NCBI GenBank assembly: GCA_903886275.1
Contig: CAISLN010000019.1
Span: forward strand, 1 to 64,000
From: an uncultured beta proteobacterium
Lineage (GTDB): Bacteria; Pseudomonadota; Gammaproteobacteria; Burkholderiales; Burkholderiaceae_C
Direction of reading: 5' to 3'
DNA: 64,000 nucleotides
The position numbers were made by a program, and so were the translations under genes. The notes under the pieces were generated by a model. The model made no database searches, was not told where the DNA came from, and saw only the letters and a program-made list of their open reading frames with translations. Below, in pieces: positions 1-64,000 of this stretch; the stretch's first letter is position 1; each line of letters opens with the position of its first letter.

Positions 1-1038
1 ACCGTACCGCCCAACAAAGGCATCTTTTTGGGCCTCACCTACCGCATGCATCCAGAGGTTTGTGGGCCGGTCTCGGACGGAATCTATGAAGGGCGGCTCC
101 AGTCGGCTGCCTTCTGTGCAACCCAGCGGTTGGTGCTCAATAGCAATGCCGACCCGGCCTTGCAAGCCACTGGCATCGTGTACCTGCCCGTGACGCACGC
201 TAACCGCAGCCAGCGCGCACCCGAAGAGGCCGCGCGTATCAAGTCGCTGTTTGACAGTTTGTTGCAACAGTCCTGGACCGATCGCGATGGCGAGACCAAG
301 CTGATTACCGACGCCGACATCCTCATCGTCGCTCCCTTCAACGCACAGATGCGGGAACTGCGCCGCCAATTGGGTGATAGCGCGCGCATTGGAACCGTTG
401 ACAAATTTCAGGGCCAAGAAGCCGCCGTGGCCATCGTGTCGATGACCACTTCGGACGCCGACAACATGGTGCGGGGCGTGGACTTCCTGTTCAGCAAGAA
501 CCGGCTCAATGTGGCGGTCTCCCGTGCCAAATGCTTGGCCATCGTGGTGGCCTCACCGGGCTTGCACCTGGTGGACTGCAAGAAGATTGAAGACATGCCG
601 CTGCTGAATTTTTATGCGTTGCTCACCAATGGTTGCACTGATCGCACGACCACACCCTTCACAAATTTACCTTTATTACAGGATTTAACGATGCCTACAT
701 ACACACATGCAGAATGCACTAAAGCTCATCTGGCACCAAATAGTAGTGAGTCGGTATGGGAGTGCATAGTCAAGGTAATCGAACACGTATATGGTTTAGA
801 AAATAATTTTGTTGCAACAGTACGTGGTGATGCCGCTGTGGTTTTTTGCCGCCACGCAGAGGGAAAGAATTTGATCACCGTATGGCCTAAAAAAGAGACT
901 TTGGCAATCAATCTGAGAGCATCAGGTCCTGAAAGTCAAAGTCGAATCGATGGTGCAAGAGTGTTCTCGCCTGAAGAATTTGATTCTGCATTCGCAACTA
1001 TGTGTGTTGCAATGAATCAAGTTTTTGTTCGTGGCTAA
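1..1038 (+). CDS. TM0106-like RecB-nuclease/helicase, C-terminal part, with AT-rich extension (5' end outside window)
   Basis: The reading frame is open from base 1, so this is the 3' part of a larger gene (345 residues visible). Residues 14-18 (YRMHP), 131-140 (GTVDKFQGQE) and 168-177 (RLNVAVSRAK) are the late motifs of superfamily-1 Upf1/Dna2-type helicases. The wording around them is that of TM0106-family proteins, which usually carry an N-terminal RecB-like nuclease; that part is not visible. The helicase core seems to end near residue 205. The last ~125 residues are clearly richer in A+T and have no helicase motifs; their layout (helix, then a WPKKETLAINLR strand pair) faintly recalls DUF5655, which I hold only weakly. 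An internal ATG at 691 preceded by an AGGA could start this domain separately. Helicase assignment firm; tail unknown. Confidence 0.85.
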   Translation, partial: TVPPNKGIFLGLTYRMHPEVCGPVSDGIYEGRLQSAAFCATQRLVLNSNADPALQATGIVYLPVTHANRSQRAPEEAARIKSLFDSLLQQSWTDRDGETKLITDADILIVAPFNAQMRELRRQLGDSARIGTVDKFQGQEAAVAIVSMTTSDADNMVRGVDFLFSKNRLNVAVSRAKCLAIVVASPGLHLVDCKKIEDMPLLNFYALLTNGCTDRTTTPFTNLPLLQDLTMPTYTHAECTKAHLAPNSSESVWECIVKVIEHVYGLENNFVATVRGDAAVVFCRHAEGKNLITVWPKKETLAINLRASGPESQSRIDGARVFSPEEFDSAFATMCVAMNQVFVRG

Positions 1039-1088
1039 TGCCACGAATCCGTGCGCCTGCGTATAAATTTCAACAGAGTTATCAAAAA

Positions 1089-2666
1089 ATGAACTATTAC
1101 TACATCTATATTTTTTTCGATCCAACTGATTCCAATACGGTTTTCTATTGTGGACGTGGAACAGGAAATCGGCCCAAGGGTCATCTTAATCAGGCTGGTT
1201 TTTCAATTGTGTCGCATCCCGTAAAGGGTGATTTATTAGGAGCCAGTGCAGACGACGTTGCCTATGTTGAAGAGCTTCAATTTGAAGAGCAGCAATCTGA
1301 ACAGCAGCTAAATGTTGTTCAACTGGGAGCTCTACGGCTATCGAAAGTTCAAAAAATTCAGGAGCTTACAAAAAGGAAGGTGAGCCCGGCTCAGATGATC
1401 CGTGTGATTGCAACCGGACTGAGTTATGGGCTGTCGCAGACAATGGAGTCATTTTGTATTCACCATGTCTATGGAACAGAAAAACTGAAGACAGGCACGC
1501 TGCTAAACCTCGCAAATGGCAAAGGCAAAGATAGGTTTCGTCCCCACGGAGATTGGACTTTTTCGGAATGGGTTGGCGCGGAGGTTGCATCGCACGTTGC
1601 ACCGTACTACACCTATGTTTTGCGAAACCCCACTAGTGGAGTCGTCGAGTACGTCGGAAAAGGCAAGGGTGATCGTTGTTTTTCTCACTTTAAGGACCTT
1701 GACACGCTTACGCCGGAAGAAAAGACAAAGAAGCAAAACGTACTAACAAGTTTGTTGACTCTGGGACACAAAGAAGGTGACATTGTGAGACTGATTGCCG
1801 TTGGCCTTAACGAAGAGGAAGCCTTGGCCATCGAAAGTTTTTGCATCAAGTATGTGTTCGGTCCGCAAACAAATGCCGTGATGGGGCACCACCCCAAACG
1901 CTTTCGCGCCCAAAATGATTGGGATTTGCGTCTTGGATTTGATATTCCGTTTTTGGCAACCGCGAACGGTGTTGAAGCCCGTCAACTTGAACTGGACCAA
2001 TGGTTAGGTCAAGGCTATCCGGCCAGGTTGGCGGAGGTGGTCGCTTCATATCCAGTGATTCAATTCAGTGAATTGTTCAACCACGGTGCTGGGTCCGCCG
2101 CGATCGCGGCAACGGTTTGTGGTTGCAATGGCGAAGAGAGGGGTGTCGTCCATGTTTTTGCACATTCCCCCATCACATTTGCGATATCTATAGAGATACG
2201 CTGGCGCGGAAAAGCGCAAATGAAGAGTTTTCGCAATAAATTCCGAACCTTCATCGCTGAGGAATGGGAAAAAATTATACCCACGATCGAGGATCTGGAT
2301 TACATAAATCGACGTCGTGAAATGGTTTTCCTTCCAGATCCGTGGCGAAACAATCCCACGTTGGAATTGGAAACAGCAATAAAGCGGCTTGGTTGGATGA
2401 TTGCCCTGTTGCAAACGGACACACGTAAGGAATTGTCTCAGAAGGTTGGTGAAGACGGCATATCAGAGTTGCTTGGAGTTGATGAAAAATTACGTGCCGA
2501 TCTTGAAGAGATGCGAATAAATAGAAACCGTACAAGGAATATAAATAGATTGAGAAGATTTGAACCACAAGCAACAAATGAACAATGTCATGCTGCCTTG
2601 GAGGAGGCTAATGACGATTTAGAGCGTACTAAGGAAATACTTGCAAGGTGGCTATCCGCGCCGTAA
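1089..2666 (+). CDS. Tandem GIY-YIG (LEM-3-like) nuclease-domain protein with UBA-like C-terminus
   Basis: 525 residues from the ATG at 1089; an upstream in-frame ATG at 1002 would overlap the preceding gene and precede the domain. Two copies of a GIY-YIG fold are visible: residues 3-155 (YIYIFF, then FYCGRGTGNR) and 173-278 (YTYVLR, then EYVGKGKGDR). Each copy has the family's Arg (R28, R196), a Glu in an ESFCI segment (E120, E249) and a following Asn (N140, N262), so both could be catalytic. Residues ~290-480 are not recognised. The last ~40 residues (TNEQCHAALEEANDDLERTKE) look like a UBA/EF-Ts-type three-helix module. The gene is AT-rich, like the 3' end of the helicase gene 50 bp upstream, and the two may be cotranscribed. 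GIY-YIG proteins cut or nick DNA; a defence or repair role is inferred. Confidence 0.75.
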   Translation: MNYYYIYIFFDPTDSNTVFYCGRGTGNRPKGHLNQAGFSIVSHPVKGDLLGASADDVAYVEELQFEEQQSEQQLNVVQLGALRLSKVQKIQELTKRKVSPAQMIRVIATGLSYGLSQTMESFCIHHVYGTEKLKTGTLLNLANGKGKDRFRPHGDWTFSEWVGAEVASHVAPYYTYVLRNPTSGVVEYVGKGKGDRCFSHFKDLDTLTPEEKTKKQNVLTSLLTLGHKEGDIVRLIAVGLNEEEALAIESFCIKYVFGPQTNAVMGHHPKRFRAQNDWDLRLGFDIPFLATANGVEARQLELDQWLGQGYPARLAEVVASYPVIQFSELFNHGAGSAAIAATVCGCNGEERGVVHVFAHSPITFAISIEIRWRGKAQMKSFRNKFRTFIAEEWEKIIPTIEDLDYINRRREMVFLPDPWRNNPTLELETAIKRLGWMIALLQTDTRKELSQKVGEDGISELLGVDEKLRADLEEMRINRNRTRNINRLRRFEPQATNEQCHAALEEANDDLERTKEILARWLSAP

Positions 2667-3262
2667 GCACTCTACAGGTCTGTAGTGGATGAATTGGAAA
2701 AGGCAAGGAAATCTGTGAAAATAATTCACTAGATAAAACATGGATTTTTTTGACTTGCTTGCAGAAAGGGTTGAAGAATTCTGCAGCGCCGTGCAATTTT
2801 GCCTAAAGAGATGTACCAATTTTCATAATGAAAAAATTTAGGGACTTCGGCATAAGCCAAAATATATGAATCAAGAAATGAATCCACACGAGTTCGTTAT
2901 AAGTCATAGAGATGAATTCGAAAATGCAACGATTTTTTATCCTGGTTGAGTCGTATGAACAAGCTGCCAAAATACTTGTATGTCGCAAAAAATACCGATG
3001 CATGGGATGGCTACGTTAGAGTTACGAAATGCGTTGCGTACCCTGGCCAGATGCATTCACATAAACGCGCAATCTTTAAAAAAATATCAGACTGAAGTGA
3101 AAATTTTAGTGACAAAGCGTGACTCTAATTTGTGGTAAAAAGAGTAAATAAACGTCATATTTTGAATTATTTTCGACGCGAATGATGGATGCTTTGAGTT
3201 GAGTGCATCTATTTTAGAGTAATTAAATAAATTATTTAATGTTGATAGTTGTAAGGAGTTAT
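2667..3262. other. AT-rich stretch without a convincing gene
   Basis: About 600 bases between the GIY-YIG gene and the small gene at 3263. All three forward frames are broken repeatedly, and several 20-50 codon ORFs follow one another (for example ATG at 2879 and ATG at 2955). This could be decayed coding sequence or simply a non-coding spacer. No tRNA, repeat array or strong terminator was seen. Confidence 0.5.
2955..3095 (+). CDS. Possible 46-residue small protein or gene remnant
   Basis: The ORF begins MNKLPKYLYVAKNTDAWDGY and ends in a basic FKKISD tail. Its composition (aromatic, charged and structured) looks more protein-like than the surrounding frames, but there is no good ribosome-binding site; only a GGTTGAG lies upstream. 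It may be the 3' remnant of a longer gene whose earlier part is broken upstream. No family recognised. Confidence 0.25.
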   Translation: MNKLPKYLYVAKNTDAWDGYVRVTKCVAYPGQMHSHKRAIFKKISD

Positions 3263-3559
3263 ATGAAAAACATAGAAATTGCTGAGACGGAAGATGTCAA
3301 TGATCTTGAGGTCCTTCTGGTGCAATCTGCAATTTTTGATGGGTCAGTTCCGTTTTCAGGCTGCTTCGTGGTGTTTGACATCGATCTTGTGACCCGAACA
3401 GATCCGCAAACTGGAAAGACCTTTGTACATATAAATTGTGCATTCGGCGATGAGCCTTACAACGAAGAATCCATGATTGAGATAGAAGTTCTTTCATATG
3501 AGTCCGTAGTGATCGGCTTCGATGGAGAAGTTATTCGCCGTATGCGTTGGATGGACTAG
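3263..3559 (+). CDS. Small acidic protein of unknown function
   Basis: 98 residues. The ATG at 3263 is chosen because a strong AAGGAG lies at 3253-3258; an in-frame alternative start at 3239 has no such site. The protein is acidic (MKNIEIAETEDVNDLEVLLV), with alternating hydrophobic strands suggesting a small beta-rich fold, and no signal peptide or membrane segment. I do not recognise a family. The gene is more AT-rich than the chromosomal genes to its right and closes the foreign-looking patch; a weak hairpin follows it. Confidence 0.6.
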   Translation: MKNIEIAETEDVNDLEVLLVQSAIFDGSVPFSGCFVVFDIDLVTRTDPQTGKTFVHINCAFGDEPYNEESMIEIEVLSYESVVIGFDGEVIRRMRWMD

Positions 3560-3586
3560 GCGTGAGCACAAGCCGTTTCGCCGGAG

Positions 3587-3606
3587 AGCCTGCTCGACAG
3601 GCTTTG
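3587..3606 (+). terminator. Weak hairpin after the small gene
   Basis: Half-sites AGCCTG and CAGGCT (3587-3592, 3598-3603) can form a 6-bp stem with a 5-base loop, followed by only a few T residues. It could terminate the gene ending at 3559 but is not a strong intrinsic terminator. Confidence 0.3.
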
Positions 3607-3686
3607 CGCCGACCTCTCATTGACCTGTTGCCCCATCCCCGCAAGCCGACAGACCTCGCCCCCAGTCTGTCAGCCGCGCGCCTTCT

Positions 3687-6600
3687 CTAGCTCCTGCGCA
3701 GGTCCCGCGTGAACGGGAATTCCTTGCTGGCCGCCACGTTGATGGTGGCCGGGGGAATCACCATCTCGCCCGGGGTGTGCCCCATGGCGGCAAAGCGCGA
3801 CATGCGCCGGCTCTCGGCCTCGAAGGAGTTGACCGGGAAGCTCTCGTAGCTCAGGCCACCGGGATGGGTGACATGGTATTGGCAGCCGCCTATCGAGCGC
3901 TTCATCCAGGTGTCCACGATGTCAAAGGTCAGCGGCGCCTGCAGGCCTATGCTGGGGTGCAGGCTGCTCGGTGGGTTCCAAGCCTTGTAGCGCACGCCCG
4001 CCACAAATTGGCCCACCGTGCCGGTGCTGTGCATGGGCAGAGCCTGGCCGTTGCAGGTGACCACATAGCGGCTCTCGTTGAAGCCACTCACCAGCACCTC
4101 CACGCGCTCCAGGCTGGAGTCCACATAGCGGGCGTTGCCGCCTGCCGTGCCTTCTTCGCCCATCACATGCCAGGGCTCTAGCGCGTTGCGCAGTGTCATG
4201 CTGACGCCCATGGATTGCACGCTGCCCAAGAGCGGGAAGCGGAACTCGTAATGCGGCGCAAACCAGCTCGCGTCAAAGGCGTAGCCGGCCTGGTTCATCT
4301 CGGCCATCACATCATCAAAGTCCATCTTGATAAAGGTGGGCAGCATGAAGCGGTCATGCAGCTCGGTGCCCCAGCGCGTGGCCGGCGCCTTGTACGGCGT
4401 CTTCCAGAAGCGGGCCACCAGGGCGCGCAGCAAGAGCTGCTGCACGCTGCTCATGTGCGGGTGCGGCGGCATCTCGAAGGCGCGCAGTTCCAATAGCCCC
4501 AGGCGACCGGTGGCCGAGTCGGGCGAGTACATCTTGTCGATGGAAAATTCGCTGCGATGGGTGTTGCCGGTGGCATCGATCAGGATGTTTCGCAGGGTGC
4601 GGTCCACCAGCCAAGGCGGCATGCTGTGGCCGTGCAGTTCGCGGTTTTTATAGATCTGCTCGATGGCAATTTCCAGCTCGTAGAGTTGGTCGTTGCGCGC
4701 CTCGTCCACGCGCGGTGCCTGGCTGGTGGGGCCGACAAACATGCCGCTGAATAAATAGCTAAGAGAAGGGTGGTTGTGCCAAAACAGCAGCAGGCTGGCC
4801 AGCAACTCCGGCTTGCGCAAAAACGGGCTGTCTGAAGGCGTGGCGCCACCCATCACAAAGTGGTTGCCCCCACCAGTGCCGGTGTGGCGGCCATCGGTCA
4901 TGAACTTCTCGGCCGACAGGCGCGACTCGAACGCTGCGTTATAGAGAAACTCGGTGTTGCGCACCAGTTCCTTCCAGTTGGTAACCGGGTGGATGTTCAC
5001 CTCGATCACGCCGGGGTCGGGTGTCACTTGCAGGAGTTTCATGCGCGGGTCGCGTGGCGGCTGGTAGCCCTCCAGCACGATCTTCATTTTTAGCTCGGCA
5101 GCGGTGGCCTCGATGGCGGCCAGCAGGTCCAGATAGTCTTCCAGCAGTTCGAGCGGCGGCATAAAGATATACAGCACGCCGGACTTTTTACCGATGGCCT
5201 CGGCCTTGGGGCCATTGGCGCGGCGTGGGTCGCGCACCTCCACGCACAAGGCGGTGCGGGTGATCCAGTGGGCGGACTCGTGACGCTCCGGGGCGCGGGC
5301 AAATTCGGCAGGCTCGGGCTGGGCCGTGGCCTGTGCATGGTCAGACACGTTGCTGCTGGCGGCACGGCTTTGCTGCAAGCGGCGCGCGGTGTCGCTGGCG
5401 GCAGCGGGGCCGGCCAGATAGGGCGCGTCCGCTGCACGGCGGTAGGGGCTGGCGGGCGAGGCGGCACTGTTGGTCGCACCGTTGGCGGCGCTGCTTGTGG
5501 CCGCAGCCGGGCTGACGCGCGGTGCCGGCGCCATGCCGGGTGCATAGCGTTCGGCAAAGGCGGCATGGGTGGGAAGATTGCCGCGCGGTGCGGTCGGATC
5601 AAGCTCCACCAAATAGGGGTAGTCGCCCTCGCTGACCCAGGGCAGGGAGTCCAGCGGCAGGCGCAGGCCCATGGGGGAGTCGCCGGGCATCAGGTACATG
5701 CGCTCGTCGCGGAAGAACCAGGGGCCGGTGGTCCACTCGGCGGCTCCCTTGCGCACGCCAGTCGCTGGCTTGACGGGCAGCACATAGCCCACCACCGAGT
5801 CGAGCTTTTGCTCGAATACGCGGCGCAGGCGCGAGCGTTCCATCTCGTCGTCCAAGCGGCTGTTGAAGGGGTCCACATTGACCGGCAGGCGGCGTTCGCG
5901 CCACAGGTAGTACCAGCTGTCCTCATAGGCGGCGGTGACGTATTGGTCGGTTACGCCGAGCTTGGCCGACAGCTTGCGGATGAAGCGGCCGGCGTCTTCG
6001 CTGGTGTAGTGGGTGGGCTCGCGCTCGTCGGTGAACAGGGCCGGGTTGCTCCAGACCGGCTGCTGGTCGGCACGCCAGTAAATGTTCAGCGCCCAGCGTG
6101 GCAGTTGCTCGCCCGGGTACCACTTGCCCTGGCCGAAGTGCAGAAAGCCGCCCTGGCCGTATTCGTCGCGCAGTTTGTGCACCAAGGCCGTGGCAAAGCC
6201 GCGTTTGGTCGGACCCATGGCCTCGGTGTTCCACTCGGCGGCTTCACGGTCGTCCACGCCGACAAAGGTGGGCTCGCCGCCCATGGTCAGGCGCACATCG
6301 CCCTCAATCAGTTCGGCGTCCACACGGTCGCCCAGCGCCATCACCTCGGCCCATTGCTCTTCGGTATAGGGCTTGGTGACACGCGGCGATTCATACAGGC
6401 GCGTCACTTCCATCAGGTGGTCAAACTCCACCTCGCTCTCGTCCACGCCGCCCTCTATGGGTGCGGCGCCCGAAGGCTGCGGTGTGCAGGCCAACGGAAT
6501 GTGTCCTTCACCAGCCAAGAGGCCGGAGGTGGCGTCCAGGCCTACCCAACCAGCGCCGGGCAAATAGACCTCGCACCAGGCGTGCAGATCGGTGAAGTCC

Positions 6601-7268
6601 ACCTCGGTGCCACTGGGGCCGTCCAGTGCCTTCACATCGGGCTTTAACTGAATCAGGTAGCCCGAGACAAAGCGCGCGGCCAGGCCACAGTTGCGCAGCA
6701 GTTGCACCATCAACCAGGCCGAGTCGCGGCAAGATCCGCTGGCCTTGGTCAGCGTCTCTTCCGGTGTTTGCACACCGGGCTCCATGCGGATGGTGTAGTT
6801 CACATCCTTGTGCACCATCTGGTTGAGGTCCACCAAAAAGATCACGCTGCGCCGTTTGGTGGTGTCGATTTTTTTCAGATACTGGGCCACCAGCGGTGTC
6901 ATGGAGTCGGCCAGCAGGTAGGGCATGAGCTCTTCCTTCAGCTCGTCGGCGTAGACGAAGGGAAACTCTTCGGCCTCGGGCTCCAGGAAAAAGTCAAAGG
7001 GGTTGTACACCGCCATCTCCACCACCAGCCCGACGGTGACCTTGAACTCCTGGGTCTTCTCGGGGAACACCAGGCGCGCCTGGTAGTTGGCAAACGGGTC
7101 TTGCTGCCAGTTCAGAAAGTGGAGTTCGGGCTCGACCTTGAGCGAGTACGAGATGACCTTGCTGCGGCAATGCGGTGCGGGGCGCAGGCGTATGACTTGG
7201 GGGCCCAGGGCAACCAGGCGGTCGTAGCTGTAGTGGGTGACGTGGTTGAGCGCTGCGTGAATGGACAT
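3687..7268 (-). CDS. Transglutaminase-like / DUF2126 protein
   Basis: 1193 residues, cytoplasmic, within the usual size for this two-part family. Residues 1-85 match the bacterial transglutaminase N-terminal domain. Residues ~150-250 hold the transglutaminase-like core with a probable Cys180 (GSCRDSAW), His229 (DLHAW), Asp245 (LDATSG) triad. From about residue 330 to the end it is the DUF2126 region (LTMGGEPTFVG, GTGGGNHFVMGG), interrupted by an Ala/Pro-rich low-complexity linker around residues 590-660. Homologues are often encoded with circularly permuted ATP-grasp and alpha-E proteins, as here across comEC, and are suspected to act in synthesis or remodelling of a peptide-like product. Substrate unknown. 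The gene diverges from comEC. Confidence 0.9.
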   Translation of the reverse strand: MSIHAALNHVTHYSYDRLVALGPQVIRLRPAPHCRSKVISYSLKVEPELHFLNWQQDPFANYQARLVFPEKTQEFKVTVGLVVEMAVYNPFDFFLEPEAEEFPFVYADELKEELMPYLLADSMTPLVAQYLKKIDTTKRRSVIFLVDLNQMVHKDVNYTIRMEPGVQTPEETLTKASGSCRDSAWLMVQLLRNCGLAARFVSGYLIQLKPDVKALDGPSGTEVDFTDLHAWCEVYLPGAGWVGLDATSGLLAGEGHIPLACTPQPSGAAPIEGGVDESEVEFDHLMEVTRLYESPRVTKPYTEEQWAEVMALGDRVDAELIEGDVRLTMGGEPTFVGVDDREAAEWNTEAMGPTKRGFATALVHKLRDEYGQGGFLHFGQGKWYPGEQLPRWALNIYWRADQQPVWSNPALFTDEREPTHYTSEDAGRFIRKLSAKLGVTDQYVTAAYEDSWYYLWRERRLPVNVDPFNSRLDDEMERSRLRRVFEQKLDSVVGYVLPVKPATGVRKGAAEWTTGPWFFRDERMYLMPGDSPMGLRLPLDSLPWVSEGDYPYLVELDPTAPRGNLPTHAAFAERYAPGMAPAPRVSPAAATSSAANGATNSAASPASPYRRAADAPYLAGPAAASDTARRLQQSRAASSNVSDHAQATAQPEPAEFARAPERHESAHWITRTALCVEVRDPRRANGPKAEAIGKKSGVLYIFMPPLELLEDYLDLLAAIEATAAELKMKIVLEGYQPPRDPRMKLLQVTPDPGVIEVNIHPVTNWKELVRNTEFLYNAAFESRLSAEKFMTDGRHTGTGGGNHFVMGGATPSDSPFLRKPELLASLLLFWHNHPSLSYLFSGMFVGPTSQAPRVDEARNDQLYELEIAIEQIYKNRELHGHSMPPWLVDRTLRNILIDATGNTHRSEFSIDKMYSPDSATGRLGLLELRAFEMPPHPHMSSVQQLLLRALVARFWKTPYKAPATRWGTELHDRFMLPTFIKMDFDDVMAEMNQAGYAFDASWFAPHYEFRFPLLGSVQSMGVSMTLRNALEPWHVMGEEGTAGGNARYVDSSLERVEVLVSGFNESRYVVTCNGQALPMHSTGTVGQFVAGVRYKAWNPPSSLHPSIGLQAPLTFDIVDTWMKRSIGGCQYHVTHPGGLSYESFPVNSFEAESRRMSRFAAMGHTPGEMVIPPATINVAASKEFPFTRDLRRS

Positions 7269-7402
7269 GGGCGGTTCTTAATAAAGTGGCGTTTGGCGGC
7301 CGTTGCAGTTCGCTTCGATGGTAGCAATAGTTTCTGGTCCGGCCTTGACAGCCATCGCCCTCAAACTAGCAAGAGGCGGGCCATGCTGGTTCTGGCGCTA
7401 GC

Positions 7403-9877
7403 ATGCAAGCCATGCCGCCAAGCCCGAATGTTGCCCCGCCCATGTCTCTCTATGTGCCCGCGCCACAGCGCATGGGCCCGTTTGCGGCCCTGCTGGGCTG
7501 GGTGTTGGGCAATGCCCTGCAGCTGCAGCAGGGCGCACTCTGGCCGCTCTGGCACTACCTGGCGCTGGCGCTGGTAGGCGGCTTGTTGTGCGGCTCGCTG
7601 CTGCGTCGCAAGGGACAGCGCTTGGCGAATGCGCAGCGACTTGCGGCCTGGCTGCTGGCGGCCACGTTGATGGGCTTTGCTGGCACCGGCCTGCGCTGTC
7701 TGGCGTTTGACAGCCAGGCGCTGGACCCGGCCCTGGAGGGTCGTGACATCCGCCTGATCGGCGTGGTGACCGACCTGCCACAGCGCAACGAGGCTGGCCT
7801 GCGCTTTACCCTGGCGGTCGAGTCGGCAATGCTGGAGGGGCACGCCATTGCGCTGCCCGCGCTGATCGACGTGGTCTGGTATGGCAGCGCCCTGGGCGCC
7901 GAGCCGTTCGGCCCGCAGCGCCCGCCCGGCGATGTGCGCGCCGGCGAGCGCTGGCAGCTGCTGCTGCGCCTGAAGGCACCGCACGGCAGCCGCAACCCCT
8001 TTGGCTTTGATTACGAGCTGTGGTTGTGGGAGCGCGGCGTGCAGGCCACCGGCTATGTGCGCGCTGGCACCAAGGACCAAGAGCCGCAGCGGCTGGCGCA
8101 AACCTGGACCCACCCGGTGGCCTGGTTGCGCCAGTTGGTGCGCGAACGCATTGCCAGCCATATCGAACAGCGCCAGGTTGCCGGCCTGGTGGCAGCGCTG
8201 GTGGTGGGCGACCAAAACGCCATAGACCGCATGGACTGGGATGTGTTTCGCGCCACCGGCGTTGCGCATTTGGTGAGCATCTCCGGGCTGCACATCACCA
8301 TGTTCGCCTGGGCTGCGGCCTGGGGCGTGGGCAGGTTGTGGCGGCGCTCGGCAAGCCTGTGCCTGCTGCTGCCCGCGCCCAGTGCAGCGCTGCTCGGGGG
8401 GGTGCTGTTGGCCTTTTCCTATGCGCTGTTTTCGGGCTGGGGCATTCCGGCCCAGCGCACCTGTCTGATGCTGGCCTGCGTGGCACTGCTGCGGCTTTTG
8501 GGCCGGCGCTGGCCCTGGCCGCAGGTCTGGATGCTGGCCTGTGCGGTGGTGGTCGCGGCCGACCCCTGGGCCCTGTTGCAGGCCGGCTTTTGGTTGAGCT
8601 TTGTGGCCGTGGGCGTGCTGTTTGCCACCGATGCCGGCGTGGCGCCGCAACCGGTGCCGATTGTGGGTCTGGCGCGCGGCACCGCATCCCGTTTGGCTGT
8701 CCTGCTGCGCGAGCAGTGGGTGGTGACGGTGGCGCTGGCGCCCCTGACCCTGTTGCTGTTTGGGCAGGTCTCGCTGGTGGGCCTCTTGGCCAATGCCTTT
8801 GCCATTCCCTGGATCACGCTGGTGGTGACGCCGCTGTCCATGCTGGGTGTGGTGTGGCCTCTGCTGTGGGAACTGGCGGGCGCCGCCATTGCGCTTTTGA
8901 TGGCCCTGCTGCAGTGGTTGGCAGCTTGGCCCTGGGCCACGCTGAGCTTGGCAGTGGCGCCTTGGTGGCTTGCCGCTGCGGGTGTGCTGGGCGGCGTGCT
9001 GCTGGTGGCGCGCCTGCCCCTGACCCTGCGGGTGATGGGGCTGCCGCTGCTGCTGCCGGTGCTGCTGTGGCAGGCGCCGCTGCCACCCGTGGGCGCCTTC
9101 GAGTTGCTGGCGGCCGACATAGGGCAGGGCAATGCGGTGCTGGTGCGCACCGCCAACCACGCCCTGTTGTACGACGCCGGGCCGCGCTACAGTTTGGAGA
9201 GCGATGCCGGCCACCGCGTGCTGCTGCCGCTGTTGCAGGCCCTGAAGGTGCGCCTTGACATGCTGCTGCTGAGCCACCGCGACACCGACCATGTGGGTGG
9301 GGCGCCGGCCGTGTTGGCCATGCAGCCACAGGCCTTGCTGCTCAGTTCCATCGCCAGCGACGATGCGCTGCAGGGTCTGCGAGTGGCCAGGCGCTGCGAG
9401 GCGGGCCAACATTGGGAATGGGACGGCGTGCGCTTTGACATCCTGCATCCACAGGGCGCCGACTACGCATCGGTGCATGTGCCCAACGCCCTGTCCTGCG
9501 TGCTGCGTATCCAGAGTGCCGGCGCGAGGGTGGCCCTCTTGGTGGGCGATATCGAGGTGGCGCAGGAGGAAGCGCTGGTGGCGATGCAAGCCCCCCTCAA
9601 GGCCGACCTGCTGCTGGTGCCGCACCACGGCAGCAAGAGCTCCAGCAGCGAGGTCTTTTTGGATGCGGTGCAGCCCCTTGTGGCCTGGGTGCAGTCCGGT
9701 TACCGCAACCGCTACGGCCATCCGGCAGCGCAAGTGCTGCAGCGCTATCAAAAACGCAGTATTGTGGTGCGCGACTCGCCCCATTGCGGTGCCATGGTCT
9801 GGCACTCCGACAGTGCAGGGCCAATTGTTTGCGCTCGCACAGAACAGATGCACTACTGGAGCCACCGCGTGCCATAA
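7403..9877 (+). CDS. comEC: ComEC/Rec2-family DNA-uptake channel protein
   Basis: 824 residues, close to the usual length. After a short N-terminus come hydrophobic segments, an N-terminal OB-like extracytoplasmic region (residues ~100-230), the competence domain with many membrane helices (AHLVSISGLHITMF near residue 290), and a C-terminal metallo-beta-lactamase-like domain with S624-H625-R-D-T-D-H630. ComEC carries single-stranded DNA across the inner membrane in natural transformation. Starts at 7403, 7412 and 7442 are all in frame and none has a strong ribosome site, so the exact N-terminus is open. A TTGACA at 7345-7350 may be a -35 element, but no good -10 follows. It sits between the DUF2126 gene and the ATP-grasp/alpha-E pair. 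Confidence 0.93.
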   Translation: MQAMPPSPNVAPPMSLYVPAPQRMGPFAALLGWVLGNALQLQQGALWPLWHYLALALVGGLLCGSLLRRKGQRLANAQRLAAWLLAATLMGFAGTGLRCLAFDSQALDPALEGRDIRLIGVVTDLPQRNEAGLRFTLAVESAMLEGHAIALPALIDVVWYGSALGAEPFGPQRPPGDVRAGERWQLLLRLKAPHGSRNPFGFDYELWLWERGVQATGYVRAGTKDQEPQRLAQTWTHPVAWLRQLVRERIASHIEQRQVAGLVAALVVGDQNAIDRMDWDVFRATGVAHLVSISGLHITMFAWAAAWGVGRLWRRSASLCLLLPAPSAALLGGVLLAFSYALFSGWGIPAQRTCLMLACVALLRLLGRRWPWPQVWMLACAVVVAADPWALLQAGFWLSFVAVGVLFATDAGVAPQPVPIVGLARGTASRLAVLLREQWVVTVALAPLTLLLFGQVSLVGLLANAFAIPWITLVVTPLSMLGVVWPLLWELAGAAIALLMALLQWLAAWPWATLSLAVAPWWLAAAGVLGGVLLVARLPLTLRVMGLPLLLPVLLWQAPLPPVGAFELLAADIGQGNAVLVRTANHALLYDAGPRYSLESDAGHRVLLPLLQALKVRLDMLLLSHRDTDHVGGAPAVLAMQPQALLLSSIASDDALQGLRVARRCEAGQHWEWDGVRFDILHPQGADYASVHVPNALSCVLRIQSAGARVALLVGDIEVAQEEALVAMQAPLKADLLLVPHHGSKSSSSEVFLDAVQPLVAWVQSGYRNRYGHPAAQVLQRYQKRSIVVRDSPHCGAMVWHSDSAGPIVCARTEQMHYWSHRVP

Positions 9878-9953
9878 CAGTGCGCGTTAAGGCATTAGTA
9901 TGCTGGTGCGAAGATTGCTTAGAAGATGTCAGGGCCAGAGTTCAAGAGGATTT

Positions 9954-11411
9954 ATGCAGAAATTTGACGAGATGTACACCAAGCTTCCTTATGAGTTCTT
10001 CTCCAAGGGGGAACAGATCAGGGACCACTACAAAATCTACGACGAGTGGTTGGCACGCCAGCCAGGCGACATGATGGCCAAGCGGCGCGAAGAAGCAGAG
10101 ATGATCTTCCGCCGCGTGGGCATCACCTTCGCCGTCTATGGCGAAAAGGACGAGAGCGGTGCCGGCACCGAGCGGCTGATTCCGTTCGACCTGATTCCGC
10201 GCATCATCCCGGCATCGGAGTGGGCCAGCATGGAGAAGGGTCTGGTGCAGCGCGTCACCGCGCTCAACCGCTTTATCCACGACATCTACCACGACCAAGA
10301 CATCCTCAAGGCCGGTCTGATTCCGCGTGAGCAGATCGAGAACAACGCCCAGTTCCGCCCGCAGATGGTGGGTGTGGATGTGCCGCACAACATTTATTCG
10401 CACATCTCGGGCGTGGACATCGTGCGCGCACCCAATGCCAAGGGCGAGGGCGAGTACTACGTGCTCGAAGACAATCTGCGCGTGCCCAGCGGCGTCTCCT
10501 ACATGCTCGAAGACCGCAAGATGATGATGCGGCTCTTCCCCGATTTGTTCAGTGCCCACCGCGTGGCACCGGTGGCCCATTACCCCGACCTGTTGCTCGA
10601 GACCCTGCGCGCCAGCAGCCCCGAGACCACCAACGAGCCGACGGTGGTGGTGCTCACCCCCGGCATGTACAACAGCGCCTATTTCGAGCATGCCTTCTTG
10701 GCCCAGCAAATGGGTGTGGAGTTGGTCGAAGGCCAAGACCTGTTTGTCAAAGACAAGTTTGTCTACATGCGCACCACGCGCGGCCCCAAGCGCGTCGATG
10801 TGATTTACCGCCGCGTCGATGACGACTACCTCGACCCGACCGTGTTCCGCCCGAGCTCCACGCTGGGTTGCGCCGGTCTTTTGGAAGCCTACCGCTCCGG
10901 CCATGTGGCCATCTGCAATGCGGTGGGTACCGGCATTGCCGACGACAAGTCGATCTACCCCTATGTGCCCCAGATGATCGCGTTCTACCTGGGCGAAAAG
11001 CCCATCCTGAACAACGTGCCCACCTATATGTGCCGCAACAAGGACGACCTGGCCTACACCATGGCCAACCTCAAAGACCTGGTGGTCAAGGAGGTGCATG
11101 GCGCAGGCGGCTACGGCATGTTGGTGGGGCCTGCCTCCACCAAGGCCGAGATCGAAGACTTTCGCAAGGCCGTGCTGGCCAACCCGAGTGGCTACATCGC
11201 CCAACCCACGCTCAGCCTGTCGAGCTGTCCGACCTTTGTGGAAAGCGGCATCGCGCCGCGCCACATCGACCTGCGTCCCTATGTGCTGTCGGGCAAGACG
11301 GTGCAGATGGTGCCCGGCGGACTGACCCGCGTGGCCCTGAAAGAAGGCTCGCTCGTTGTGAATTCATCGCAAGGTGGCGGAACCAAAGATACCTGGATAT
11401 TGGAAGCTTGA
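9954..11411 (+). CDS. Circularly permuted ATP-grasp protein (COG2308)
   Basis: 485 residues from the ATG at 9954, preceded by AAGAGGA; an in-frame start at 9900 would add a basic 18-residue stretch absent from the family. The sequence (FDEMYTKLPYEFF, GVDVPHNIYSHISGVDIVR, YVLEDNLRVPSGVSYMLEDR, KEVHGAGGYGML) is that of the circularly permuted ATP-grasp family. ATP-grasp enzymes join a carboxylate to an amine or thiol using ATP, and this branch is thought to make peptide-like products. The alpha-E gene begins one base after its stop, so the two are translationally coupled. The DUF2126 protein encoded to the left is the likely third partner. Confidence 0.92.
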   Translation: MQKFDEMYTKLPYEFFSKGEQIRDHYKIYDEWLARQPGDMMAKRREEAEMIFRRVGITFAVYGEKDESGAGTERLIPFDLIPRIIPASEWASMEKGLVQRVTALNRFIHDIYHDQDILKAGLIPREQIENNAQFRPQMVGVDVPHNIYSHISGVDIVRAPNAKGEGEYYVLEDNLRVPSGVSYMLEDRKMMMRLFPDLFSAHRVAPVAHYPDLLLETLRASSPETTNEPTVVVLTPGMYNSAYFEHAFLAQQMGVELVEGQDLFVKDKFVYMRTTRGPKRVDVIYRRVDDDYLDPTVFRPSSTLGCAGLLEAYRSGHVAICNAVGTGIADDKSIYPYVPQMIAFYLGEKPILNNVPTYMCRNKDDLAYTMANLKDLVVKEVHGAGGYGMLVGPASTKAEIEDFRKAVLANPSGYIAQPTLSLSSCPTFVESGIAPRHIDLRPYVLSGKTVQMVPGGLTRVALKEGSLVVNSSQGGGTKDTWILEA

Positions 11412-11412
11412 T

Positions 11413-12366
11413 ATGTTGTCTAGAACTGCTGATCACCTTTTTTGGATGTCCCGCTATACCGAGCGGGCCGAGAACACTGCGCGCATGCTGGATGTGAACT
11501 ACCAGACCTCGCTCTTGCCGCAATCCGACGCTGTCGCCCAAATGGGCTGGCAGGGCTTGCTGAGCATCAGCGAACTGACCGGCGCCTATAAAAAGCAATA
11601 CGACACGGTGAATGCCCGTGAGGTGATGGACTTCATGGTCAAAGACGAGAGCAATCCGTCCTCCATCGTGTCTTGCCTGGGGGCGGCGCGCGAGAACGCC
11701 CGTGCCGTGCGCGGGGCGCTGACCACCGAAGTTTGGGAGACGCAAAACCAGACCTGGCTGGAGGTCAAACGCATGATCAAGAGCAGCGAGTTCGATGCCG
11801 ACCCCTCGCAGTTTTTTGAGTGGGTGAAGTTTCGCTCGCACCTGTCACGCGGCGTGACCGTGGGCACCATGCTGATGGACGAGGCCCTGCACTTCATGCG
11901 CCTGGGCACCTTCCTGGAACGCGCCGACAACACGGCGCGTCTGGTGGATGTGAAGTTCCATGCCGTGCAAAGCGATTTTTACGGCGCCGCCAACGAGCGA
12001 GACCAAGAGTACGACTTCTACCACTGGAGCGCCATTTTGCGCAGCGTCTCGGCCTTTGAGGTGTACCGCAAGGTCTACCGCGATGTGATCCGCCCCGAGC
12101 GCGTGGCTGAGCTCTTGATCCTGCGCCCCGACATGCCGCGCTCGCTGCATGCCAGCTTGAACGAGGTCGTCAACAACCTGGGTCTGGTGGGCAGCAACCC
12201 CGACAGCGAAACCCTGCGCCGCGCCGGCAAGCTGCGCGCCGAGCTCAAGTACGGCAGGATCGACGAAATTTTGGCCACCGGTTTGCACGCCTACCTGACG
12301 CAGTTCTTGGACCGCGTCAACGACCTGGGTGCGCACATCAGCCGCGAGTACCTGGTAGCTGCCTGA
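11413..12366 (+). CDS. Alpha-E domain protein (COG2307/DUF403)
   Basis: 317 residues starting MLSRTADHLFWMSRYTERAE, the standard N-terminus of the all-helical alpha-E family. The ATG at 11413 follows the stop of the ATP-grasp gene by a single base, so an upstream in-frame start at 11374 is unlikely. The pattern LGTFLERADNTARLVDVK is typical. Alpha-E proteins are almost always paired with the circularly permuted ATP-grasp enzyme and are thought to assist or extend its reaction; the chemistry is not established. Confidence 0.92.
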   Translation: MLSRTADHLFWMSRYTERAENTARMLDVNYQTSLLPQSDAVAQMGWQGLLSISELTGAYKKQYDTVNAREVMDFMVKDESNPSSIVSCLGAARENARAVRGALTTEVWETQNQTWLEVKRMIKSSEFDADPSQFFEWVKFRSHLSRGVTVGTMLMDEALHFMRLGTFLERADNTARLVDVKFHAVQSDFYGAANERDQEYDFYHWSAILRSVSAFEVYRKVYRDVIRPERVAELLILRPDMPRSLHASLNEVVNNLGLVGSNPDSETLRRAGKLRAELKYGRIDEILATGLHAYLTQFLDRVNDLGAHISREYLVAA

Positions 12367-12375
12367 CGCGGGGGT

Positions 12376-13935
12376 TCAAGCTTCGAGTTGGAACACTGAG
12401 ACGATGTTCACCAGCTCTTCGGACAGGTCTTTGAGTTGGGTCGCGGCATCGGCCATCTGGCGCACCAGTTCGGCGTTTTGTTGGGTCGCCTGGTCCAGCG
12501 AAGACACGGCCTGACCGACCTGGCTCACGCCCAGCGCCTGGGCATTGCTCGCCGCAGTGATGTCGCCCATGATGCCCGTGACGCGCTGTATCGACTCCAC
12601 CACCTCCTTCATGGTGGCGCCGGCCTGATCGACCTGGTTGTTGCCCAACTCCACGCGCTCCACGCTGGCATTGATCAGCGCCTTGATCTCGCGTGCCGCT
12701 GCCGCACTGCGTCCGGCCAGGTTGCGCACCTCGGTGGCCACCACGGCAAAGCCATGGCCCTGCTCGCCGGCGCGGGCCGCTTCCACGGCCGCATTGAGCG
12801 CCAGGATATTGGTCTGAAACGCAATGCTGTCGATCACGCCGATGATGTCCGAGATGCGGTGCGAGGCGGTGTTGATGCCTTGCATGGTGTCCACCACCTT
12901 GCCCACCAGGGCGCCGCCCCGCACGGCCACGGTGGCCGCGCTCGCAGTCAGGCGGTTGGCCTCTTTCGCGGCTTCGGCATTGCGTTGCACGGTGGAGCTA
13001 AGCCCCTGCATACTGGCGGCGGTTTGCTCCAACGCACTGGCCTGCTGTTCGGTGCGGGCCGCCAGGTCGTTGTCGCCATGGGAAATGTCGGCGCTGGCGC
13101 TTGCCACATCCAGTGAACCCTGGCGCACCCGGCCCACGATCTCCACAAAGGCGTCGCGCATGTCCCGCATGGCGTGCAGCAGGCTGTCGCTATCGCCCGC
13201 GCGCAGCGCGATGGGAACGGCCAGATCACCCTGCGCCAGTCTGCGCGTGATGGCCATGGCTTTGAGCGGCTCGCAGCCCACCTGTGCGATCACACTGCGG
13301 GTGATGAGCAGGGACACCGCTACCAGCAGCGCGGCCAGTGCCATGGTGGCCACGGTGGCCTTGGTCAGACGCTCTTTGATAAAGCTGTCCACCGTGTCCA
13401 CATAGACGCCCGAACCAATCACCCAGCCCCAGGGTGCAAAGCCCTTGACGAAGGAGGCCTTGGGCACCGATGTTTCGCTGCCGGGTTTGGGCCACTTGTA
13501 GCGCACAAAGTCGCCGCCCTCGCGCTTGCCCGCTTTGATGAATGCCAAAAACAGTTGGTTGCCATCGGCATCGCGGTCCTGTGTCACATCCTTGCCCTCC
13601 ATCTCCGGCTTGATCGGATGCATGACCATGGTGGGATGCATGTCGTTGATCCAGAAGTACTCATTGCCGCCGTAACGCAAAGCCCGCAGGGCGGCGATGG
13701 CGCCACGCTTGGCCGCTTCTTCGTCGAGCTTGCCTGCGGCAATCTGCCCATGAAAGTAGAGCACCAGGCTGTGCGCACTTTCTACGGCCTGTTGCACACT
13801 GCGTTCGCGCTCCTCCATGATCAGGGCGCGCTCGGACGTCAGCAAAACCCCCGTCAGGCAACCGATACCCAAGAGGCAGATGAGGGTCAGCAAGGCCAGC
13901 CTGCGGGCAATGGTGAGGGAATGGAGTGTGAACAT
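12376..13935 (-). CDS. Methyl-accepting chemotaxis protein with periplasmic Cache domain
   Basis: 519 residues from the ATG at 13935 (GGGAGA upstream); a longer frame to 14124 would overlap the next gene. Order: membrane helix ~10-30, a periplasmic single-Cache domain ([29 protein letters not shown]), a second helix near 190-210, HAMP, then a methyl-accepting signalling domain with the tip sequence [18 protein letters not shown]. Cache domains of this type bind small organic acids or similar ligands; the signal passes to CheW/CheA. No pentapeptide tether for CheR is seen at the C-terminus. Convergent with the alpha-E gene. Confidence 0.93.
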
Positions 13936-13963
13936 AGCTGCGGTCTCCCTGTGCCTGAGGAGG

Positions 13964-14245
13964 TCAAGCAGGGTTGGTCGGTGTCTCGCCAGGCGTCGCC
14001 ACACCGGCCTGTGCCAGAAAGCTCTTGAGGTGCTTGATATGGTCGCGCGTGCACACGCTGCTGCGGTGGGGGTGGTGCAAAAAATCGGTGACCGCGTTGA
14101 GCGTGACCTTGAAGCGCGCGCCATTGGCCGGCTCTAGGTGGGCGCCCAGATGGTTGAGCAGGGATTCGACCTCGCGCCAGTGGATGTTGCTGCCGGCGGC
14201 ATCCTGCAGGATGCTGCGCAACAAAGCGTCTTGTTTATGGCTCAT
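13964..14245 (-). CDS. HicA-like small protein, no antitoxin partner visible
   Basis: 93 residues, with AAGGGAAC upstream of the ATG. The central part ([20 protein letters not shown], then DFLHHPHR) has the layout of the HicA double-stranded-RNA-binding fold, including a His-Pro-His segment where HicA has its late basic motif. HicA toxins are normally followed by hicB, but the next gene is a chemoreceptor 28 bp away, and no hicB-like frame is nearby. It may be a solitary, domesticated relative. Similarity judged by eye. Confidence 0.6.
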
Positions 14246-14334
14246 GGTGTTCCCTTTTTAGCGATCCCCGATTCTGGCTCCACCCCGTCCGTTGTCAAAT
14301 ATTCACGGGATAATGCGCCACCAAAAAGGAATGC

Positions 14335-15204
14335 ATGAAAGTCGCCGAAATTAGCCTGGAACTAGACCGCGCCAGAAACCTGGGACCGGTGCGCGATATT
14401 GTGATTCCGCCCTGTCCGGAATTGCTCACTGCCCTGGGCCAAGAAGTGGCCCTGGGCGACCCCAGCCCGGGTGAGATTGCGCGCATTGCTTCGGCCGACG
14501 TGGCCATGGCGGCCGCTCTGCTGCGCACCGTCAACAGCCCCCTGTTCGCCCGTTCCCGCCTCGCCGATACGGTGGAGCAGGCGGTGGCCATGCTGGGCGT
14601 GGGACCGACGGTGGGCATACTCACTTGCTTTTTGACGCGCAACGCCATGCACAGCAACTCGCCGCTGCTGGAGCACTTCTGGGTGACCTCGACCCGGCGC
14701 GCCATCGCCATGGGCTTTATCGCCCGCCAGCTCTACGGTGTGGACGCTGGCGTGGCGCACACCTGCGGCCTGTTTTGCCATGTCGGCATCCCCATCATGA
14801 TGCGGGGCGTAAGGGGCTATTCCGGCACCTTGGTTGAGGCGCTGGCGCGGCAGGACCGCAGCTTTACTGCGACCGAAAATGCCGCCCACAAGACCGACCA
14901 CGCGGTGGTGGGGGCCATCGTTGCGCGCACCTGGTGCCTGCCGCCCGTGACGGTGCTGGCGGTGCGCCTGCACCACGACTTCAGCATTTTGGGCGACATG
15001 CATTTTCCGGCCGAGGTGCGCAACCTGGTGGCCATGGGGCTGGTGGCCGAATACCTGGTGGCGCGCCACGAGGGCGTGTTGCGCCACCGTGAGTGGGAAC
15101 AGCATGGTGCCCTCTGCTTGGTACACCTGACGGTGGCGGCCGAAGAAGTGGAGTCGTGGATTGACACCCTGTACCCGCAGTTTGAAAGCGTCGCTCGCAC
15201 TTGA
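14335..15204 (+). CDS. HDOD-domain signalling protein
   Basis: 289 residues, soluble. Residues ~20-220 form an HDOD domain: IPPCPELLTALGQ, then IASADVAMAAALLRTVNSPLFA, then HTCGLFCHVGIPIM. HDOD proteins are related to HD phosphohydrolases but lack the HD metal site, and act in signalling and regulation in many proteobacteria. AAAAGGA lies just before the ATG. Convergent with the SPOR gene, with only 7 bp between the stops. Confidence 0.88.
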   Translation: MKVAEISLELDRARNLGPVRDIVIPPCPELLTALGQEVALGDPSPGEIARIASADVAMAAALLRTVNSPLFARSRLADTVEQAVAMLGVGPTVGILTCFLTRNAMHSNSPLLEHFWVTSTRRAIAMGFIARQLYGVDAGVAHTCGLFCHVGIPIMMRGVRGYSGTLVEALARQDRSFTATENAAHKTDHAVVGAIVARTWCLPPVTVLAVRLHHDFSILGDMHFPAEVRNLVAMGLVAEYLVARHEGVLRHREWEQHGALCLVHLTVAAEEVESWIDTLYPQFESVART

Positions 15205-15211
15205 GCCCTGC

Positions 15212-16681
15212 TCAGGGTTTGAACACCATCGCCTCAAGCGAAAGTGCACGGATTTTGTCCGCTGCGGTATCGGCCTCGGCCCGGCTTTCAAACGGCCCCA
15301 CGCGCACCCTGGTGCGCTCTCCCTTGGGGGTGGTCACGGGCATCGACTGAGCGGGCAGTCCTGCATCCCTGAGTTTGGTGTAGGCGTTGCGGGCGTTATT
15401 GGTATCGGCAAACACGCCGACATTGACCAGGTACTGATCCGCCCCAGCCGCGCTGACTGGCGCGGCAGCCTTGGCCACCGTGGCCGCCTTCGCGGTTTGC
15501 GCTGCCTTTGCGGCCTTGGCGGTTTGCGCTTTGCGGCTCGCTATTTCTTCCTTTGCCGCGATGCGGCTTAACTGTTCATCCTGAGCCGCCTTGCGGACTG
15601 CGATTTCCTTTGCCGCGATGCGGCTCGCCTGCTCTTCTTGAGCCGCCTTGCGGACCGCGATTTCCTTTGCCGCGATGCGGCTCGCTTGTTCCTCCTGGGC
15701 CGCCCTGCGGCTGGCCAGTGCCGCAGCACGTTGCGCGGCAGCGGCTGCCAAGGCGCTGTCGGACTTTTGCTTGGCGATGGCCCTGTCTTGTTCTTCCTGT
15801 GCCGCAGCACGCTGCTCGGCAGCGGCTGCCTTGGCTCGCGCGGCAGTTGCCATCGCGTTTGCCGCTGGCGCCGTCGAAGCGATGGGCGCTGGCATTTGCA
15901 CCAGCCCTTGGCTGCTGCGCGAGGTGACGCCTGCCGCCGCTGCTTGGGCGGAGACGCTGTCCGATGCGGGCGCTGTCGCAGCGCTGTCTATGGCGTCCAT
16001 CCTGGGTGCGCTGGCCGCTGTTGTTGCAGTTATAGGAGCAGGTGCGGGCTCTGGTGCAGCTGCGGTGGGAAGGCTTGCCGGTTGCATGCGCGCTTGCTCC
16101 ATGCGGTTGCTGTTGAGTGGCAGCGAGCCGACGCCGGGCCAGGACAGCACGATGGTTGCCACGGCCGCAATCAGGGTGGCATTGCCAGCGGCCAGACCGC
16201 CCAGGCGCTGCCGTCCGACTGCGCGCCTGCGCAACAGCGCGCAGGCCTCTTCCTGGGTGGCACTGGTGCTGTAGGCGTCGTCCATGGCCTTGCTGCAGGC
16301 GGCGTACAACCAGGCATTGCCAAAAGCGCCGGGCACGGCGACAGCCACCGACAGGATCAGCGCCTGCATCGTCCACAGCCCGGCATGCGACAGCGGATAG
16401 AGCAAAGGCAGGATGCCAAACAGCAACAAAATGGCTGCGACGCTGGCGCCTACATAGACCAAGGCGGGGCCCCAGAGCCTGTGAAACGCCATCCAGTTCA
16501 GGGTCACCAGGGCGGCACCCCAGTTCCAGCAGGGGCCCACCTTGCCGGTGGCATCAAAACGGGTGAAGGTCTTGAGGTAATAGTCCAACTGCACAGGACC
16601 GATGGCGGCGCGGTAAAGCGCCGCGGTGGCACTGGCGTCGGAACGGTCCAGCGTCATGGGTGCTGCGTAGTCGGTGGTCAT
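15212..16681 (-). CDS. DUF2628-like membrane protein with alanine-rich repeats and SPOR domain
   Basis: 489 residues. The N-terminal ~70 residues (YYLKTFTRFDATGKVG) resemble DUF2628, followed by two or three membrane helices (AAILLLFGILPLLYP). Residues ~190-400 are low-complexity, Ala/Gln/Glu-rich and helical, including three copies of a 19-residue unit (ASRIAAKEIAVRKAAQEEQ). The final ~75 residues (YLVNVGVFADTNNARNAYTK) are a SPOR domain, which binds denuded peptidoglycan strands. This suggests an inner-membrane protein reaching the wall through a long linker. It is the last gene of the leftward series with mltB, 3 bp from that gene's stop. Confidence 0.8.
   Translation of the reverse strand: MTTDYAAPMTLDRSDASATAALYRAAIGPVQLDYYLKTFTRFDATGKVGPCWNWGAALVTLNWMAFHRLWGPALVYVGASVAAILLLFGILPLLYPLSHAGLWTMQALILSVAVAVPGAFGNAWLYAACSKAMDDAYSTSATQEEACALLRRRAVGRQRLGGLAAGNATLIAAVATIVLSWPGVGSLPLNSNRMEQARMQPASLPTAAAPEPAPAPITATTAASAPRMDAIDSAATAPASDSVSAQAAAAGVTSRSSQGLVQMPAPIASTAPAANAMATAARAKAAAAEQRAAAQEEQDRAIAKQKSDSALAAAAAQRAAALASRRAAQEEQASRIAAKEIAVRKAAQEEQASRIAAKEIAVRKAAQDEQLSRIAAKEEIASRKAQTAKAAKAAQTAKAATVAKAAAPVSAAGADQYLVNVGVFADTNNARNAYTKLRDAGLPAQSMPVTTPKGERTRVRVGPFESRAEADTAADKIRALSLEAMVFKP
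15551..15721 (-). repeat. Three tandem copies of a 57-bp coding repeat
   Basis: The decamer CTTTGCCGCG recurs at 15551, 15608 and 15665, giving a period of 57 bp (19 codons). It encodes the Ala/Glu-rich linker unit of the SPOR protein. The two inner copies are nearly identical at the DNA level, so copy number may vary between strains. Confidence 0.85.
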
Positions 16682-16684
16682 GGG

Positions 16685-17806
16685 CTATTTTGTCACGCTG
16701 ACCAGTGCCGATGCGACCACTTGTGTGACCAGTTGTGCCGCCACCGCAGCGGCCACCGCATCGCCCAACTCAATCACGGCCATGGTGTAGTAGCTGCTCC
16801 AGTTGTAGCGCGTGATGGCGTAAAAGTTTTCCGTTCCCGCCACATAGTGCGGCGTGTGCGCACCGTTTTGCAGTTCGACCAGCGCCAGCGGCCCGCGGTG
16901 CTGGTTGCCGGGTGCATTCAGCAGTACGCCGTGCGCTGCCATTTCGGCCGCCGTGAACGTGGGCCGGATATCGGGCGCCAGCAGCGTGGCCTTGTCCAGT
17001 CGCGCAGGATTAAAGTGCACCGGGTAATGCGTGGCCATGCCGCGCTGCCAGTGAAAGGCCTGGATATAGTGGGCCACCGAACCGATGATGTCGGCTTGGC
17101 TGTTGAACAGGTCGATGCGCGCGTCGCCATCAAAGTCGATGGCGTACTGGGCCCAACTCGAAGGCATGAATTGGGGCCAGCCCAGGGCGCCGGCATAGCT
17201 GCCGCGCAGGGCCAGCGGGTCGGTGTGGGTGCGTGAGGTAAGCGTCAAATAAGCCAGCAGCTCCGAGCGAAAAAACGCCGCCCTTGCCTGCGCCCTGGGG
17301 TGGGCAGCGGGGAAGTCAAAGCTCAGGGTGCTGAGTGCGTCGATCACGCGGTAGTCGCCGGTGTTCTGGCCGTACTGGCTTTCCACGCCGAGGATGCCGA
17401 CGATGATGCTGGCCGGCACACCGGTCTGGTCTTCGGCGCGTTGCAGGGTATCGCGGTTGGCAAGCCAGAAGCGGGTGCCGGACTGGATGCGCTGCGGCTC
17501 CACAAAGCGGCTTCGGTAGGCGGTCCAGTTTTTTGCCACCCCGGCAGCGGGCGGCAAGATGGCCTTGGCCACGCCCGGCAGGTAATGCGCTGCGCCCAAC
17601 GCGTGGCGCACCCAGTCGCGCTCCAGGCCAAGTTCGTCGGCCATGGCATCGGCCTGTTGCATCACATCGGCGCGGGTGGCGTACAGCGGACCGGTGACCT
17701 CGTGGGCGGGCAGGGTCTTCTTGGGCAGTTTTTTGTTGTCGGCAAAGGCCGGCATTGCGCAGGCCGCCAGCAGCAGGGCGGCCATCGTCAGATTGGAAAA
17801 TTTCAC
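16685..17806 (-). CDS. mltB: Lytic murein transglycosylase B
   Basis: 373 residues with a Sec-type signal peptide (MKFSNLTMAALLLAACAMPA, then FA-DN). There is a Cys at residue 16 within the signal peptide but no typical lipobox. The catalytic region contains GILGVESQYGQNTGDYRV with the expected Glu, and later GALGWPQFMPSSWAQYAIDF, both typical of MltB. The enzyme cleaves the glycan strands of peptidoglycan to give 1,6-anhydro ends. It starts with GTG overlapping the stop of the transglutaminase gene by 4 bp, so it belongs to that operon. Confidence 0.93.
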   Translation of the reverse strand: MKFSNLTMAALLLAACAMPAFADNKKLPKKTLPAHEVTGPLYATRADVMQQADAMADELGLERDWVRHALGAAHYLPGVAKAILPPAAGVAKNWTAYRSRFVEPQRIQSGTRFWLANRDTLQRAEDQTGVPASIIVGILGVESQYGQNTGDYRVIDALSTLSFDFPAAHPRAQARAAFFRSELLAYLTLTSRTHTDPLALRGSYAGALGWPQFMPSSWAQYAIDFDGDARIDLFNSQADIIGSVAHYIQAFHWQRGMATHYPVHFNPARLDKATLLAPDIRPTFTAAEMAAHGVLLNAPGNQHRGPLALVELQNGAHTPHYVAGTENFYAITRYNWSSYYTMAVIELGDAVAAAVAAQLVTQVVASALVSVTK

Positions 17807-19842
17807 GGTATAGGGGCTTCGGGTTGGTCAGGTGGCCAGCGCAGCTGGTGGTATTGCCGTCGCAGTGTACCTAGCGTGGCGCGCCGGTTGCCTGCGACGT
17901 GCGGCGCATAGCGCCAGGCCTCCAGCCGCAGCAGCCAGTCCTGGATGCGCTGCCAATCATCTTCTTCCCTGCACTTGCCGCTGCGCTGCTGCAGGGCCGT
18001 GGCCAGCTGGCGCGGTGGCGTGCCTTCGGGCATTGCCAGACCGGCCTTACGCAGGCGGCGGTTGGCACGCTGCAGCAGGCGCAGCCAAGGGTCTTGGCGC
18101 TCCCACTGGGTCCAAGCCGCGCTTGCCAGGCTGGCCAGCACCAACAGGCCCAGCAGCAGCAGCCCGAGGTCTTGCCATTCGGGGGCGCTAAAGCCAATGT
18201 TGCGCAGCAGCTTGAGTTGGCTGGTCTGCGAGTAGTTCAGCACCCACTGGTTCCAGCGGTTGTTGCTCGCGTCCCAAAGTGCGCGCAGGTTGATCTCGAA
18301 GCCCGGACTGATGGCGCCCAGCACCTGGGCCACGGCACTGCGCGGGGCGCTCAGGCGCTGCAGCAGGCCGGTGCGTGCGGGCGCCACCGCAGCAGTGGGG
18401 TCTACCCGCACCCAGCCCTGGCCGGCCATCCAGACCTCGGCCCAGGCGTGGGCATCGCTTTGGCGCACGGTCCACCAACCGTCCACCGGATTGCGCTCAC
18501 CCCCTTGGTAGCCGGTGACCACGCGCGCCGGCACATCGAGCGCGCGCAGCAGCAGCACAAAGCTTGAGGCGATGTGTTCGCAAAAACCCTCCTTGCGATC
18601 AAACCAAAATTCGTCGGCGCTGTGGCCGCCATAGACGCCGGGGTCTAGCGTGTAGCGATAGCCTTCGCTGCGCAGCTTTTGCAGCAGCAGCTCCACCAGC
18701 GCTGCGGCATCGGCCCTGGCATAGCGCGGGTCGCGGCGCATGTCCAGCGCCAGTTGCAGGGTGCGCGGGTTAAAGCCGGGCGGCAGGTCCAGGTGGTCTT
18801 GCAGGCCCAGCGTCTGCTGCAGCGGGCCATGGCGAAACGCGGTGTAGCCCAGGGCCTCAAAGCGCACCCGTTCACCGATCGGGCGGTCCGCGCTCCATTG
18901 CAGGTCGGGCCCCATGCGCAAGCGGTACCCGCCGAGCGTAGGTGCTGTGGGCGTGGCATCCAGCAGTGCCAGCCAGGGGTGGTTGTTGTCCTCCAATGTC
19001 ACCTCGTAGCGCACCGGCTTGCCGCTGACCTGCAGGTCGCTGACCAGTTGCAGTTGGGCCGGGAAGCCAGAGCGCAGGGGCAACCAGTTGCGCCCGTCAA
19101 AGGTGGAAAAAACCGGGCCACGGAAATACAGCTCGCGTTGCAGCGGCATTGCCCCCTCAAAGCGGATGCGCATGGCCACGCTGTTGTCCAGTGCCAAGTT
19201 GGCGATGCTGCCCACCTGCATCTGGGCGGACAGGCCGCTGCGTCCAGCTTCAGCAGGCAGACCCCAGAGCGGCGCCACGCGCGGGAACAACACAAACAGC
19301 AGCACCATGATGGGTGCGCCCAGCAGCGCCATGCCGGTGGCCGTGCGCAGGGCCAGCAGCAGAGGCGGGCGGCCCACCGGCAGGTGCTGGTTGACCAGGG
19401 CGCTCAAGAGACCCAGCAGGCCGACCACCATGGCCATTGCGGTGGGCAGGCTTTGCGAGAAAAAGAAGTTCGATAGCAGGGTAAAAAACCCCAGAAAGAA
19501 AACCACAAAGGCATCGCGCCGGGCGCGCATCTCCAGCGTCTTGAGCGCCAGCAGGACGACGATGAAGGTGACGCCGGCATCACGTCCCATCAGTGTGCGG
19601 TGGCTGTAGAACGTGGCACCGCTTGCCAGCAGCAAGAGCGCTAGCAGCCACCAGCGCGAGGGCAGGGCGCGGCCCCGCAGCGCCAACCAGCCGCGCCACA
19701 GCAGCACCAGGGCCGACAGGGCGCTGCACCAGAGCGGCACATGCGCCACCAGCGGCGCCATGATCCAGGCGATCACCAGCAGCAAAAACAAGGTGTCTCG
19801 GGTGTCGCGCGGCAGCTGCGACAGGCGCTGCAAAAGTTTCAT
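17803..19842 (-). CDS. TgpA-like membrane transglutaminase (DUF3488/DUF4129)
   Basis: 679 residues from the ATG at 19842, which overlaps the stop of the DUF58 gene (ATGA). The N-terminal ~190 residues hold six or so membrane helices. The periplasmic transglutaminase core has Cys in GFCEHIASSF, His in SDAHAWAEVW and Asp in VRVDPTAAV. One further helix (LLLLGLLVLASLASAAW) and a DUF4129-type tail end the protein. TgpA-like proteins are commonly encoded with DUF58 and MoxR proteins, as here; the substrate is unknown but presumably at the cell envelope. Confidence 0.9.
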   Translation of the reverse strand: MKLLQRLSQLPRDTRDTLFLLLVIAWIMAPLVAHVPLWCSALSALVLLWRGWLALRGRALPSRWWLLALLLLASGATFYSHRTLMGRDAGVTFIVVLLALKTLEMRARRDAFVVFFLGFFTLLSNFFFSQSLPTAMAMVVGLLGLLSALVNQHLPVGRPPLLLALRTATGMALLGAPIMVLLFVLFPRVAPLWGLPAEAGRSGLSAQMQVGSIANLALDNSVAMRIRFEGAMPLQRELYFRGPVFSTFDGRNWLPLRSGFPAQLQLVSDLQVSGKPVRYEVTLEDNNHPWLALLDATPTAPTLGGYRLRMGPDLQWSADRPIGERVRFEALGYTAFRHGPLQQTLGLQDHLDLPPGFNPRTLQLALDMRRDPRYARADAAALVELLLQKLRSEGYRYTLDPGVYGGHSADEFWFDRKEGFCEHIASSFVLLLRALDVPARVVTGYQGGERNPVDGWWTVRQSDAHAWAEVWMAGQGWVRVDPTAAVAPARTGLLQRLSAPRSAVAQVLGAISPGFEINLRALWDASNNRWNQWVLNYSQTSQLKLLRNIGFSAPEWQDLGLLLLGLLVLASLASAAWTQWERQDPWLRLLQRANRRLRKAGLAMPEGTPPRQLATALQQRSGKCREEDDWQRIQDWLLRLEAWRYAPHVAGNRRATLGTLRRQYHQLRWPPDQPEAPIP

Positions 19843-20846
19843 GCTGCACCCCGGAACAAGGCCAGGGCCGACAGGCAGGCGCGCTGGTGCGCCGCGCCGC
19901 TGCCCATGGCGATGGAGCAGCCCGGCAGGCGCAGGCCGTAGTGCAGGTCTTGGCGCTCGGCCATCAGCACCCATGCGCACAGGCGCGAGAGTCGCAGCTC
20001 CTGGCCGGCTGCACCAGCGGTCTGCTGCAGGTCCAGCCACAACGCAAAGCGCTGTGCCGGTTGTGCATCGCGGCTGACCAACTGGCCGGTCTTGGCGGCC
20101 TTCTTCCAGACCACCCACTTCAAGGGGTCACCTCTGCGGTAGCCACGCAGGCCATCCCACTCTGCACTGCTGTGGCGCTGCGCGCTGTTTGCATCGCCAG
20201 CGCTGGGCTCACCCAGTGGCAGCGGCGGTGGCCTGGCTTCGGGTGCCGGATACACCAAGAGGCGGCTTGCCGGGCGCCACACCGTCCAGACCCTGAAGGT
20301 GCCCAGCGGAAAGCGGGTCTCGGCTGTCAGCGCTGGCAGTGGCTGCAGGCCGCGCTGCTGCGGATGCAAGGCCAGCTGCACGCGGGCGCTGCCCTGTGCG
20401 GCCACATCGGTCCAGCTCCATTGCTGTGTGCCCAGCAGCGCCAGGCCTATGCCATAGCGCGTGGTCTTGCGGCTGCTGTGCAACTGCAGCGTGAGCATGG
20501 CGGCGCTGCCGGCAAACACAGGCTCGGGTGCCACCAGTTGCAGGGTCAGGCCGCGCAGTGTGGCGTGTCCCACATGCATGCCCACCAGAGCGCAGCCGGC
20601 CAGCAAAAAGGTCAGTACATAGCCCAGGTTGAGTTGGTAGTTGATGCTGGCGATGAGCAGCACCAGCAGGGTGACGCCCAGCATCCAGCCGGGACGGGTG
20701 GGCAGGATGTAGACATTGCGCTGGGTAAGCGTGCTGCTGTCGGTGGGCTGCAGGCGACCTATCCAGAAGCGGTCCAGGCGGGCGCGTGCGTGTTGCAGCG
20801 GATGCAGCAAGGGGTTGGGCCATTTGGGCTTTGTGGTCGCGGACAA
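19839..20846 (-). CDS. DUF58 protein (MoxR partner)
   Basis: 335 residues. Two membrane helices (residues ~56-95) are followed by the DUF58 region with YRRGDPLKWVVWKKAAKTGQ, the family signature. A stop codon lies two codons before the TTG at 20846, and the first ATG in frame is at residue 55, inside the membrane segment. The start must therefore be TTG or another rare codon, or the native 5' end was altered. The repeat element begins upstream. DUF58 proteins are often encoded beside MoxR ATPases and are thought to be folded or activated by them. Confidence 0.88.
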   Translation of the reverse strand: MSATTKPKWPNPLLHPLQHARARLDRFWIGRLQPTDSSTLTQRNVYILPTRPGWMLGVTLLVLLIASINYQLNLGYVLTFLLAGCALVGMHVGHATLRGLTLQLVAPEPVFAGSAAMLTLQLHSSRKTTRYGIGLALLGTQQWSWTDVAAQGSARVQLALHPQQRGLQPLPALTAETRFPLGTFRVWTVWRPASRLLVYPAPEARPPPLPLGEPSAGDANSAQRHSSAEWDGLRGYRRGDPLKWVVWKKAAKTGQLVSRDAQPAQRFALWLDLQQTAGAAGQELRLSRLCAWVLMAERQDLHYGLRLPGCSIAMGSGAAHQRACLSALALFRGAA

Positions 20847-20885
20847 TTTTTTCTAACGCTTGGTTTTGTGCTTGTCTGCAACTTG

Positions 20886-21171
20886 GTTTTTGACTCCCCC
20901 ATCCCCCACCCCCTTACCCCCCGTCGGGGTAAGGGGAGCTACAAGCGGACAGCCGATTTGACCCCTGCGCGCCGAATACGGAATGACGAGCCGAAGGTTT
21001 CGACCACCGCCGCTAGCGTTATCGCTATTGCAACTATCGAAACTATCGAAACTATCGCAACCGCTGCGCCGGTAAGGCCGCAGCCGAAGCGAGGAAACAA
21101 AATCGACTGTCCGATTGGGCTCCCCTTTCGTCCCGGCGGGGGCGGCGGGGGGGATAGGGGGGGCTAAAAAA
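20886..21171. repeat. Imperfect long inverted-repeat element (MITE-like) between moxR and DUF58 gene
   Basis: The gene-free stretch 20847-21259 (413 bp) is mostly this element. The left arm (about 20886-20960) and the reverse complement of the right arm (about 21098-21171) align along most of their length: C-rich tracts, then CCGTCGGGG versus CCGCCGGGA, AAGGGGAGC in both, then CGGACAGCCGATTT versus CGGACAGTCGATTT. The centre contains three near-copies of AACTATCGA in tandem (about 21028-21060). No transposase frame is present. This is the architecture of a miniature inverted-repeat element or a large palindromic repeat. Confidence 0.7.
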
Positions 21172-21259
21172 GCCCCGCAGGAAAAAATATTACCCCCAGA
21201 GGCAGCAGCCACCCGATACCAAAGGAAGTTCGAAAACATGCTGAGCGGAGCTGCGCCAT

Positions 21260-22180
21260 TCAAGGCAAAGGCACGCCAGACAGCATCGCCCGCACCTGTT
21301 CCTGCGCCCCGCGCGTGGCGCTTTCCACGGGAATCAGACGGTGCGCAATCGTCTGCGGCAATATGGCCTGCACATCGTCGGGCGCCACATAGTCGCGCCC
21401 GCTCAGGATCGCCTGTGCCTGCGCCGCACGCAGCACCGCAATGCCGGCGCGCGGACTCAGGCCCTGCACAAACCAGTGGCCCGAGCGGGTGGCGGCGATC
21501 AGGTCTTGCACATAGTCGAGCAGGGGTGCAGCCGCATGCACGGCCCGCACCATGGCCTGCAGTTGCTGGAGTTCGCCGGGCTGCATCACAGCGCTCAGGG
21601 CATCGACCATGGCGCGCCGGTCGCTGCCCAGCAGTAGCTCGCGCTCGGCGGCACGGTCCGGGTAGCCCAGCGAGATGCGCATCAGAAAACGGTCTAGCTG
21701 CGACTCGGGCAGCGCGTAGGTGCCCAGTTGGTCCAGTGGGTTTTGTGTGGCGATGACGAAAAAGGGTTCGGGCAGTGGCCTTGTCGCGCCCTCCACCGAG
21801 ACCTGCTTTTCTTCCATGGCCTCCAACAGCGCGCTCTGGGTTCGGGGGCCCGCGCGGTTGATTTCATCGGCCAGCAGCACCTGCGCAAAGAGCGGTCCGG
21901 GGTGGAACACAAAGGCCTCTTTGGCGCGCTCGTAGACCGATACGCCGCAGAGGTCGCTGGGCATCAGGTCGGAGGTGAACTGCACGCGCGAAAACTGCAG
22001 GCCAAAGCTGCGTGCCAGCGCATGGGCCAGCGTGGTCTTGCCCACGCCCGGCACATCGTCAATCAGCAGGTGGCCACCGGCGAGCAGGCAGGCCACGCAG
22101 TCTTGTATTTGACCGGGCTTGCCCACTATCACCGTGTTAAGCTGACCGAGTAGGTTTTTTAGCGTGCGTTGGGCGTCCAT
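21260..22180 (-). CDS. MoxR-family AAA+ ATPase
   Basis: 306 residues. Walker A is at residues ~44-50 (PGVGKTT), Walker B in VLLADEINRA, with the MoxR hallmark PRTQSALLEAMEEKQVSVEG and the sensor segment VIATQNPLDQLGTYALPESQLDRF. MoxR ATPases act as chaperone-like factors for partner proteins with VWA or DUF58 domains. Here the probable partners (DUF58 and TgpA-like) lie downstream on the same strand but are separated by the inverted-repeat element. The start codon lies 27 bp from that of the divergent deacetylase-like gene. Confidence 0.93.
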   Translation of the reverse strand: MDAQRTLKNLLGQLNTVIVGKPGQIQDCVACLLAGGHLLIDDVPGVGKTTLAHALARSFGLQFSRVQFTSDLMPSDLCGVSVYERAKEAFVFHPGPLFAQVLLADEINRAGPRTQSALLEAMEEKQVSVEGATRPLPEPFFVIATQNPLDQLGTYALPESQLDRFLMRISLGYPDRAAERELLLGSDRRAMVDALSAVMQPGELQQLQAMVRAVHAAAPLLDYVQDLIAATRSGHWFVQGLSPRAGIAVLRAAQAQAILSGRDYVAPDDVQAILPQTIAHRLIPVESATRGAQEQVRAMLSGVPLP

Positions 22181-22207
22181 GGCTGGACGTTACCCGAATT
22201 TTCTGAA

Positions 22208-23173
22208 ATGCGAGTTCCCTTGTTGAACAAGACCGGATACTTTTTTCATGCCGACTGCAGCCTGCACGACATGGGCTTGGGCCACCCCGAATGCCCACAG
22301 CGGCTGCAGGCGATAGAGCAGCGTTTGCAGCAAAGCGACTGGGCGCAAGCACTGCAGCGGCGCGAGGCGCCCCAGGCTCCGATTGCGGACCTGGAGTTGG
22401 CCCATGGCCGCATGCACATTGCCGCCCTGCGGGGTCTGACCGACGGCCTGCGCGAGGAGGTGCTGGCCGGTGGCCCAAGCCACGCACAGATCGACCCAGA
22501 CACCAGCATCAATGTGCACACCTGGGATGCCGCCCTGCGCGCCTCTGGCGCCGCCATGGCCGCAGTGGATGCGGTGCTGGCCGGCGAGTTGCAAAACGCT
22601 TTTTGCGCCGTGCGTCCGCCCGGCCACCATGCCTGCCGCGACAAGGCCATGGGCTTTTGTTTCTTCAACAATGTGGCGGTAGCGGCGCGCTATGCGCTGG
22701 AGCGCCATGGCCTGAAAAAGGTGGCCATCGTGGACTTTGATGTGCACCATGGCAACGGCACCGAAGACATAGTCGCCGGCGACGATCGCATCCTGATGGT
22801 GAGTTTTTTTCAACATCCCTTTTATCCCTATGGTGAAAATTCAACTGCCGCCAACCTGCTCAACCTGCCGGTGCCGGCCTACACCCAGGGCGACAGGGTG
22901 CGTGAGTTGGTGAGCGACAGTTGGATGCCGCGGCTGGAGGCCTTCGCGCCCGAACTCATTTTGGTCAGCGCCGGTTTCGATGCCCACCGCGAGGACGATC
23001 TGGGCCAGATGGGCCTGGTGGAGTCCGACTTCGCCTGGATCACGCAGCAGCTCATGGAGGTGGCCCAGCGCCATGCCAAGGGGCGCATCGTGTCGTGCCT
23101 GGAGGGCGGCTACAACCTGGACGCCCTGGCGCGCAGCGTCGAGGCCCATGTGCGCGTGCTGGCGGGTCTGTGA
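22208..23173 (+). CDS. Histone-deacetylase-family hydrolase
   Basis: 321 residues from the ATG at 22208; an upstream in-frame start would overlap moxR. It shows the zinc-dependent deacetylase core: HPECPQRLQAIEQRL near the start, RPPGHHA (His pair), VDFDVHHGNGT (zinc Asp and His), VSAGFDAHREDDLG (zinc Asp) and the Tyr of CLEGGYNLDAL. Bacterial members remove acyl groups from small molecules such as acetylpolyamines or from proteins; the substrate cannot be read from sequence. The stop overlaps the start of the MscS gene (TGATG), so the two are translationally coupled. Confidence 0.93.
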   Translation: MRVPLLNKTGYFFHADCSLHDMGLGHPECPQRLQAIEQRLQQSDWAQALQRREAPQAPIADLELAHGRMHIAALRGLTDGLREEVLAGGPSHAQIDPDTSINVHTWDAALRASGAAMAAVDAVLAGELQNAFCAVRPPGHHACRDKAMGFCFFNNVAVAARYALERHGLKKVAIVDFDVHHGNGTEDIVAGDDRILMVSFFQHPFYPYGENSTAANLLNLPVPAYTQGDRVRELVSDSWMPRLEAFAPELILVSAGFDAHREDDLGQMGLVESDFAWITQQLMEVAQRHAKGRIVSCLEGGYNLDALARSVEAHVRVLAGL

Positions 23174-24456
23174 TGCAATCCGCTACCGCTACCGCTACCG
23201 CCCCCGTGCCGATTGATGACTTTGAAGGCTGGCTCAACGCCCTGACCCAGACCTCGGTATTGATTGAACTGGCCGTCCTGCTTCTGTGTGCGCTGCTGGC
23301 CTGGGCGCTGGTGCGCACACTGCGCCACGCGCTGGGTCAGCAGGACCAGCGCTCGATCTGGTTGGGTAAACGCAACGTGGACGGCGTGCTGTTCCCCCTG
23401 TTGCTCCTGTGTCTGGTCTATCTGGCGCGCGAGGTGCTCTCCAGATGGGTCGTGGTGGCCCTGTTCAAGGTGGCCATACCGGTGCTGGTGTCCCTGTTGG
23501 TGATCAGGGTGGGGGTCAAGGTGTTGCAGGCCGCCTTTAGCGAGGCCAAGTGGGTCAGACCCTTGGAGCGGTCTATTTCCTGGATCGCCTGGATGCTCAT
23601 GGTGCTGTGGGTCAGCGGCCTGCTGCCGGTGATTCTGAACGAGCTCGACCAGATCGGCTGGAAGGTCGGCAACAGCCACCTGACATTGCGCAACATGCTC
23701 GAAGGTGCGCTCACCGCAGGGGCCGTGCTGATCTTTACGCTGTGGCTGTCGGCCGGCATAGAAACGCGCTTGCTGCGCAATTCCACCGGGGGCGAGCTGT
23801 CGCTGCGCAAGGCCATCAGCAATGCCACACGCGCCCTGCTGATGTTTGTGGGCCTGATCATCGCGCTGACTTCCGTCGGTATCGACCTCACCGCGTTGTC
23901 GGTGCTGGGCGGTGCGGTCGGCGTGGGCATTGGCCTGGGCCTGCAAAAGCTGGCCGCCAACTATGTGTCAGGCTTTGTGATCCTGGCCGAGCGCAGCATG
24001 CGCATAGGCGACAACGTAAGGGTCGATACCTTCGAGGGCATGATCACCCAGATCAATGCCCGCTACACCGTGATCCGCTCGCAGGCCGGGCGCGAGTCCA
24101 TAGTCCCCAATGAGATGCTGATCACCAACCGGGTGGAAAACCTGTCCTTGGCCGATTCACAGGTCTACCAGTTCACCATCGTGTCGGTGGGCTACGAGAG
24201 CGATGTGGACCGGGTGCGCGCCCTGTTGCTCAAGGCGGCGCTGGACCAGCCGCGCGTGTTGCGCGAGCCCGCACCGTCGGTCAATTTGTCGAACTTTGGA
24301 GTCGATGGTCTGGAGTTCACCGTGGGCTATTGGATCAACGATCCGGAGAACGGACAGGGTAATTTAAAGTCCGATGTCAACCTCGCCATTTTGGCGGCGC
24401 TGCGTGCCAACCACATCGACATTCCCTACCCGCAGCGCGTGCTGCACCAGCGCTGA
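23173..24456 (+). CDS. MscS-family mechanosensitive channel
   Basis: 427 residues. The ATG at 23173 shares a base with the previous stop. Several hydrophobic helices precede the MscS pore helix and beta domain: SVLGGAVGVGIGLGLQKLAA, then NYVSGFVILAERSMRIGD. Longer than E. coli MscS (286 residues) by an extra N-terminal set of helices. Such channels open under membrane tension to release solutes. No cyclic-nucleotide-binding domain is seen at the C-terminus. Confidence 0.92.
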   Translation: MQSATATATAPVPIDDFEGWLNALTQTSVLIELAVLLLCALLAWALVRTLRHALGQQDQRSIWLGKRNVDGVLFPLLLLCLVYLAREVLSRWVVVALFKVAIPVLVSLLVIRVGVKVLQAAFSEAKWVRPLERSISWIAWMLMVLWVSGLLPVILNELDQIGWKVGNSHLTLRNMLEGALTAGAVLIFTLWLSAGIETRLLRNSTGGELSLRKAISNATRALLMFVGLIIALTSVGIDLTALSVLGGAVGVGIGLGLQKLAANYVSGFVILAERSMRIGDNVRVDTFEGMITQINARYTVIRSQAGRESIVPNEMLITNRVENLSLADSQVYQFTIVSVGYESDVDRVRALLLKAALDQPRVLREPAPSVNLSNFGVDGLEFTVGYWINDPENGQGNLKSDVNLAILAALRANHIDIPYPQRVLHQR

Positions 24457-24474
24457 TGCCGACTACAATTAAAT

Positions 24475-24488
24475 AGAACGACCGTTCT
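24475..24488. promoter_or_regulatory. Palindrome upstream of etfBA (possible TetR-type operator)
   Basis: AGAACG-AC-CGTTCT: perfect 6-bp half-sites with a 2-bp spacer, extending imperfectly outward into A/T tracts. It lies 125 bp before etfB, just downstream of a TACAAT (24464-24469) that could be a -10 element. The length and spacing suit a TetR-family repressor, but the regulator is not in the window. Confidence 0.5.
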
Positions 24489-24558
24489 TTTTTTAAAAGC
24501 GACAGTCCGAAGCGATCGCTGTGGGTGGCATACATTGGCCCGCATACAATCAAATCAG

Positions 24559-24574
24559 TTGACGCGCACGTCAA
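24559..24574. promoter_or_regulatory. Second palindrome upstream of etfB
   Basis: TTGACG-CGCA-CGTCAA: perfect 6-bp half-sites with a 4-bp spacer, 38 bp before the etfB start and 8 bp downstream of a TACAAT (24545-24550). From memory, the layout resembles sites of acyl-CoA/branched-chain catabolism regulators such as LiuR in proteobacteria; this is a suggestion, not an identification. Confidence 0.45.
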
Positions 24575-24612
24575 TTGGCAACGCCAACATACAACCCTCT
24601 GGAGCAGCAAGC

Positions 24613-25362
24613 ATGAAAGTCCTGGTAAGCGTCAAACGCGTGGTGGACTACAACGTCAAGGTCCGCGTGAAGTCGGACGGTAGCGGTGTAGATATTGCCA
24701 ACGTCAAGATGAGCATGAACCCCTTTGACGAGATCGCCGTGGAGGAGGCCGTGCGCCTGAAGGAGAAGGGCGTGGTCACCGAGATCATCGCCGTGTCCTG
24801 TGGCGTGGCGCAATGCGCCGAGACCCTGCGCACCGCCATGGCCATAGGTGCAGACCGCGCCATCCTGGTGGAGACCACGGCCGAACTGCAGCCCCTGGCC
24901 GTGGCCAAGCTGTTGAAGGCCCTGGTGGACAAGGAACAACCCGGCTTGGTCATTTTGGGCAAGCAAGCCATCGACGATGACTGCAACCAGACCGGCCAGA
25001 TGCTGGCCGCCCTGGGCGACTGGCCCCAGGCCACCTTCAGCAGCAAGGTCGAAATTATCGACGGCAAGTTGAAGGCCACGCGCGAAGTGGACGGCGGCTC
25101 CGAGACCCTGAGCCTGACACTGCCGGCCATCATCACCACGGATTTGCGCCTCAACGAGCCGCGCTATGTGACGCTGCCCAACATCATGAAGGCCAAGAAA
25201 AAGCAGCTCGAAATCTTCAAGCCCGAAGACCTGGGCGTGGATGTTGCCCCGCGCATCAAGACCCTCAAGGTGGTGGAGCCGCCGGTGCGCAGCGCCGGCA
25301 TCAAGGTGGCCGATGTGGCCGCACTGGTAGACAAACTGAAAAACGAAGCGAAAGTAATCTGA
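24613..25362 (+). CDS. etfB: Electron transfer flavoprotein, beta subunit
   Basis: 249 residues, standard length. The ATG at 24613 is preceded by GGAG at 24601-24604. [20 protein letters not shown], the segment [21 protein letters not shown], and [18 protein letters not shown] are typical of EtfB. With EtfA it forms the FAD-containing heterodimer that takes electrons from acyl-CoA dehydrogenases and passes them to ETF:ubiquinone oxidoreductase. It is followed by etfA after 2 bp and preceded by two palindromes that may control the pair. Confidence 0.97.
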
Positions 25363-25364
25363 TC

Positions 25365-26297
25365 ATGACCGCACTCGTAATTGCCGAACACGACAACAGC
25401 TCCATCAAGCCCGCCACCCTCAACACCATTGCCGCTGCCCTGCAGTGCGGTGGCGAGGTGCATGTGCTGGTGGCCGGACATAACGCAGGCGCCGCCGTTG
25501 CAGCCGCTGCACAAATCGCCGGTGTGTCCAAGGTCATCCACGCCGAAGAGGCAGGCCTGGCCCATGGTCTGGCCGAAAACGTCACGGCCCAAGTGCTATC
25601 GATTGCGGCTGGCTACAGCCATATCGTTTTCGCCGCCACCGCCTCGGGCAAGAACATTGCGCCGCGCGTGGCCGCCAAGCTCGATGTCGGCCAGGTGTCT
25701 GACATCACCCAGGTGATTGCCCCCGACACCTTTGAGCGCCCCATCTACGCCGGCAACGCCATGGCCACGGTGCAGGCGCTGGACGCCACCAAGGTGCTGA
25801 CCGTGCGCACCACCGGTTTCGATCCGGTGCCTGCAAGCGGTGGCAGCGCCGCTGTGGAAAGCCTTGCCGCTGTGGCCGCTGCGAGCAGCGTCAGCTTTGT
25901 GGGCTCGGAGATTGCCCGCAACGACAGGCCCGAACTCACCAGCGCCAAGATCATCGTCAGCGGTGGCCGTGCCCTGGGCAGTTCTGAGAAGTTTGCCGAG
26001 ATCATCACGCCCCTGGCCGACAAGCTCGGTGCGGCCATGGGTGCCTCACGCGCCGCAGTGGACGCGGGCTATGCGCCCAACGACTGGCAGGTGGGACAGA
26101 CCGGCAAGATCGTCGCACCCCAGCTCTATGTGGCGTGCGGCATCAGCGGCGCCATCCAGCATCTGGCCGGCATGAAGGACAGCAAGGTCATCGTGGCGAT
26201 CAACAAGGATGCCGAGGCGCCGATCTTCTCGGTGGCAGATTACGGCCTGGTGGCCGATCTGTTTGTCGCCGTCCCCGAACTGGTGGCCGCACTTTAG
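25365..26297 (+). CDS. etfA: Electron transfer flavoprotein, alpha subunit
   Basis: 310 residues, standard length. The FAD-binding C-terminal half is clear: [19 protein letters not shown], then [20 protein letters not shown], then [20 protein letters not shown]. Cotranscribed with etfB (2-bp gap). A strong intrinsic terminator follows its stop, so the acyl-CoA dehydrogenase gene downstream probably has its own promoter or relies on read-through. Confidence 0.97.
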
Positions 26298-26313
26298 GCC
26301 AGGCAGTTCAACA

Positions 26314-26340
26314 GGGCATCCATGGGGTGCCCTTTTTTTT
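26314..26340 (+). terminator. Intrinsic terminator after etfA
   Basis: GGGCATCC and GGGTGCCC (26314-26321 and 26325-26332) pair over 8 bp with one G-U pair around a 3-base loop, followed directly by eight T residues. Confidence 0.85.
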
Positions 26341-26386
26341 GTGCCCAGGCTGGGCACAACCCCGATTTTTATCAGTGGAGTTCAAT

Positions 26387-28177
26387 ATGAGTTACGTCGC
26401 CCCCGTCAAGGACATGCTGTTTAACATCGAGCATCTGGCCAACATCGCCCAGATCGCGCAGATCCCGGCCTTTGCCGATGCCGGTCTCGACACCGCACAA
26501 GCGGTGCTGGAAGAGGCCGCCAAGTTCACCGAGGGCGTGCTGGCTCCGTTGAACTGGACCGGGGACCAGAACCCCACCAGCTTCAAGGATGGCGTGGTCA
26601 CCGCCACCCCTGGCTTCAAGGAGGCCTTCCAGCAATTTGCCGAGGCCGGCTGGCAAGGCCTGCAGCACCCCACCGACTTTGGTGGCCAGGGCCTGCCCAA
26701 GACCATTGGCGCGGCCTGCATCGAAATGTGCAACAGCGCCAACCTGAGCTTTGCCCTGTGCCCGCTCCTGAGCGACGGCGCGATTGAAGCGCTGCTGACG
26801 GCTGGCTCTGCCGAACTCAATGCGGTCTATCTGGAAAAGCTCATCAGCGGCCAGTGGACCGGCACCATGAACCTGACCGAGCCACAGGCCGGCTCGGACC
26901 TGGCGGCCGTGCGCACCCGCGCTGAACCGTTGCCCGACGGCAGCTACAAGGTGTTTGGCACCAAGATTTACATCACCTGGGGTGAGCACGATATGGCCGA
27001 GAACATCGTCCATTTGGTGCTGGCGCGGGTGGCCGGTGCGCCCGAGGGCGTCAAGGGCATCAGCCTGTTCGTGGTGCCCAAATTCATGGTCAATGGCGAC
27101 GGCTCTTTGGGTGCGCGCAACGACGTGCATTGCGTCAGCATCGAGCACAAGATGGGCATCAAGGCCAGTCCTACCGCAGTGCTGCAATACGGTGACAACG
27201 GCGGCGCCATCGGCTATTTGGTGGGCCAGGAAAACCGCGGCCTGGAGTACATGTTCATCATGATGAATGCCGCCCGCTACGCCGTGGGTGTGCAGGGCAT
27301 TGCGATTGCCGAGCGCGCTTACCAAAAGGCCGTGACCTTCTCGCGCGATCGCATCCAGAGCCGCCCGGTCGATGGCTCGCTGCCGGCGGCAGGCCCCATC
27401 ATTCACCACCCCGATGTGCGCCGCATGCTGATGACCATGCGCGCCTACACCGAAGGCTGCCGCGCCATGGCCGCAACCGCTGCCAGCGCCTATGACGCGG
27501 CCCACCACCACCCGGATGCCGACACGCGCAAGGCCAACCAGTCCTTCTATGAATTCATGGTGCCGCTGATCAAGGGTTACAGCACCGAGATGAGCCTGAG
27601 CGTCACCTCGCTGGGCGTGCAGGTGCATGGCGGCATGGGCTATATCGAAGAAACCGGTGCGGCCCAGTACTACCGCGATGCCAAGATCCTGACGATTTAC
27701 GAAGGCACCACGGCCATCCAGTCCAACGACCTGGTGGGCCGCAAGACCGCCCGCGATGGCGGCCAAACGGCCAAGGGCATTGCCGCACAAATTGAAGCCA
27801 CTGAGGCCGAGTTGATCGCCAGCGGCACGCCGCATGCATTGGCGGTGGCCAAGCGCCTGCAAGCGGCGCGTCTGGCCTTTTTGGATGTGGTGGACTTTGT
27901 GGCCGCCCACACCCGCAGCAAGCCCAATGCCGTATTTGCCGGCAGCGTGCCCTACCTGATGCTCGCAGGCAATCTGATGTCGGGCTGGCAGTTGGCGCGC
28001 GCATTGCTGGTGGCCGAGAAGGCCGTGGCAGCGGGCACCGATGTGGCCTTTATGCAGGCCAAGCTCACCACCGCGCGCTTTTATGCCGACCACATTTTGA
28101 GCCAGGCGCCCGGTGTGCGCGATAGCATTGTGGAAGGTTCCGACAGCGTGATCGATATGGCGCTAGACGCCTTCTAA
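26387..28177 (+). CDS. Acyl-CoA dehydrogenase (long, ~600-residue type)
   Basis: 596 residues; the ATG at 26387 follows GTGGAG. It has the FAD/substrate signature MNLTEPQAGSDLAAVRTRAE, the C-terminal signature YYRDAKILTIYEGTTAIQSN (with the probable catalytic Glu), and extra N- and C-terminal parts that make it longer than the ~380-residue short- and medium-chain enzymes. This subfamily includes broad-chain acyl-CoA dehydrogenases and methylmercaptopropionyl-CoA dehydrogenase (DmdC); sequence alone does not settle the substrate. Electrons would pass to the ETF encoded upstream. Confidence 0.93.
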   Translation: MSYVAPVKDMLFNIEHLANIAQIAQIPAFADAGLDTAQAVLEEAAKFTEGVLAPLNWTGDQNPTSFKDGVVTATPGFKEAFQQFAEAGWQGLQHPTDFGGQGLPKTIGAACIEMCNSANLSFALCPLLSDGAIEALLTAGSAELNAVYLEKLISGQWTGTMNLTEPQAGSDLAAVRTRAEPLPDGSYKVFGTKIYITWGEHDMAENIVHLVLARVAGAPEGVKGISLFVVPKFMVNGDGSLGARNDVHCVSIEHKMGIKASPTAVLQYGDNGGAIGYLVGQENRGLEYMFIMMNAARYAVGVQGIAIAERAYQKAVTFSRDRIQSRPVDGSLPAAGPIIHHPDVRRMLMTMRAYTEGCRAMAATAASAYDAAHHHPDADTRKANQSFYEFMVPLIKGYSTEMSLSVTSLGVQVHGGMGYIEETGAAQYYRDAKILTIYEGTTAIQSNDLVGRKTARDGGQTAKGIAAQIEATEAELIASGTPHALAVAKRLQAARLAFLDVVDFVAAHTRSKPNAVFAGSVPYLMLAGNLMSGWQLARALLVAEKAVAAGTDVAFMQAKLTTARFYADHILSQAPGVRDSIVEGSDSVIDMALDAF

Positions 28178-28192
28178 AGCAAAGGGTTTTTT

Positions 28193-29143
28193 ATGTCCAA
28201 ACTGCCAGCACCTCTGGACCGTTTGCCGTTTCCGGTGATCGGTTCTCCGCTCTTTATCATCAGCAATCCCAAGTTGGTCATTGCCCAGTGCATTGCCGGC
28301 GTGGTGGGCTCCATGCCCGCGCTCAATGCCAGACCGGCCGCGCAATTGGAAGAATGGCTGATCGAGATCACAGAGGCGCTGGCAGCGCACAATGCGGCGC
28401 ATCCGGAAAACCCGGCCGCCCCCTTTGCCATCAACCAGATCGTGCACAAGAGCAACGAGCGGCTGATGCACGACATGGCCCTGTGCGTGAAGTACCAGGT
28501 GCCCATCATCATCACCTCGCTGGGCGCACGCGAAGACGTGAACGCCGCCGCCCATTCCTATGGCGGCGTGGTGCTGCACGACGTGATCAACAACAAGCAT
28601 GCGCACAAGGCCATCGAGAAGGGCGCCGATGGCCTGATCGCGGTGGCCGCAGGTGCCGGAGGCCACGCCGGGGTGAAGAGCCCGTTTGCGCTGGTGCAGG
28701 AAATCCGCCAGTGGTTTGACGGCCCGTTGGTGCTCAGCGGCTCGATCGCCACCGGTGGTGCGGTGCTGGCGGCCCAGGCCATGGGTGCTGACTTTGCCTA
28801 CATCGGCTCGGCCTTTATCGCCACCGAGGAAGCGCGCGCGGCCGAGGCCTACAAGCAGTGCATTGTGGACAGCGACTCCGACGACATCGTCTACAGCAAT
28901 CTGTTTACCGGCGTGCATGGCAACTACCTCGCTCCCAGCATACGCGCCGCTGGCATGGACCCCGAGCATCTGCCGGTGAGCGACCCCACGGCCATGGACT
29001 TTGGCAGTGCCAAGGCCTGGAAGGAAATTTGGGGCTGCGGCCAGGGCATTGGTGCGGTGACAAAAGTGCAGCCGGCCGGTGCCTATATTGCCCAGCTCAA
29101 GCGCGAATACGCCCAAGCCAAGGCGCGCTTGTTGGGCGCTTAA
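28193..29143 (+). CDS. Nitronate monooxygenase-family flavoprotein
   Basis: 316 residues forming an FMN-binding TIM barrel: PVIGSPLFIISNPKLVIAQ at the start, then GADGLIAVAAGAGGHAG (with the conserved GGHAG phosphate loop and catalytic-type His), then LSGSIATGGAVLAAQAMGAD. Family members oxidise nitronates or act as enoyl reductases. It follows the acyl-CoA dehydrogenase by 15 bp, so it is likely cotranscribed and may act on a related CoA substrate; that link is inference. Confidence 0.9.
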   Translation: MSKLPAPLDRLPFPVIGSPLFIISNPKLVIAQCIAGVVGSMPALNARPAAQLEEWLIEITEALAAHNAAHPENPAAPFAINQIVHKSNERLMHDMALCVKYQVPIIITSLGAREDVNAAAHSYGGVVLHDVINNKHAHKAIEKGADGLIAVAAGAGGHAGVKSPFALVQEIRQWFDGPLVLSGSIATGGAVLAAQAMGADFAYIGSAFIATEEARAAEAYKQCIVDSDSDDIVYSNLFTGVHGNYLAPSIRAAGMDPEHLPVSDPTAMDFGSAKAWKEIWGCGQGIGAVTKVQPAGAYIAQLKREYAQAKARLLGA

Positions 29144-29159
29144 AACGGAGCCTTGCTGT

Positions 29160-29354
29160 ATGCGGTTTTTGCTGCTGGCTAGCGTTTGTGCCTTGCTGTC
29201 GCTGATCTGCGTCCTGCTGTTTGCGTACATGGGGGGCAGCGTCGATGCGCAGGGTGTGTTGCATGAGCCCTTTGCGCTGATCCCTCTGGCCTGGATGCTG
29301 TTTGTGGCCGCCGTCTATTTCGCCTTTCGCTATTGGAAGACCCGCCCGCGTTGA
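29160..29354 (+). CDS. Small two-helix membrane protein (DUF3955-like)
   Basis: 64 residues: one helix MRFLLLASVCALLSLICVLL, a short loop GGSVDAQGVLHEPF, and a second helix ALIPLAWMLFVAAVYFAFRY with a basic end. The loop-plus-second-helix pattern is that of DUF3955. The start at 29160 is 16 bp after the previous stop. Function unknown. Confidence 0.7.
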   Translation: MRFLLLASVCALLSLICVLLFAYMGGSVDAQGVLHEPFALIPLAWMLFVAAVYFAFRYWKTRPR

Positions 29355-29448
29355 GCGCAGTCGTGTGTACGCCGCTGGCAGCCTGCAATTTTTTGCACGC
29401 CTGCCCGGGAGTGAGTGCGAATCGGAGTGCCATGGCGGCCTGCGTCTT

Positions 29449-29515
29449 GAAGTGACTTGGTTACCAGCGCCTCGACGTGACTTTGTTCCTGCGAGCGTCC
29501 AGAAGTGACTTGGTT
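29449..29515. repeat. Three short direct repeats, possible insertion-sequence end
   Basis: GAAGTGACTTGGTT at 29449-29462, GACGTGACTTTGTT at 29474-29487 and GAAGTGACTTGGTT at 29502-29515, spaced 25 and 28 bp. Multiple short repeats at one end are typical of transposase-binding arrays, for example in the IS21 family. No transposase gene lies next to them, so this may be a remnant end. Confidence 0.5.
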
Positions 29516-29541
29516 GTCTGAGTCCATGCAGCCATGTCAGA

Positions 29542-30210
29542 TCAACAGCCCATCCCTGTTACTAAAAAACGGGTGAACTGCGGCGCGTCGCCCGCCTGCC
29601 AGAGGGGCAGCTTCTCCATCACCGCAGCAAAGGCGGATGAGGCTTCAAACGCCGCCAGCCAGGCTTGCAATTGCGGCCAAGCTTGCGCTGCGAACCAGGC
29701 TTTGTCGGTGTGGGCGAACTGGCGCACAAAGGGGGCGATGGCGGCGTCTAGCAGGCCCCAATGCTTGCCCTGCAAGGCGGGCTGTGTGGCCAATCGGTCT
29801 TGCCATTGCTGCAGAATAATTGCGCCCTGTGCGCGCCAGGCCAGGCCATCGGCCAGTGCAAAACGGGCCGGGTATTTGTACCGGTCCAATGCCTGCTTGA
29901 ACGGGCCGTCGTTGAGCGCAATGCAGGCCAGCGTGTCGTCTCTGGTGACGCTGAACAATGGCAGCCAGCCCAACGGGTCGCGTTGCTGCAAGGCCCAGCG
30001 CATGATGTCCAGACTTTGTTCTAGCACCACTCCACCGGGCAAAACCAGCACCGGCACCGTGGCCTTGGGCGAGGCCTGCAGCAGCTCGGGCGGCTTGTGC
30101 TTCAAGGCAATTTCGCGCAGCTCCACTGCGACACCAGCGGCCTGCAAGGCCAGGCGTGCGCGCATGGCATAGGGGCAGCGGCGAAACGAATAAAGAAGGG
30201 GAGCCGGCAT
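29542..30210 (-). CDS. Glutathione S-transferase-family protein
   Basis: 222 residues from the ATG at 30210. The thioredoxin-like N-terminal half has LYSFRRCPYAMRARLAL (CPYA in the redox position) and TVPVLVLPGGVVLEQSLDIM; the C-terminal half is the all-helical GST domain (LLDAAIAPFVRQFAH). Likely a soluble glutathione-dependent transferase or thiol-disulphide protein. It follows trhO by 16 bp on the same strand. Confidence 0.88.
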   Translation of the reverse strand: MPAPLLYSFRRCPYAMRARLALQAAGVAVELREIALKHKPPELLQASPKATVPVLVLPGGVVLEQSLDIMRWALQQRDPLGWLPLFSVTRDDTLACIALNDGPFKQALDRYKYPARFALADGLAWRAQGAIILQQWQDRLATQPALQGKHWGLLDAAIAPFVRQFAHTDKAWFAAQAWPQLQAWLAAFEASSAFAAVMEKLPLWQAGDAPQFTRFLVTGMGC

Positions 30211-30226
30211 GCAGAACGGCTTGGCC

Positions 30227-31153
30227 TCAGGCCTCATCCACAGGGGTTTGCTGGCGCGCCTTGGCCCTCTCCCATTGGCGTTGGCGTTCGCGTGCGCCAC
30301 TCTTTTGCGCCTGCGACGTGGTGGCGTGGCAGCGCGGGCAACTGACTCCGGCCTCATACAGCGCGGAGGCGGTGGCGCCGGCTTCCAGCGGTTGGCGACA
30401 AGCCCGGCACAGCGCATGCGGGCCTGGGTGCAGGCCGTGTCCCACCGACACGCGCTCGTCAAACACAAAGCATTCGCCCTGCCACAGGCTGTCCTCTGGT
30501 GCCACGGTTTCCAGGTATTTGAGGATGCCGCCCTCCAGATGGAACACCTCCTCAAAGCCCTGTGCGCGCAAATAGGCGGTGGACTTTTCGCAGCGTATGC
30601 CACCGGTGCAAAACATGGCCACCCGGGGTTTTTTGCCAGAGGGCGTGGTGGCCGCCAGTTGCGGCTGGGCATCCAACCAGGCCGGCAGTTCGGCAAAGCT
30701 TTTGAGCTTCGGGTTGATGGCATGGGCAAAGCTGCCGATCTCCGCCTCGTAGTCGTTGCGGGTGTCCACCACCAGCACCTCGGGGTCGGCGATCAGCGCG
30801 TTCCAATCCTGCGGCTTGACGTAGGTGCCGGCCATGCGCGTGGGGCTGATGCCCGCCACGTTCATGGTGACGATTTCTTTTTTGAGCCGCACCTTCATGC
30901 GGTGAAACGGGGCCTTGTCGGACCAGGATTCCTTGTGCTGCAGGTTGGCCAACAGCGGGTCGGCGCGCAAATAGGCCAGCACCGCGCGCACATCCTCAGC
31001 GGCACCGGCAACTGTGCTGTTGATGCCCTCGCTGGCGAGCAGGATCAGGCCCTTGATGTGGTGCTTCTCGCACAGGGCCAGCAGCGGCGGCTTGCGCGAC
31101 GCGAAGTCGGGGAGGGCGACAAATTTATAAAAGGCAGCGGTCAGATAGGGCAT
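30227..31153 (-). CDS. trhO: tRNA uridine(34) hydroxylase, rhodanese-like
   Basis: 308 residues from the ATG at 31153. The N-terminal domain ([20 protein letters not shown]) and the rhodanese domain with the catalytic-type loop [16 protein letters not shown] match the YceA/TrhO family, which makes 5-hydroxyuridine at tRNA position 34 using oxygen. The C-terminal tail has two Cys pairs (CRAC, CPRC) that may bind zinc. It diverges from the conserved hypothetical gene at 31273. Confidence 0.92.
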
Positions 31154-31272
31154 GGCGCATTTTGCCGTGCAAATGCTGCGGCGCTTGGCGAGCGTTGTTG
31201 CGTGGAGCGGGCCGTCTGCCAAAATGCCCGACACGCTGGGCACAATGCCGCAGCACCCGATTGAAAAAAGCC

Positions 31273-31749
31273 ATGACCGAAAACTCACCCGACCCCGTCC
31301 ACGAAGCCCGCATCTGGAGCGATGCACGCTGGACCGCGCGCATCATCAAGAACGAAGACGACGACGGCTGGGCGGTGGCCATGCTGCTGCACAGCGAATC
31401 CGAGCCGGCCCTGGTCGGGCCCTGGACCATGGGGCGCGACAAGAAAAACCCCAAGCCGCTGGATGTGGCCGCGTTCAATACCCTGGTCAAAACGGCCAAC
31501 GAGGTGATTCGCCGCCACGAGCAGCAGCTCCATGCCCAGCTCAACCGCAATGTCACGGTGACGGGCGCAACAGGGCGCATCCGGGTCACGCTGGCCATAG
31601 TCCCCGACGAAGAGGGTGCCAGCGCCTGCCTGGTCGCCACCGATGTCTTTGACGAGGAACTCGCCCGGGTGGCTGTCTCACCAGCCTTCAAGCTCAATGC
31701 CAGCAGCGCCCTGGCCTGGGTCGAGTCGGACTATGCGCGCCAGGCCTGA
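31273..31749 (+). CDS. Conserved hypothetical protein
   Basis: 158 residues, soluble, no signal peptide. It begins [20 protein letters not shown] and contains [20 protein letters not shown]. The ATG at 31273 is preferred over upstream in-frame starts that would extend toward trhO. I do not recognise a domain. Convergent with the receiver-like gene, with 9 bp between stops. Confidence 0.75.
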
Positions 31750-31758
31750 AGCGCCGCC

Positions 31759-32202
31759 TCAATGCAGGTGCATGGCCTTGCTTGCCACCGCAAGGGCTTC
31801 AGCGCTGTGCCGGCGTGCGACGGCGCCCATCAGCTTGGCGAACAACTCGCCGGGCTTCACCGGGGCGAGCACATAGGCATCGACCCGTCCAGCCAGGAAG
31901 GCGGCAACGAGGCTGGGACAGGCCCGGCTGTTGGAAAACGCAAGGGTGGCGATGTTTTGAAACGTCTCACTGGTGCGCATTCTGGACAACAGGCCTGCGC
32001 CGCACCAGGGGTGGTCCCAGTCTGCAATCACGGCGTCGTAGCTGCTGCCGGTAAAGCGGTCTGTGGTCTTGGAGGCCTGGCCGGCCCTCTCGATCCGCAC
32101 GAAGGGGTGCAGGCCCTCCAGAATGGAGCCGACGCCATCGCCATGTGCGTTGGGTGCGTCGATCAGCAGCACACGCAGCCCTTGGGTGTCCTCAACTGCC
32201 AT
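31759..32202 (-). CDS. Divergent response-regulator receiver-like protein
   Basis: 147 residues. Shape of a CheY-type fold: LRVLLIDAPN (acidic pair reduced to one Asp), YDAVIADWDHPW with a candidate phospho-Asp, LAFSN in the Thr/Ser position and APVKPGEL with the conserved Lys. No output domain. It lies downstream of the phytochrome kinase and its LuxR-type regulator on the same strand (187 bp away), so it may serve the same pathway. Start uncertain; ATG at 32202 fits the fold. Confidence 0.65.
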   Translation of the reverse strand: MAVEDTQGLRVLLIDAPNAHGDGVGSILEGLHPFVRIERAGQASKTTDRFTGSSYDAVIADWDHPWCGAGLLSRMRTSETFQNIATLAFSNSRACPSLVAAFLAGRVDAYVLAPVKPGELFAKLMGAVARRHSAEALAVASKAMHLH

Positions 32203-32388
32203 AGGGTTGCTGCACAGCTTGCGCGGGGCCGGTATCGGTAACTGTTGCCATCTTGTGCATCTCACTCCCATTGAATAGCGCGATGATGCGGGGCCAAGCG
32301 CCGCGGCGCCATCGGGCCGCCCCCAGGCAATATAGGGAAATCCTTAGTTATGCTGAGGCTTTGCCCAGTTATGCCCTGGCCAGCACAT

Positions 32389-33021
32389 TCAACTCGTAAG
32401 GCCGTTGAGCAGTGCATAGCGCATCAGTTCGGCCATGCTGCCCTGGTTGAGCTTTTCCATCATCTTGGCCTTGTGGGTGCTGACCGTCTTGTTGCTGATG
32501 GCCAACTGCAAGGCGATGGCATTGACGCTGGAGCCGCTGACCAGCAGGCTAAAGACCTGCATTTCGCGGTCGGTCAGCAGGGTGTGGAGCCCACTGCGCG
32601 AGGCCGGCGCTTCTTCAAACACCATTTGCTCGGCCAGCCCGGGCGAGATGTACCTGCGCTTGGCGGCAACCGCGCGAATGGCGGGCAACAAAATGTGCAG
32701 GTCGCAGTCTTTGGTGATGTAGCCCGAGGCGCCGGCCTTGAGCGCCTGCAACGCCACCCTGGGCTCGTTGTGCATGCTCAGAACCAGCAGCGGCAGCCCT
32801 GGCCAGCCTGACTTGACCCGTGCAATCAGCTCCGCCCCGCTGAGGCCCGGCATGTCCATGTCGAGCAGCAGAATGTCGGGCAGGCTGCGGTGCAGGCAGT
32901 CCATCAGCTCACTGCCGTTGGCGGCGTCGCCCACCACCTCAAAATCCGCCACCTGCTCGAAAATCATTTTCAGACCGCTGCGCACAATGGCGTGGTCGTC
33001 GGTGATGAGTATGCGAATCAT
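32389..33021 (-). CDS. NarL/FixJ-type response regulator
   Basis: 210 residues. Receiver domain with ILITDDHAIVRSGL, phospho-Asp in LLLDMDMPGLSG and Lys in YITKDCD; then a LuxR-type helix-turn-helix (LTDREMQVFSLLVSGSSVNA, ISNKTVSTHKAKMMEKL). Its ATG overlaps the stop of the phytochrome kinase gene by 4 bp, so it is the cognate partner and should carry the light signal to DNA. Confidence 0.94.
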   Translation of the reverse strand: MIRILITDDHAIVRSGLKMIFEQVADFEVVGDAANGSELMDCLHRSLPDILLLDMDMPGLSGAELIARVKSGWPGLPLLVLSMHNEPRVALQALKAGASGYITKDCDLHILLPAIRAVAAKRRYISPGLAEQMVFEEAPASRSGLHTLLTDREMQVFSLLVSGSSVNAIALQLAISNKTVSTHKAKMMEKLNQGSMAELMRYALLNGLTS

Positions 33022-36000
33022 GGGGTGTGCGCCTTGCCAGGAAAGTCGTGGGGAATCGTCAGGCGGATGGTCGAGCCATACTGAAGCTGGCTTTCAATCT
33101 CCAAGGTGCCGCCCAGCGCAATGGCGCGCTCGTTCATGCCCAGCAGGCCAAAGGAATTTTTGCGCTGGCCCGCTGCCACATCAAAGCCGGTGCCGTTGTC
33201 TGTCACCTCCAGCACCAGTGCATCGCCGCTGCGCAGGCTGATGCGGATGCGCGATGCACTGCCGTGGCGAAGGGCATTGGTGATGGACTCCTGCACGATG
33301 CGGTACACCACCACGGCGCGCATTTCATCGAGGCCACAGTCACCGCCAGGCAGGTCGAGCGCGAAGGCTATGGCGCCTGCGCTGGCAGATTCGGCGCACA
33401 GGGTCTCGATGGCGTGGACCAGTCCCAGGTCCAGGGTGTTGGGCCGCAGGTACAGCACCACATCGCGAACGCCACGGATGCCCCGGTCCAGCAGGTCTTT
33501 CATGTCGGCCACCAAGGAGGGCAGCGCCGGGTCTAGCGCGCAGTAGCGCATTTCCATCAGCAGCAGGCGCATGCGCAGGCCGGTGAGAACCTGGCCCAAC
33601 TCGTCATGGATTTCCCTTGCCATGGCCTTGCGTTCCTGCTCGCGCACGCTCTCGTTTTGCACCACCAGTTCGCGCAGGCGCTGGCGCGAGACACCCAGCT
33701 GTACATCGGCGCGGTGAATGGCCAGCTCTTCTTCCACCCGCTTGCGCTCGGTGATGTCGCTGGTAAAGCCATGCCAGACGACCGAGCCGTCCTGCTCCTG
33801 TTGGGGCATGGCATTGCCCAGCAACCAGCGCTCGGTGCCGTCTTCAAACCGCAAGCGGTACTCGTGGACCCAGGCGCTGAGCTGGCTGGCCGACTCCTGC
33901 ACGCTTGCCACAAAGCCCTGGCGGTCTTGTGGGTGAATGCGCTGAAAGACCTTGCTGGCATCCAAGTGCACCTCGTCCGGGCTGAGCCGGTAGATGTCGC
34001 GCATGGCGTCGCTGGCGTAAATAAACCGGTCCCGGCCATCGGCTTGTTGCTGGTATTTGTAGACCATGCCAGGCACTCGGCTGGCAATTTGCTGCAGCCG
34101 CACCAGTAACTCGCGTTGCTCCATCTCGGCCCGGATCTGGTCCGAGAGGTCGATCAACACGCCTATGAAAGTATCGCCCTGCGGACGCAGCATGCCGTAA
34201 TGCAGTGCATACCAACCGAGCTGTCCGTCCTTGCGCCGCAGCTGCAAGGTGGTGCGAAAGGCCCCGCCGCTTTGAACGGCCTGGTAGGCTTCTCGCGCAC
34301 AGACCGCGTAGCTGTCATCGTCCGCAAAGCATTGCCGGGTGGTGCAGCCATTGAGCGCGCCTTCTTCGAAGCCCAGCATGGTGTTGAAGGCCTTGTTGGT
34401 CCATTGAATACGCTTGTGTTGAATCTTCACAAAGCCCACCAGGTCGCTGCCCAGAATGGCTTGGTGTTCGTCCAGCAGCTGCGCCAGTTGAATGGTCTCG
34501 AGCTTGCGCACGGTGATGTTTTCGTGGGCAATGACCGCGCCCTTGGCAATGCCCAACAAGGGCACTGCCGACATGCGAAACCAGCGTTCTTCCTCGGGCG
34601 AGTTGCAGGGATAGTCGAATGAAAAATGATTGCTGTCGTGGTTCAGCACGGCTGCAATGGCACCGCGCATGGTGGCTGACTGCTGCTGCACATCGGGTGG
34701 CGCATTCGCTGCGGCGTTCTCGTCCAGATAGCTGCGTCCGATCAGACCTTCGGCCAAATCGGGTACGCCGTTGCTTTTTGCAAAGTTGCGCCAAGCGGCG
34801 TTGACGGCGGAGATGTGGCCTTGGTGGTCCAGCACGGCAATGTGGGCCGGCATGGAGTTGAGGATGGCCTGCGCAAAGGCTTCGCGCTCTCTGAGCAGCT
34901 CAATTTCAATCAGGGATACCAGCTCGGCGGCCGAGTTCAGTTCCTCTGGCGTCCATGGCAGGCTTTTGCCGACTATGGTGGTCATGAATTGCGCGAAGGA
35001 TTTGCGCGGTGAAATGCGCCCCTGTTCGTCTGCGCTATGGGCCTGTTCGGCATTGCCCCCGCCCCACACCACGACGCGCGCACGCTCTTGGCGAAACCAC
35101 ATCAAGGTCACATCCGGCCTTGCGGGAAGCGACACGCACAGCACGCCTGCGGTGTCGCCATCGAGGGCTTCGATGGCCAGGTCCTGCTTGAGGGCGTTAG
35201 ATGAAAACAGTGCCGAGTCGCCATCGCGGGCCAGCCTGCGCCTTTGGATTTCCAGGATCTGCTCGGTGGACGGGGCGCCCTGCGTGGCTTCAATCAGGCC
35301 ACCGATTTGCAGCGCAAAGCTGTCGGCGTTGACGACGCCCAGCAACTCACTGGAAGCGGCGCGCTGCATCAGGGTTTTGAAGTCGAAGGCGCGAATGCGT
35401 TCGGCCAGCCGCCTGCGTCGCAGGGCCAGGTCCAACTCGCGTTCGCGGCGCTGGCGAATCAGCCGCCCCTCAATCAAAGAGGCCACGTCTTCACACAGCC
35501 AGCCCAGGGCGTCGCAGGCCATGGCATCGAAATACTGGGGCAGCGTTTTGTTCTGGCAAGACAGCAGTCCCCACAGGGCGCCGTCCACAATCAGCGAGCC
35601 CACCAGGCTAGAGCGCACCTGCATGTTCTTCATGTACTCAATGTGCAGGGGCGAGACGCTCCTCAGACTGGAGCGACCCAGATCGATCTGCTGCGCATGG
35701 CCAAGCGCCACCAGCGCCGAGGGGGTGTACAGGGCGTCCGAGATTTGGCGCACCCGGCCCGACTTGAAAAGTTCGCGCGCCTGTTTGGGGATGTCGGAGG
35801 CCGGAAAGTGCAGGCCCAGGTAGGGCTCTATGTGCTCAGCGCGGGCCTCTGCCAGCACTTGGCCGTTCCAGTCCGCGTCAAAGCGGTACAGCATGACGCG
35901 GTCGAAGCCGGTGATTGCGCGCACCCCTTTCACCAGCTGCGTGGCAATGGAGTCCATATCCGTCAAGCCCCTCAGAGCGCCAAGGTGCTGGCGACAGCGC

Positions 36001-36416
36001 TGCTGAAAGTCGCCGGACGCGGCGTCTGTACCGATCGGCTCGAAATCGATTAGCAACTGGCCACCGCTATTGCGGTGTGCGCGTGCGCTCAATTTCTGCT
36101 GGCCCAGCGCCACGCTGAGCAAGGGCCATAGCGTGTCGCTGCTCGGTGTGAGCAGGGTGTGCGCCAACTCCTGGCCCAGCAGTTGCGCGATGTGCTGACC
36201 CAGCAGGGATTCGGGCGTCTGGCCCAAAAGGGTCTGGCAGGATTCGCTGGCGGCCTCAATGCGCCAGGACGTTTCATGCAACACCAGCAAGGCGCCATGG
36301 GGCTGTACGGCGCCTGGAAAACGGATGGGTTCTGCTTCGCAGCTCGACAGGTCCAGATGGTGGTCTGGTCCAAGTACCGATGCCCCCATGGCACCGGTCA
36401 CCATTGATGGGGACAT
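33018..36416 (-). CDS. Bacteriophytochrome-type histidine kinase with extra PAS domains
   Basis: 1132 residues from the ATG at 36416, chosen for its AGGAG; an ATG five codons upstream is possible. Order: PAS (26-135) with chromophore-type Cys26 in SSCEAEPIRFPG; GAF (~145-315) with PASDIP around Asp208 and His258; PHY (~325-510) with the tongue motif PRKSF (~470); PAS-like domains near 520-640, 650-765 and 780-895; HisKA_3 with His937 in REIHDELGQVLT; and an ATPase domain (DNGTGFD). The GAF segment that usually reads CHH reads CQN, so the histidine that contacts the chromophore D-ring in known bacteriophytochromes is missing. No haem oxygenase gene is in the window. Light sensing inferred from family. 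Confidence 0.93.
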   Translation of the reverse strand: MSPSMVTGAMGASVLGPDHHLDLSSCEAEPIRFPGAVQPHGALLVLHETSWRIEAASESCQTLLGQTPESLLGQHIAQLLGQELAHTLLTPSSDTLWPLLSVALGQQKLSARAHRNSGGQLLIDFEPIGTDAASGDFQQRCRQHLGALRGLTDMDSIATQLVKGVRAITGFDRVMLYRFDADWNGQVLAEARAEHIEPYLGLHFPASDIPKQARELFKSGRVRQISDALYTPSALVALGHAQQIDLGRSSLRSVSPLHIEYMKNMQVRSSLVGSLIVDGALWGLLSCQNKTLPQYFDAMACDALGWLCEDVASLIEGRLIRQRRERELDLALRRRRLAERIRAFDFKTLMQRAASSELLGVVNADSFALQIGGLIEATQGAPSTEQILEIQRRRLARDGDSALFSSNALKQDLAIEALDGDTAGVLCVSLPARPDVTLMWFRQERARVVVWGGGNAEQAHSADEQGRISPRKSFAQFMTTIVGKSLPWTPEELNSAAELVSLIEIELLREREAFAQAILNSMPAHIAVLDHQGHISAVNAAWRNFAKSNGVPDLAEGLIGRSYLDENAAANAPPDVQQQSATMRGAIAAVLNHDSNHFSFDYPCNSPEEERWFRMSAVPLLGIAKGAVIAHENITVRKLETIQLAQLLDEHQAILGSDLVGFVKIQHKRIQWTNKAFNTMLGFEEGALNGCTTRQCFADDDSYAVCAREAYQAVQSGGAFRTTLQLRRKDGQLGWYALHYGMLRPQGDTFIGVLIDLSDQIRAEMEQRELLVRLQQIASRVPGMVYKYQQQADGRDRFIYASDAMRDIYRLSPDEVHLDASKVFQRIHPQDRQGFVASVQESASQLSAWVHEYRLRFEDGTERWLLGNAMPQQEQDGSVVWHGFTSDITERKRVEEELAIHRADVQLGVSRQRLRELVVQNESVREQERKAMAREIHDELGQVLTGLRMRLLLMEMRYCALDPALPSLVADMKDLLDRGIRGVRDVVLYLRPNTLDLGLVHAIETLCAESASAGAIAFALDLPGGDCGLDEMRAVVVYRIVQESITNALRHGSASRIRISLRSGDALVLEVTDNGTGFDVAAGQRKNSFGLLGMNERAIALGGTLEIESQLQYGSTIRLTIPHDFPGKAHTP

Positions 36417-36658
36417 GCAACTCCTATTCACCCTAATGTAAGGTAAATCCTACGGACGGCGCGCACCGTATGCAGGCCCTGCAGTGGCTGGTCCGGTTCT
36501 TGCAGAGCAGGAGGTGCGAAACTGCCAGAGGCGCCCGCGCAGTTGGCCTGGCGCAAACTATTTGCAGTTTTGATACCGCCAGTGGCACGCTTGATCCAAA
36601 GGGCGTTCTTCAGGCGGTTATTCTTTCAGCCTGGGCAGAAAAAATAGGAAATCGTTGG

Positions 36659-38323
36659 ATGAACACAATAAATAGTAGTGAAGCGCTGGTGTCTGGCTTG
36701 GCGCTTCGCAGAGGTCCACTCGCTCTCAATCTGGGCAATTGGGTGGGCAAAGCCGGCACCGAGGGCGGACCCGGCGTGCGGGTCAGTTTGTTGCTGGCCT
36801 TTGGCTGTGTGCTGACCGGGGCGCTCGCCATAGGCGCGTTTTCGCTTTGGCAAATGGGGCGCATCAACGCCTCCACGCAGGCTATTTACGAGCAGGAATA
36901 TTCGGCGGGTCAGGCGGCCGAACAGGTGCGCGGCCTGGTGTTGCGGGCCAGCAGGGCGCAGACGCAATTGCTCACGGCCACCACGGCCAGCGAGCGCGTG
37001 GCTCTGGGCAAGGACATTGCGGGCAGCGTTGCAGAGATCGAGGCACGGCTGTCCCTGGTGTCGGGTGCCAATGACTCCGAAGACGCCAAGGCCCTGGGCC
37101 TGAAGCTGGGCGACTCCATGCGCAAGTGGTCCAAGCGCTTGCAGGCCTATGTGGAACTGGTCAAGGCCCAGCCGCTGGACCTGGTGCAGATGAGCGCCGA
37201 TGTGCCCTCCGAAGATGCCGGCCTGCTCAACGAGACCCGCAAGCTGGAAAAAAACGTGGACGCGATTGTGCAGTTGCGCAGTGCCTCGGCCCAGGCCACC
37301 TTGGCGCATGCGGCCCGCATTTACAGCACCTCGGTGAACTGGGTGGCCGCCACCCTGCTGGCCCTGGTGCTGCTGTCGGTGGGCATCAGCACGGTGGTGA
37401 CCCGGCGCCTGGCGCGCCAGCTCGGCGGCGAGCCCGCCTATGCCAAGTCCATTGCCAGTCGCATCGCTCAGGGCGAGCTGTCCATGCGCATCGAGCTGCA
37501 GGAGGGCGATTCTGAGAGCCTGTTGCATTCCCTGGGCCAGATGCAGGAGCAACTGGCGCACACCATGCGCCAAATTGCGCAAAGCTCTGCCCAGGTGGCC
37601 AATGCGTCGCGTGAAATTTCCCTGGGCAATCAGGACCTTTCGCTGCGCACCGAGCAGCAGGCCGAGTCGCTGGTGCGCACCTTTGCCAACATGGCGCAGA
37701 TGACGCAGATCGCCCAGCGCTATGCGTCCAGCGCCAGCGAGGCGGCCACCCTGTCGGCCAATGCAAGCCAGGCCGCCTTGCATGGGGGCGAAGTGGTGGC
37801 GCAGGTGGCCCTGATCATGGACCGTATCAACAAGACCACGCAGATCATCCACTCCCATATCGGCGAGATCGAGGGCATTGCCTTTCAGACCAATTTGCTG
37901 GCGCTCAATGCGGCGGTGGAGGCGGCCCACGCCGGCGAGCAGGGCCGCGGCTTTGCCGTCGTTGCCTCCGAGGTGCGTGCGCTGGCCAAACGCTGTGCCA
38001 CTACGGCCCGTGAAATCAACGCCATGATTGCCAATTCCACCAGCGAGGTGGCTGAGGGGCTGCTGTTGGTGAGGGCGGCCGACCAGACCATTTCGCAAAT
38101 GGCCGGTGCCGTCTCCGATGTCAGCAAGGTGATGGACCAGGTGTCGAGTTCATCGCTGGAACAAAGCCATGGCATTGGAGAAGTCAACCATGCCATCGCC
38201 CAGCTGGAGAGCAGCACGCAGCAAAATGCCGCGCTGGTGCAAGAGGCCACAGCGGCCGCCCATTCACTGGACGAGCAGGTGCAGCGCCTGGAGCAGCTGG
38301 TGATGGGGTTTCATCTCGCCTGA
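36659..38323 (+). CDS. Methyl-accepting chemotaxis protein, Tar-type
   Basis: 554 residues from the ATG at 36659 (AGGAAA upstream). Helix 1 ([20 protein letters not shown]), a four-helix-bundle periplasmic domain (~60-220), helix 2 ([20 protein letters not shown]), HAMP, and a signalling domain with tip [19 protein letters not shown]. No CheR-binding pentapeptide at the end. The 227 bp before the gene show no clear sigma-28 promoter. It converges on a gene for a double-Cache periplasmic protein, which could feed it a ligand; that is inference. Confidence 0.93.
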
Positions 38324-38329
38324 TTTCAA

Positions 38330-39220
38330 CTACTTCGTGTAATAGCCCACGCCCAGCAGCACATCGCCTACGCGCTGGATCAGCGTGTGCTTGGATTCCA
38401 CCGTGTTGGTGGCCGGGTTGCGCCAGACATAGTCCACGCTGCCGCTGCCGCTGTTGCGGGCCAGCGCGATCATTTCTTCAAACAGGGAGTTGCCGGCCGC
38501 ATCCTTCATGCCGCGCACATCCATGCCGTTGAGCTGCGGTGAGGCGCCCGAGGCGCGGTACTTGCCGTCCTCAATGCCGATGACGAATACATACTGGTCA
38601 TCGTGCACAAAATCGCCCTGGGGGTTGTTGAAGTTGGCATAGGCAGTGTCTGGTTTGTTGGCCTTGAGAAAACTGACGGCCCGCTCCAGCATCGCCTGGG
38701 CCTCGGCTTGGCTGGCGCGCGGCGTGTAGTAGCCCACGCTGACCACATAGCTGTCCACCTTGTTGTAGAGGCTGGTCTTGACTTCCATGTGCATGTCTTC
38801 GGGGTTGAGCCAGCGGTACTCCACTGCGCCCGTGGGCGCTTGTGCGGCCGCCGTCAACAGGTCGCGAAATAGGGGCTTGCCGGCCGCGTCGCGCAGCTCC
38901 AGCACGTTGTGGCCGGCCAGCGAAAACTGGTTGCCGCCGTTGGCGTGCAGAAAGCCGTCGGTGCCTATGACGTAGACAAAGTAGGGTCCGTAGACAAAGC
39001 TGCCCTTGGGGTTGCTAAAGGCCGCAAAGGCTTTCTCTGCGCCGTTGTGTTTGAGGTAGGCCACAGCGGCCGTCAGCAGCTCGGAGGCGCGGCTGGCCTT
39101 GGCCCTTTCCACCGAGCCCGGCTTGGGGCCCAGGGGCGCATCGACGGCCCATGCCGGCAGGCTCGCGGCGCAGCCAATGGCAAGCGCCAAACCCAAAAGT
39201 CCCGAACGAAGTGATTGCAT
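38330..39220 (-). CDS. Exported protein with two tandem Cache domains
   Basis: 296 residues with a Sec signal peptide (LLGLALAIGCAASLPAWA). Two similar single-Cache domains follow: residues ~45-165 (FSNPKGSFVYGPYFVYVIGT) and ~170-296 (FNNPQGDFVHDDQYVFVIGI), each ending in a VSVGYYT/LGVGYYT strand. There is no membrane helix or output domain, so it should be a free periplasmic ligand-binding protein. Stops of this gene and the chemoreceptor are 6 bp apart on opposite strands. Confidence 0.85.
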   Translation of the reverse strand: MQSLRSGLLGLALAIGCAASLPAWAVDAPLGPKPGSVERAKASRASELLTAAVAYLKHNGAEKAFAAFSNPKGSFVYGPYFVYVIGTDGFLHANGGNQFSLAGHNVLELRDAAGKPLFRDLLTAAAQAPTGAVEYRWLNPEDMHMEVKTSLYNKVDSYVVSVGYYTPRASQAEAQAMLERAVSFLKANKPDTAYANFNNPQGDFVHDDQYVFVIGIEDGKYRASGASPQLNGMDVRGMKDAAGNSLFEEMIALARNSGSGSVDYVWRNPATNTVESKHTLIQRVGDVLLGVGYYTK

Positions 39221-39343
39221 GCTGGCCCCTCATCTTTAAAAGTGATGTGAATGAATGGGGGCAAGACTAGGGGCGAGGGGGCTTGCGCTTTGTGACTTGC
39301 ATCAAAGCAGCCCGCCTTGGTCGCAATCTGCGACAGCCAGGCC

Positions 39344-40264
39344 TCAGCCCTCGCGCACGAGGACCTTCGCGCCGCGCCCCAGACGGACCAGGCCGGTGGA
39401 CAGGCTGGTGCCGGCCATGATGACCAGGGCGCAGATCACCATCCAGGGGGTGACGGCTTCGCCCAGCAGCAGCACGCCGTAGAACACGGCAAAGGCCGGA
39501 ATGGCAAAGGTGACGGCCAGGGCGCGCGCCGGTCCGACCCGCTCGATCAGCCTGAAGTACAGGATGTAGGCAAGGCCGGTGCAGACCACGCCCAGCACCA
39601 GCACCGCGCCCCAGGCCTGCAGGCTTGGGGCCTGGGTCGGCCAGTACAGCAGGGTTGGGGGCAGCAGGAAAAGGGCGGCGCCAATCTGGCTGCCGGTGGC
39701 CGAGACCAGCGAGGGCAGGCCACCCATAAAGCGCTTGGTAACGCTGGCCGCAGCGCCATAGCAAAGGCAGGCCAGCAGGCAGGCCAACACGGCCCAACCG
39801 GTGGTCGCACCGCTGGCATCGGGCTGGAAGCTGGCCTTGTCCCAGGCCAGCATGCTGACACCGACAAAGCCGATGGCCAGGCCGATCATGCGCGAGCCGC
39901 TGGGCCGGTCCTTGAGCCAGAGCCACGCAATCACCGCGCCAAACAGGGGCACGGTGGCATTCAGGATGGCCGACAGGCCGGTGGTGATGCTCAGCAGCGC
40001 GTACGTGAAACAAACAAACGGAATGGCGGAATTGAGCACGCCCACGGCAAAGGTCAACTTCCAGTGGCTGCGCAGGCTGCCGCCCAGCCCCTTGAACAGC
40101 AGAATCGGCAGCAGGGCCAGGGCGGCAATGCAGACGCGCAGGCCGGCCGCCGGCAGCGCTCCCATGTCGTGCGCGGCCACCCGCATGAACATAAACGAGG
40201 AGCCCCAGATGGCGGCCAGCAGGGCAAAGTCGATCAGCCAGGGCGCGGATTTATTTTCGGTCAT
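39344..40264 (-). CDS. EamA/DMT-family transporter
   Basis: 306 residues with ten predicted membrane helices in two EamA repeats. Markers are the N-terminal LLAAIWGSSFMFMRVA and the second-half FRLIERVGPARALAVTFAIP. Family members export amino acids or other metabolites; the substrate is not readable. It overlaps the end of ogt by 4 bp (ATGA), so the two are cotranscribed. Confidence 0.92.
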   Translation of the reverse strand: MTENKSAPWLIDFALLAAIWGSSFMFMRVAAHDMGALPAAGLRVCIAALALLPILLFKGLGGSLRSHWKLTFAVGVLNSAIPFVCFTYALLSITTGLSAILNATVPLFGAVIAWLWLKDRPSGSRMIGLAIGFVGVSMLAWDKASFQPDASGATTGWAVLACLLACLCYGAAASVTKRFMGGLPSLVSATGSQIGAALFLLPPTLLYWPTQAPSLQAWGAVLVLGVVCTGLAYILYFRLIERVGPARALAVTFAIPAFAVFYGVLLLGEAVTPWMVICALVIMAGTSLSTGLVRLGRGAKVLVREG

Positions 40265-40782
40265 GCGGCGATTGTCGCGGCCATTTGTGACTCCAGCCGC
40301 AGCAGGGCCCGCTTACGTTCCAGCCCCCCGGCATAGCCGGTCAGCGAGCCGTCGGCGCCGATGACGCGGTGGCAGGGCACGACGATGCTGAGGGGGTTGC
40401 GCCCAACGGCTGCGCCTAGGGCCCGCACCGCAGCGGCACGGCCCATGCGCTGGGCCAGCGCGCCATAGGAGAGGGTCTGGCCGGGGGCAATGTCCAACAG
40501 GGCGCGCCACACCGCTTGCTGAAACGCCGTGCCTCGGGACAGGTCCAGCGGCAGTGAAAAGCTGCGCCGCTGTCCGGCAAAGTAGTCCCGCAGTTCGGCC
40601 TGCGCCTGCAGCAGCAGCGCATGGTCTTCCTGTACCGGCCAGGCGCTGCAGTCCGGCATGTGCTTTTGGCCGTCGAACCAGAGGCCTGCCAGACCTTGGT
40701 CGGTGGCGGCCAGGGTCATGGGGCCCAGTGGGCCGGCGTAGCTGCAGCGCACCAGGGTGTGGAAGGTGTCAGGTTTTTTCAT
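40261..40782 (-). CDS. ogt: Methylated-DNA-protein-cysteine methyltransferase
   Basis: 173 residues, single-domain type without an Ada regulatory part. The active-site segment IVVPCHRVIGADG has the acceptor Cys, and GTAFQQAVWRALLDIAPGQT and SYGALAQRMG are family blocks. It removes the methyl group from O6-methylguanine in DNA by a suicidal transfer. First gene of a two-gene unit with the EamA transporter. Confidence 0.94.
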   Translation of the reverse strand: MKKPDTFHTLVRCSYAGPLGPMTLAATDQGLAGLWFDGQKHMPDCSAWPVQEDHALLLQAQAELRDYFAGQRRSFSLPLDLSRGTAFQQAVWRALLDIAPGQTLSYGALAQRMGRAAAVRALGAAVGRNPLSIVVPCHRVIGADGSLTGYAGGLERKRALLRLESQMAATIAA

Positions 40783-40933
40783 GGGTCTGTGCCTTTGGTT
40801 TGGAGGGTCAGGCCCGCATCAGGCAATGGGCCGTGAGCGCGGTGGGCATGGCCAGATGATACGCAGCGAGCAGGCCCAAACGGGCCGTTTGCGGACATGT
40901 GCTTGTCATGCGCCTGGGCTAGCCTCGTTCCAT

Positions 40934-41890
40934 ATGAACATCCTGATTGTCAAGCTCTCGTCCTTGGGCGATGTGGTCCAGACCATGCCGGTGGTGCACG
41001 ATCTGCGCTTGCAGTTTCCTGATGCGCAGATCGACTGGGTGGTGGAAGAGTCCTTTGCGCCCCTGGTGCGCCGCATGCCCGGGCTGCGCAGGGTGCTGCC
41101 GGTGGCGCAGCGGCGCTGGCGCAAATCGCGCTGGAGCGCCAGCACCCGCTCCGAGCGCGCAGACTATACGCAGGGGCTGCAGCAGCAGCGCTATGACGCG
41201 GTCATCGATTTTCAGGGGCTCATCAAGTCGGCGCTCGAAGCCCGTTGCGCCCGCTTGAATGCCGGCGGCTTCAGTGCCACCTATGGCAACGCCAGTGAGG
41301 CCTGTGGCTATGAATGGCCTGTGCGCTACCTGCTGCAGCGCCATTTGCCCATGCCTGCTCGCATCCATGCGGTGGCGCGTTACCGTCTGTTGGCGGGGCT
41401 GGCGCTTGGCTATGAGGCACAGGGCAGCGCCGTCTATTCGCTGACCCGTCCGCTCAGTACCGGGCAGGAAACCGTCGTTTTGGCCCATGGCACCACCCGG
41501 GCCGATAACGAATGGCCCGAGGCAGATTGGGTGGATCTGGCGCGCAAGCTGGTGGCCTGCGGGCTGCGCATTGCCCTGCCGCAATCGAACCCTGCCGAAC
41601 TCGCGCGCGTGACCCGTATCGCACAGGCCGTGGGTGCACAGGCCGAGGTCTGGCCGCGCCTGAGCCTGGCGCAGGTGATGGACCGCATGGCGCTGTCGGC
41701 GGGCGTGATCGGCGTCGATTCGGGTTTGAGCCACATGGCCGTGGCGCTGGACCTGCCGCATGTGCAGATCTTTAGCCAGCCCCGTGCCTGGCGTGCCGGT
41801 CCGGTGGGCCGCAGCCACCAGGTGGCCGTGGGGGGCAACGGTGCGCCCCCTGTGAGCAGCGTCTGGAATGCCTGGCAGGCGCTGCACTAA
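40934..41890 (+). CDS. waaC: Lipopolysaccharide heptosyltransferase I (first copy)
   Basis: 318 residues, GT-B fold, glycosyltransferase family 9. It starts MNILIVKLSSLGDVVQTMPV, then IDWVVEESFAPLVRRMPGLR, and its C-terminal half has HGTTRADNEWPEADW and IGVDSGLSHMAVALDLPHVQ, the nucleotide-sugar site. WaaC adds the first L,D-heptose to Kdo in the LPS inner core. A second, similar copy lies at 43420; the two flank a phosphohexomutase gene. One of the pair may have a different acceptor. Confidence 0.9.
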   Translation: MNILIVKLSSLGDVVQTMPVVHDLRLQFPDAQIDWVVEESFAPLVRRMPGLRRVLPVAQRRWRKSRWSASTRSERADYTQGLQQQRYDAVIDFQGLIKSALEARCARLNAGGFSATYGNASEACGYEWPVRYLLQRHLPMPARIHAVARYRLLAGLALGYEAQGSAVYSLTRPLSTGQETVVLAHGTTRADNEWPEADWVDLARKLVACGLRIALPQSNPAELARVTRIAQAVGAQAEVWPRLSLAQVMDRMALSAGVIGVDSGLSHMAVALDLPHVQIFSQPRAWRAGPVGRSHQVAVGGNGAPPVSSVWNAWQALH

Positions 41891-42040
41891 ACGCCTGGCG
41901 ATGCGGCGCGCTTGTGCGCCCTTTGGCCTGTATGGGGCTGGCGTTGGAGGCACCCGCCAAGGGCCTGGGCGGCGCTGCCCAGCACCTACAATGCAAGCAG
42001 CAAACCATTACGTTCCAAGTATTTTGACAAGGGAAAAAGC

Positions 42041-43423
42041 ATGCAGCTCAACGCCAGTATTTTCAAGGCCTATGACATAAGGGGCATAGTCCCCTCCACC
42101 GTGAGTGAAGAGCTGGCGCTCGGTCTGGGCCGGGCCTTTGGCAGCGTTGCCATGGCACAGGGTCAGACGACCGTGGCCGTGGGCCGCGATGGCCGCCTGA
42201 GCGGCCCCATGCTGGCCGCCGCCCTGATACGCGGCCTGGTAGAAGCCGGTGTCCAAGTCATCGACGTGGGCATGGTGACCACGCCCATGCTGTACTTCGC
42301 AGCCAACACCCTGTGTGCCAGCGGCATCCAAGTGACCGGCAGCCACAACCCGCGCGACTACAACGGCTTCAAAATGGTGATGGGCGGGCGGGCCATTTAC
42401 GGCGAAGACATCCAAGGCCTGCGCACCCTGATGCAGACCGATGGTTGGACCTTGAAGGCGGGTGGTGCCTGCACCCAGGTTGACGTGCTGGCGGCTTACA
42501 AGGCGCGCATCGTTGGCGACATCAAGCTGTCTCGCCCCATGAAGATCATTGTGGACTCCGGCAACGGCATTGCCGGCGCCTCGGCCCCGGACATCCTGCG
42601 CGCCATTGGCTGCGAGGTGACGGAACTTTTTAGCGAGGTGGATGGCAACTTCCCCAACCACCACCCCGATCCGAGCAAGCCCGAGAACCTGCGTGACCTG
42701 ATTGCTGCCCTCAAGGACAGCGACGCCGAAATCGGCCTGGCCTTTGACGGCGACGGCGACCGACTGGGCATCGTCACCAAGGAAGGCAACAACATTTATC
42801 CGGACCGCCAGATGATGCTGTTCGCCCGTGACGTGCTGTCGCGTGTGCCCGGCGGCACGGTTATTTTTGACGTCAAGTGCTCGCAGCAACTCGCCCCCGC
42901 CATTGAGGCGGCCGGTGGTGTGCCCATGATGTTCAAGACCGGCCACTCGCTGATCAAGGCCAAGATGCGCGAGATCGACTCGCCCCTGGGCGGCGAGATG
43001 AGCGGCCACATCTTCTTCAAGGAACGCTGGTACGGCTTTGATGACGGCACCTATGCGGGTTGTCGCCTGCTCGAAATCGTCAGCCGCGCCCCCGATGTCG
43101 GCGTGGTGCTCGACGCGCTGCCGACCAGCTTTTCCACTCCCGAGCTCAACGTGCCCTGTGCCGAGGGCCAGGCCCATGGCCTGGTGGACCAACTGGTAGC
43201 CAAGGTGGACTTTGCCGCCCCTGCCGTGGTCAACACCATTGACGGTTTGCGCGTGGACTGGCCGGACGGCTTTGGTCTGGTGCGCGCCTCCAACACCACG
43301 CCGGTGCTGGTGCTGCGCTTTGAAGGCCACACGCCCGAGGCGCTGGAGCGCATACAGGGCGCCATGCTGGCACTGCTGCGCTCGGTCAAGCCCGATGCGC
43401 AATTTGAGGAACCGGCCCATTGA
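42041..43423 (+). CDS. Phosphomannomutase/phosphoglucomutase (AlgC-type)
   Basis: 460 residues, four-domain alpha-D-phosphohexomutase. The ATG at 42041 follows AAGGGA. Phosphoserine loop IQVTGSHNPRDYNGFKM, metal site AFDGDGDRLGIV, sugar-binding loop GGEMSGHIFFKERW and C-terminal RASNTTPVLVLRFEG are all present. It interconverts 6- and 1-phosphates of mannose or glucose, feeding nucleotide sugars into LPS or exopolysaccharide. It lies between two heptosyltransferase genes and is coupled to the second by overlapping codons. Confidence 0.95.
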   Translation: MQLNASIFKAYDIRGIVPSTVSEELALGLGRAFGSVAMAQGQTTVAVGRDGRLSGPMLAAALIRGLVEAGVQVIDVGMVTTPMLYFAANTLCASGIQVTGSHNPRDYNGFKMVMGGRAIYGEDIQGLRTLMQTDGWTLKAGGACTQVDVLAAYKARIVGDIKLSRPMKIIVDSGNGIAGASAPDILRAIGCEVTELFSEVDGNFPNHHPDPSKPENLRDLIAALKDSDAEIGLAFDGDGDRLGIVTKEGNNIYPDRQMMLFARDVLSRVPGGTVIFDVKCSQQLAPAIEAAGGVPMMFKTGHSLIKAKMREIDSPLGGEMSGHIFFKERWYGFDDGTYAGCRLLEIVSRAPDVGVVLDALPTSFSTPELNVPCAEGQAHGLVDQLVAKVDFAAPAVVNTIDGLRVDWPDGFGLVRASNTTPVLVLRFEGHTPEALERIQGAMLALLRSVKPDAQFEEPAH

Positions 43424-44481
43424 GCTTGGAGCAGCCGCGCATCCTCATCGTCAAGCTGTCTTCGCTGGGCGATGTGGTGCATGCCATGGCTGGCGTGCAG
43501 GACATTCGCCGCGCCTATCCCAAGGCGCAAATTGACTGGGTGGTGGAGCGCGCCTTTGCGCCTTTGGTGGAGCGCTGCGAGGGCGTGCAGCGCGTCATCC
43601 CCTGCGAGCTGCGGCGCTGGCGCAAGGCCTATTTTTCTGCCCAGAACCGCAAGGAGTGGTCGGCCTTTAAAGCCGACTTGCAGGCACAGGCCTATGACGC
43701 CGTCATCGACCTGCAGGGACTGACCAAGTCGGCCCTGCTGGCCTGGCTGGCGCGCAAGCGCGTCGGTGGCCTGCACTTTGGCATGGCCAACCAGACCGAG
43801 GGCTCCAGCTTTGAGGCGCCCACGCGCTGGCTGGCCGATGTGGCCATTGCCCTGGAACCCCATGTGCATGCGGTGCAGCGCGCCCGCCTACTCTGCGCCC
43901 AGGCGCTGGGTTACGCCTTGCAGGGCGAGCCCGTCTTTGGCCTCTTGCCTGGCAAGTTGGCCGCAGTGCAACCGCGCGACCTTGGCACGCACAAGCTGCT
44001 GGCTAACCCCGGTGCAGCGTCCAACCCCTTTGCACCGCGCAAGCCGGTGGTGGCCCTGGTCCATGGCAGCTCGCGCGAAGACAAAGAGTGGCCGCTGGCC
44101 CATTGGATAGAACTGGGCCAGCGCTTGAACCACAGCGGCTTTTGCGTCGCACTGGCGCATGGCAATGCGGCCGAAAAAGCGGTCAGCGAAAAGATTGCCG
44201 CTGGACTGCAGCATGCCTGGGTCTGGCCGAGCATGGCGCTGGACGCCGTGACCGATACCCTGGCGCAATGTGCCGGCGTGATTGGCGTGGACAGTGGCCT
44301 GTCCCACATTGCCGTGGCACTGGGCCTGCCCCATGTGCAGATCTACAACTTTGACACCGCCTGGCGCACCGGCGTGCACAACGCCCGCCAGGTCTGCGTG
44401 TTTGCCCAACCCACGCCTGCTGTGGACCAGGTCTGGCAGGCCTGGGACGCCCTGCACACGCCGGTGCTGTGCCAGTCGTGA
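43420..44481 (+). CDS. waaC: Lipopolysaccharide heptosyltransferase I (second copy)
   Basis: 353 residues. The start is a TTG overlapping the stop of the phosphomutase gene (TTGA), giving MSLEQPRILIVKLSSLGDVV; no ATG is available close by. Blocks RVGGLHFGMANQTEGSSFE, HGSSREDKEWPLAHW and IGVDSGLSHIAVALGLPHVQ fit WaaC closely. Its stop shares bases with the waaA start, so phosphomutase, waaC and waaA form one translationally coupled unit. This copy reads as the more canonical WaaC of the two. Confidence 0.92.
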   Translation: MSLEQPRILIVKLSSLGDVVHAMAGVQDIRRAYPKAQIDWVVERAFAPLVERCEGVQRVIPCELRRWRKAYFSAQNRKEWSAFKADLQAQAYDAVIDLQGLTKSALLAWLARKRVGGLHFGMANQTEGSSFEAPTRWLADVAIALEPHVHAVQRARLLCAQALGYALQGEPVFGLLPGKLAAVQPRDLGTHKLLANPGAASNPFAPRKPVVALVHGSSREDKEWPLAHWIELGQRLNHSGFCVALAHGNAAEKAVSEKIAAGLQHAWVWPSMALDAVTDTLAQCAGVIGVDSGLSHIAVALGLPHVQIYNFDTAWRTGVHNARQVCVFAQPTPAVDQVWQAWDALHTPVLCQS

Positions 44482-45758
44482 TGCGCTGGCTGTATTCGCT
44501 GGCCCTGTGGCTGGCGCAGCCGCTGCTCAAACGCAAGCTGCAGCGCCGCGCCCTGGTTGAGCCGGGCTATGCACTAGACATCGAAGAGCGCTTTGGCCGC
44601 TACGAAGGCGCGCCAGAGCCTGCGGGCCATCCCCACCCTTTCGTTTGGTTGCATGCCGTCTCACTCGGCGAAACCCGCGCCGGTGCCGTGCTGATTGCGA
44701 ATCTGCGCGCCCAATATCCGGGCCTGCGTTTGCTGCTGACCCACGGCACGGCCACCGGTTGGGAGCAGGGCAGGGCGCTGTTGCGAGAGGGCGATGTGCA
44801 GGCCTGGCAGCCCTGGGATACGCCGGGTGCGGTGCAGCGATTTCTGGCGCAGTTCAAGCCCCGCATAGGACTGCTGATGGAGACCGAGGTCTGGCCCAAT
44901 ATGGTCGCCGCCTGTGCCAAGGCGCGTGTACCGCTGTGTCTGGTCAATGCCCGCATGAGCGAGAAGTCCATGCGCAAGGCCTTGCGTTTGCGCTGGCTTT
45001 CGCGCCCTGCCTATGCGGGCCTGCATACCGTGCTGGCGCAAACCGAAGACGACGCAAGGCGCCTGCGCCTGCTGGGCGCAGGGGTGCAGGCGGTCACCGG
45101 CAATCTGAAGTTTGATGCCACACCCGATGCTGCGCTGCTGGCGCGGGGCCGTGCCTGGCGTGCCACCAGTGCGCGAGCGGTGCTGATGTTCACCAGCTCG
45201 CGCGAGGGTGAAGAGCAGATGCTCATCGACGCGCTCAGGGCCCGGCCCATGACCGATGTGCAATGGCTGATCGTGCCGCGCCATCCGCAACGCTTTGATG
45301 CCGTGGCCGCGCTGTTGCAGGCCGCAGGCTTTACGGTGTCGCGCCGCTCGGCTTGGCAGGATGCGCCTCAACCAGCCGACATCTGGCTGGGTGACTCGCT
45401 GGGCGAAATGGCGCTGTACTACGGGCTGGCCGATGCGGCCTTGCTGGGCGGCAGCTTTGCGCCTCTGGGTGGGCAAAACCTGATCGAGGCCGCCGCTTGC
45501 GCCTGCCCGGTGCTGATGGGCCCGCATACCTTTAACTTTGCCCAGGCCGCCGAGTCGGCACAGGTCGAAGGTGCGGCCATGCGCTGCGTGGACCTGAAGC
45601 ACGCCTTGGTGCAAGGTGGCGCACTCGTGGCAGACCCCGCACTCCTTGCCCGCAGTCGCCAAGCTGCGCTGGCCTGGAGCCTGGCCCACCAAGGTGCCAC
45701 GCGTCGCACGCTGCAGGCCTTGGATGGCTTGCTGATTTACCAGGAGAAGGCCTTGTGA
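44481..45758 (+). CDS. waaA: 3-deoxy-D-manno-octulosonic acid (Kdo) transferase
   Basis: 425 residues, standard length. The ATG at 44481 overlaps the previous stop (TGATG). The N-terminal membrane anchor MRWLYSLALWLAQPLL is followed by VWLHAVSLGETRAG with the catalytic Glu, LMETEVWPNMVAAC, TGNLKFDATPD and GGSFAPLGGQNLIEAAA. It transfers Kdo from CMP-Kdo to lipid A at the cytoplasmic face of the inner membrane, the step before WaaC acts. Confidence 0.95.
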   Translation: MRWLYSLALWLAQPLLKRKLQRRALVEPGYALDIEERFGRYEGAPEPAGHPHPFVWLHAVSLGETRAGAVLIANLRAQYPGLRLLLTHGTATGWEQGRALLREGDVQAWQPWDTPGAVQRFLAQFKPRIGLLMETEVWPNMVAACAKARVPLCLVNARMSEKSMRKALRLRWLSRPAYAGLHTVLAQTEDDARRLRLLGAGVQAVTGNLKFDATPDAALLARGRAWRATSARAVLMFTSSREGEEQMLIDALRARPMTDVQWLIVPRHPQRFDAVAALLQAAGFTVSRRSAWQDAPQPADIWLGDSLGEMALYYGLADAALLGGSFAPLGGQNLIEAAACACPVLMGPHTFNFAQAAESAQVEGAAMRCVDLKHALVQGGALVADPALLARSRQAALAWSLAHQGATRRTLQALDGLLIYQEKAL

Positions 45759-45792
45759 AACCCGCCCATCTAACGACCATGTCGGGCCGGCT

Positions 45793-46962
45793 GTGCGCTT
45801 GAGCAGTCGGGATTTGCTGGCCAAGCTGGTGGGGTTTCCCACCGTTAGCCGCGCCTCCAATCTTGCGCTCATCGGCTTTATTCAGGACTACTTGCGCGGC
45901 TTTGGCGTAGCCAGTGAGCTGTTCTTCAGCGAAGACCGCAGCAAGGCCAACCTCTTCGCCACCCTGGGGCCGACCGACCGTGGCGGCATTCTGTTATCTG
46001 GCCATACCGATGTGGTGCCGGTGCAGGGGCAGGCCTGGAGCCTGCCGGCCTTTGAGTTGACCGAGCGCGATGGCCGACTTTATGGCCGAGGCACGGCCGA
46101 CATGAAGGGCTATCTGGCCTGCATGCTGGCCGCCGTGCCGCGCTTTTTGGCGTCAGAGATGCGCATGCCGGTGCACCTGGCCTTCTCCTACGATGAAGAG
46201 GTGGGCTGCCTGGGCGTGCATTCCCTGCTGGCCGCGCTGCGCCTGCGTCGGCCCCTGCCCATTGCCTGCATCATTGGAGAGCCGACGCAGTTGCAACCGG
46301 TGCTCGGCCACAAGGGCAAGTTGGCCATGCGTTGCCAGGTCAAGGGTGCGGCTTGCCATTCTGCGTATGCCCCGCAGGGTGTCAACGCCATCGAATACGC
46401 GGCCAGGTTGGTCACCGAGCTGGGCGCCATCGGCGAGCGCCTGGCCGCGCCAGAGTTGCACTCGGCCCGCTTCGATCCACCCTATTCGACCGTCCAGACC
46501 GGCCTGATCCAAGGCGGGCAGGCGCTCAACATTGTGCCCGCCGACTGCCAGTTCGATTTCGAGGTGCGCGCCCTGCCCGGACTCGACCCGCAATGCGTGG
46601 CCGACGAGCTGGCGCAATTTGCGCGCGAACGCCTACTGCCGCGCATGCGCCTGGTGCATGGCGCCAGCGACATCGCGTTCACGCGCCTGTCGGCCTACCC
46701 GGGCCTGGCGACCGCGCCAGACAGCGAAGTGGCCAGCCTGATTGCACTTCTGAGCGGGCGTGACGATTTCGGCACGGTGGCCTTCGGATCCGAGGGCGGG
46801 CTGTTCGACCAGGTTGGCATTCCAACCGTGCTGTGCGGCCCAGGCAGCATGGAACAAGGCCACAAGCCCGACGAGTTCATCAGCCTGGCGCAGCTGCAGG
46901 ACTGCGACGCACTGATGGAGCGGCTGGCGCATTGGCTGCAGTCCCCTAGCGTCACGTCCTGA
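45793..46962 (+). CDS. argE: Acetylornithine deacetylase
   Basis: 389 residues, M20 metallopeptidase family. Metal ligands are visible in ILLSGHTDVVPVQG, RGTADMKGYLACM, SYDEEVGCLG and IIGEPTQLQPVLG; the C-terminal EQGHKPDEFISLAQL holds the last His. It hydrolyses N-acetylornithine to ornithine in arginine synthesis. The start is GTG at 45793 or TTG at 45799; no ATG fits the frame. Confidence 0.9.
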   Translation: MRLSSRDLLAKLVGFPTVSRASNLALIGFIQDYLRGFGVASELFFSEDRSKANLFATLGPTDRGGILLSGHTDVVPVQGQAWSLPAFELTERDGRLYGRGTADMKGYLACMLAAVPRFLASEMRMPVHLAFSYDEEVGCLGVHSLLAALRLRRPLPIACIIGEPTQLQPVLGHKGKLAMRCQVKGAACHSAYAPQGVNAIEYAARLVTELGAIGERLAAPELHSARFDPPYSTVQTGLIQGGQALNIVPADCQFDFEVRALPGLDPQCVADELAQFARERLLPRMRLVHGASDIAFTRLSAYPGLATAPDSEVASLIALLSGRDDFGTVAFGSEGGLFDQVGIPTVLCGPGSMEQGHKPDEFISLAQLQDCDALMERLAHWLQSPSVTS

Positions 46963-46968
46963 GGCAAC

Positions 46969-48372
46969 TCAGGCCTGCAGTGGCAAGCGCAGTGGCACGC
47001 GCAACTGCGCGCTCACATGGAGCTGGTCGGTAGCGCTCAGGGTCAGCGTGCCGCCGTGCAGGTGGGTAATTTCGCGGCACAGGCTCAAGCCCAGGCCTTG
47101 GCCCTGGCCCAGGTCCGACATACGCCGACTGCGTGATGCACTGCCGCGGTAGAAACGGTCAAAGGCCTTTTGCGACAACTCCGGGCTAAAGTGCTGGGTC
47201 GGGTTTTCCAGGCTGAGCAGCAGCCAGCCCTCGGACTGCGTCGCCTTGAAGTGGATCCATCCCTGGTCGATGTTGTAGTTCACCGCATTGGTGTACAGGT
47301 TGAAAACCAGTTGCCGAATCAGCAGCGCATCGCAATGCCAGAAGATGCCCGCTTCGACCTCCGAGCTGATGCGCAGGCCGGTTTCGAATTGCGCCGCATC
47401 GCTCACGAGTTCAGTCAGAAAGTCACTGAAATCGAGTTGCGTCAGTTCCAGGCTGATGGCGCGTGCGTCTGCGCGCGACAAGAGCAAGAGCTTCTCGGTG
47501 ATGTCCACCAAGCGCCCGACCTCCTCTTCCATGATGCGCAGGCGCACCTGGCCATCCGAGCCGGTGGGCGATTCATTGATGGCCTGTTCTACATGGCCAC
47601 GCAGAATGGTCAGCGGCGTTCTTAGCTCGTGGGAAGCGTCGGCGGAAAAACGTTGCGACTGCTGGAAGCTGGCGTGCAGTCTGGCGCGCAGTTCCTCCAT
47701 GGAGGCAATCAAGGCGACGAATTCACGGTGCGGCTGGGAAATTTCAATGGGCTGGTCCAGATTGCTGGAACTGAGTCGGGCCATGGTGTCCCTGAGTTGG
47801 TCCAAGGGCCGCATGAGCTGGCGAATCAAAAACCAGGCCAGGAAACCCATGGCCAACACCAGCAGAGGAATCACATACAGAAACACCCGATTACGCAGGT
47901 CCCACATGTTCTTCACAAAATCATCGCGCCTGGATTTCTTCAGCAGTATCGACTCGGCCCCGTCCTGCGAACGAAAGGCCAGCCAGGCTTGCCCGTCCAG
48001 CATCGCCTCGCTTTGTTGCGGCCCGCTTGCATCTTCAGCCGCCAGCGCATGCCACTTGAGTGCCGCCGGCTGAAGCTGCGCACACAGGGCCGAAACTCGA
48101 TCTGTCGAAAAACTGCCCGGGCACAACTGCAGATGCAGTGATAGGCCTTCCAGCAGCGAGTCGGCTGTAGCGTCCGCCGCGCAAGCCCGCAGGCGCCGCC
48201 CGTCCGCCGACAGACCCTGGCACTGGCGCAGAACGCTCACCATGTTCTGTTCGACAAGGTGAGCCACATAGACACGCGCCACGTACCAGCTCAGCACGCG
48301 GTTTCCGGCCACGATCAGGGCCAGGCAAACCAGGGCCTGCAGGAACAATTGGATGCGTAAGGACTTGGGCAT
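46969..48372 (-). CDS. Sensor histidine kinase (QseC/PmrB-like layout)
   Basis: 467 residues. Helix 1 (LFLQALVCLALIVAG), a periplasmic domain of about 130 residues with several Cys, helix 2 (VFLYVIPLLVLAMGFLAWFL), HAMP, then HisKA with SADASHELRTPLTI and an ATPase domain (NLYTNAVNYN, GQGQGLGLSLC). It follows its response-regulator gene with no gap. The pair is divergent from the unusual cluster at 49551-59178 and is its most likely regulator. Confidence 0.93.
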   Translation of the reverse strand: MPKSLRIQLFLQALVCLALIVAGNRVLSWYVARVYVAHLVEQNMVSVLRQCQGLSADGRRLRACAADATADSLLEGLSLHLQLCPGSFSTDRVSALCAQLQPAALKWHALAAEDASGPQQSEAMLDGQAWLAFRSQDGAESILLKKSRRDDFVKNMWDLRNRVFLYVIPLLVLAMGFLAWFLIRQLMRPLDQLRDTMARLSSSNLDQPIEISQPHREFVALIASMEELRARLHASFQQSQRFSADASHELRTPLTILRGHVEQAINESPTGSDGQVRLRIMEEEVGRLVDITEKLLLLSRADARAISLELTQLDFSDFLTELVSDAAQFETGLRISSEVEAGIFWHCDALLIRQLVFNLYTNAVNYNIDQGWIHFKATQSEGWLLLSLENPTQHFSPELSQKAFDRFYRGSASRSRRMSDLGQGQGLGLSLCREITHLHGGTLTLSATDQLHVSAQLRVPLRLPLQA

Positions 48373-49059
48373 TCAGGCCTGATTGGCGCGCATGCGATAG
48401 CCCACGCCCCGTATGGACTCTATCGGAAAGGACTCAGGCAGCGAGCTGGAGTCGCTGAGCTTTTTGCGTATGCGTTGGATGCAGACATCGACCACATTGG
48501 TCTGTGGGTCAAAGTCGATGTCCCACACCTGCTGCAGGATTTGCTTGCGCGAAAAAATATGCCCAGGTGATCGCATCAGATAGCCCAGCAGGCTGAATTC
48601 GCGCTGGCTCAGCACCACCGATGTGGCATGCCATTGCGCCTTTCGGCTGACCCGGTTGAGCGTCAGCCCGGCGCTGCTCCAGTCCTCGGGCTCCTCTCTG
48701 TGCCGGCGTGCCAACACGGCCCGGATGCGGGCGATCAGCTCCTCGGTAAAAAAGGGCTTGGGCAGGTAGTCATCTGCACCGAGCTCGAAGCCGCGCAGTC
48801 GGTCCGGCAAATCGGCTCTGGCGCTGAGAACGATGACCGGCGTCAGCACCTGTTGCTGACGTGCCCTGCGCAAGACCTCAAAGCCGTCCATGCCGGGCAA
48901 CAAGCCGTCGAGCAACACCAGATCGGCATCGCCCTGCAGCATGGCCGCCAGGCCCGAGGGACCGTCTTGTGCAAGCTGAACCAGGAAGCCGGCCTCTTGT
49001 AAACCCTGCTGCACAAAGTCAAAAATCCGGGCTTCATCTTCAATCAACAAAATTTTCAC
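48373..49059 (-). CDS. OmpR-family response regulator
   Basis: 228 residues from the GTG at 49059, giving MKILLIEDEARIFDFVQQGL, the standard N-terminus; the frame continues to a TTG at 49116. Receiver with phospho-Asp in LVLLDGLLPGMDG and Lys in YLPKPF; then a winged-helix DNA-binding domain (LSQREFSLLGYLM, NVVDVCIQRIRKKL). Partner of the kinase encoded immediately downstream. Likely to bind in the 490-bp gap before the divergent cluster. Confidence 0.93.
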   Translation of the reverse strand: MKILLIEDEARIFDFVQQGLQEAGFLVQLAQDGPSGLAAMLQGDADLVLLDGLLPGMDGFEVLRRARQQQVLTPVIVLSARADLPDRLRGFELGADDYLPKPFFTEELIARIRAVLARRHREEPEDWSSAGLTLNRVSRKAQWHATSVVLSQREFSLLGYLMRSPGHIFSRKQILQQVWDIDFDPQTNVVDVCIQRIRKKLSDSSSLPESFPIESIRGVGYRMRANQA

Positions 49060-49202
49060 TGTATTTTTCAACCTGCTCGTACTTGTGTGCTTAACCAAGA
49101 GTTCGTATTCAATCAAGATGAGCTTTCTTCATCTCGGGAGCCTATCAGCTGGCGGCTGCTTAAGCTGATTTATGTATTTTGTAGTACGCAGCCAAGCGAT
49201 AC

Positions 49203-49222
49203 AACTGCCCCTTAGGGCAGTT
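49203..49222. promoter_or_regulatory. Perfect 8-bp inverted repeat
   Basis: AACTGCCC-CTTA-GGGCAGTT. It could be a regulator-binding palindrome or a hairpin; only three T residues border it, so it is a poor terminator for either strand. Confidence 0.5.
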
Positions 49223-49232
49223 TGAATGATGG

Positions 49233-49248
49233 GACCTATCCATAGGTA
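49233..49248. promoter_or_regulatory. NarL-type 7-2-7 palindrome candidate
   Basis: GACCTATCCATAGGTA; its reverse complement TACCTATGGATAGGTC fits the NarL 7-2-7 consensus (TACYYMT, 2 bases, inverted TACYYMT) at all but the last position. A LuxR-type regulator could bind here, although the neighbouring regulator is of OmpR type. Confidence 0.4.
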
Positions 49249-49550
49249 TGAATCCATCAGCCGACCACCGGCTTTGTGGCGTGGTTCAAAAGTGGCTGGC
49301 AGTTGGCTTGCGCCCGAGCCAAATTGGGATTGCTCGGCAGATCCATCATTACCTTGCTGTCATAAAAGCCGCTTTCGATTACCGTTCTGTAATAAACGCA
49401 CGCAATGGCCGAAAACTGCAGTTTCCCCCTCAATGGTGATGGCACATTAGCCCCAATTCGCTTAGGCAGAGCCGGTTTCCCGGTTGCCAAAACTAAACAA
49501 AATTCATGTATGACGCCCGCGTTTTTGGGCTTCGCAAATCAAGGGATGCT

Positions 49551-50189
49551 GTGGAAAATCGAAAAATCAGAATCGCCATGTTCGGCAGCTTTTATCGCGG
49601 CTATTACATGCTGGATGAACTGCTGCATGGGCCGTTAAAGGACCATTTCACGGTCGTGGGCGTGGCCAGCGATGACGTCAGCGAGTCCTTCATCAGCAGC
49701 AAGGTAAGGGTCTGGCAATACCCGCATTTGCCGGTGGAGGAGACCATGGTCGAGCGCCGTTCAAACCAGCATGACTTGCCCTTTTACAAGGGCCGCATCA
49801 AGTGTGAAGCTTTCTATGAAAAATACGAGCAAGAGTGGGCGCCAGACATGTGTGTGTCGGCCACCTTCGGGCAGCGCATTGACGCCCGGCTATTCAAGTT
49901 TCCCGGCTTGGGCTTTTTCAATATCCATCCCTGTATAGAAGACGGTTGGCCCTCCAAGTACGCAGGCCCCAACCCCTTCCAGGCCCTGATGGACGACGGC
50001 CATGACTATGCCATGGCGGCACTGCACCGGGTCGATGACGGTTTTGACACGGGTGAGTTGATCGCCATGTCCTCGCGTATCGCCATGCCGCCACACGCCA
50101 CGGTAGTTGATATGCACAAGATTACGTCCCCTGTGGTCGCCCGTTTTGCCGCTTACGAACTGGCCAAACTCGCAGGGGTCGCGGCATGA
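49551..50189 (+). CDS. Formyltransferase-fold protein
   Basis: 212 residues from a GTG at 49551 with AAGGGA before it; an ATG at 49506 is also in frame but has no ribosome site. The core matches the formyl-transferase N-terminal fold of Fmt and PurN: IRIAMFGSFYRGYYMLDEL, a catalytic-type His in LGFFNIHPCIEDGWPS and Asp in VDDGFDTGELIAM. There is no C-terminal Fmt domain, and it is not in a tRNA-fMet or purine context. It may formylate a small amine or sugar amine. Its stop overlaps the start of the next gene (ATGA). Confidence 0.8.
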   Translation: MENRKIRIAMFGSFYRGYYMLDELLHGPLKDHFTVVGVASDDVSESFISSKVRVWQYPHLPVEETMVERRSNQHDLPFYKGRIKCEAFYEKYEQEWAPDMCVSATFGQRIDARLFKFPGLGFFNIHPCIEDGWPSKYAGPNPFQALMDDGHDYAMAALHRVDDGFDTGELIAMSSRIAMPPHATVVDMHKITSPVVARFAAYELAKLAGVAA

Positions 50190-51040
50190 AGGGCTGTGTG
50201 TTCGCGGCGTTCAAGGCGCTGTGCGTGATGCTGCTGTGTGCATCCACCCTCGCCAAGCAGCCATCGGACGCGCCCGCATCACCCCTGGTGCGCGTGTCAG
50301 ACGGGCGGATGCTGGCACCGGATATTGCGCGCATCATCAACAAGGGTGAGTTGATCGTGGCCGTGCTGAACTTGGATACGCGCCCTTTTGTCTACGTTAA
50401 GAATGGCGAGCTAGCCGGTGTTGACATCGCCCTGGTGCGCCAGGTGGCGGCCGAACTGCAGGTGCCGATTCGCTTTGACCGCAGCTCTAAGACCTATGAC
50501 GAGATTGTGCAACTTGTCGCTAGCGGACAGGCCGACCTAGGCGTCAGCAAACTTGCACGCACGCTCAAACGTGCCCAGTCGGTGCAATTCTCCACCCCCT
50601 ATATGCGGCTGGAACATTCGCTGCTGATCAACCGCCTGGCCTTTGCCAATGTGGCGCGCGAGCAGTCGGTGTCGCATGCGGTGCTCAACTTCACGGGCAC
50701 CATTGGCGTGTTGGCCGGATCGGCCTGGGAAGAATTTGCAAGGCGCAATTTCATCCAGGCCAAGGTAGTTCCCTATGCTAGTTGGCGCCTGGCGGTGGAC
50801 GCTGCCAAGCGGGGCGAGGTGGTGGCGGCTTACCGGGATGCCATCGAGGTAAGAACCATCATGCAAGCAGACCCCACCCTGGCGCTGACCATGCGCACCG
50901 TCAGCTTTAGCGACCTGCAGTCGGCGTTGTGCGTCATGGTGGGTTCAAGCGACAACATGCTGCTGGCCTTCGTCAACGAAATCGTGGCCAATCAAACCGA
51001 GCCGCCCACTGTGAGCGCACTGCTCAAGCAAATGCAATGA
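50186..51040 (+). CDS. Periplasmic solute-binding protein, family 3
   Basis: 284 residues with a signal peptide (FKALCVMLLCASTLAKQ). Type-3 binding-protein features: LIVAVLNLDTRPFVYVKNGE, then LAGVDIALVRQVAAELQV, then ASGQADLGVSKLARTLKRAQ. Such proteins usually bind amino acids or related acids for ABC transporters, but no ABC permease or ATPase is nearby; the next gene encodes a secondary symporter. Coupled by overlap to the formyltransferase-fold gene. Confidence 0.88.
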   Translation: MKGCVFAAFKALCVMLLCASTLAKQPSDAPASPLVRVSDGRMLAPDIARIINKGELIVAVLNLDTRPFVYVKNGELAGVDIALVRQVAAELQVPIRFDRSSKTYDEIVQLVASGQADLGVSKLARTLKRAQSVQFSTPYMRLEHSLLINRLAFANVAREQSVSHAVLNFTGTIGVLAGSAWEEFARRNFIQAKVVPYASWRLAVDAAKRGEVVAAYRDAIEVRTIMQADPTLALTMRTVSFSDLQSALCVMVGSSDNMLLAFVNEIVANQTEPPTVSALLKQMQ

Positions 51041-51050
51041 AGGACTGTGC

Positions 51051-52385
51051 ATGAAATATCCATTCAATCGAGCGCAATTTCAGCGCTTCTCTACCAATCC
51101 CTGGACCGTGTTCGCTTGTGTACTGATAGGTGGCCTGCTGGGTTGGTCTGCACCGGAATTTTCCAAAAACCTTTCGGTGGTGGGCCTGGTCTATGTAGGC
51201 CTGCTCAAGATGATCGTTATGCCCTTCATGGTGGCGGCCGTGATCTTCAGCCTGCAAAAACTGTTCAGGGATGGCGGCGCAGGCAAAATCTTGGGTCGGG
51301 TGATGCTGGTGTTTGCGACCTTCTCGGTGGCTGCCGCACTGATCGCCGCACTGTGTACTTTGTTGATACAACCAGGCGGCCATATGTCGCTTGCCAGCAA
51401 GGCGGCCATGGGCAGAATTGTCGGCGCCAGCGGCGACAGCAGCAATACCCTCGTGGCCATGCACCGTGCCGAGGAGCTACCCAAGGCGTTGAGACTGCAA
51501 GATGTATTGGACTCGCTGATACCGTCCAATATATTTGCCTCGCTGGCCAACGGTGAAACCCTCAAGACCCTGGTGTTCTCCCTGCTGTTTGGCTTTGCTG
51601 TGGGACAGTTGCCGGGCCGCATTGCCGAGAGCACGGGCCAGATACTGGAAACGGTTTACCACGCCTGCCAAGTGCTGACCCGCTGGGTCAATCTTCCGGT
51701 TGCCCTGGTGCTGATCTGCATGACGGCCAGTCAGATTGCCGAGACCGGCCTGGAACCCCTGAGCGCCATGATGGGATTTGTAGTGGCCTTTCTGGCGGTC
51801 AGCCTGGTGCTGCTGGCACTGTCGGTGTTGCTCATCAGTTGGCGCAGCGCTCGCTCCTTCGCTCAGGTGCTCGATGCCCTGCGCGAGACCTTCACCCTGG
51901 GGGTGGCCACCAACAATAGCGCCACTTGCATGCCGGCCATGGTAGATGGTCTGGTCGAGCGACTGAACTTTGCACGCTCGCGGGTCGAGTTGCTGGTGCC
52001 GCTGAGCGTATCGTTGCTGCGAGCCGGGGCGATTGCCTATTTTGTCTGTGGCGCCCTGTTCATTGCAGCCATCTACAACCGGGAGCTCTCGGCCATGGAA
52101 GTCGGGCTGGTGGTGTTGGTTTCGGTGCTGTCGGGCTTTGCTTCGGCCGGCATGGCCGGCATTCTGACCATCTCGCTGATTGGCACGGCCTGCAACTACC
52201 TCGGCCTGCCGTTTGAAGCGGCCTTCATTCTCTTTGTCGCGGTGGATCCCATCTGCGCCATGGCCCGTACGGCCGTCACCGTGATTGGCAGTTGCGCGGC
52301 CGTTGCCGTGGTGTGTGCCAAGCCCGACCCTTTCTCCCCTGTCCCTACTGACACCCTCCACCAACCTGGAACCCTTCCCACATGA
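51051..52385 (+). CDS. Dicarboxylate/amino-acid:cation symporter (DAACS family)
   Basis: 444 residues, multi-spanning. Family features: VYVGLLKMIVMPFMVAAVIF near the start, a segment TLGVATNNSATCMPAM in the position of the re-entrant serine-rich loop, and GTACNYLGLPFEAAFILFVA with DPICAMARTAVTVIG near the end, equivalent to the substrate site. It departs from DctA/GltP in the loop (TNNSAT instead of the usual SSS-type) so the substrate may differ. AAGGA precedes the ATG; its stop overlaps the next start (ATGA). Confidence 0.88.
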   Translation: MKYPFNRAQFQRFSTNPWTVFACVLIGGLLGWSAPEFSKNLSVVGLVYVGLLKMIVMPFMVAAVIFSLQKLFRDGGAGKILGRVMLVFATFSVAAALIAALCTLLIQPGGHMSLASKAAMGRIVGASGDSSNTLVAMHRAEELPKALRLQDVLDSLIPSNIFASLANGETLKTLVFSLLFGFAVGQLPGRIAESTGQILETVYHACQVLTRWVNLPVALVLICMTASQIAETGLEPLSAMMGFVVAFLAVSLVLLALSVLLISWRSARSFAQVLDALRETFTLGVATNNSATCMPAMVDGLVERLNFARSRVELLVPLSVSLLRAGAIAYFVCGALFIAAIYNRELSAMEVGLVVLVSVLSGFASAGMAGILTISLIGTACNYLGLPFEAAFILFVAVDPICAMARTAVTVIGSCAAVAVVCAKPDPFSPVPTDTLHQPGTLPT

Positions 52386-52879
52386 AACCTTTGAATACCA
52401 TGCGTCTGAGTGCACTCACCCTGGCAGCCCTGTTGCCCTTTGCCGTGGCAGCACAAAGCCAGCCCGCCCCGGCGCCTAATGCCAAAATTGCCGTACCCAA
52501 GCCGCACCCTTTGTTGGCCCAATCGTTCAACCCGCAAGTAGGCCCCAAGCTGCTCGCCACGGTTGATCAGATGACGGCGACCCTGGCGGCTGTGACAGCA
52601 CCGGTTCAGGCAACTGCGGCCCTGGCCAAAATTTTGCAGATCTGGCCGACCTACCTGCAACTGGACAAGGACTTCACGACCCAACTGGAGCAGATTGCCG
52701 CGCATCACTATATCGGCAAGAAGACCAGCGACATGGCTTCCGTGGAAACCGCGATGACCAATAGCTTGGCAGTCAAAGGCCCGGCACTGGATGCCGAGTT
52801 GCTACGCCTAAGCAAACTGCCCCTGGCTGCTGCCGATATGGCGGCGTTGCAAAACCTGCGCAAGGCGCTGGCCGAATAA
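52382..52879 (+). CDS. Unrecognised exported protein, tandem paralogue 1
   Basis: 165 residues: signal peptide (MRLSALTLAALLPFAVAAQS), a Pro/Ala-rich linker, then a ~125-residue helical domain shared with the next two genes (FNPQVGPKLLATVDQM, ILQIWPTYLQLDKDFTTQL, GKKTSDMASVETAM, LRLSKLPLAAADMAALQ). I recognise no family. Its signal peptide differs from those of copies 2-4. It is translationally coupled to the symporter gene, which suggests a job in the same periplasmic process. Confidence 0.75.
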   Translation: MKPLNTMRLSALTLAALLPFAVAAQSQPAPAPNAKIAVPKPHPLLAQSFNPQVGPKLLATVDQMTATLAAVTAPVQATAALAKILQIWPTYLQLDKDFTTQLEQIAAHHYIGKKTSDMASVETAMTNSLAVKGPALDAELLRLSKLPLAAADMAALQNLRKALAE

Positions 52880-52934
52880 GGCACGGCCCAACTATTGCCC
52901 AACCACTCTCCCAACCACGAAATACTTACCTTCC

Positions 52935-53549
52935 ATGAAAACACCATTGATCACCACCACCTTGGCCTCCAAACTGCTGCTGGGCCTGTTCATTGCAACC
53001 GTCGGTTTCAATGCTGCGGCTTGCAAATGGACCGATGTCGCCTGCAAGACCAAGGAAGCTGCGAAATCCGTTACGGATACCGCCAACACGGCTGCGAAAT
53101 CCGCTACGGATACCGCCAACCATGTCAACGGCACAGCCGTGGTCAGCACACCCGTGGTCAGCACAGTCGGGGCGCACCCTTTGTTGGTCCAACCGTTCAA
53201 CCCCCAAGTAGGCCCCAAGCTGCTTGCCATGGTTGATCAGATGACGGCGAGCCTAGTGCCTGTGACCACACCGGTTCAGGCGGCTCCGGCTCTGGCCAAA
53301 ATTTTGCAGATCTGGCCGACCTACCTGCAACTGAACAAGGACTTTACGACCCAACTGGTGCAGATTGCCGCGCACAACCAGGTCGGCAAGAAGACCAGCG
53401 ACATGGCTTCTGTGGAAACCGCGATGACCACTGGCTTGGCGGTCAAAGGCGCGGCACTGGATGCTGAGTTGCTACGCCTGAGCAAGCTGCCCCTGGCTGC
53501 TGCCGATATGGCGGCATTGCAAAACCTGCGCAAGGCGCTGGCCGAGTAA
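52935..53549 (+). CDS. Unrecognised exported protein, tandem paralogue 2
   Basis: 204 residues. N-terminus MKTPLITTTLASKLLLGLFI, then ATVGFNAAAC, is a signal peptide ending in AAAC, so a lipoprotein or ordinary cleavage are both possible. Next comes an 11-residue-type repeat stretch (AAKSVTDTANT, AAKSATDTANH), then the shared helical domain, almost identical to that of copy 1 (TYLQLNKDFTTQLVQIAAHN). The spacer after it is nearly the same as the spacer after copy 1. No Shine-Dalgarno sequence precedes the ATG. Confidence 0.75.
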   Translation: MKTPLITTTLASKLLLGLFIATVGFNAAACKWTDVACKTKEAAKSVTDTANTAAKSATDTANHVNGTAVVSTPVVSTVGAHPLLVQPFNPQVGPKLLAMVDQMTASLVPVTTPVQAAPALAKILQIWPTYLQLNKDFTTQLVQIAAHNQVGKKTSDMASVETAMTTGLAVKGAALDAELLRLSKLPLAAADMAALQNLRKALAE

Positions 53550-53591
53550 GGCACGGCCCAACTATTCCTCCACACCAACTACTTACCTCCC

Positions 53592-54155
53592 ATGAAAAAA
53601 TTATTTATCACCCCCACGTTGGCCTCCAAACTGCTGCTGACCCTGTTCGTTGGAACCGTCGGTTTCAATGCTGCTGCTTGCACACGCTGGGATATGGCCT
53701 GCAAGGCTAAGGATGCTGCCAACACGAGCGCGAAATTCGCTGCGGATGCCGCCAACCAGATCAACGGCGTAGCCAAGCCGAACCCTTTGTTGGTTCAACC
53801 GTTCAACACGCAACTAGGCCCCAAACTGATCACCCTGGTTGAGCAGATGACCGCGACCCTGGTGACTATTACCACACCGGCTCAAGCGGCTCCGGCCCTG
53901 GCCAGGATTTTGCAGATCTGGCCGATGTACGAGCAACTGGACAAGGACTTCACGATCCAACTGGTGCAGATTGCCGCACATCAACAGGTCGGCAAGAAGA
54001 CCAACGACATGGCTTCCGTGGAAACCACAGTGGCCCAGAACCTGGCGCTCAAAGGCCGTGCAATGGATGCGGAGTTGCTCCGCGTGAGCAAGCTGCCACT
54101 GGCTGCTGCGGATATGGCGATGGTGCAAAACCTGCACAAGGCGCTGGCCGAGTAA
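53592..54155 (+). CDS. Unrecognised exported protein, tandem paralogue 3
   Basis: 187 residues. Signal peptide as in copy 2 (TLASKLLLTLFVGTVGFNAA, then AC), a shorter linker, then the shared domain with more substitutions (LITLVEQMTATLVTITTPAQ, MVQNLHKALAE). The bases before the ATG (ACTTACCTCCC) match those before copy 4 and contain no Shine-Dalgarno sequence. Function unknown; the repeated copies imply dosage or heteromeric assembly. Confidence 0.75.
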   Translation: MKKLFITPTLASKLLLTLFVGTVGFNAAACTRWDMACKAKDAANTSAKFAADAANQINGVAKPNPLLVQPFNTQLGPKLITLVEQMTATLVTITTPAQAAPALARILQIWPMYEQLDKDFTIQLVQIAAHQQVGKKTNDMASVETTVAQNLALKGRAMDAELLRVSKLPLAAADMAMVQNLHKALAE

Positions 54156-54197
54156 GGCAAGAGCAAACCACTCCCCCACACCAACTACTTACCTCCC

Positions 54198-55310
54198 ATG
54201 AAAAAACCATTTATCAACCCCACGTTGGCGTCCAAACTGCTGCTGGGCCTGTTCATTGGAACCGTCGGTTTCAATGCCGCCGCTTGCGGTCGCTGGGATG
54301 TCATCTGCAAGACGAAGGCCGCTGCCAACAGCGTGGCGAAAGTTGCTACGGATTCCGGCAACGCTGTTGCTTCCACTGCCACTTCCGCTGGCAACACGGT
54401 TGCTTCTACTGCCACCTCCGCTGGCAACACGGTTGCTGCCACTGCCACTTCCACTGCCAACACGGTTGCTGCCACTGCCACTTCCACTGCCAACACGGTT
54501 GCTTCCACTGCCGACCAATTGGCAAAGCAGGGCGCGGCCATTTCCGCGGCAGAAGCAAAGACCCTGATCAACGGCGCCAAGACTGCCTACTCGGCCTCTG
54601 CCACAGAGATGACCAACGGCTACAACGCCTCAGTCAACCAGTTCAAATCCCTGTTGAACGACGCGTTGACAGCTGTCTGGCGCACTGCCGGCAAGAAAGT
54701 TGTCAACGATAGTAAAACTTTAATCGTCGGCATGAAGCACCGCGCTCAGAACCTCGACGCCGCTGGACAGGCTGCACTGAACCGGGTCAAGCGCGCCATC
54801 TCTGCCAACCATATCGACGAACAGGCACGCGCTGACATTCATGCGCTGACCAAGGCGATTGTCTATGGTGGCAACGACATTGCGAGCTCCGTCACCCATT
54901 CCAGCTTCGGCATCCAGACCTGCGACAGTGTCGGTGCGGGCAACGTGGGTGGCGAAACCTGCTACATGATGATCATGCAAACCTATCTGGAAAACGGCAA
55001 ATACAAGGTCGGCCTGGCCCGCTCGTTCGGCGTGGCCGCCAGCCCGTACCCCTCGGATATCGGTGTGGAATCTACCTTCGGCATTTTCTGGGGTCCCGGC
55101 GGCATTGACGACAACACCGGCGCATCCATCGGTCTGGGCCTAGGCGTGATGTTGGAAGAAGGTCTGGAAATTGGCATGTCCTGGGGCATTCCGACGGCTA
55201 TTCCTGATCCAAGCTCCGTTATTCCTAGCTTTTCGATTTCGATTGGCGTCGGTGCAAAGGGTGAAGCCGCCTTGACTGCAGGTTACACCAAGGTTCTGAC
55301 CAAGTTGTAA
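54198..55310 (+). CDS. Exported protein with paralogue-type N-terminus, 11-residue repeats and Gly-rich tail
   Basis: 370 residues. The first ~40 residues nearly repeat those of copies 2-3 (TLASKLLLGLFIGTVGFNAA, then AC). Residues ~54-105 are five 11-residue units of the type NTVASTATSAG, like LEA-type amphipathic repeats. A helical middle (residues ~110-235) follows, and the last ~130 residues are Gly-rich with alternating strands (VESTFGIFWGPGG, GASIGLGLGVMLEEG, FSISIGVGAKGEAALTAGYT), reminiscent of membrane-inserting or barrel-forming strands. The shared 125-residue domain of the paralogues is absent. No family recognised. Confidence 0.75.
   Translation: MKKPFINPTLASKLLLGLFIGTVGFNAAACGRWDVICKTKAAANSVAKVATDSGNAVASTATSAGNTVASTATSAGNTVAATATSTANTVAATATSTANTVASTADQLAKQGAAISAAEAKTLINGAKTAYSASATEMTNGYNASVNQFKSLLNDALTAVWRTAGKKVVNDSKTLIVGMKHRAQNLDAAGQAALNRVKRAISANHIDEQARADIHALTKAIVYGGNDIASSVTHSSFGIQTCDSVGAGNVGGETCYMMIMQTYLENGKYKVGLARSFGVAASPYPSDIGVESTFGIFWGPGGIDDNTGASIGLGLGVMLEEGLEIGMSWGIPTAIPDPSSVIPSFSISIGVGAKGEAALTAGYTKVLTKL
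54363..54515 (+). repeat. 33-bp tandem coding repeats
   Basis: Units like GCTTCCACTGCCACTTCCGC followed by TGGCAACACGGTT recur about every 33 bp, five times, encoding the 11-residue repeats of the 370-residue protein. Neighbouring units are nearly identical in DNA, so recent expansion is likely. Confidence 0.8.
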
Positions 55311-55401
55311 GCCAATACCCCGCAGGGTCAGCGCATTGTGCTGAGCCTGCGGGCTGTCGCGGCGGTATGCCGCGCGACGAAGGGTGAACGTAAAGGAAGC
55401 T

Positions 55402-56394
55402 ATGCAAGCGATCAAGAGTTGGCGCCCCCTGTTGGGCGCTTTGGGCGTGGCGCTGGCCTTGTTCGGAGCGAGCCCGCTCGCCTGGGCGCAGTGGCATGCG
55501 AAAGACGACTTCCACGACAAGCTGATGCAGTTGGGCGCAGGTCCCGATGGCGGCTCATTCGGACCGATTGGCGAGACCCTGTGCGAGGCCATGAACAAAG
55601 TGCGCTCCAGCACCTTGGTGCGCTGCGTGCCACTGCGCTCGGCCGGTTCGGTATTTAATATTTACGCGGTTGCCAATGGTTCCCTGCAGTTGGGTTTCGG
55701 CCAGGAAGATCTGGTCGCAGAGGCGTTTCTCAACAGCGAGACCAAGGGCGGCAGCACGCTGCGCACCGTGGCCATTCTTCACAACTCACCGATAGGCATC
55801 ATGGTGCGCAAGGTCTCTGGCATTACGGAACTTTCGCAAATACGCAAGGGCGTGGTGAACAAGGGCAACAAGGGTTCGGGCATTTACGCCAACGCCAGTG
55901 CGGTGCTAAAGGCCATGAACCTGGAAGAGCGCGACCTGGCAGGCGTGACCTTCCTGCCACCGACCGCGTTTGAGCGGGAATTTTGCGAAGGGCGTGTGGA
56001 TGTCATCTTCAATGCGCTGGCCCACCCTTCGGATCTGTACCGCAGGCTGCGCGCCTGTGGTGGCGAGTTCCTCGACATCCCGCCAGATATCATGAAAAAG
56101 CTGATGGCCGACAATCCGTTGCTGCGTCCCATGGATATTGCTGCGGGCATGTACGACGCCCAGCAGCCCCAGGTCAAGACACTGGGCATGCGCAATCTGC
56201 TGGTTTCCAATTCCCAGGTGGACGAAGAGGCCATCTACCGAGTCGCCAGCCTGATCAACCACGAATACAAAACCATGCAGTCCAAACAACCCTATCTGTC
56301 GAGCATGAAGCAGGTCAATCCAAGTGACTTGGATTCATTGGCTGTGCCCCTGCATGCCGGTGCACTGCGCGCCTTGAAAGAAGCGCGGCCATGA
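55402..56394 (+). CDS. TAXI-family (TRAP-associated) solute-binding protein
   Basis: 330 residues; the ATG at 55402 is chosen for AAAGGAAG just upstream, although a GTG at 55384 is in frame. Signal peptide LLGALGVALALFGASPLAWA. The pattern LGAGPDGGSFGPIGETLCEA, then VPLRSAGSVFNIYAVANGS, then LQLGFGQEDLV is that of TAXI proteins, which normally serve TRAP transporters. No TRAP permease is in the window, so it may work with the symporter or as a sensor. Its stop overlaps the secretin gene start (ATGA). Confidence 0.85.
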   Translation: MQAIKSWRPLLGALGVALALFGASPLAWAQWHAKDDFHDKLMQLGAGPDGGSFGPIGETLCEAMNKVRSSTLVRCVPLRSAGSVFNIYAVANGSLQLGFGQEDLVAEAFLNSETKGGSTLRTVAILHNSPIGIMVRKVSGITELSQIRKGVVNKGNKGSGIYANASAVLKAMNLEERDLAGVTFLPPTAFEREFCEGRVDVIFNALAHPSDLYRRLRACGGEFLDIPPDIMKKLMADNPLLRPMDIAAGMYDAQQPQVKTLGMRNLLVSNSQVDEEAIYRVASLINHEYKTMQSKQPYLSSMKQVNPSDLDSLAVPLHAGALRALKEARP

Positions 56395-58319
56395 GCGCGC
56401 CTCCAGTCGCAAGTTGTTCTGATGCCCGCCCATTGCTTCTGGGATGGAGCGGTGCCGCACTTCTGGTGTGTGCATTGGGCCTAACGCCCTTGAACGCGGC
56501 GGAAATTCCGCCGGGCCTGGCACCGACCATCCAGCAGGTGCTGAGCTCCCTTCGCCCAGACCTGGCAAAGGTCACCCAGACGGAGGCCTTGGAACGGGCG
56601 ACTTCGGCCCTGCAGCTCGCTGCGGAACTGAAACTTCCACAGGCAAGCAGGGCCATCAATGAGGCATTGCGACTGGACCCACGCAACTCTTGGTTGCATT
56701 TCTTCAACGGCCTGATCTACCACCTGCAGGCGCGCCAGGGGGACACGGAAAAAACCAATACCGCCATAGAAGGCTACCAGCAAGCGATTCGTTTCGATCC
56801 CAACAACTGGATTGCCAACGAGTTTCTCGGCCTGGCCTTTGCCGAGCAGCGACAGTTCAAGCGAGCGCAGGCCGCGTTTGCCGAAGTGCTGCTCAGCCGA
56901 CCCGATGACCTCGACACGTTACTGCGCATGATGGCTACTTCCTACCTGGGTGCCGACGCTGCCATGGCCTGCACCATGGCCGACCGGATAGCCAGTTTGT
57001 ACACCCGCCAGGAGCCGCGCCTGTTGCGCTCCAGTGTGCCGGTCTATGCCTCCTGCGGTGAATTCCAGAAAGCCGACGCACAGCGCAAGTCATACAAGGC
57101 CAGCGGTGCCACCTCAGAGGATCTTGCCCGTCTGGATCAACGGGTTGAAAGCTGGCGTGTTTTTTACAAGTACCGCAGTAACCGTGCAGAACTGGCGGAC
57201 AAGGCCGGTGCGACAGGCGCTGATCCTTTCATGCTCAAAACCCAGTTCACCGCCCCGGGTTCCTCCTTTGGTTTACCTGCGGCAGGAGGCTTTGGCTTTG
57301 GAGCTGCTCCGGGAGCCATCAGCGCCACAGCAGTTTCCAGCGGCGAGACACGCATGGTGCTCGTGGATGTGGTCATGATACGAACCCAAGACACCTTGCA
57401 GACCACCAAGGGCATCAATTTGTTGAGCACCTTGACCCTGCAATATGGCTCAGCCACAGCGCCCGCCTTTAGCGAAGCCTTTAGCCAGACCTCGGGCGCC
57501 GAAAGTGCGACGGTGGTCACCCGTGCGATCACCGTGCCGGCGCTCACCTACTCGATGAACATTGCCAATGCAAACAGCACCCTCAATGAGGTATTGGCAC
57601 GCCCCACACTGGCCGCCTTGGAGGGCATGCGCTCCGAGTTTTTCTCTGGCACCACACTGAATGCAGCGGTGGTTTCCAGCGGGACAGGTACGTCTGGCAG
57701 CGCAGTCTCGATCGAGAAGCGCTATGGCGTCAAGCTCACGGTGCTGCCGCAGGTCTTGCCAAACGGCATGGTCAAACTGGCCATAGACGCGTCGCGCACC
57801 TTTTTGCAGCCACCCAGTACCAACATCGGATTCACTTATAAATTGGAGATCTCCGAAATCACGGCCAACGCCAATGTGGTGATGCGCATGGGTGACACGC
57901 TGATATTGGGCGGACTCAGCGAGAAGGAGAGCACCAGCACCCGTGACGGTGTGCCGGGCTTACAAGACGTTCCCATTTTGCAATATTTCTTTTCTGCGCA
58001 GCAGAAGACCGACTACCAAAAATCCGTTCTGATCCTCATCACGCCGCGTCCAGCGAGCTACACCTGGCTGTCCGATGAGTCCAAGGCAGAGTTCGCAAAG
58101 ACACCGGGTGATCCTTTCAATCCCAGCATGGACGTGCTGCGCGCACGCTATAGCGACTGGTTCAAGCCCTATCCGAATCTGGCCTCGGTGTTTCACCATC
58201 TGAATGCGGCCGATCTATACCGCGAGTTCCGCACCGGCGATGTGACCTTGGAGTCATGGGACCGCATGGACAGTACCCGCTCGCGCCTGAAGCAGGCGTT
58301 GGGCTTTTTATATTACTAA
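56391..58319 (+). CDS. TPR and secretin-domain outer-membrane protein
   Basis: 642 residues. A signal-type hydrophobic segment (~18-37), TPR-like helices (~75-185: AINEALRLDPRNSWLHFFNG, YQQAIRFDPNNWIANEFLGL), a Gly/Ala-rich hinge, then a secretin domain (~340-560). Secretin hallmarks are NEVLARPTLAALEGMRSEFF, VGVKLTVLPQVLPNG-like KYGVKL, and DGVPGLQDVPILQYFFSAQQ. Secretins form gated outer-membrane rings in type II/III secretion, pili and phage export. Here N-terminal N0/N1 domains are not apparent, TPRs take their place, and no ATPase, pseudopilin or inner-membrane platform is encoded nearby. Closest to the Cpa/Tad or GspD-like group by its end motif. Confidence 0.85.
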   Translation: MSAPPVASCSDARPLLLGWSGAALLVCALGLTPLNAAEIPPGLAPTIQQVLSSLRPDLAKVTQTEALERATSALQLAAELKLPQASRAINEALRLDPRNSWLHFFNGLIYHLQARQGDTEKTNTAIEGYQQAIRFDPNNWIANEFLGLAFAEQRQFKRAQAAFAEVLLSRPDDLDTLLRMMATSYLGADAAMACTMADRIASLYTRQEPRLLRSSVPVYASCGEFQKADAQRKSYKASGATSEDLARLDQRVESWRVFYKYRSNRAELADKAGATGADPFMLKTQFTAPGSSFGLPAAGGFGFGAAPGAISATAVSSGETRMVLVDVVMIRTQDTLQTTKGINLLSTLTLQYGSATAPAFSEAFSQTSGAESATVVTRAITVPALTYSMNIANANSTLNEVLARPTLAALEGMRSEFFSGTTLNAAVVSSGTGTSGSAVSIEKRYGVKLTVLPQVLPNGMVKLAIDASRTFLQPPSTNIGFTYKLEISEITANANVVMRMGDTLILGGLSEKESTSTRDGVPGLQDVPILQYFFSAQQKTDYQKSVLILITPRPASYTWLSDESKAEFAKTPGDPFNPSMDVLRARYSDWFKPYPNLASVFHHLNAADLYREFRTGDVTLESWDRMDSTRSRLKQALGFLYY

Positions 58320-58332
58320 GAGTGACCGGACC

Positions 58333-59178
58333 ATGAACCAACACCGCATGTTCGCAACCATCACCAAAGGTCTGCTGTTCGTAAGTGCATTGCTGACCAG
58401 TGCTGTCTGGGCGGGTGATCCGGCGGAAACGAAACGCCTGCTGGCCGGGCGGTCTTGCCCGCGTTGCGACCTGCGCTACGAAAATGCGTCGCAACTGGTC
58501 TCCAAAGAGGTGGACCTGCGTGGCGCCTACATGTTCAATATCAACCTCTACAGCGCACGCCTCGACGGCGCTTCGTTGGAAAGTGCCAACCTGCAGACCG
58601 CCAATCTGGAGCGCTCCGACCTGTCGCACGCCCATATGGGACGTGCCACCCTGTCCTATGCCAGTCTGGCAGGTGCCACGCTGGTCGCCAGCGTGTTGCA
58701 ACAGGTGGTGGCCAGGGAAGCCAATTTCGATGCAGCTGATCTGTCGGATGCGGACCTTTCCACCTCCGACCTGTTTCGCTCCAGCTTCATCAATGTCTTT
58801 GCAGAAAACACCAACTTCATGAGTGCGGATCTGCGCAGCACCAACTTCAGCAAGGCCCGCCTGAGCGGCGCGCAATTCGTGAGTGCCAACTTGGCCGATG
58901 CCAACTTCAGCGGTGCGCGTCTGCCCTCCGCGGACATGCGCAGGGCGCAAATGGCACGCATCAATTTGTCAGGTGCCAACTTGGCCTACTCCAACCTCAC
59001 CGGTGCCGTGCTGAAAAACGCCAACCTGCAAAATGCGGACCTGACCGGGGTGAACCTGTCCAATGCCGATCTGCAAAACGCCGATCTGAGTGGCGCCGAA
59101 ATGGGCAGCACCTTGCTGGAGGGGGCCATCACCTGCGGCGCAAAATTCCCCGCCAACATGGTGATTACGCCTTGTTAA
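58333..59178 (+). CDS. Exported pentapeptide-repeat protein
   Basis: 281 residues with a signal peptide (GLLFVSALLTSAVWAGD). After a short segment with CPRC come about 40 pentapeptide units of the A(D/N)LXX type from residue ~55 to ~270, predicted to fold as a right-handed square beta-helix rod. A Cys pair (CGAK near the end, final Cys) may form a disulphide. Most pentapeptide proteins are cytoplasmic; an exported one directly after a secretin is unusual. Last gene of the cluster, 13 bp from the secretin stop. Confidence 0.88.
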   Translation: MNQHRMFATITKGLLFVSALLTSAVWAGDPAETKRLLAGRSCPRCDLRYENASQLVSKEVDLRGAYMFNINLYSARLDGASLESANLQTANLERSDLSHAHMGRATLSYASLAGATLVASVLQQVVAREANFDAADLSDADLSTSDLFRSSFINVFAENTNFMSADLRSTNFSKARLSGAQFVSANLADANFSGARLPSADMRRAQMARINLSGANLAYSNLTGAVLKNANLQNADLTGVNLSNADLQNADLSGAEMGSTLLEGAITCGAKFPANMVITPC

Positions 59179-59210
59179 AAGCGGCGCGCTCCGGGGTCTT
59201 TTTGTCGGCA

Positions 59211-59225
59211 CCGAACACTGTTCGG
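59211..59225. other. Small hairpin in the gap between the cluster and tolC
   Basis: CCGAAC-ACT-GTTCGG is a perfect 6-bp stem in the 284-bp gap between the convergent pentapeptide-repeat and tolC genes. It is followed on the + strand by A-rich rather than T-rich sequence. It could end transcription of the leftward operon on the minus strand only weakly. Nothing else notable is seen in the gap. Confidence 0.3.
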
Positions 59226-59462
59226 CATATCAAAAAAGCAGTGTGCGAGGGATGGGCCGGAGACATTCTGTCCAGGCGTTGTCGTCTGCGCCGATCCCTG
59301 AGTTTTGGAAAAGCGCTCTTCAACAATCGTTGTAGACGTTTGCCTGGCTTCGAGCGACACGGACCATCAGCGGCGTCTGCCCAAGCGTGCCGGTAGAGTA
59401 CGTTCCACCACCGACCTTGACCGCTTCCTGACGCCGCCCGCGCCAAGCCTGCAGCCCCGCGT

Positions 59463-60788
59463 TTACGGCGCGAGTTGGGCGTTGATGGCTTGCAGGTCAT
59501 CGTCTTTCAAAATGCCGCTGGCCTGCAGCAGCTTCAGGCCGCCCACCAGCACGTCGTAGCGCGCCTTTGCCAACGTGGCCTTGGTGCTGTAGAGCTGGCT
59601 TTGCGAGTTGAGCACATCGATGTTGATCTTCACGCCGACTTGGTAGCCGAGCTTGTTGGCGTCCAACGCGCTTTGGGTGGAGGCCTCGGCCGCCTCATAG
59701 GCGCTGACCTGGGCCAGGCCGGACTGCAGGCCGAAGAAAGCGGTGCGCGTACCCTGTGCCACCGAGCGTTTGGCGCCGTCCAGATCGCTGCGGGCCTTGT
59801 CTTCCAGGGCCAGTGTTTCCTTGACCTTGTTTTGTACCGAGTAACCGGCAAACAGGGGCAGGTTGAAGTTCAGCGCAATGCTGGCCTGGTTGCCGGTTGG
59901 CAGGGCTGACGGGTCTTGTACATTATTTGTCGAAGTGTAGCGGCCGGTCAGGTCGAGCGTGGGCTTGTGGCCGGCCTCGGCCTTTTGGGTTTCCAACTTG
60001 GCCACTTGCAGCGCAATCTCGGTCTGCTTGATGGCGGGATTGTTGGCTTCGGACTGCTGCACCCAGAAGTTCACATCGGCCGGTTGCACTGCGGTCAGCA
60101 CCAGCGGTGTTTTGAGTGGCTTGGGGGTGGTGCCGTTTTTGCCGACCAACTGGTCCAGCGCCAGCGACTTGACGCGCAGGTCGTTGTCTGCGGCCAGCTC
60201 CTGGGCCACGGTCAGGTCGTAGCGGGCCTGGGCGTCGCGGGTATCGACGATGGTGGAGGTGCCGACCTCGAAATTGCGTTTGGCCGAGGCCAGTTGCTCG
60301 GCCACAGCTGCCTTCTGGCTGCGCAAAAAGGTCAGGCTGTCGGCGGCGGCCAACACATCGAAATAGGCCTGGCTCACGCGCACCACCAGGTCCTGCCCGG
60401 CGGCCAGCAATTGGGCCTGGGCCAGGTCGGCCTGCAGCTTGCCCTGCTCATAGCTGGCCCAGTTGCCGGGGCGGTACAAGGGCTGGGATGCGGACAAGGT
60501 GGCCGACTGCGCGCCTGAGCTTGTCGCATTGATGGCAGAAGGTTGACCGTCTTGCGTTGCTACTGCGCTCAGGCCCACCGTGGGCAGGATGCCAGCTCTG
60601 GCCTGCGCGCCCCTTGCCACAGTGGCATCGGCCCCCGATTTGGCCGACTGGTAGGTCGCGTCATAGCCCTTGGCTGCGCTGAACAACTCCACCAGGCTTT
60701 GGGCCTGCGCAGTGACGGAAAAACCGGCAGCCAGGACCACCAGCAGGGGCAGCAAAGAAAAATGACGGTCGTGGCTTGTGCGGTTCAT
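59463..60788 (-). CDS. tolC: TolC-family outer-membrane channel protein
   Basis: 441 residues with a signal peptide (LLPLLVVLAAGFSVTAQA). Two internally similar halves of the outer-membrane efflux fold: SLVELFSAAKGYDATYQSAK early, then DVLAAADSLTFLRSQKAAVA, then YQVGVKINIDVLNSQSQLYS near the end. TolC trimers form the outer-membrane exit duct for RND pumps and type I secretion. Last gene of the leftward series that begins with the RND permease. Confidence 0.93.
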   Translation of the reverse strand: MNRTSHDRHFSLLPLLVVLAAGFSVTAQAQSLVELFSAAKGYDATYQSAKSGADATVARGAQARAGILPTVGLSAVATQDGQPSAINATSSGAQSATLSASQPLYRPGNWASYEQGKLQADLAQAQLLAAGQDLVVRVSQAYFDVLAAADSLTFLRSQKAAVAEQLASAKRNFEVGTSTIVDTRDAQARYDLTVAQELAADNDLRVKSLALDQLVGKNGTTPKPLKTPLVLTAVQPADVNFWVQQSEANNPAIKQTEIALQVAKLETQKAEAGHKPTLDLTGRYTSTNNVQDPSALPTGNQASIALNFNLPLFAGYSVQNKVKETLALEDKARSDLDGAKRSVAQGTRTAFFGLQSGLAQVSAYEAAEASTQSALDANKLGYQVGVKINIDVLNSQSQLYSTKATLAKARYDVLVGGLKLLQASGILKDDDLQAINAQLAP

Positions 60789-60822
60789 AAAGGGCTTTCG
60801 AAAAAATCAGGGTGCAGTGGGG

Positions 60823-61158
60823 TCAGTAGGTGGCCAGGCCGGGGTCTAACTCAGCGGCCCAGGCATGGATGCCACCGGCAATATTGGCAACGTTGTCATA
60901 GCCGCGGCTGGCCAGGAATTGCGCCACCTGCATGCTGCGTCCACCGTGGTGGCACAGGCAGGCGATGGGCTGCTCGGGGTCCAGCTCGGCCAGGCGCAGC
61001 GGCACCGTGCCCATGGGAATGGTCAGCAGCGTGAAGCCCTCGGCCTTGACGCTGGCGATGTGCAGCTCGGAGGGCTCGCGCACATCGAGCACGATGGCGC
61101 CGGCGCCGGCCTGGGCCAGCCAGGTGGCCAGGTCTTTGGGGCGGAATTGGGTAATCAT
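60823..61158 (-). CDS. Single-domain rhodanese
   Basis: 111 residues from the ATG at 61158. Rhodanese fold with IVLDVREPSELHIASVKAEG and the active-site loop CLCHHGGRSMQVAQFLASRG, whose Cys would carry the persulphide. No signal peptide, so cytoplasmic; GlpE/PspE-like size. 22 bp downstream of the methyltransferase-like gene. Confidence 0.92.
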   Translation of the reverse strand: MITQFRPKDLATWLAQAGAGAIVLDVREPSELHIASVKAEGFTLLTIPMGTVPLRLAELDPEQPIACLCHHGGRSMQVAQFLASRGYDNVANIAGGIHAWAAELDPGLATY

Positions 61159-61180
61159 GGGGCTTCGATCTTCGCTTGGC

Positions 61181-61843
61181 TTAGAACGCGAAACGCGACT
61201 TTTCGGCAAAGTTTTGCAAACGCGGTGCGTCGCAGTCCCAGGGTTGGATGGTGTGGAAATCGGTGGCGCTGGTGCGTGTGACAAAGGTGGCGCGCATCAC
61301 CGGCTCATCGCCCACCACGGCGGCCAGGCGGCCGCCCACCTTGAGCTGGTCCAGCAGCTTGTGCGGAATGTCGGCCACCGAGCCGCCCAATACGATCACA
61401 TCAAAGGGTCCGTGGGCCGCGGCACCTTGCGAGCCGTCGCCCTGGCGCACATCGGCATTGGTGATGCCGGCGGTTTGCAGATTGCGTTTGGCAAAGGCCA
61501 CCAGTTCGGGATTGAGCTCCAGCGACAACACGCTGGCCGCCTGGTGCGCCAACAGCGCCGTCAGAAAACCCGAGCCGGTGCCGATTTCCAAGACCTTGTC
61601 GGTCTTCTTCACATTCAGGTCTTGCAGCAAGCGGGCTTCCAGGCGCGGCGCCAGCATGCACTGACCACCCGGCAGGGGGAGCTCCAGGTCGGCATAGGCC
61701 AGGGCCTTGTGGGCGTCGGCCACAAAGGCATCGCGGCGCACCGAAGCCAGCAGGCCGAGCACGCCGGTGTCGAGCACATTCCAGGGGCGGATCTGCTGCT
61801 CGATCATGTTGAAGCGGGCTTTTTGGATGTCGATGGAAGGCAT
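61181..61843 (-). CDS. Protein-L-isoaspartate O-methyltransferase-family protein
   Basis: 220 residues from the ATG at 61843, which has AGGAG upstream. S-adenosylmethionine-binding Rossmann fold with VLEIGTGSGFLTALLAHQAA. The N-terminal ARFNMIEQQIRPWNVLD and PLPGGQCMLAPRLEARLLQD fit the PCMT family, although the repair enzyme's active-site region is only loosely kept. It may repair isoaspartyl residues or methylate something else. The gene sits 43 bp downstream of the RND permease. Confidence 0.88.
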   Translation of the reverse strand: MPSIDIQKARFNMIEQQIRPWNVLDTGVLGLLASVRRDAFVADAHKALAYADLELPLPGGQCMLAPRLEARLLQDLNVKKTDKVLEIGTGSGFLTALLAHQAASVLSLELNPELVAFAKRNLQTAGITNADVRQGDGSQGAAAHGPFDVIVLGGSVADIPHKLLDQLKVGGRLAAVVGDEPVMRATFVTRTSATDFHTIQPWDCDAPRLQNFAEKSRFAF

Positions 61844-61886
61844 TAAAAATACTCCTGGGGGGTATGGTGGTGGATTGTAAGCAATT

Positions 61887-64000
61887 TTAGGTGACAGCGG
61901 GATGCTGGGCTGCGAAGCGGCGCCGGACCCATTGCGCCAGATCATCCATGTAACAGTACACCACGGGCACCACCACCAGCGTCAAAAGGGACGAAGTGAT
62001 GACGCCGCCGATAACGGCTTGGCCCATGGGGGCGCGCTGTTCCGAGCCCTCGCTCAGGGCAAAGGCCAGCGGCACCATGCCGAAGATCATGGCCAGCGTG
62101 GTCATCAAAATCGGCCGCAGCCGCACCCTGGCCGCCATCAAAAGGGCCGCATTGCGCTCCATGCCGGCAATGGGTTGGCCCCGGTCATCCACGCCACCCT
62201 CGCGGGCACGGATGGCAAAGTCCACCAGCAGGATGGCGTTCTTGGTGACCAGGCCCATCAGCATCACCACGCCTATGACCGAGAACATGGACAGGGTGGA
62301 GTTGAACACCAGCAGCGCCAGCACCACGCCGATCAAGGTGAGTGGCAAGGCCGTCATCAGCGCCAGTGGCTGCAAAAAGCTTTTGAACTGGCTGGCCAGG
62401 ATCATGTAAATAAAGATCACCGCCATCGCCAGTGCAGATACCGCATAGGCAAAGGACTCGGCCATGTCCTTGGTGGAGCCGCTGAACTGGTAGCGGTAGC
62501 CCGGCGGCATGGCAATCTGGTCCATGGCGGTCTTGATGTCGGCAGACACCTCGCCGGCCGAGCGGCCCGACACATTGGCATTGATGGCCACCTCGCGCGT
62601 GAGCTCGCGCCGGTTGATCTGGTTGGGTCCGGTGGAGGCCAGCACATTGGCCACCTGGTTGAGGCGCACGATGCGCTGGCTGCCGTCGGCATTGGCGATG
62701 GCAAAGGGCAGCAGCGCCAGGTCCTGTGCGCTGTTGCGGGAGTCGGGTGCCAGGCGCACATGGACGTCATAGGTCTGGTCATCGGGGGCGCGCCAGTTGC
62801 CCACGGTGCGCCCGGCCACCAGGGTGCGCAGGGAGGCTCCGATCTGGCCCACGCTCAGGCCCAGGTCAGACGCGGCGTCGCGCCGCACCTGAACCTCCAG
62901 CGTCGGCTTGTTGGGCTTGACGCTGGAGTCCAGGTCCACCAGGCCGGCAATGCCACGTATTTTTTCCAGCGACAGCAGCGTCAACCGTTCCAGCTCGGCG
63001 GTGTCGCTGCCCAAGATGGAAAAGGTCACCGGCTTGTTGCCGCCTATGGCGTCCATCAGCCCGGCATGCGTCACCGTGATGCCGGCCACTTGGCCCAGGC
63101 GTTGGCGCAGCAACACGGCCATGTCGTCCACGCTGCGGCTGCGCGCCTTGCGGTCCACCAGTCGCACATAGACGCTGGCGTACATCTTGCCTTGGGCGGT
63201 GCCCGTGTTGAGGGTCGAAAGCGTGAAGCGCACCTCGGGGAAGCTGCGGACGATGGACTCCACCTGCAGCGTGCGGGCTTCTGTCACCTCCAGCGAGGAG
63301 CCCACCGGCGTGTAAAAGTTGACCGACATTTCCGAGAAGTCGGCCTTGGGCACAAACTCGGTTCCTAAGAGCGGCAGCATCAACAGGCTGGTGACAAACA
63401 CGGCCGCGGCCAGGCCCATGGTGGCGAGCTTGTGGCCCAGCGCCCAGGCCAAAATGCCCTGGTAAAACTCAGCCAGTTGTTCGGTGGCATGGTGGAACCA
63501 GCCGGTGACGCGGCCTATGGTTTTGTCGTAGAAGCCGCGCGGCGCATCGTTGCGGCCATGCTCGGCAATGCTGGGGTCATGCCAGATGCTCGACAGCATG
63601 GGGTCTAGCGTGAAGCTGACAAACATCGAGATCATCACGGCGGCCACAATGGTCAGGCCAAACTCGTGGAAGAACTTGCCGATGATGCCGCCCATAAAGC
63701 CGATGGGCATGAACACGGCCACGATGGACAGGGTGGTGGCCAGCACCGCCAGGCCAATTTCCTGCGTGCCGTCAAGGGCCGCGTTGTAAGCTCCCTTGCC
63801 CATGGCGACATGGCGGACTATGTTTTCGCGCACCACGATGGCGTCGTCGATCAGCAGGCCCACGCACAGGCTCAGCGCCATCAGCGTGATCATGTTGATG
63901 GTGAAGCCCAGCATGTTCATGAAGAAGAAGGTGCCTATCAGCGCGATCGGCAGGGTCAGCCCGGTGATCACCGTGGAGCGCCAGGAGTTCAGGAACAGGA
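61887..64000 (-). CDS. RND-family efflux permease (AcrB/MdtB type), C-terminal part, cut by window edge
   Basis: About 704 codons are visible; the frame stays open through base 64000, so the start lies outside the window. The visible part holds the second half of the first transmembrane set ([20 protein letters not shown] with the proton-relay-type Asp pair), the second porter region, and the last helices ([20 protein letters not shown]). RND permeases expel drugs or other compounds through TolC. With tolC downstream this is probably one pump system; the adaptor gene would be expected upstream, beyond the window. Confidence 0.93.

Follow-up and report, generated by a model that had tools for sequence, protein, structure and literature searches.

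Our analysis showed that the conserved unit of a gene cluster in an uncultured beta proteobacterium consists of three genes, encoding a TAXI-family periplasmic binding protein (TAXI), a TPR-secretin (SEC) and a pentapeptide-repeat rod (PENTA), and that the FT-SBP3-SDF genes form an optional module. Judged by sequence, the TPR-secretin is a distinct, rare and conserved family of its own. The best explanation, which we put forward tentatively and with slightly less than an even chance of being right, is a dedicated outer-membrane, self-piloting secretin unit that has no dedicated engine in the inner membrane and whose docking partner is encoded alongside.

Gene organization of the cluster

The window, that is, the whole stretch of DNA analyzed, comprises 64,000 nucleotides. 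A sequence-only reading of it had described ten rightward genes with overlapping or close starts and a divergent OmpR-type regulator/kinase pair, and all of these open reading frames were located at or close to where it had placed them (Table 1). The starts were spaced as described, with 4-base overlaps at FT/SBP3, SDF/par1 and TAXI/SEC and gaps of 10-73 bases elsewhere (from the coordinates). Profiles assigned the named families (PF00551, SBP_bac_3, SDF, NMT1_3/TRAP-TAXI, Secretin with TPR, and Pentapeptide), and the N-termini as read by eye agreed with nine of the ten products being exported or membrane-bound. No Rfam match was found, and promoter- or terminator-like sites showed no excess over shuffled sequence.

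Table 1. Genes of the cluster and the divergent regulator pair, in window coordinates
Feature	Position	Strand	Basis and remarks
Sensor histidine kinase, HAMP-HisKA-HATPase	46969..48372	-	Pfam domains; divergent from cluster
OmpR-type response regulator, Response_reg-Trans_reg_C	48373..49116	-	Start uncertain, GTG at 49060 fits too
FT, formyltransferase fold PF00551	49506..50189	+	Pfam; L036 and L044 carry orthologues in this gene order
SBP3, family-3 periplasmic binding protein (SBP_bac_3)	50186..51040	+	Pfam; orthologues in 5/52 loci
SDF, glutamate/dicarboxylate-type symporter	51051..52385	+	Pfam; without NMDGT motif and last TM8 aspartate
par1, paralogue, exported by appearance	52382..52879	+	Nucleotide similarity to par2
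par2, paralogue, exported by appearance	52935..53549	+	15 clusters in protein database
par3, paralogue, exported by appearance	53592..54155	+	Nucleotide similarity to par2
par4, leader as in par1-3, 33-nt repeats (11-residue units), then predicted beta domain	54198..55310	+	Relatives in 6/52 loci; model of low confidence
TAXI-family periplasmic binding protein, core gene 1 (NMT1_3/TRAP-TAXI)	55384..56394	+	Adjoins secretin in 12/52 loci
TPR-secretin (SEC), core gene 2	56391..58319	+	Leader, TPR 65-273, linker, secretin core 395-553, tail ending GFLYY
PENTA, pentapeptide-repeat rod, core gene 3	58333..59178	+	About 47 pentapeptides, N-terminal CPRCDLRY motif, exported by appearance; 11/52 loci

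Conserved core and optional genes

We compared the cluster with 52 further loci that carry a member of the secretin family, covering 877 kb in total with flanks of up to 10 kb, less where contigs end. The results showed that the trio of TAXI protein, TPR-secretin and pentapeptide rod recurs in 11 of the 52 loci; in L056, the contig stops after TAXI-SEC. The SBP3-SDF pair accompanies the trio in five loci, on either side of it. The ten genes had been read as one system, and this ten-gene unit was rejected because the close relatives L036 and L044 carry FT-SBP3-SDF-TAXI-SEC-PENTA with no space for par genes, and other loci lack FT-SBP3-SDF or have SBP3-SDF downstream. The trio is conserved and FT-SBP3-SDF is optional. 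A search of the 52 loci gave no relatives of par1-3, and from locus to locus the regulators vary in type or place. The expectation that the genes are kept together in other genomes proved true of the core genes.

No family match above cut-off was obtained for par1-4 in Pfam or NCBIfam. par1-3 share 300 nt with 83-90% identity to par2, and a 150-nt stretch over the par2 start recurs at par3 and par4 (83%). The four, described as related exported proteins, form a chain of relatives, and the second half of par4 differs. The AlphaFold model of par4 had a mean pLDDT of 54 and was left out of structure searches. In two of the 15 par2 clusters, the longest contigs were equal in length to those of secretin relatives (P0126/P0004, 15781; P0128/P0022, 8569), suggesting that par2 clusters P0126 and P0128 are co-located with secretin relatives P0004 and P0022.

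The TPR-secretin family

The secretin core exceeded the Pfam PF00263 cut-off (102.9 bits against 27.5), and the best 40 Foldseek matches of the secretin model were secretins or secretin complexes, with TM-scores of about 0.2 by query length for the core that serve as family support only. The core resembles PulD, PilQ and RcpA and scored below the NCBIfam equivalog cut-offs for PilQ (TIGR02515, 74.7 of 284.35 bits) and GspD (TIGR02517, 64 of 351.35). Upstream of the core, Pfam matched the TPR and no N0-N3 ring domain. In the secretin model, the TPR is followed by a low-confidence linker and strands, and the TPR part alone is reliable. Structure matches from VIA-align were filled by generic TPR proteins and were uninformative on the secretin part.

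The gene set is patchily distributed. The secretin family is rare (found in 11 of 399 genomes from the order) and occurs in beta- and alphaproteobacteria; plasmids gave no secretin match at E 1e-20. Its members scored 144-1092 bits with the family profile, compared with 26-45 bits for the remaining four secretins encoded in the genome. The TPR part was detected in 52 of the 53 family secretins and the tail in 50. A C-terminal Y/F end was present in 43 of the 53, compared with none of the genome's four other secretins, and in 2 of 24 other secretin loci (eight of the 24 are poorly resolved, and a 25th was not resolved); the ten family members without it include the entire MscS clade. Searches of open-licence papers gave no description of a TPR-fused orphan secretin or of this cluster that was recognizable by title and abstract.

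The TAXI protein, the pentapeptide rod and partners in other clades

The TAXI protein exceeded the NCBIfam cut-off for TIGR02122 (164.3 bits against 84.35). None of the ten cluster proteins matched a TRAP membrane component in Pfam or NCBIfam, which bears out the view that the binding proteins have no TRAP permease. A TAXI-PENTA fusion was found in four protein clusters of 568-572 aa, including that of L068, whose sister L062 carries TAXI and PENTA as two overlapping genes in the order of the fusion. The key residues of VcGluP, a glutamate-binding TAXI protein, are Tyr45 and Gln93 (PMC11574862); in our alignment, with positions mapped by eye, the Gln is retained in 9 of 13 TAXI rows, and 12 of the 13 have Phe in place of the Tyr. 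Since TAXI proteins are periplasmic elsewhere, the fusion with the rod disfavours simple surface export of the rod.

Jacalin-type proteins, tectonin proteins or an MscS-cNMP channel adjoin the secretin in other clades. Jacalin was found in eight loci and tectonin in four, either as the direct neighbour of SEC or no more than 2.3 kb from it. Pfam, run on six of the eight and three of the four, gave matches above the cut-off in all of these. Jacalin was not found in the remaining five loci of the 13-row c5 clade, in some of which the contig ends early. Partner type tracked the secretin tree, with all labels giving 4 changes against a shuffled mean of 17.8; a partner label was absent for 19 of the 53 secretins in the tree, among them L085, which later showed a tectonin protein. 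A sensing, uptake or surface-export system had been proposed for the cluster; the wider family points to a secretin of dedicated function whose partners, exported or sensing, can be exchanged, with uptake as an optional add-on. A repeat motif of the c5 clade was considered as a shared export signal and rejected, being seen only in nine ORFs of that clade.

Nutrient uptake and the optional transport genes

In FT, residues that we take to be the catalytic ones of the NIH...D type are present. SDF matched its family with 191.4 bits (cut-off 27.9). All six SDF sequences aligned against 9bgz, the cluster's included, lack two sodium-coupling features of SDF symporters, the NMDGT motif and the final aspartate of TM8, and canonical sodium coupling is therefore doubtful. 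In the alignment, SBP3 retains an arginine and an aspartate, presumably those expected of amino-acid binders. The SBP3-SDF pair would be a candidate binding-protein-dependent secondary transporter. These SBP3 residues and the occurrence of the pair beside the trio would fit nutrient uptake, in which the secretin would be an outer-membrane entry pore, TAXI and SBP3 would bind the solute, SDF would import it and FT would modify it. The TAXI-GltS authors describe binding-protein-dependent elevator transporters as an emerging theme (PMC12344293), which would also suit this reading. We nevertheless consider it unlikely, because within the flanks covered six of the 11 other loci with the trio, as well as the other clades, showed no such pair, the doubtful sodium coupling weighs against it, and lectin-like partners are left unexplained.

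Secretion engine genes

The secretin had been described as having no ATPase or platform partner. We searched with the genome's own nine T2SSE and four T2SSF sequences, a query set that did not include Tad-specific proteins. Matches were found in 0/52 related loci (877 kb) and nowhere in window positions 40001-64000, and the control loci matched. This agrees with the description and indicates that, in the 52 loci as covered by these queries, the secretin does not occur with type II/IV engine genes elsewhere. The genome itself has, above cut-off, nine stretches matching T2SSE and four genes matching T2SSF. The closest of them lies 67 kb away from the secretin, and the other secretion ATPases and platform proteins could conceivably help in trans. 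Such genes, together with the PulD-, PilQ- and RcpA-like core, would be expected if the secretin were a type II or Tad relic or accessory that uses the cell's ATPases and platforms in trans, with the rod and paralogues as type II substrates. This is quite unlikely, however, as the four platform genes can be paired with the four other secretins (two are on the same contig as a secretin, and the remainder are our assignment), N0-N3 domains were not recognized before the core, and the secretins form a conserved separate family in beta- and alphaproteobacteria.

Acquisition and regulators

The cluster looks acquired, because its two flanking genes, which from the look of their sequences we take to encode a rhodanese and PIMT, adjoin each other in 9 of the 10 same-genus genomes with a match. 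GC content was lower in the cluster (55.8-60.1%) than in four flanking genes (62.5-66.6%). A chance collection of acquired genes without joint function, with which the lower GC, the site being empty in most relatives and the rarity of par1-3 and FT would agree, is highly improbable, being contradicted for the core by the trio in 11 loci, the 4-base overlaps and the gene fusion, though par1-3 may be present by chance. Response-regulator genes lay upstream in 19 and downstream in 7 of 53 loci, some of which are near-copies, and their density did not fall steadily with distance; the two-component pair is weakly linked to the cluster.

Proposed mechanism

The self-piloting explanation is grounded in features read from the sequences: the trio, the TAXI-rod fusion, the engine-free flanks as covered, the TPR and tail occurring together, and partner exchange along the tree. 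The secretin would be exported by Sec, with its N-terminal TPR domain as a built-in pilotin. The TPR would bind the C-terminal aromatic tail of the same or the next subunit, yielding an outer-membrane ring without a separate pilotin. This would resemble the capture of RcpA by the separate pilotin TadD, which is described for the Tad system of Pseudomonas aeruginosa as a TPR pilotin binding the last residues of RcpA, these being needed for ring assembly (PMC10499894). The ring, apparently without N0-N3 domains, would not couple to an ATPase-pseudopilus engine, and a Sec-exported, neighbour-encoded partner would dock. In this cluster, the partner would be the TAXI protein and the pentapeptide rod as one periplasmic unit; the rod would enter, plug or cross the pore, which TAXI ligand binding may control. 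In other lineages, lectin-like proteins would fill the partner's place. The two-component pair would set expression, and SBP3-SDF would serve as an auxiliary uptake or sensing branch. Pore assembly, gating and the ligand are what we infer.

A broader reading, possible but doubtful, is that single-chain, self-piloting, engine-free secretins are a new class of outer-membrane conduit, gated or filled by clade-specific, interchangeable recognition partners (TAXI-pentapeptide, jacalin/tectonin lectin-like, or MscS-type with a cyclic-nucleotide domain).

Comparison with known systems

Known secretins form the outer-membrane component of larger machines. If the self-piloting explanation is true, a secretin could function as a device in its own right, with no machine alongside, its apparent pilotin within the one polypeptide and an exported partner that changes by clade, and the TAXI-pentapeptide fusion would offer a handle on ligand control of an outer-membrane pore. 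The TPR-secretin shares its fold family with GspD of type II secretion and PilQ of the type IV pilus but differs from them in its TPR, the unrecognized N0-N3 domains, its own C-terminal tail and the engine genes not found alongside. DotG/IcmE, which sits in the outer-membrane core of Dot/Icm, likewise has a pentapeptide-repeat stretch within a secretion-system protein (sequence match), but the likeness is confined to the repeats, and other Dot/Icm genes were not noted here. RcpA-TadD also combines a secretin core with a TPR protein, and in the work cited above the last RcpA residues are required for pilotin binding and ring assembly; in contrast, the TPR and secretin here form one chain of a separate sequence family, with T2SSE/T2SSF not found alongside. 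TAXI-GltS of Bordetella pertussis (BP0402/BP0403) also has a TAXI protein without a TRAP permease and a secondary symporter in the locus, and its authors regard gene fusions as strong support for pairing (PMC12344293). In the present system, however, the secretin belongs to the core, the SDF symporter adjoins its own SBP3, and the fusions found join the TAXI protein to the pentapeptide rod rather than to a transporter.

The ten-gene cluster and its conserved core

Families were assigned to the cluster proteins using Pfam and NCBIfam. The ten genes and the divergent two-component pair described in the sequence-only reading are present, and the region exceeds chance. As a ten-gene system the proposal held in part: the genes exist, but the centre is a three-gene unit of a TAXI binding protein (TAXI), a TPR-secretin (SEC) and a pentapeptide-repeat rod (PENTA). 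This trio was found together in 11 of 52 loci carrying the secretin family in other genomes (L036, L037, L038, L039, L040, L042, L044, L054, L055, L062 and L068), bearing out the expectation that the secretin is kept with the pentapeptide protein elsewhere.

Features of the cluster and its surroundings in the window
Feature	Position	Strand	Assignment	Basis
Ten rightward ORFs	49506-59178	+		ORF reading
Divergent kinase-regulator pair	46969-49116	-		ORF reading, domain matches
FT		+	formyltransferase fold	Pfam/NCBIfam
SBP3		+	family-3 binding protein	Pfam/NCBIfam
SDF		+	SDF symporter	Pfam/NCBIfam
par1-4 (four paralogues)		+	no family over its cut-off	Pfam, NCBIfam
par4 tandem repeats	54357-54521		33-nt repeats, 11-residue units	
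Inverted repeat, par4 to TAXI	55319-55353			by eye
TAXI	55384-56394	+	TAXI binding protein	Pfam/NCBIfam
SEC	56391-58319	+	TPR plus secretin	Pfam/NCBIfam
PENTA	58333-59178	+	pentapeptide-repeat protein	Pfam/NCBIfam
Left flank of block			kdotransferase, PF04413	Pfam
Right flank of block			TolC-type outer membrane efflux	Pfam

The gene order was TAXI-SEC-PENTA in nine of the eleven trio loci and SEC-TAXI-PENTA in L062 and L068; L056 has TAXI-SEC and then the contig end. In L062 the TAXI and PENTA genes share four bases; in its sister L068 they form one 592-residue ORF, counted from the first start codon. Because this fusion occurs in four protein clusters (P0136-P0139, that of L068 among them; 77-100% identity to the L068 fusion), it is not a single assembly error. 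TAXI-GltS of Bordetella is a precedent both for a fusion taken as evidence of partnership and for a TAXI protein free of a TRAP permease, and its authors describe SBPs on elevator transporters as an "emerging theme" (PMC12344293). A CxxCDLRY motif is common to all 12 PENTA proteins.

TAXI could be aligned to solved TAXI proteins. With the VcGluP binding site as reference (PMC11574862) and positions mapped by eye, the key glutamine was retained in 9 of 13 TAXI rows, and the key tyrosine was phenylalanine in 12 of 13. SBP3-SDF was present beside the trio in five loci: together with FT it preceded the trio in L036 and L044, and it followed the trio in L037, L040 and L055. All six SDF sequences lacked both the NMDGT motif and the final aspartate of TM8. 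A par4-type protein was found again in 6 of the 52 loci. The inverted repeat behind par4 (CCCGCAGG...CCTGCGGG) has no T run and could be an attenuator. At L042, the genes flanking the trio encode a diguanylate cyclase that carries a cNMP-binding domain (12649-13638) and a YHYH-domain protein (7285-8520); ORFs resembling a CHASE2-type cyclase and a FecR-like protein were seen nearby by eye, and these two clusters also have members at L081.

A rare secretin family with no engine genes found beside it

Named genomes were scanned for the family with 21 aligned sequences (20 relatives plus SEC), by way of two peptide patterns. At least 49 loci were found, a floor because the scan relies on those two patterns, and family searching added three. 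An ORF in all 52 loci and the window scored 144-1092 bits on the family profile, and the four other secretins of the source genome scored 26-45 bits. The TPR part was present in 52 of 53 members (the exception, L080, begins at a contig end) and a C-terminal tail in 50. At E 1e-40, 399 genomes from the order yielded 11 with the secretin family and 200 from the taxonomic family yielded 4, two of the latter (L086 and L087) being distant rows without the tail; a plasmid search with the secretin gave zero matches. Of 7993 candidates scored in the protein database, 649 matched at E 0.001, the lower-scoring ones perhaps being other secretins. We recognised no earlier description of the TPR-secretin unit in the open-licence literature. 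Sharing an isolate name, L050 and L059 come from a single metagenome-assembled genome, so two copies may coexist in a cell.

The source genome has nine stretches over cut-off for the type II/IV secretion ATPase (T2SSE) and four platform (T2SSF) genes, none closer than 60 kb to SEC. All thirteen sequences, used as tblastn queries at E 1e-3 with Tad-specific proteins outside the query set, matched nothing in the 52 loci (877 kb; flanks up to 10 kb, less where a contig stops) or in window 40001-64000, and positive-control loci were recovered. Within this sequence the secretin stands without a type II ATPase or platform gene, as had been claimed.

Partner exchange across the family

We built a tree by a quick method from the 53 members, with the four other secretins as outgroup. 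The results showed that secretins sort by neighbour, with 4 changes over all labels versus 17.8 in shuffles; labels were author-assigned, and 23 of 57 rows, including the four outgroup rows, were unlabelled. The TAXI-PENTA label (12 rows) required 3 changes; one change each sufficed for the c5 clade (12 rows), whose neighbours are large, exported-looking proteins, for tectonin (3 rows) and for MscS with a cyclic-nucleotide domain (6 rows). Jacalin-like domains occurred in eight loci and tectonin proteins in four, adjoining SEC or at most 2.3 kb away and nowhere else in the flanks by profile search; three of these loci went into each profile and so necessarily match it. Pfam found jacalin in all six loci submitted (L041, L048, L049, L052, L053 and L060), tectonin in L057, L061 and L085, and MscS plus cNMP-binding domains in L067, L076, L081 and L082. 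This exchange by clade indicates that the secretin is the constant part and an exported or sensing partner the variable part. The wider family is more telling than the window, suggesting a self-contained secretin with exchangeable partners; the cellular function of the three-gene unit is inferred.

The MscS channel lies downstream of SEC in L067, L076, L080, L081 and L082 and elsewhere in L079 (L079 and L080 assigned by cluster, not Pfam). Directly behind SEC on the opposite strand, L069 (11903-17407) and L071 (10985-14533) encode very large proteins of one cluster (1834 and at least 1182 aa). Upstream of SEC in L061 is a 778-aa protein (7382-9715) with a B-lectin match under cut-off (26.2 versus 32.4 bits).

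Of the 53 loci, 19 have a receiver-domain gene upstream of SEC and 7 have one downstream, with densities per 10 kb of 0.46, 0.29, 0.63 and 0.20 in successive 2.5-kb bins. The kinase adjoining L041 carries a 7TMR-DISMED2 domain; the kinase in the window has none. A regulatory link between the two-component pair and the secretin unit is plausible.

A possible self-piloting secretin

In the predicted SEC structure the TPR superhelix at about 65-273 is modelled with confidence, and no N0-N3 domain is. TPR residue N106, invariant in 51 aligned sequences, sits at what we take to be the peptide-clamp asparagine position of TPR proteins. Of the 53 members, 43 terminate in Y or F, most commonly as FLYY or FLFY, even at about 30% identity; MscS-clade secretins lack the aromatic end. 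None of the four other secretins of the source genome ended in Y/F. Among the other secretin loci that the family search gave, the end could be read in 24 but not in a 25th; 2 of the 24 ended in Y/F, and 8 of the 24 have an improbable distance to the stop and may be misread. Ring assembly of RcpA, the secretin of the Tad system, requires TadD, a TPR lipoprotein that binds its final residues (PMC10499894). On the simplest reading, pilotin and secretin would be a single chain in the SEC family; the tail could equally serve as a membrane or ring contact.

Insertion site

GC was 55.8-60.1% in the ten genes versus 62.5-66.6% in four flanking genes (kinase 60.7%, regulator 58.1%). The efflux gene was matched in 10 of 12 same-genus genomes searched, directly adjacent to the kdotransferase gene in 9 of the 10; with four matching, more distant genomes added, adjacency was 12 of 14. 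In the window the two are 13.7 kb apart. The cluster therefore looks like an acquired block, possibly shorter than 13.7 kb because the first gene of the stretch, an M20 peptidase by Pfam, has native-like GC. In a Hydrogenophilales genome (L046, 2075-11722), a TolC-type/kdotransferase gene pair is likewise found about 6 kb or less from the secretin, which may reflect a common insertion spot or be a coincidence.
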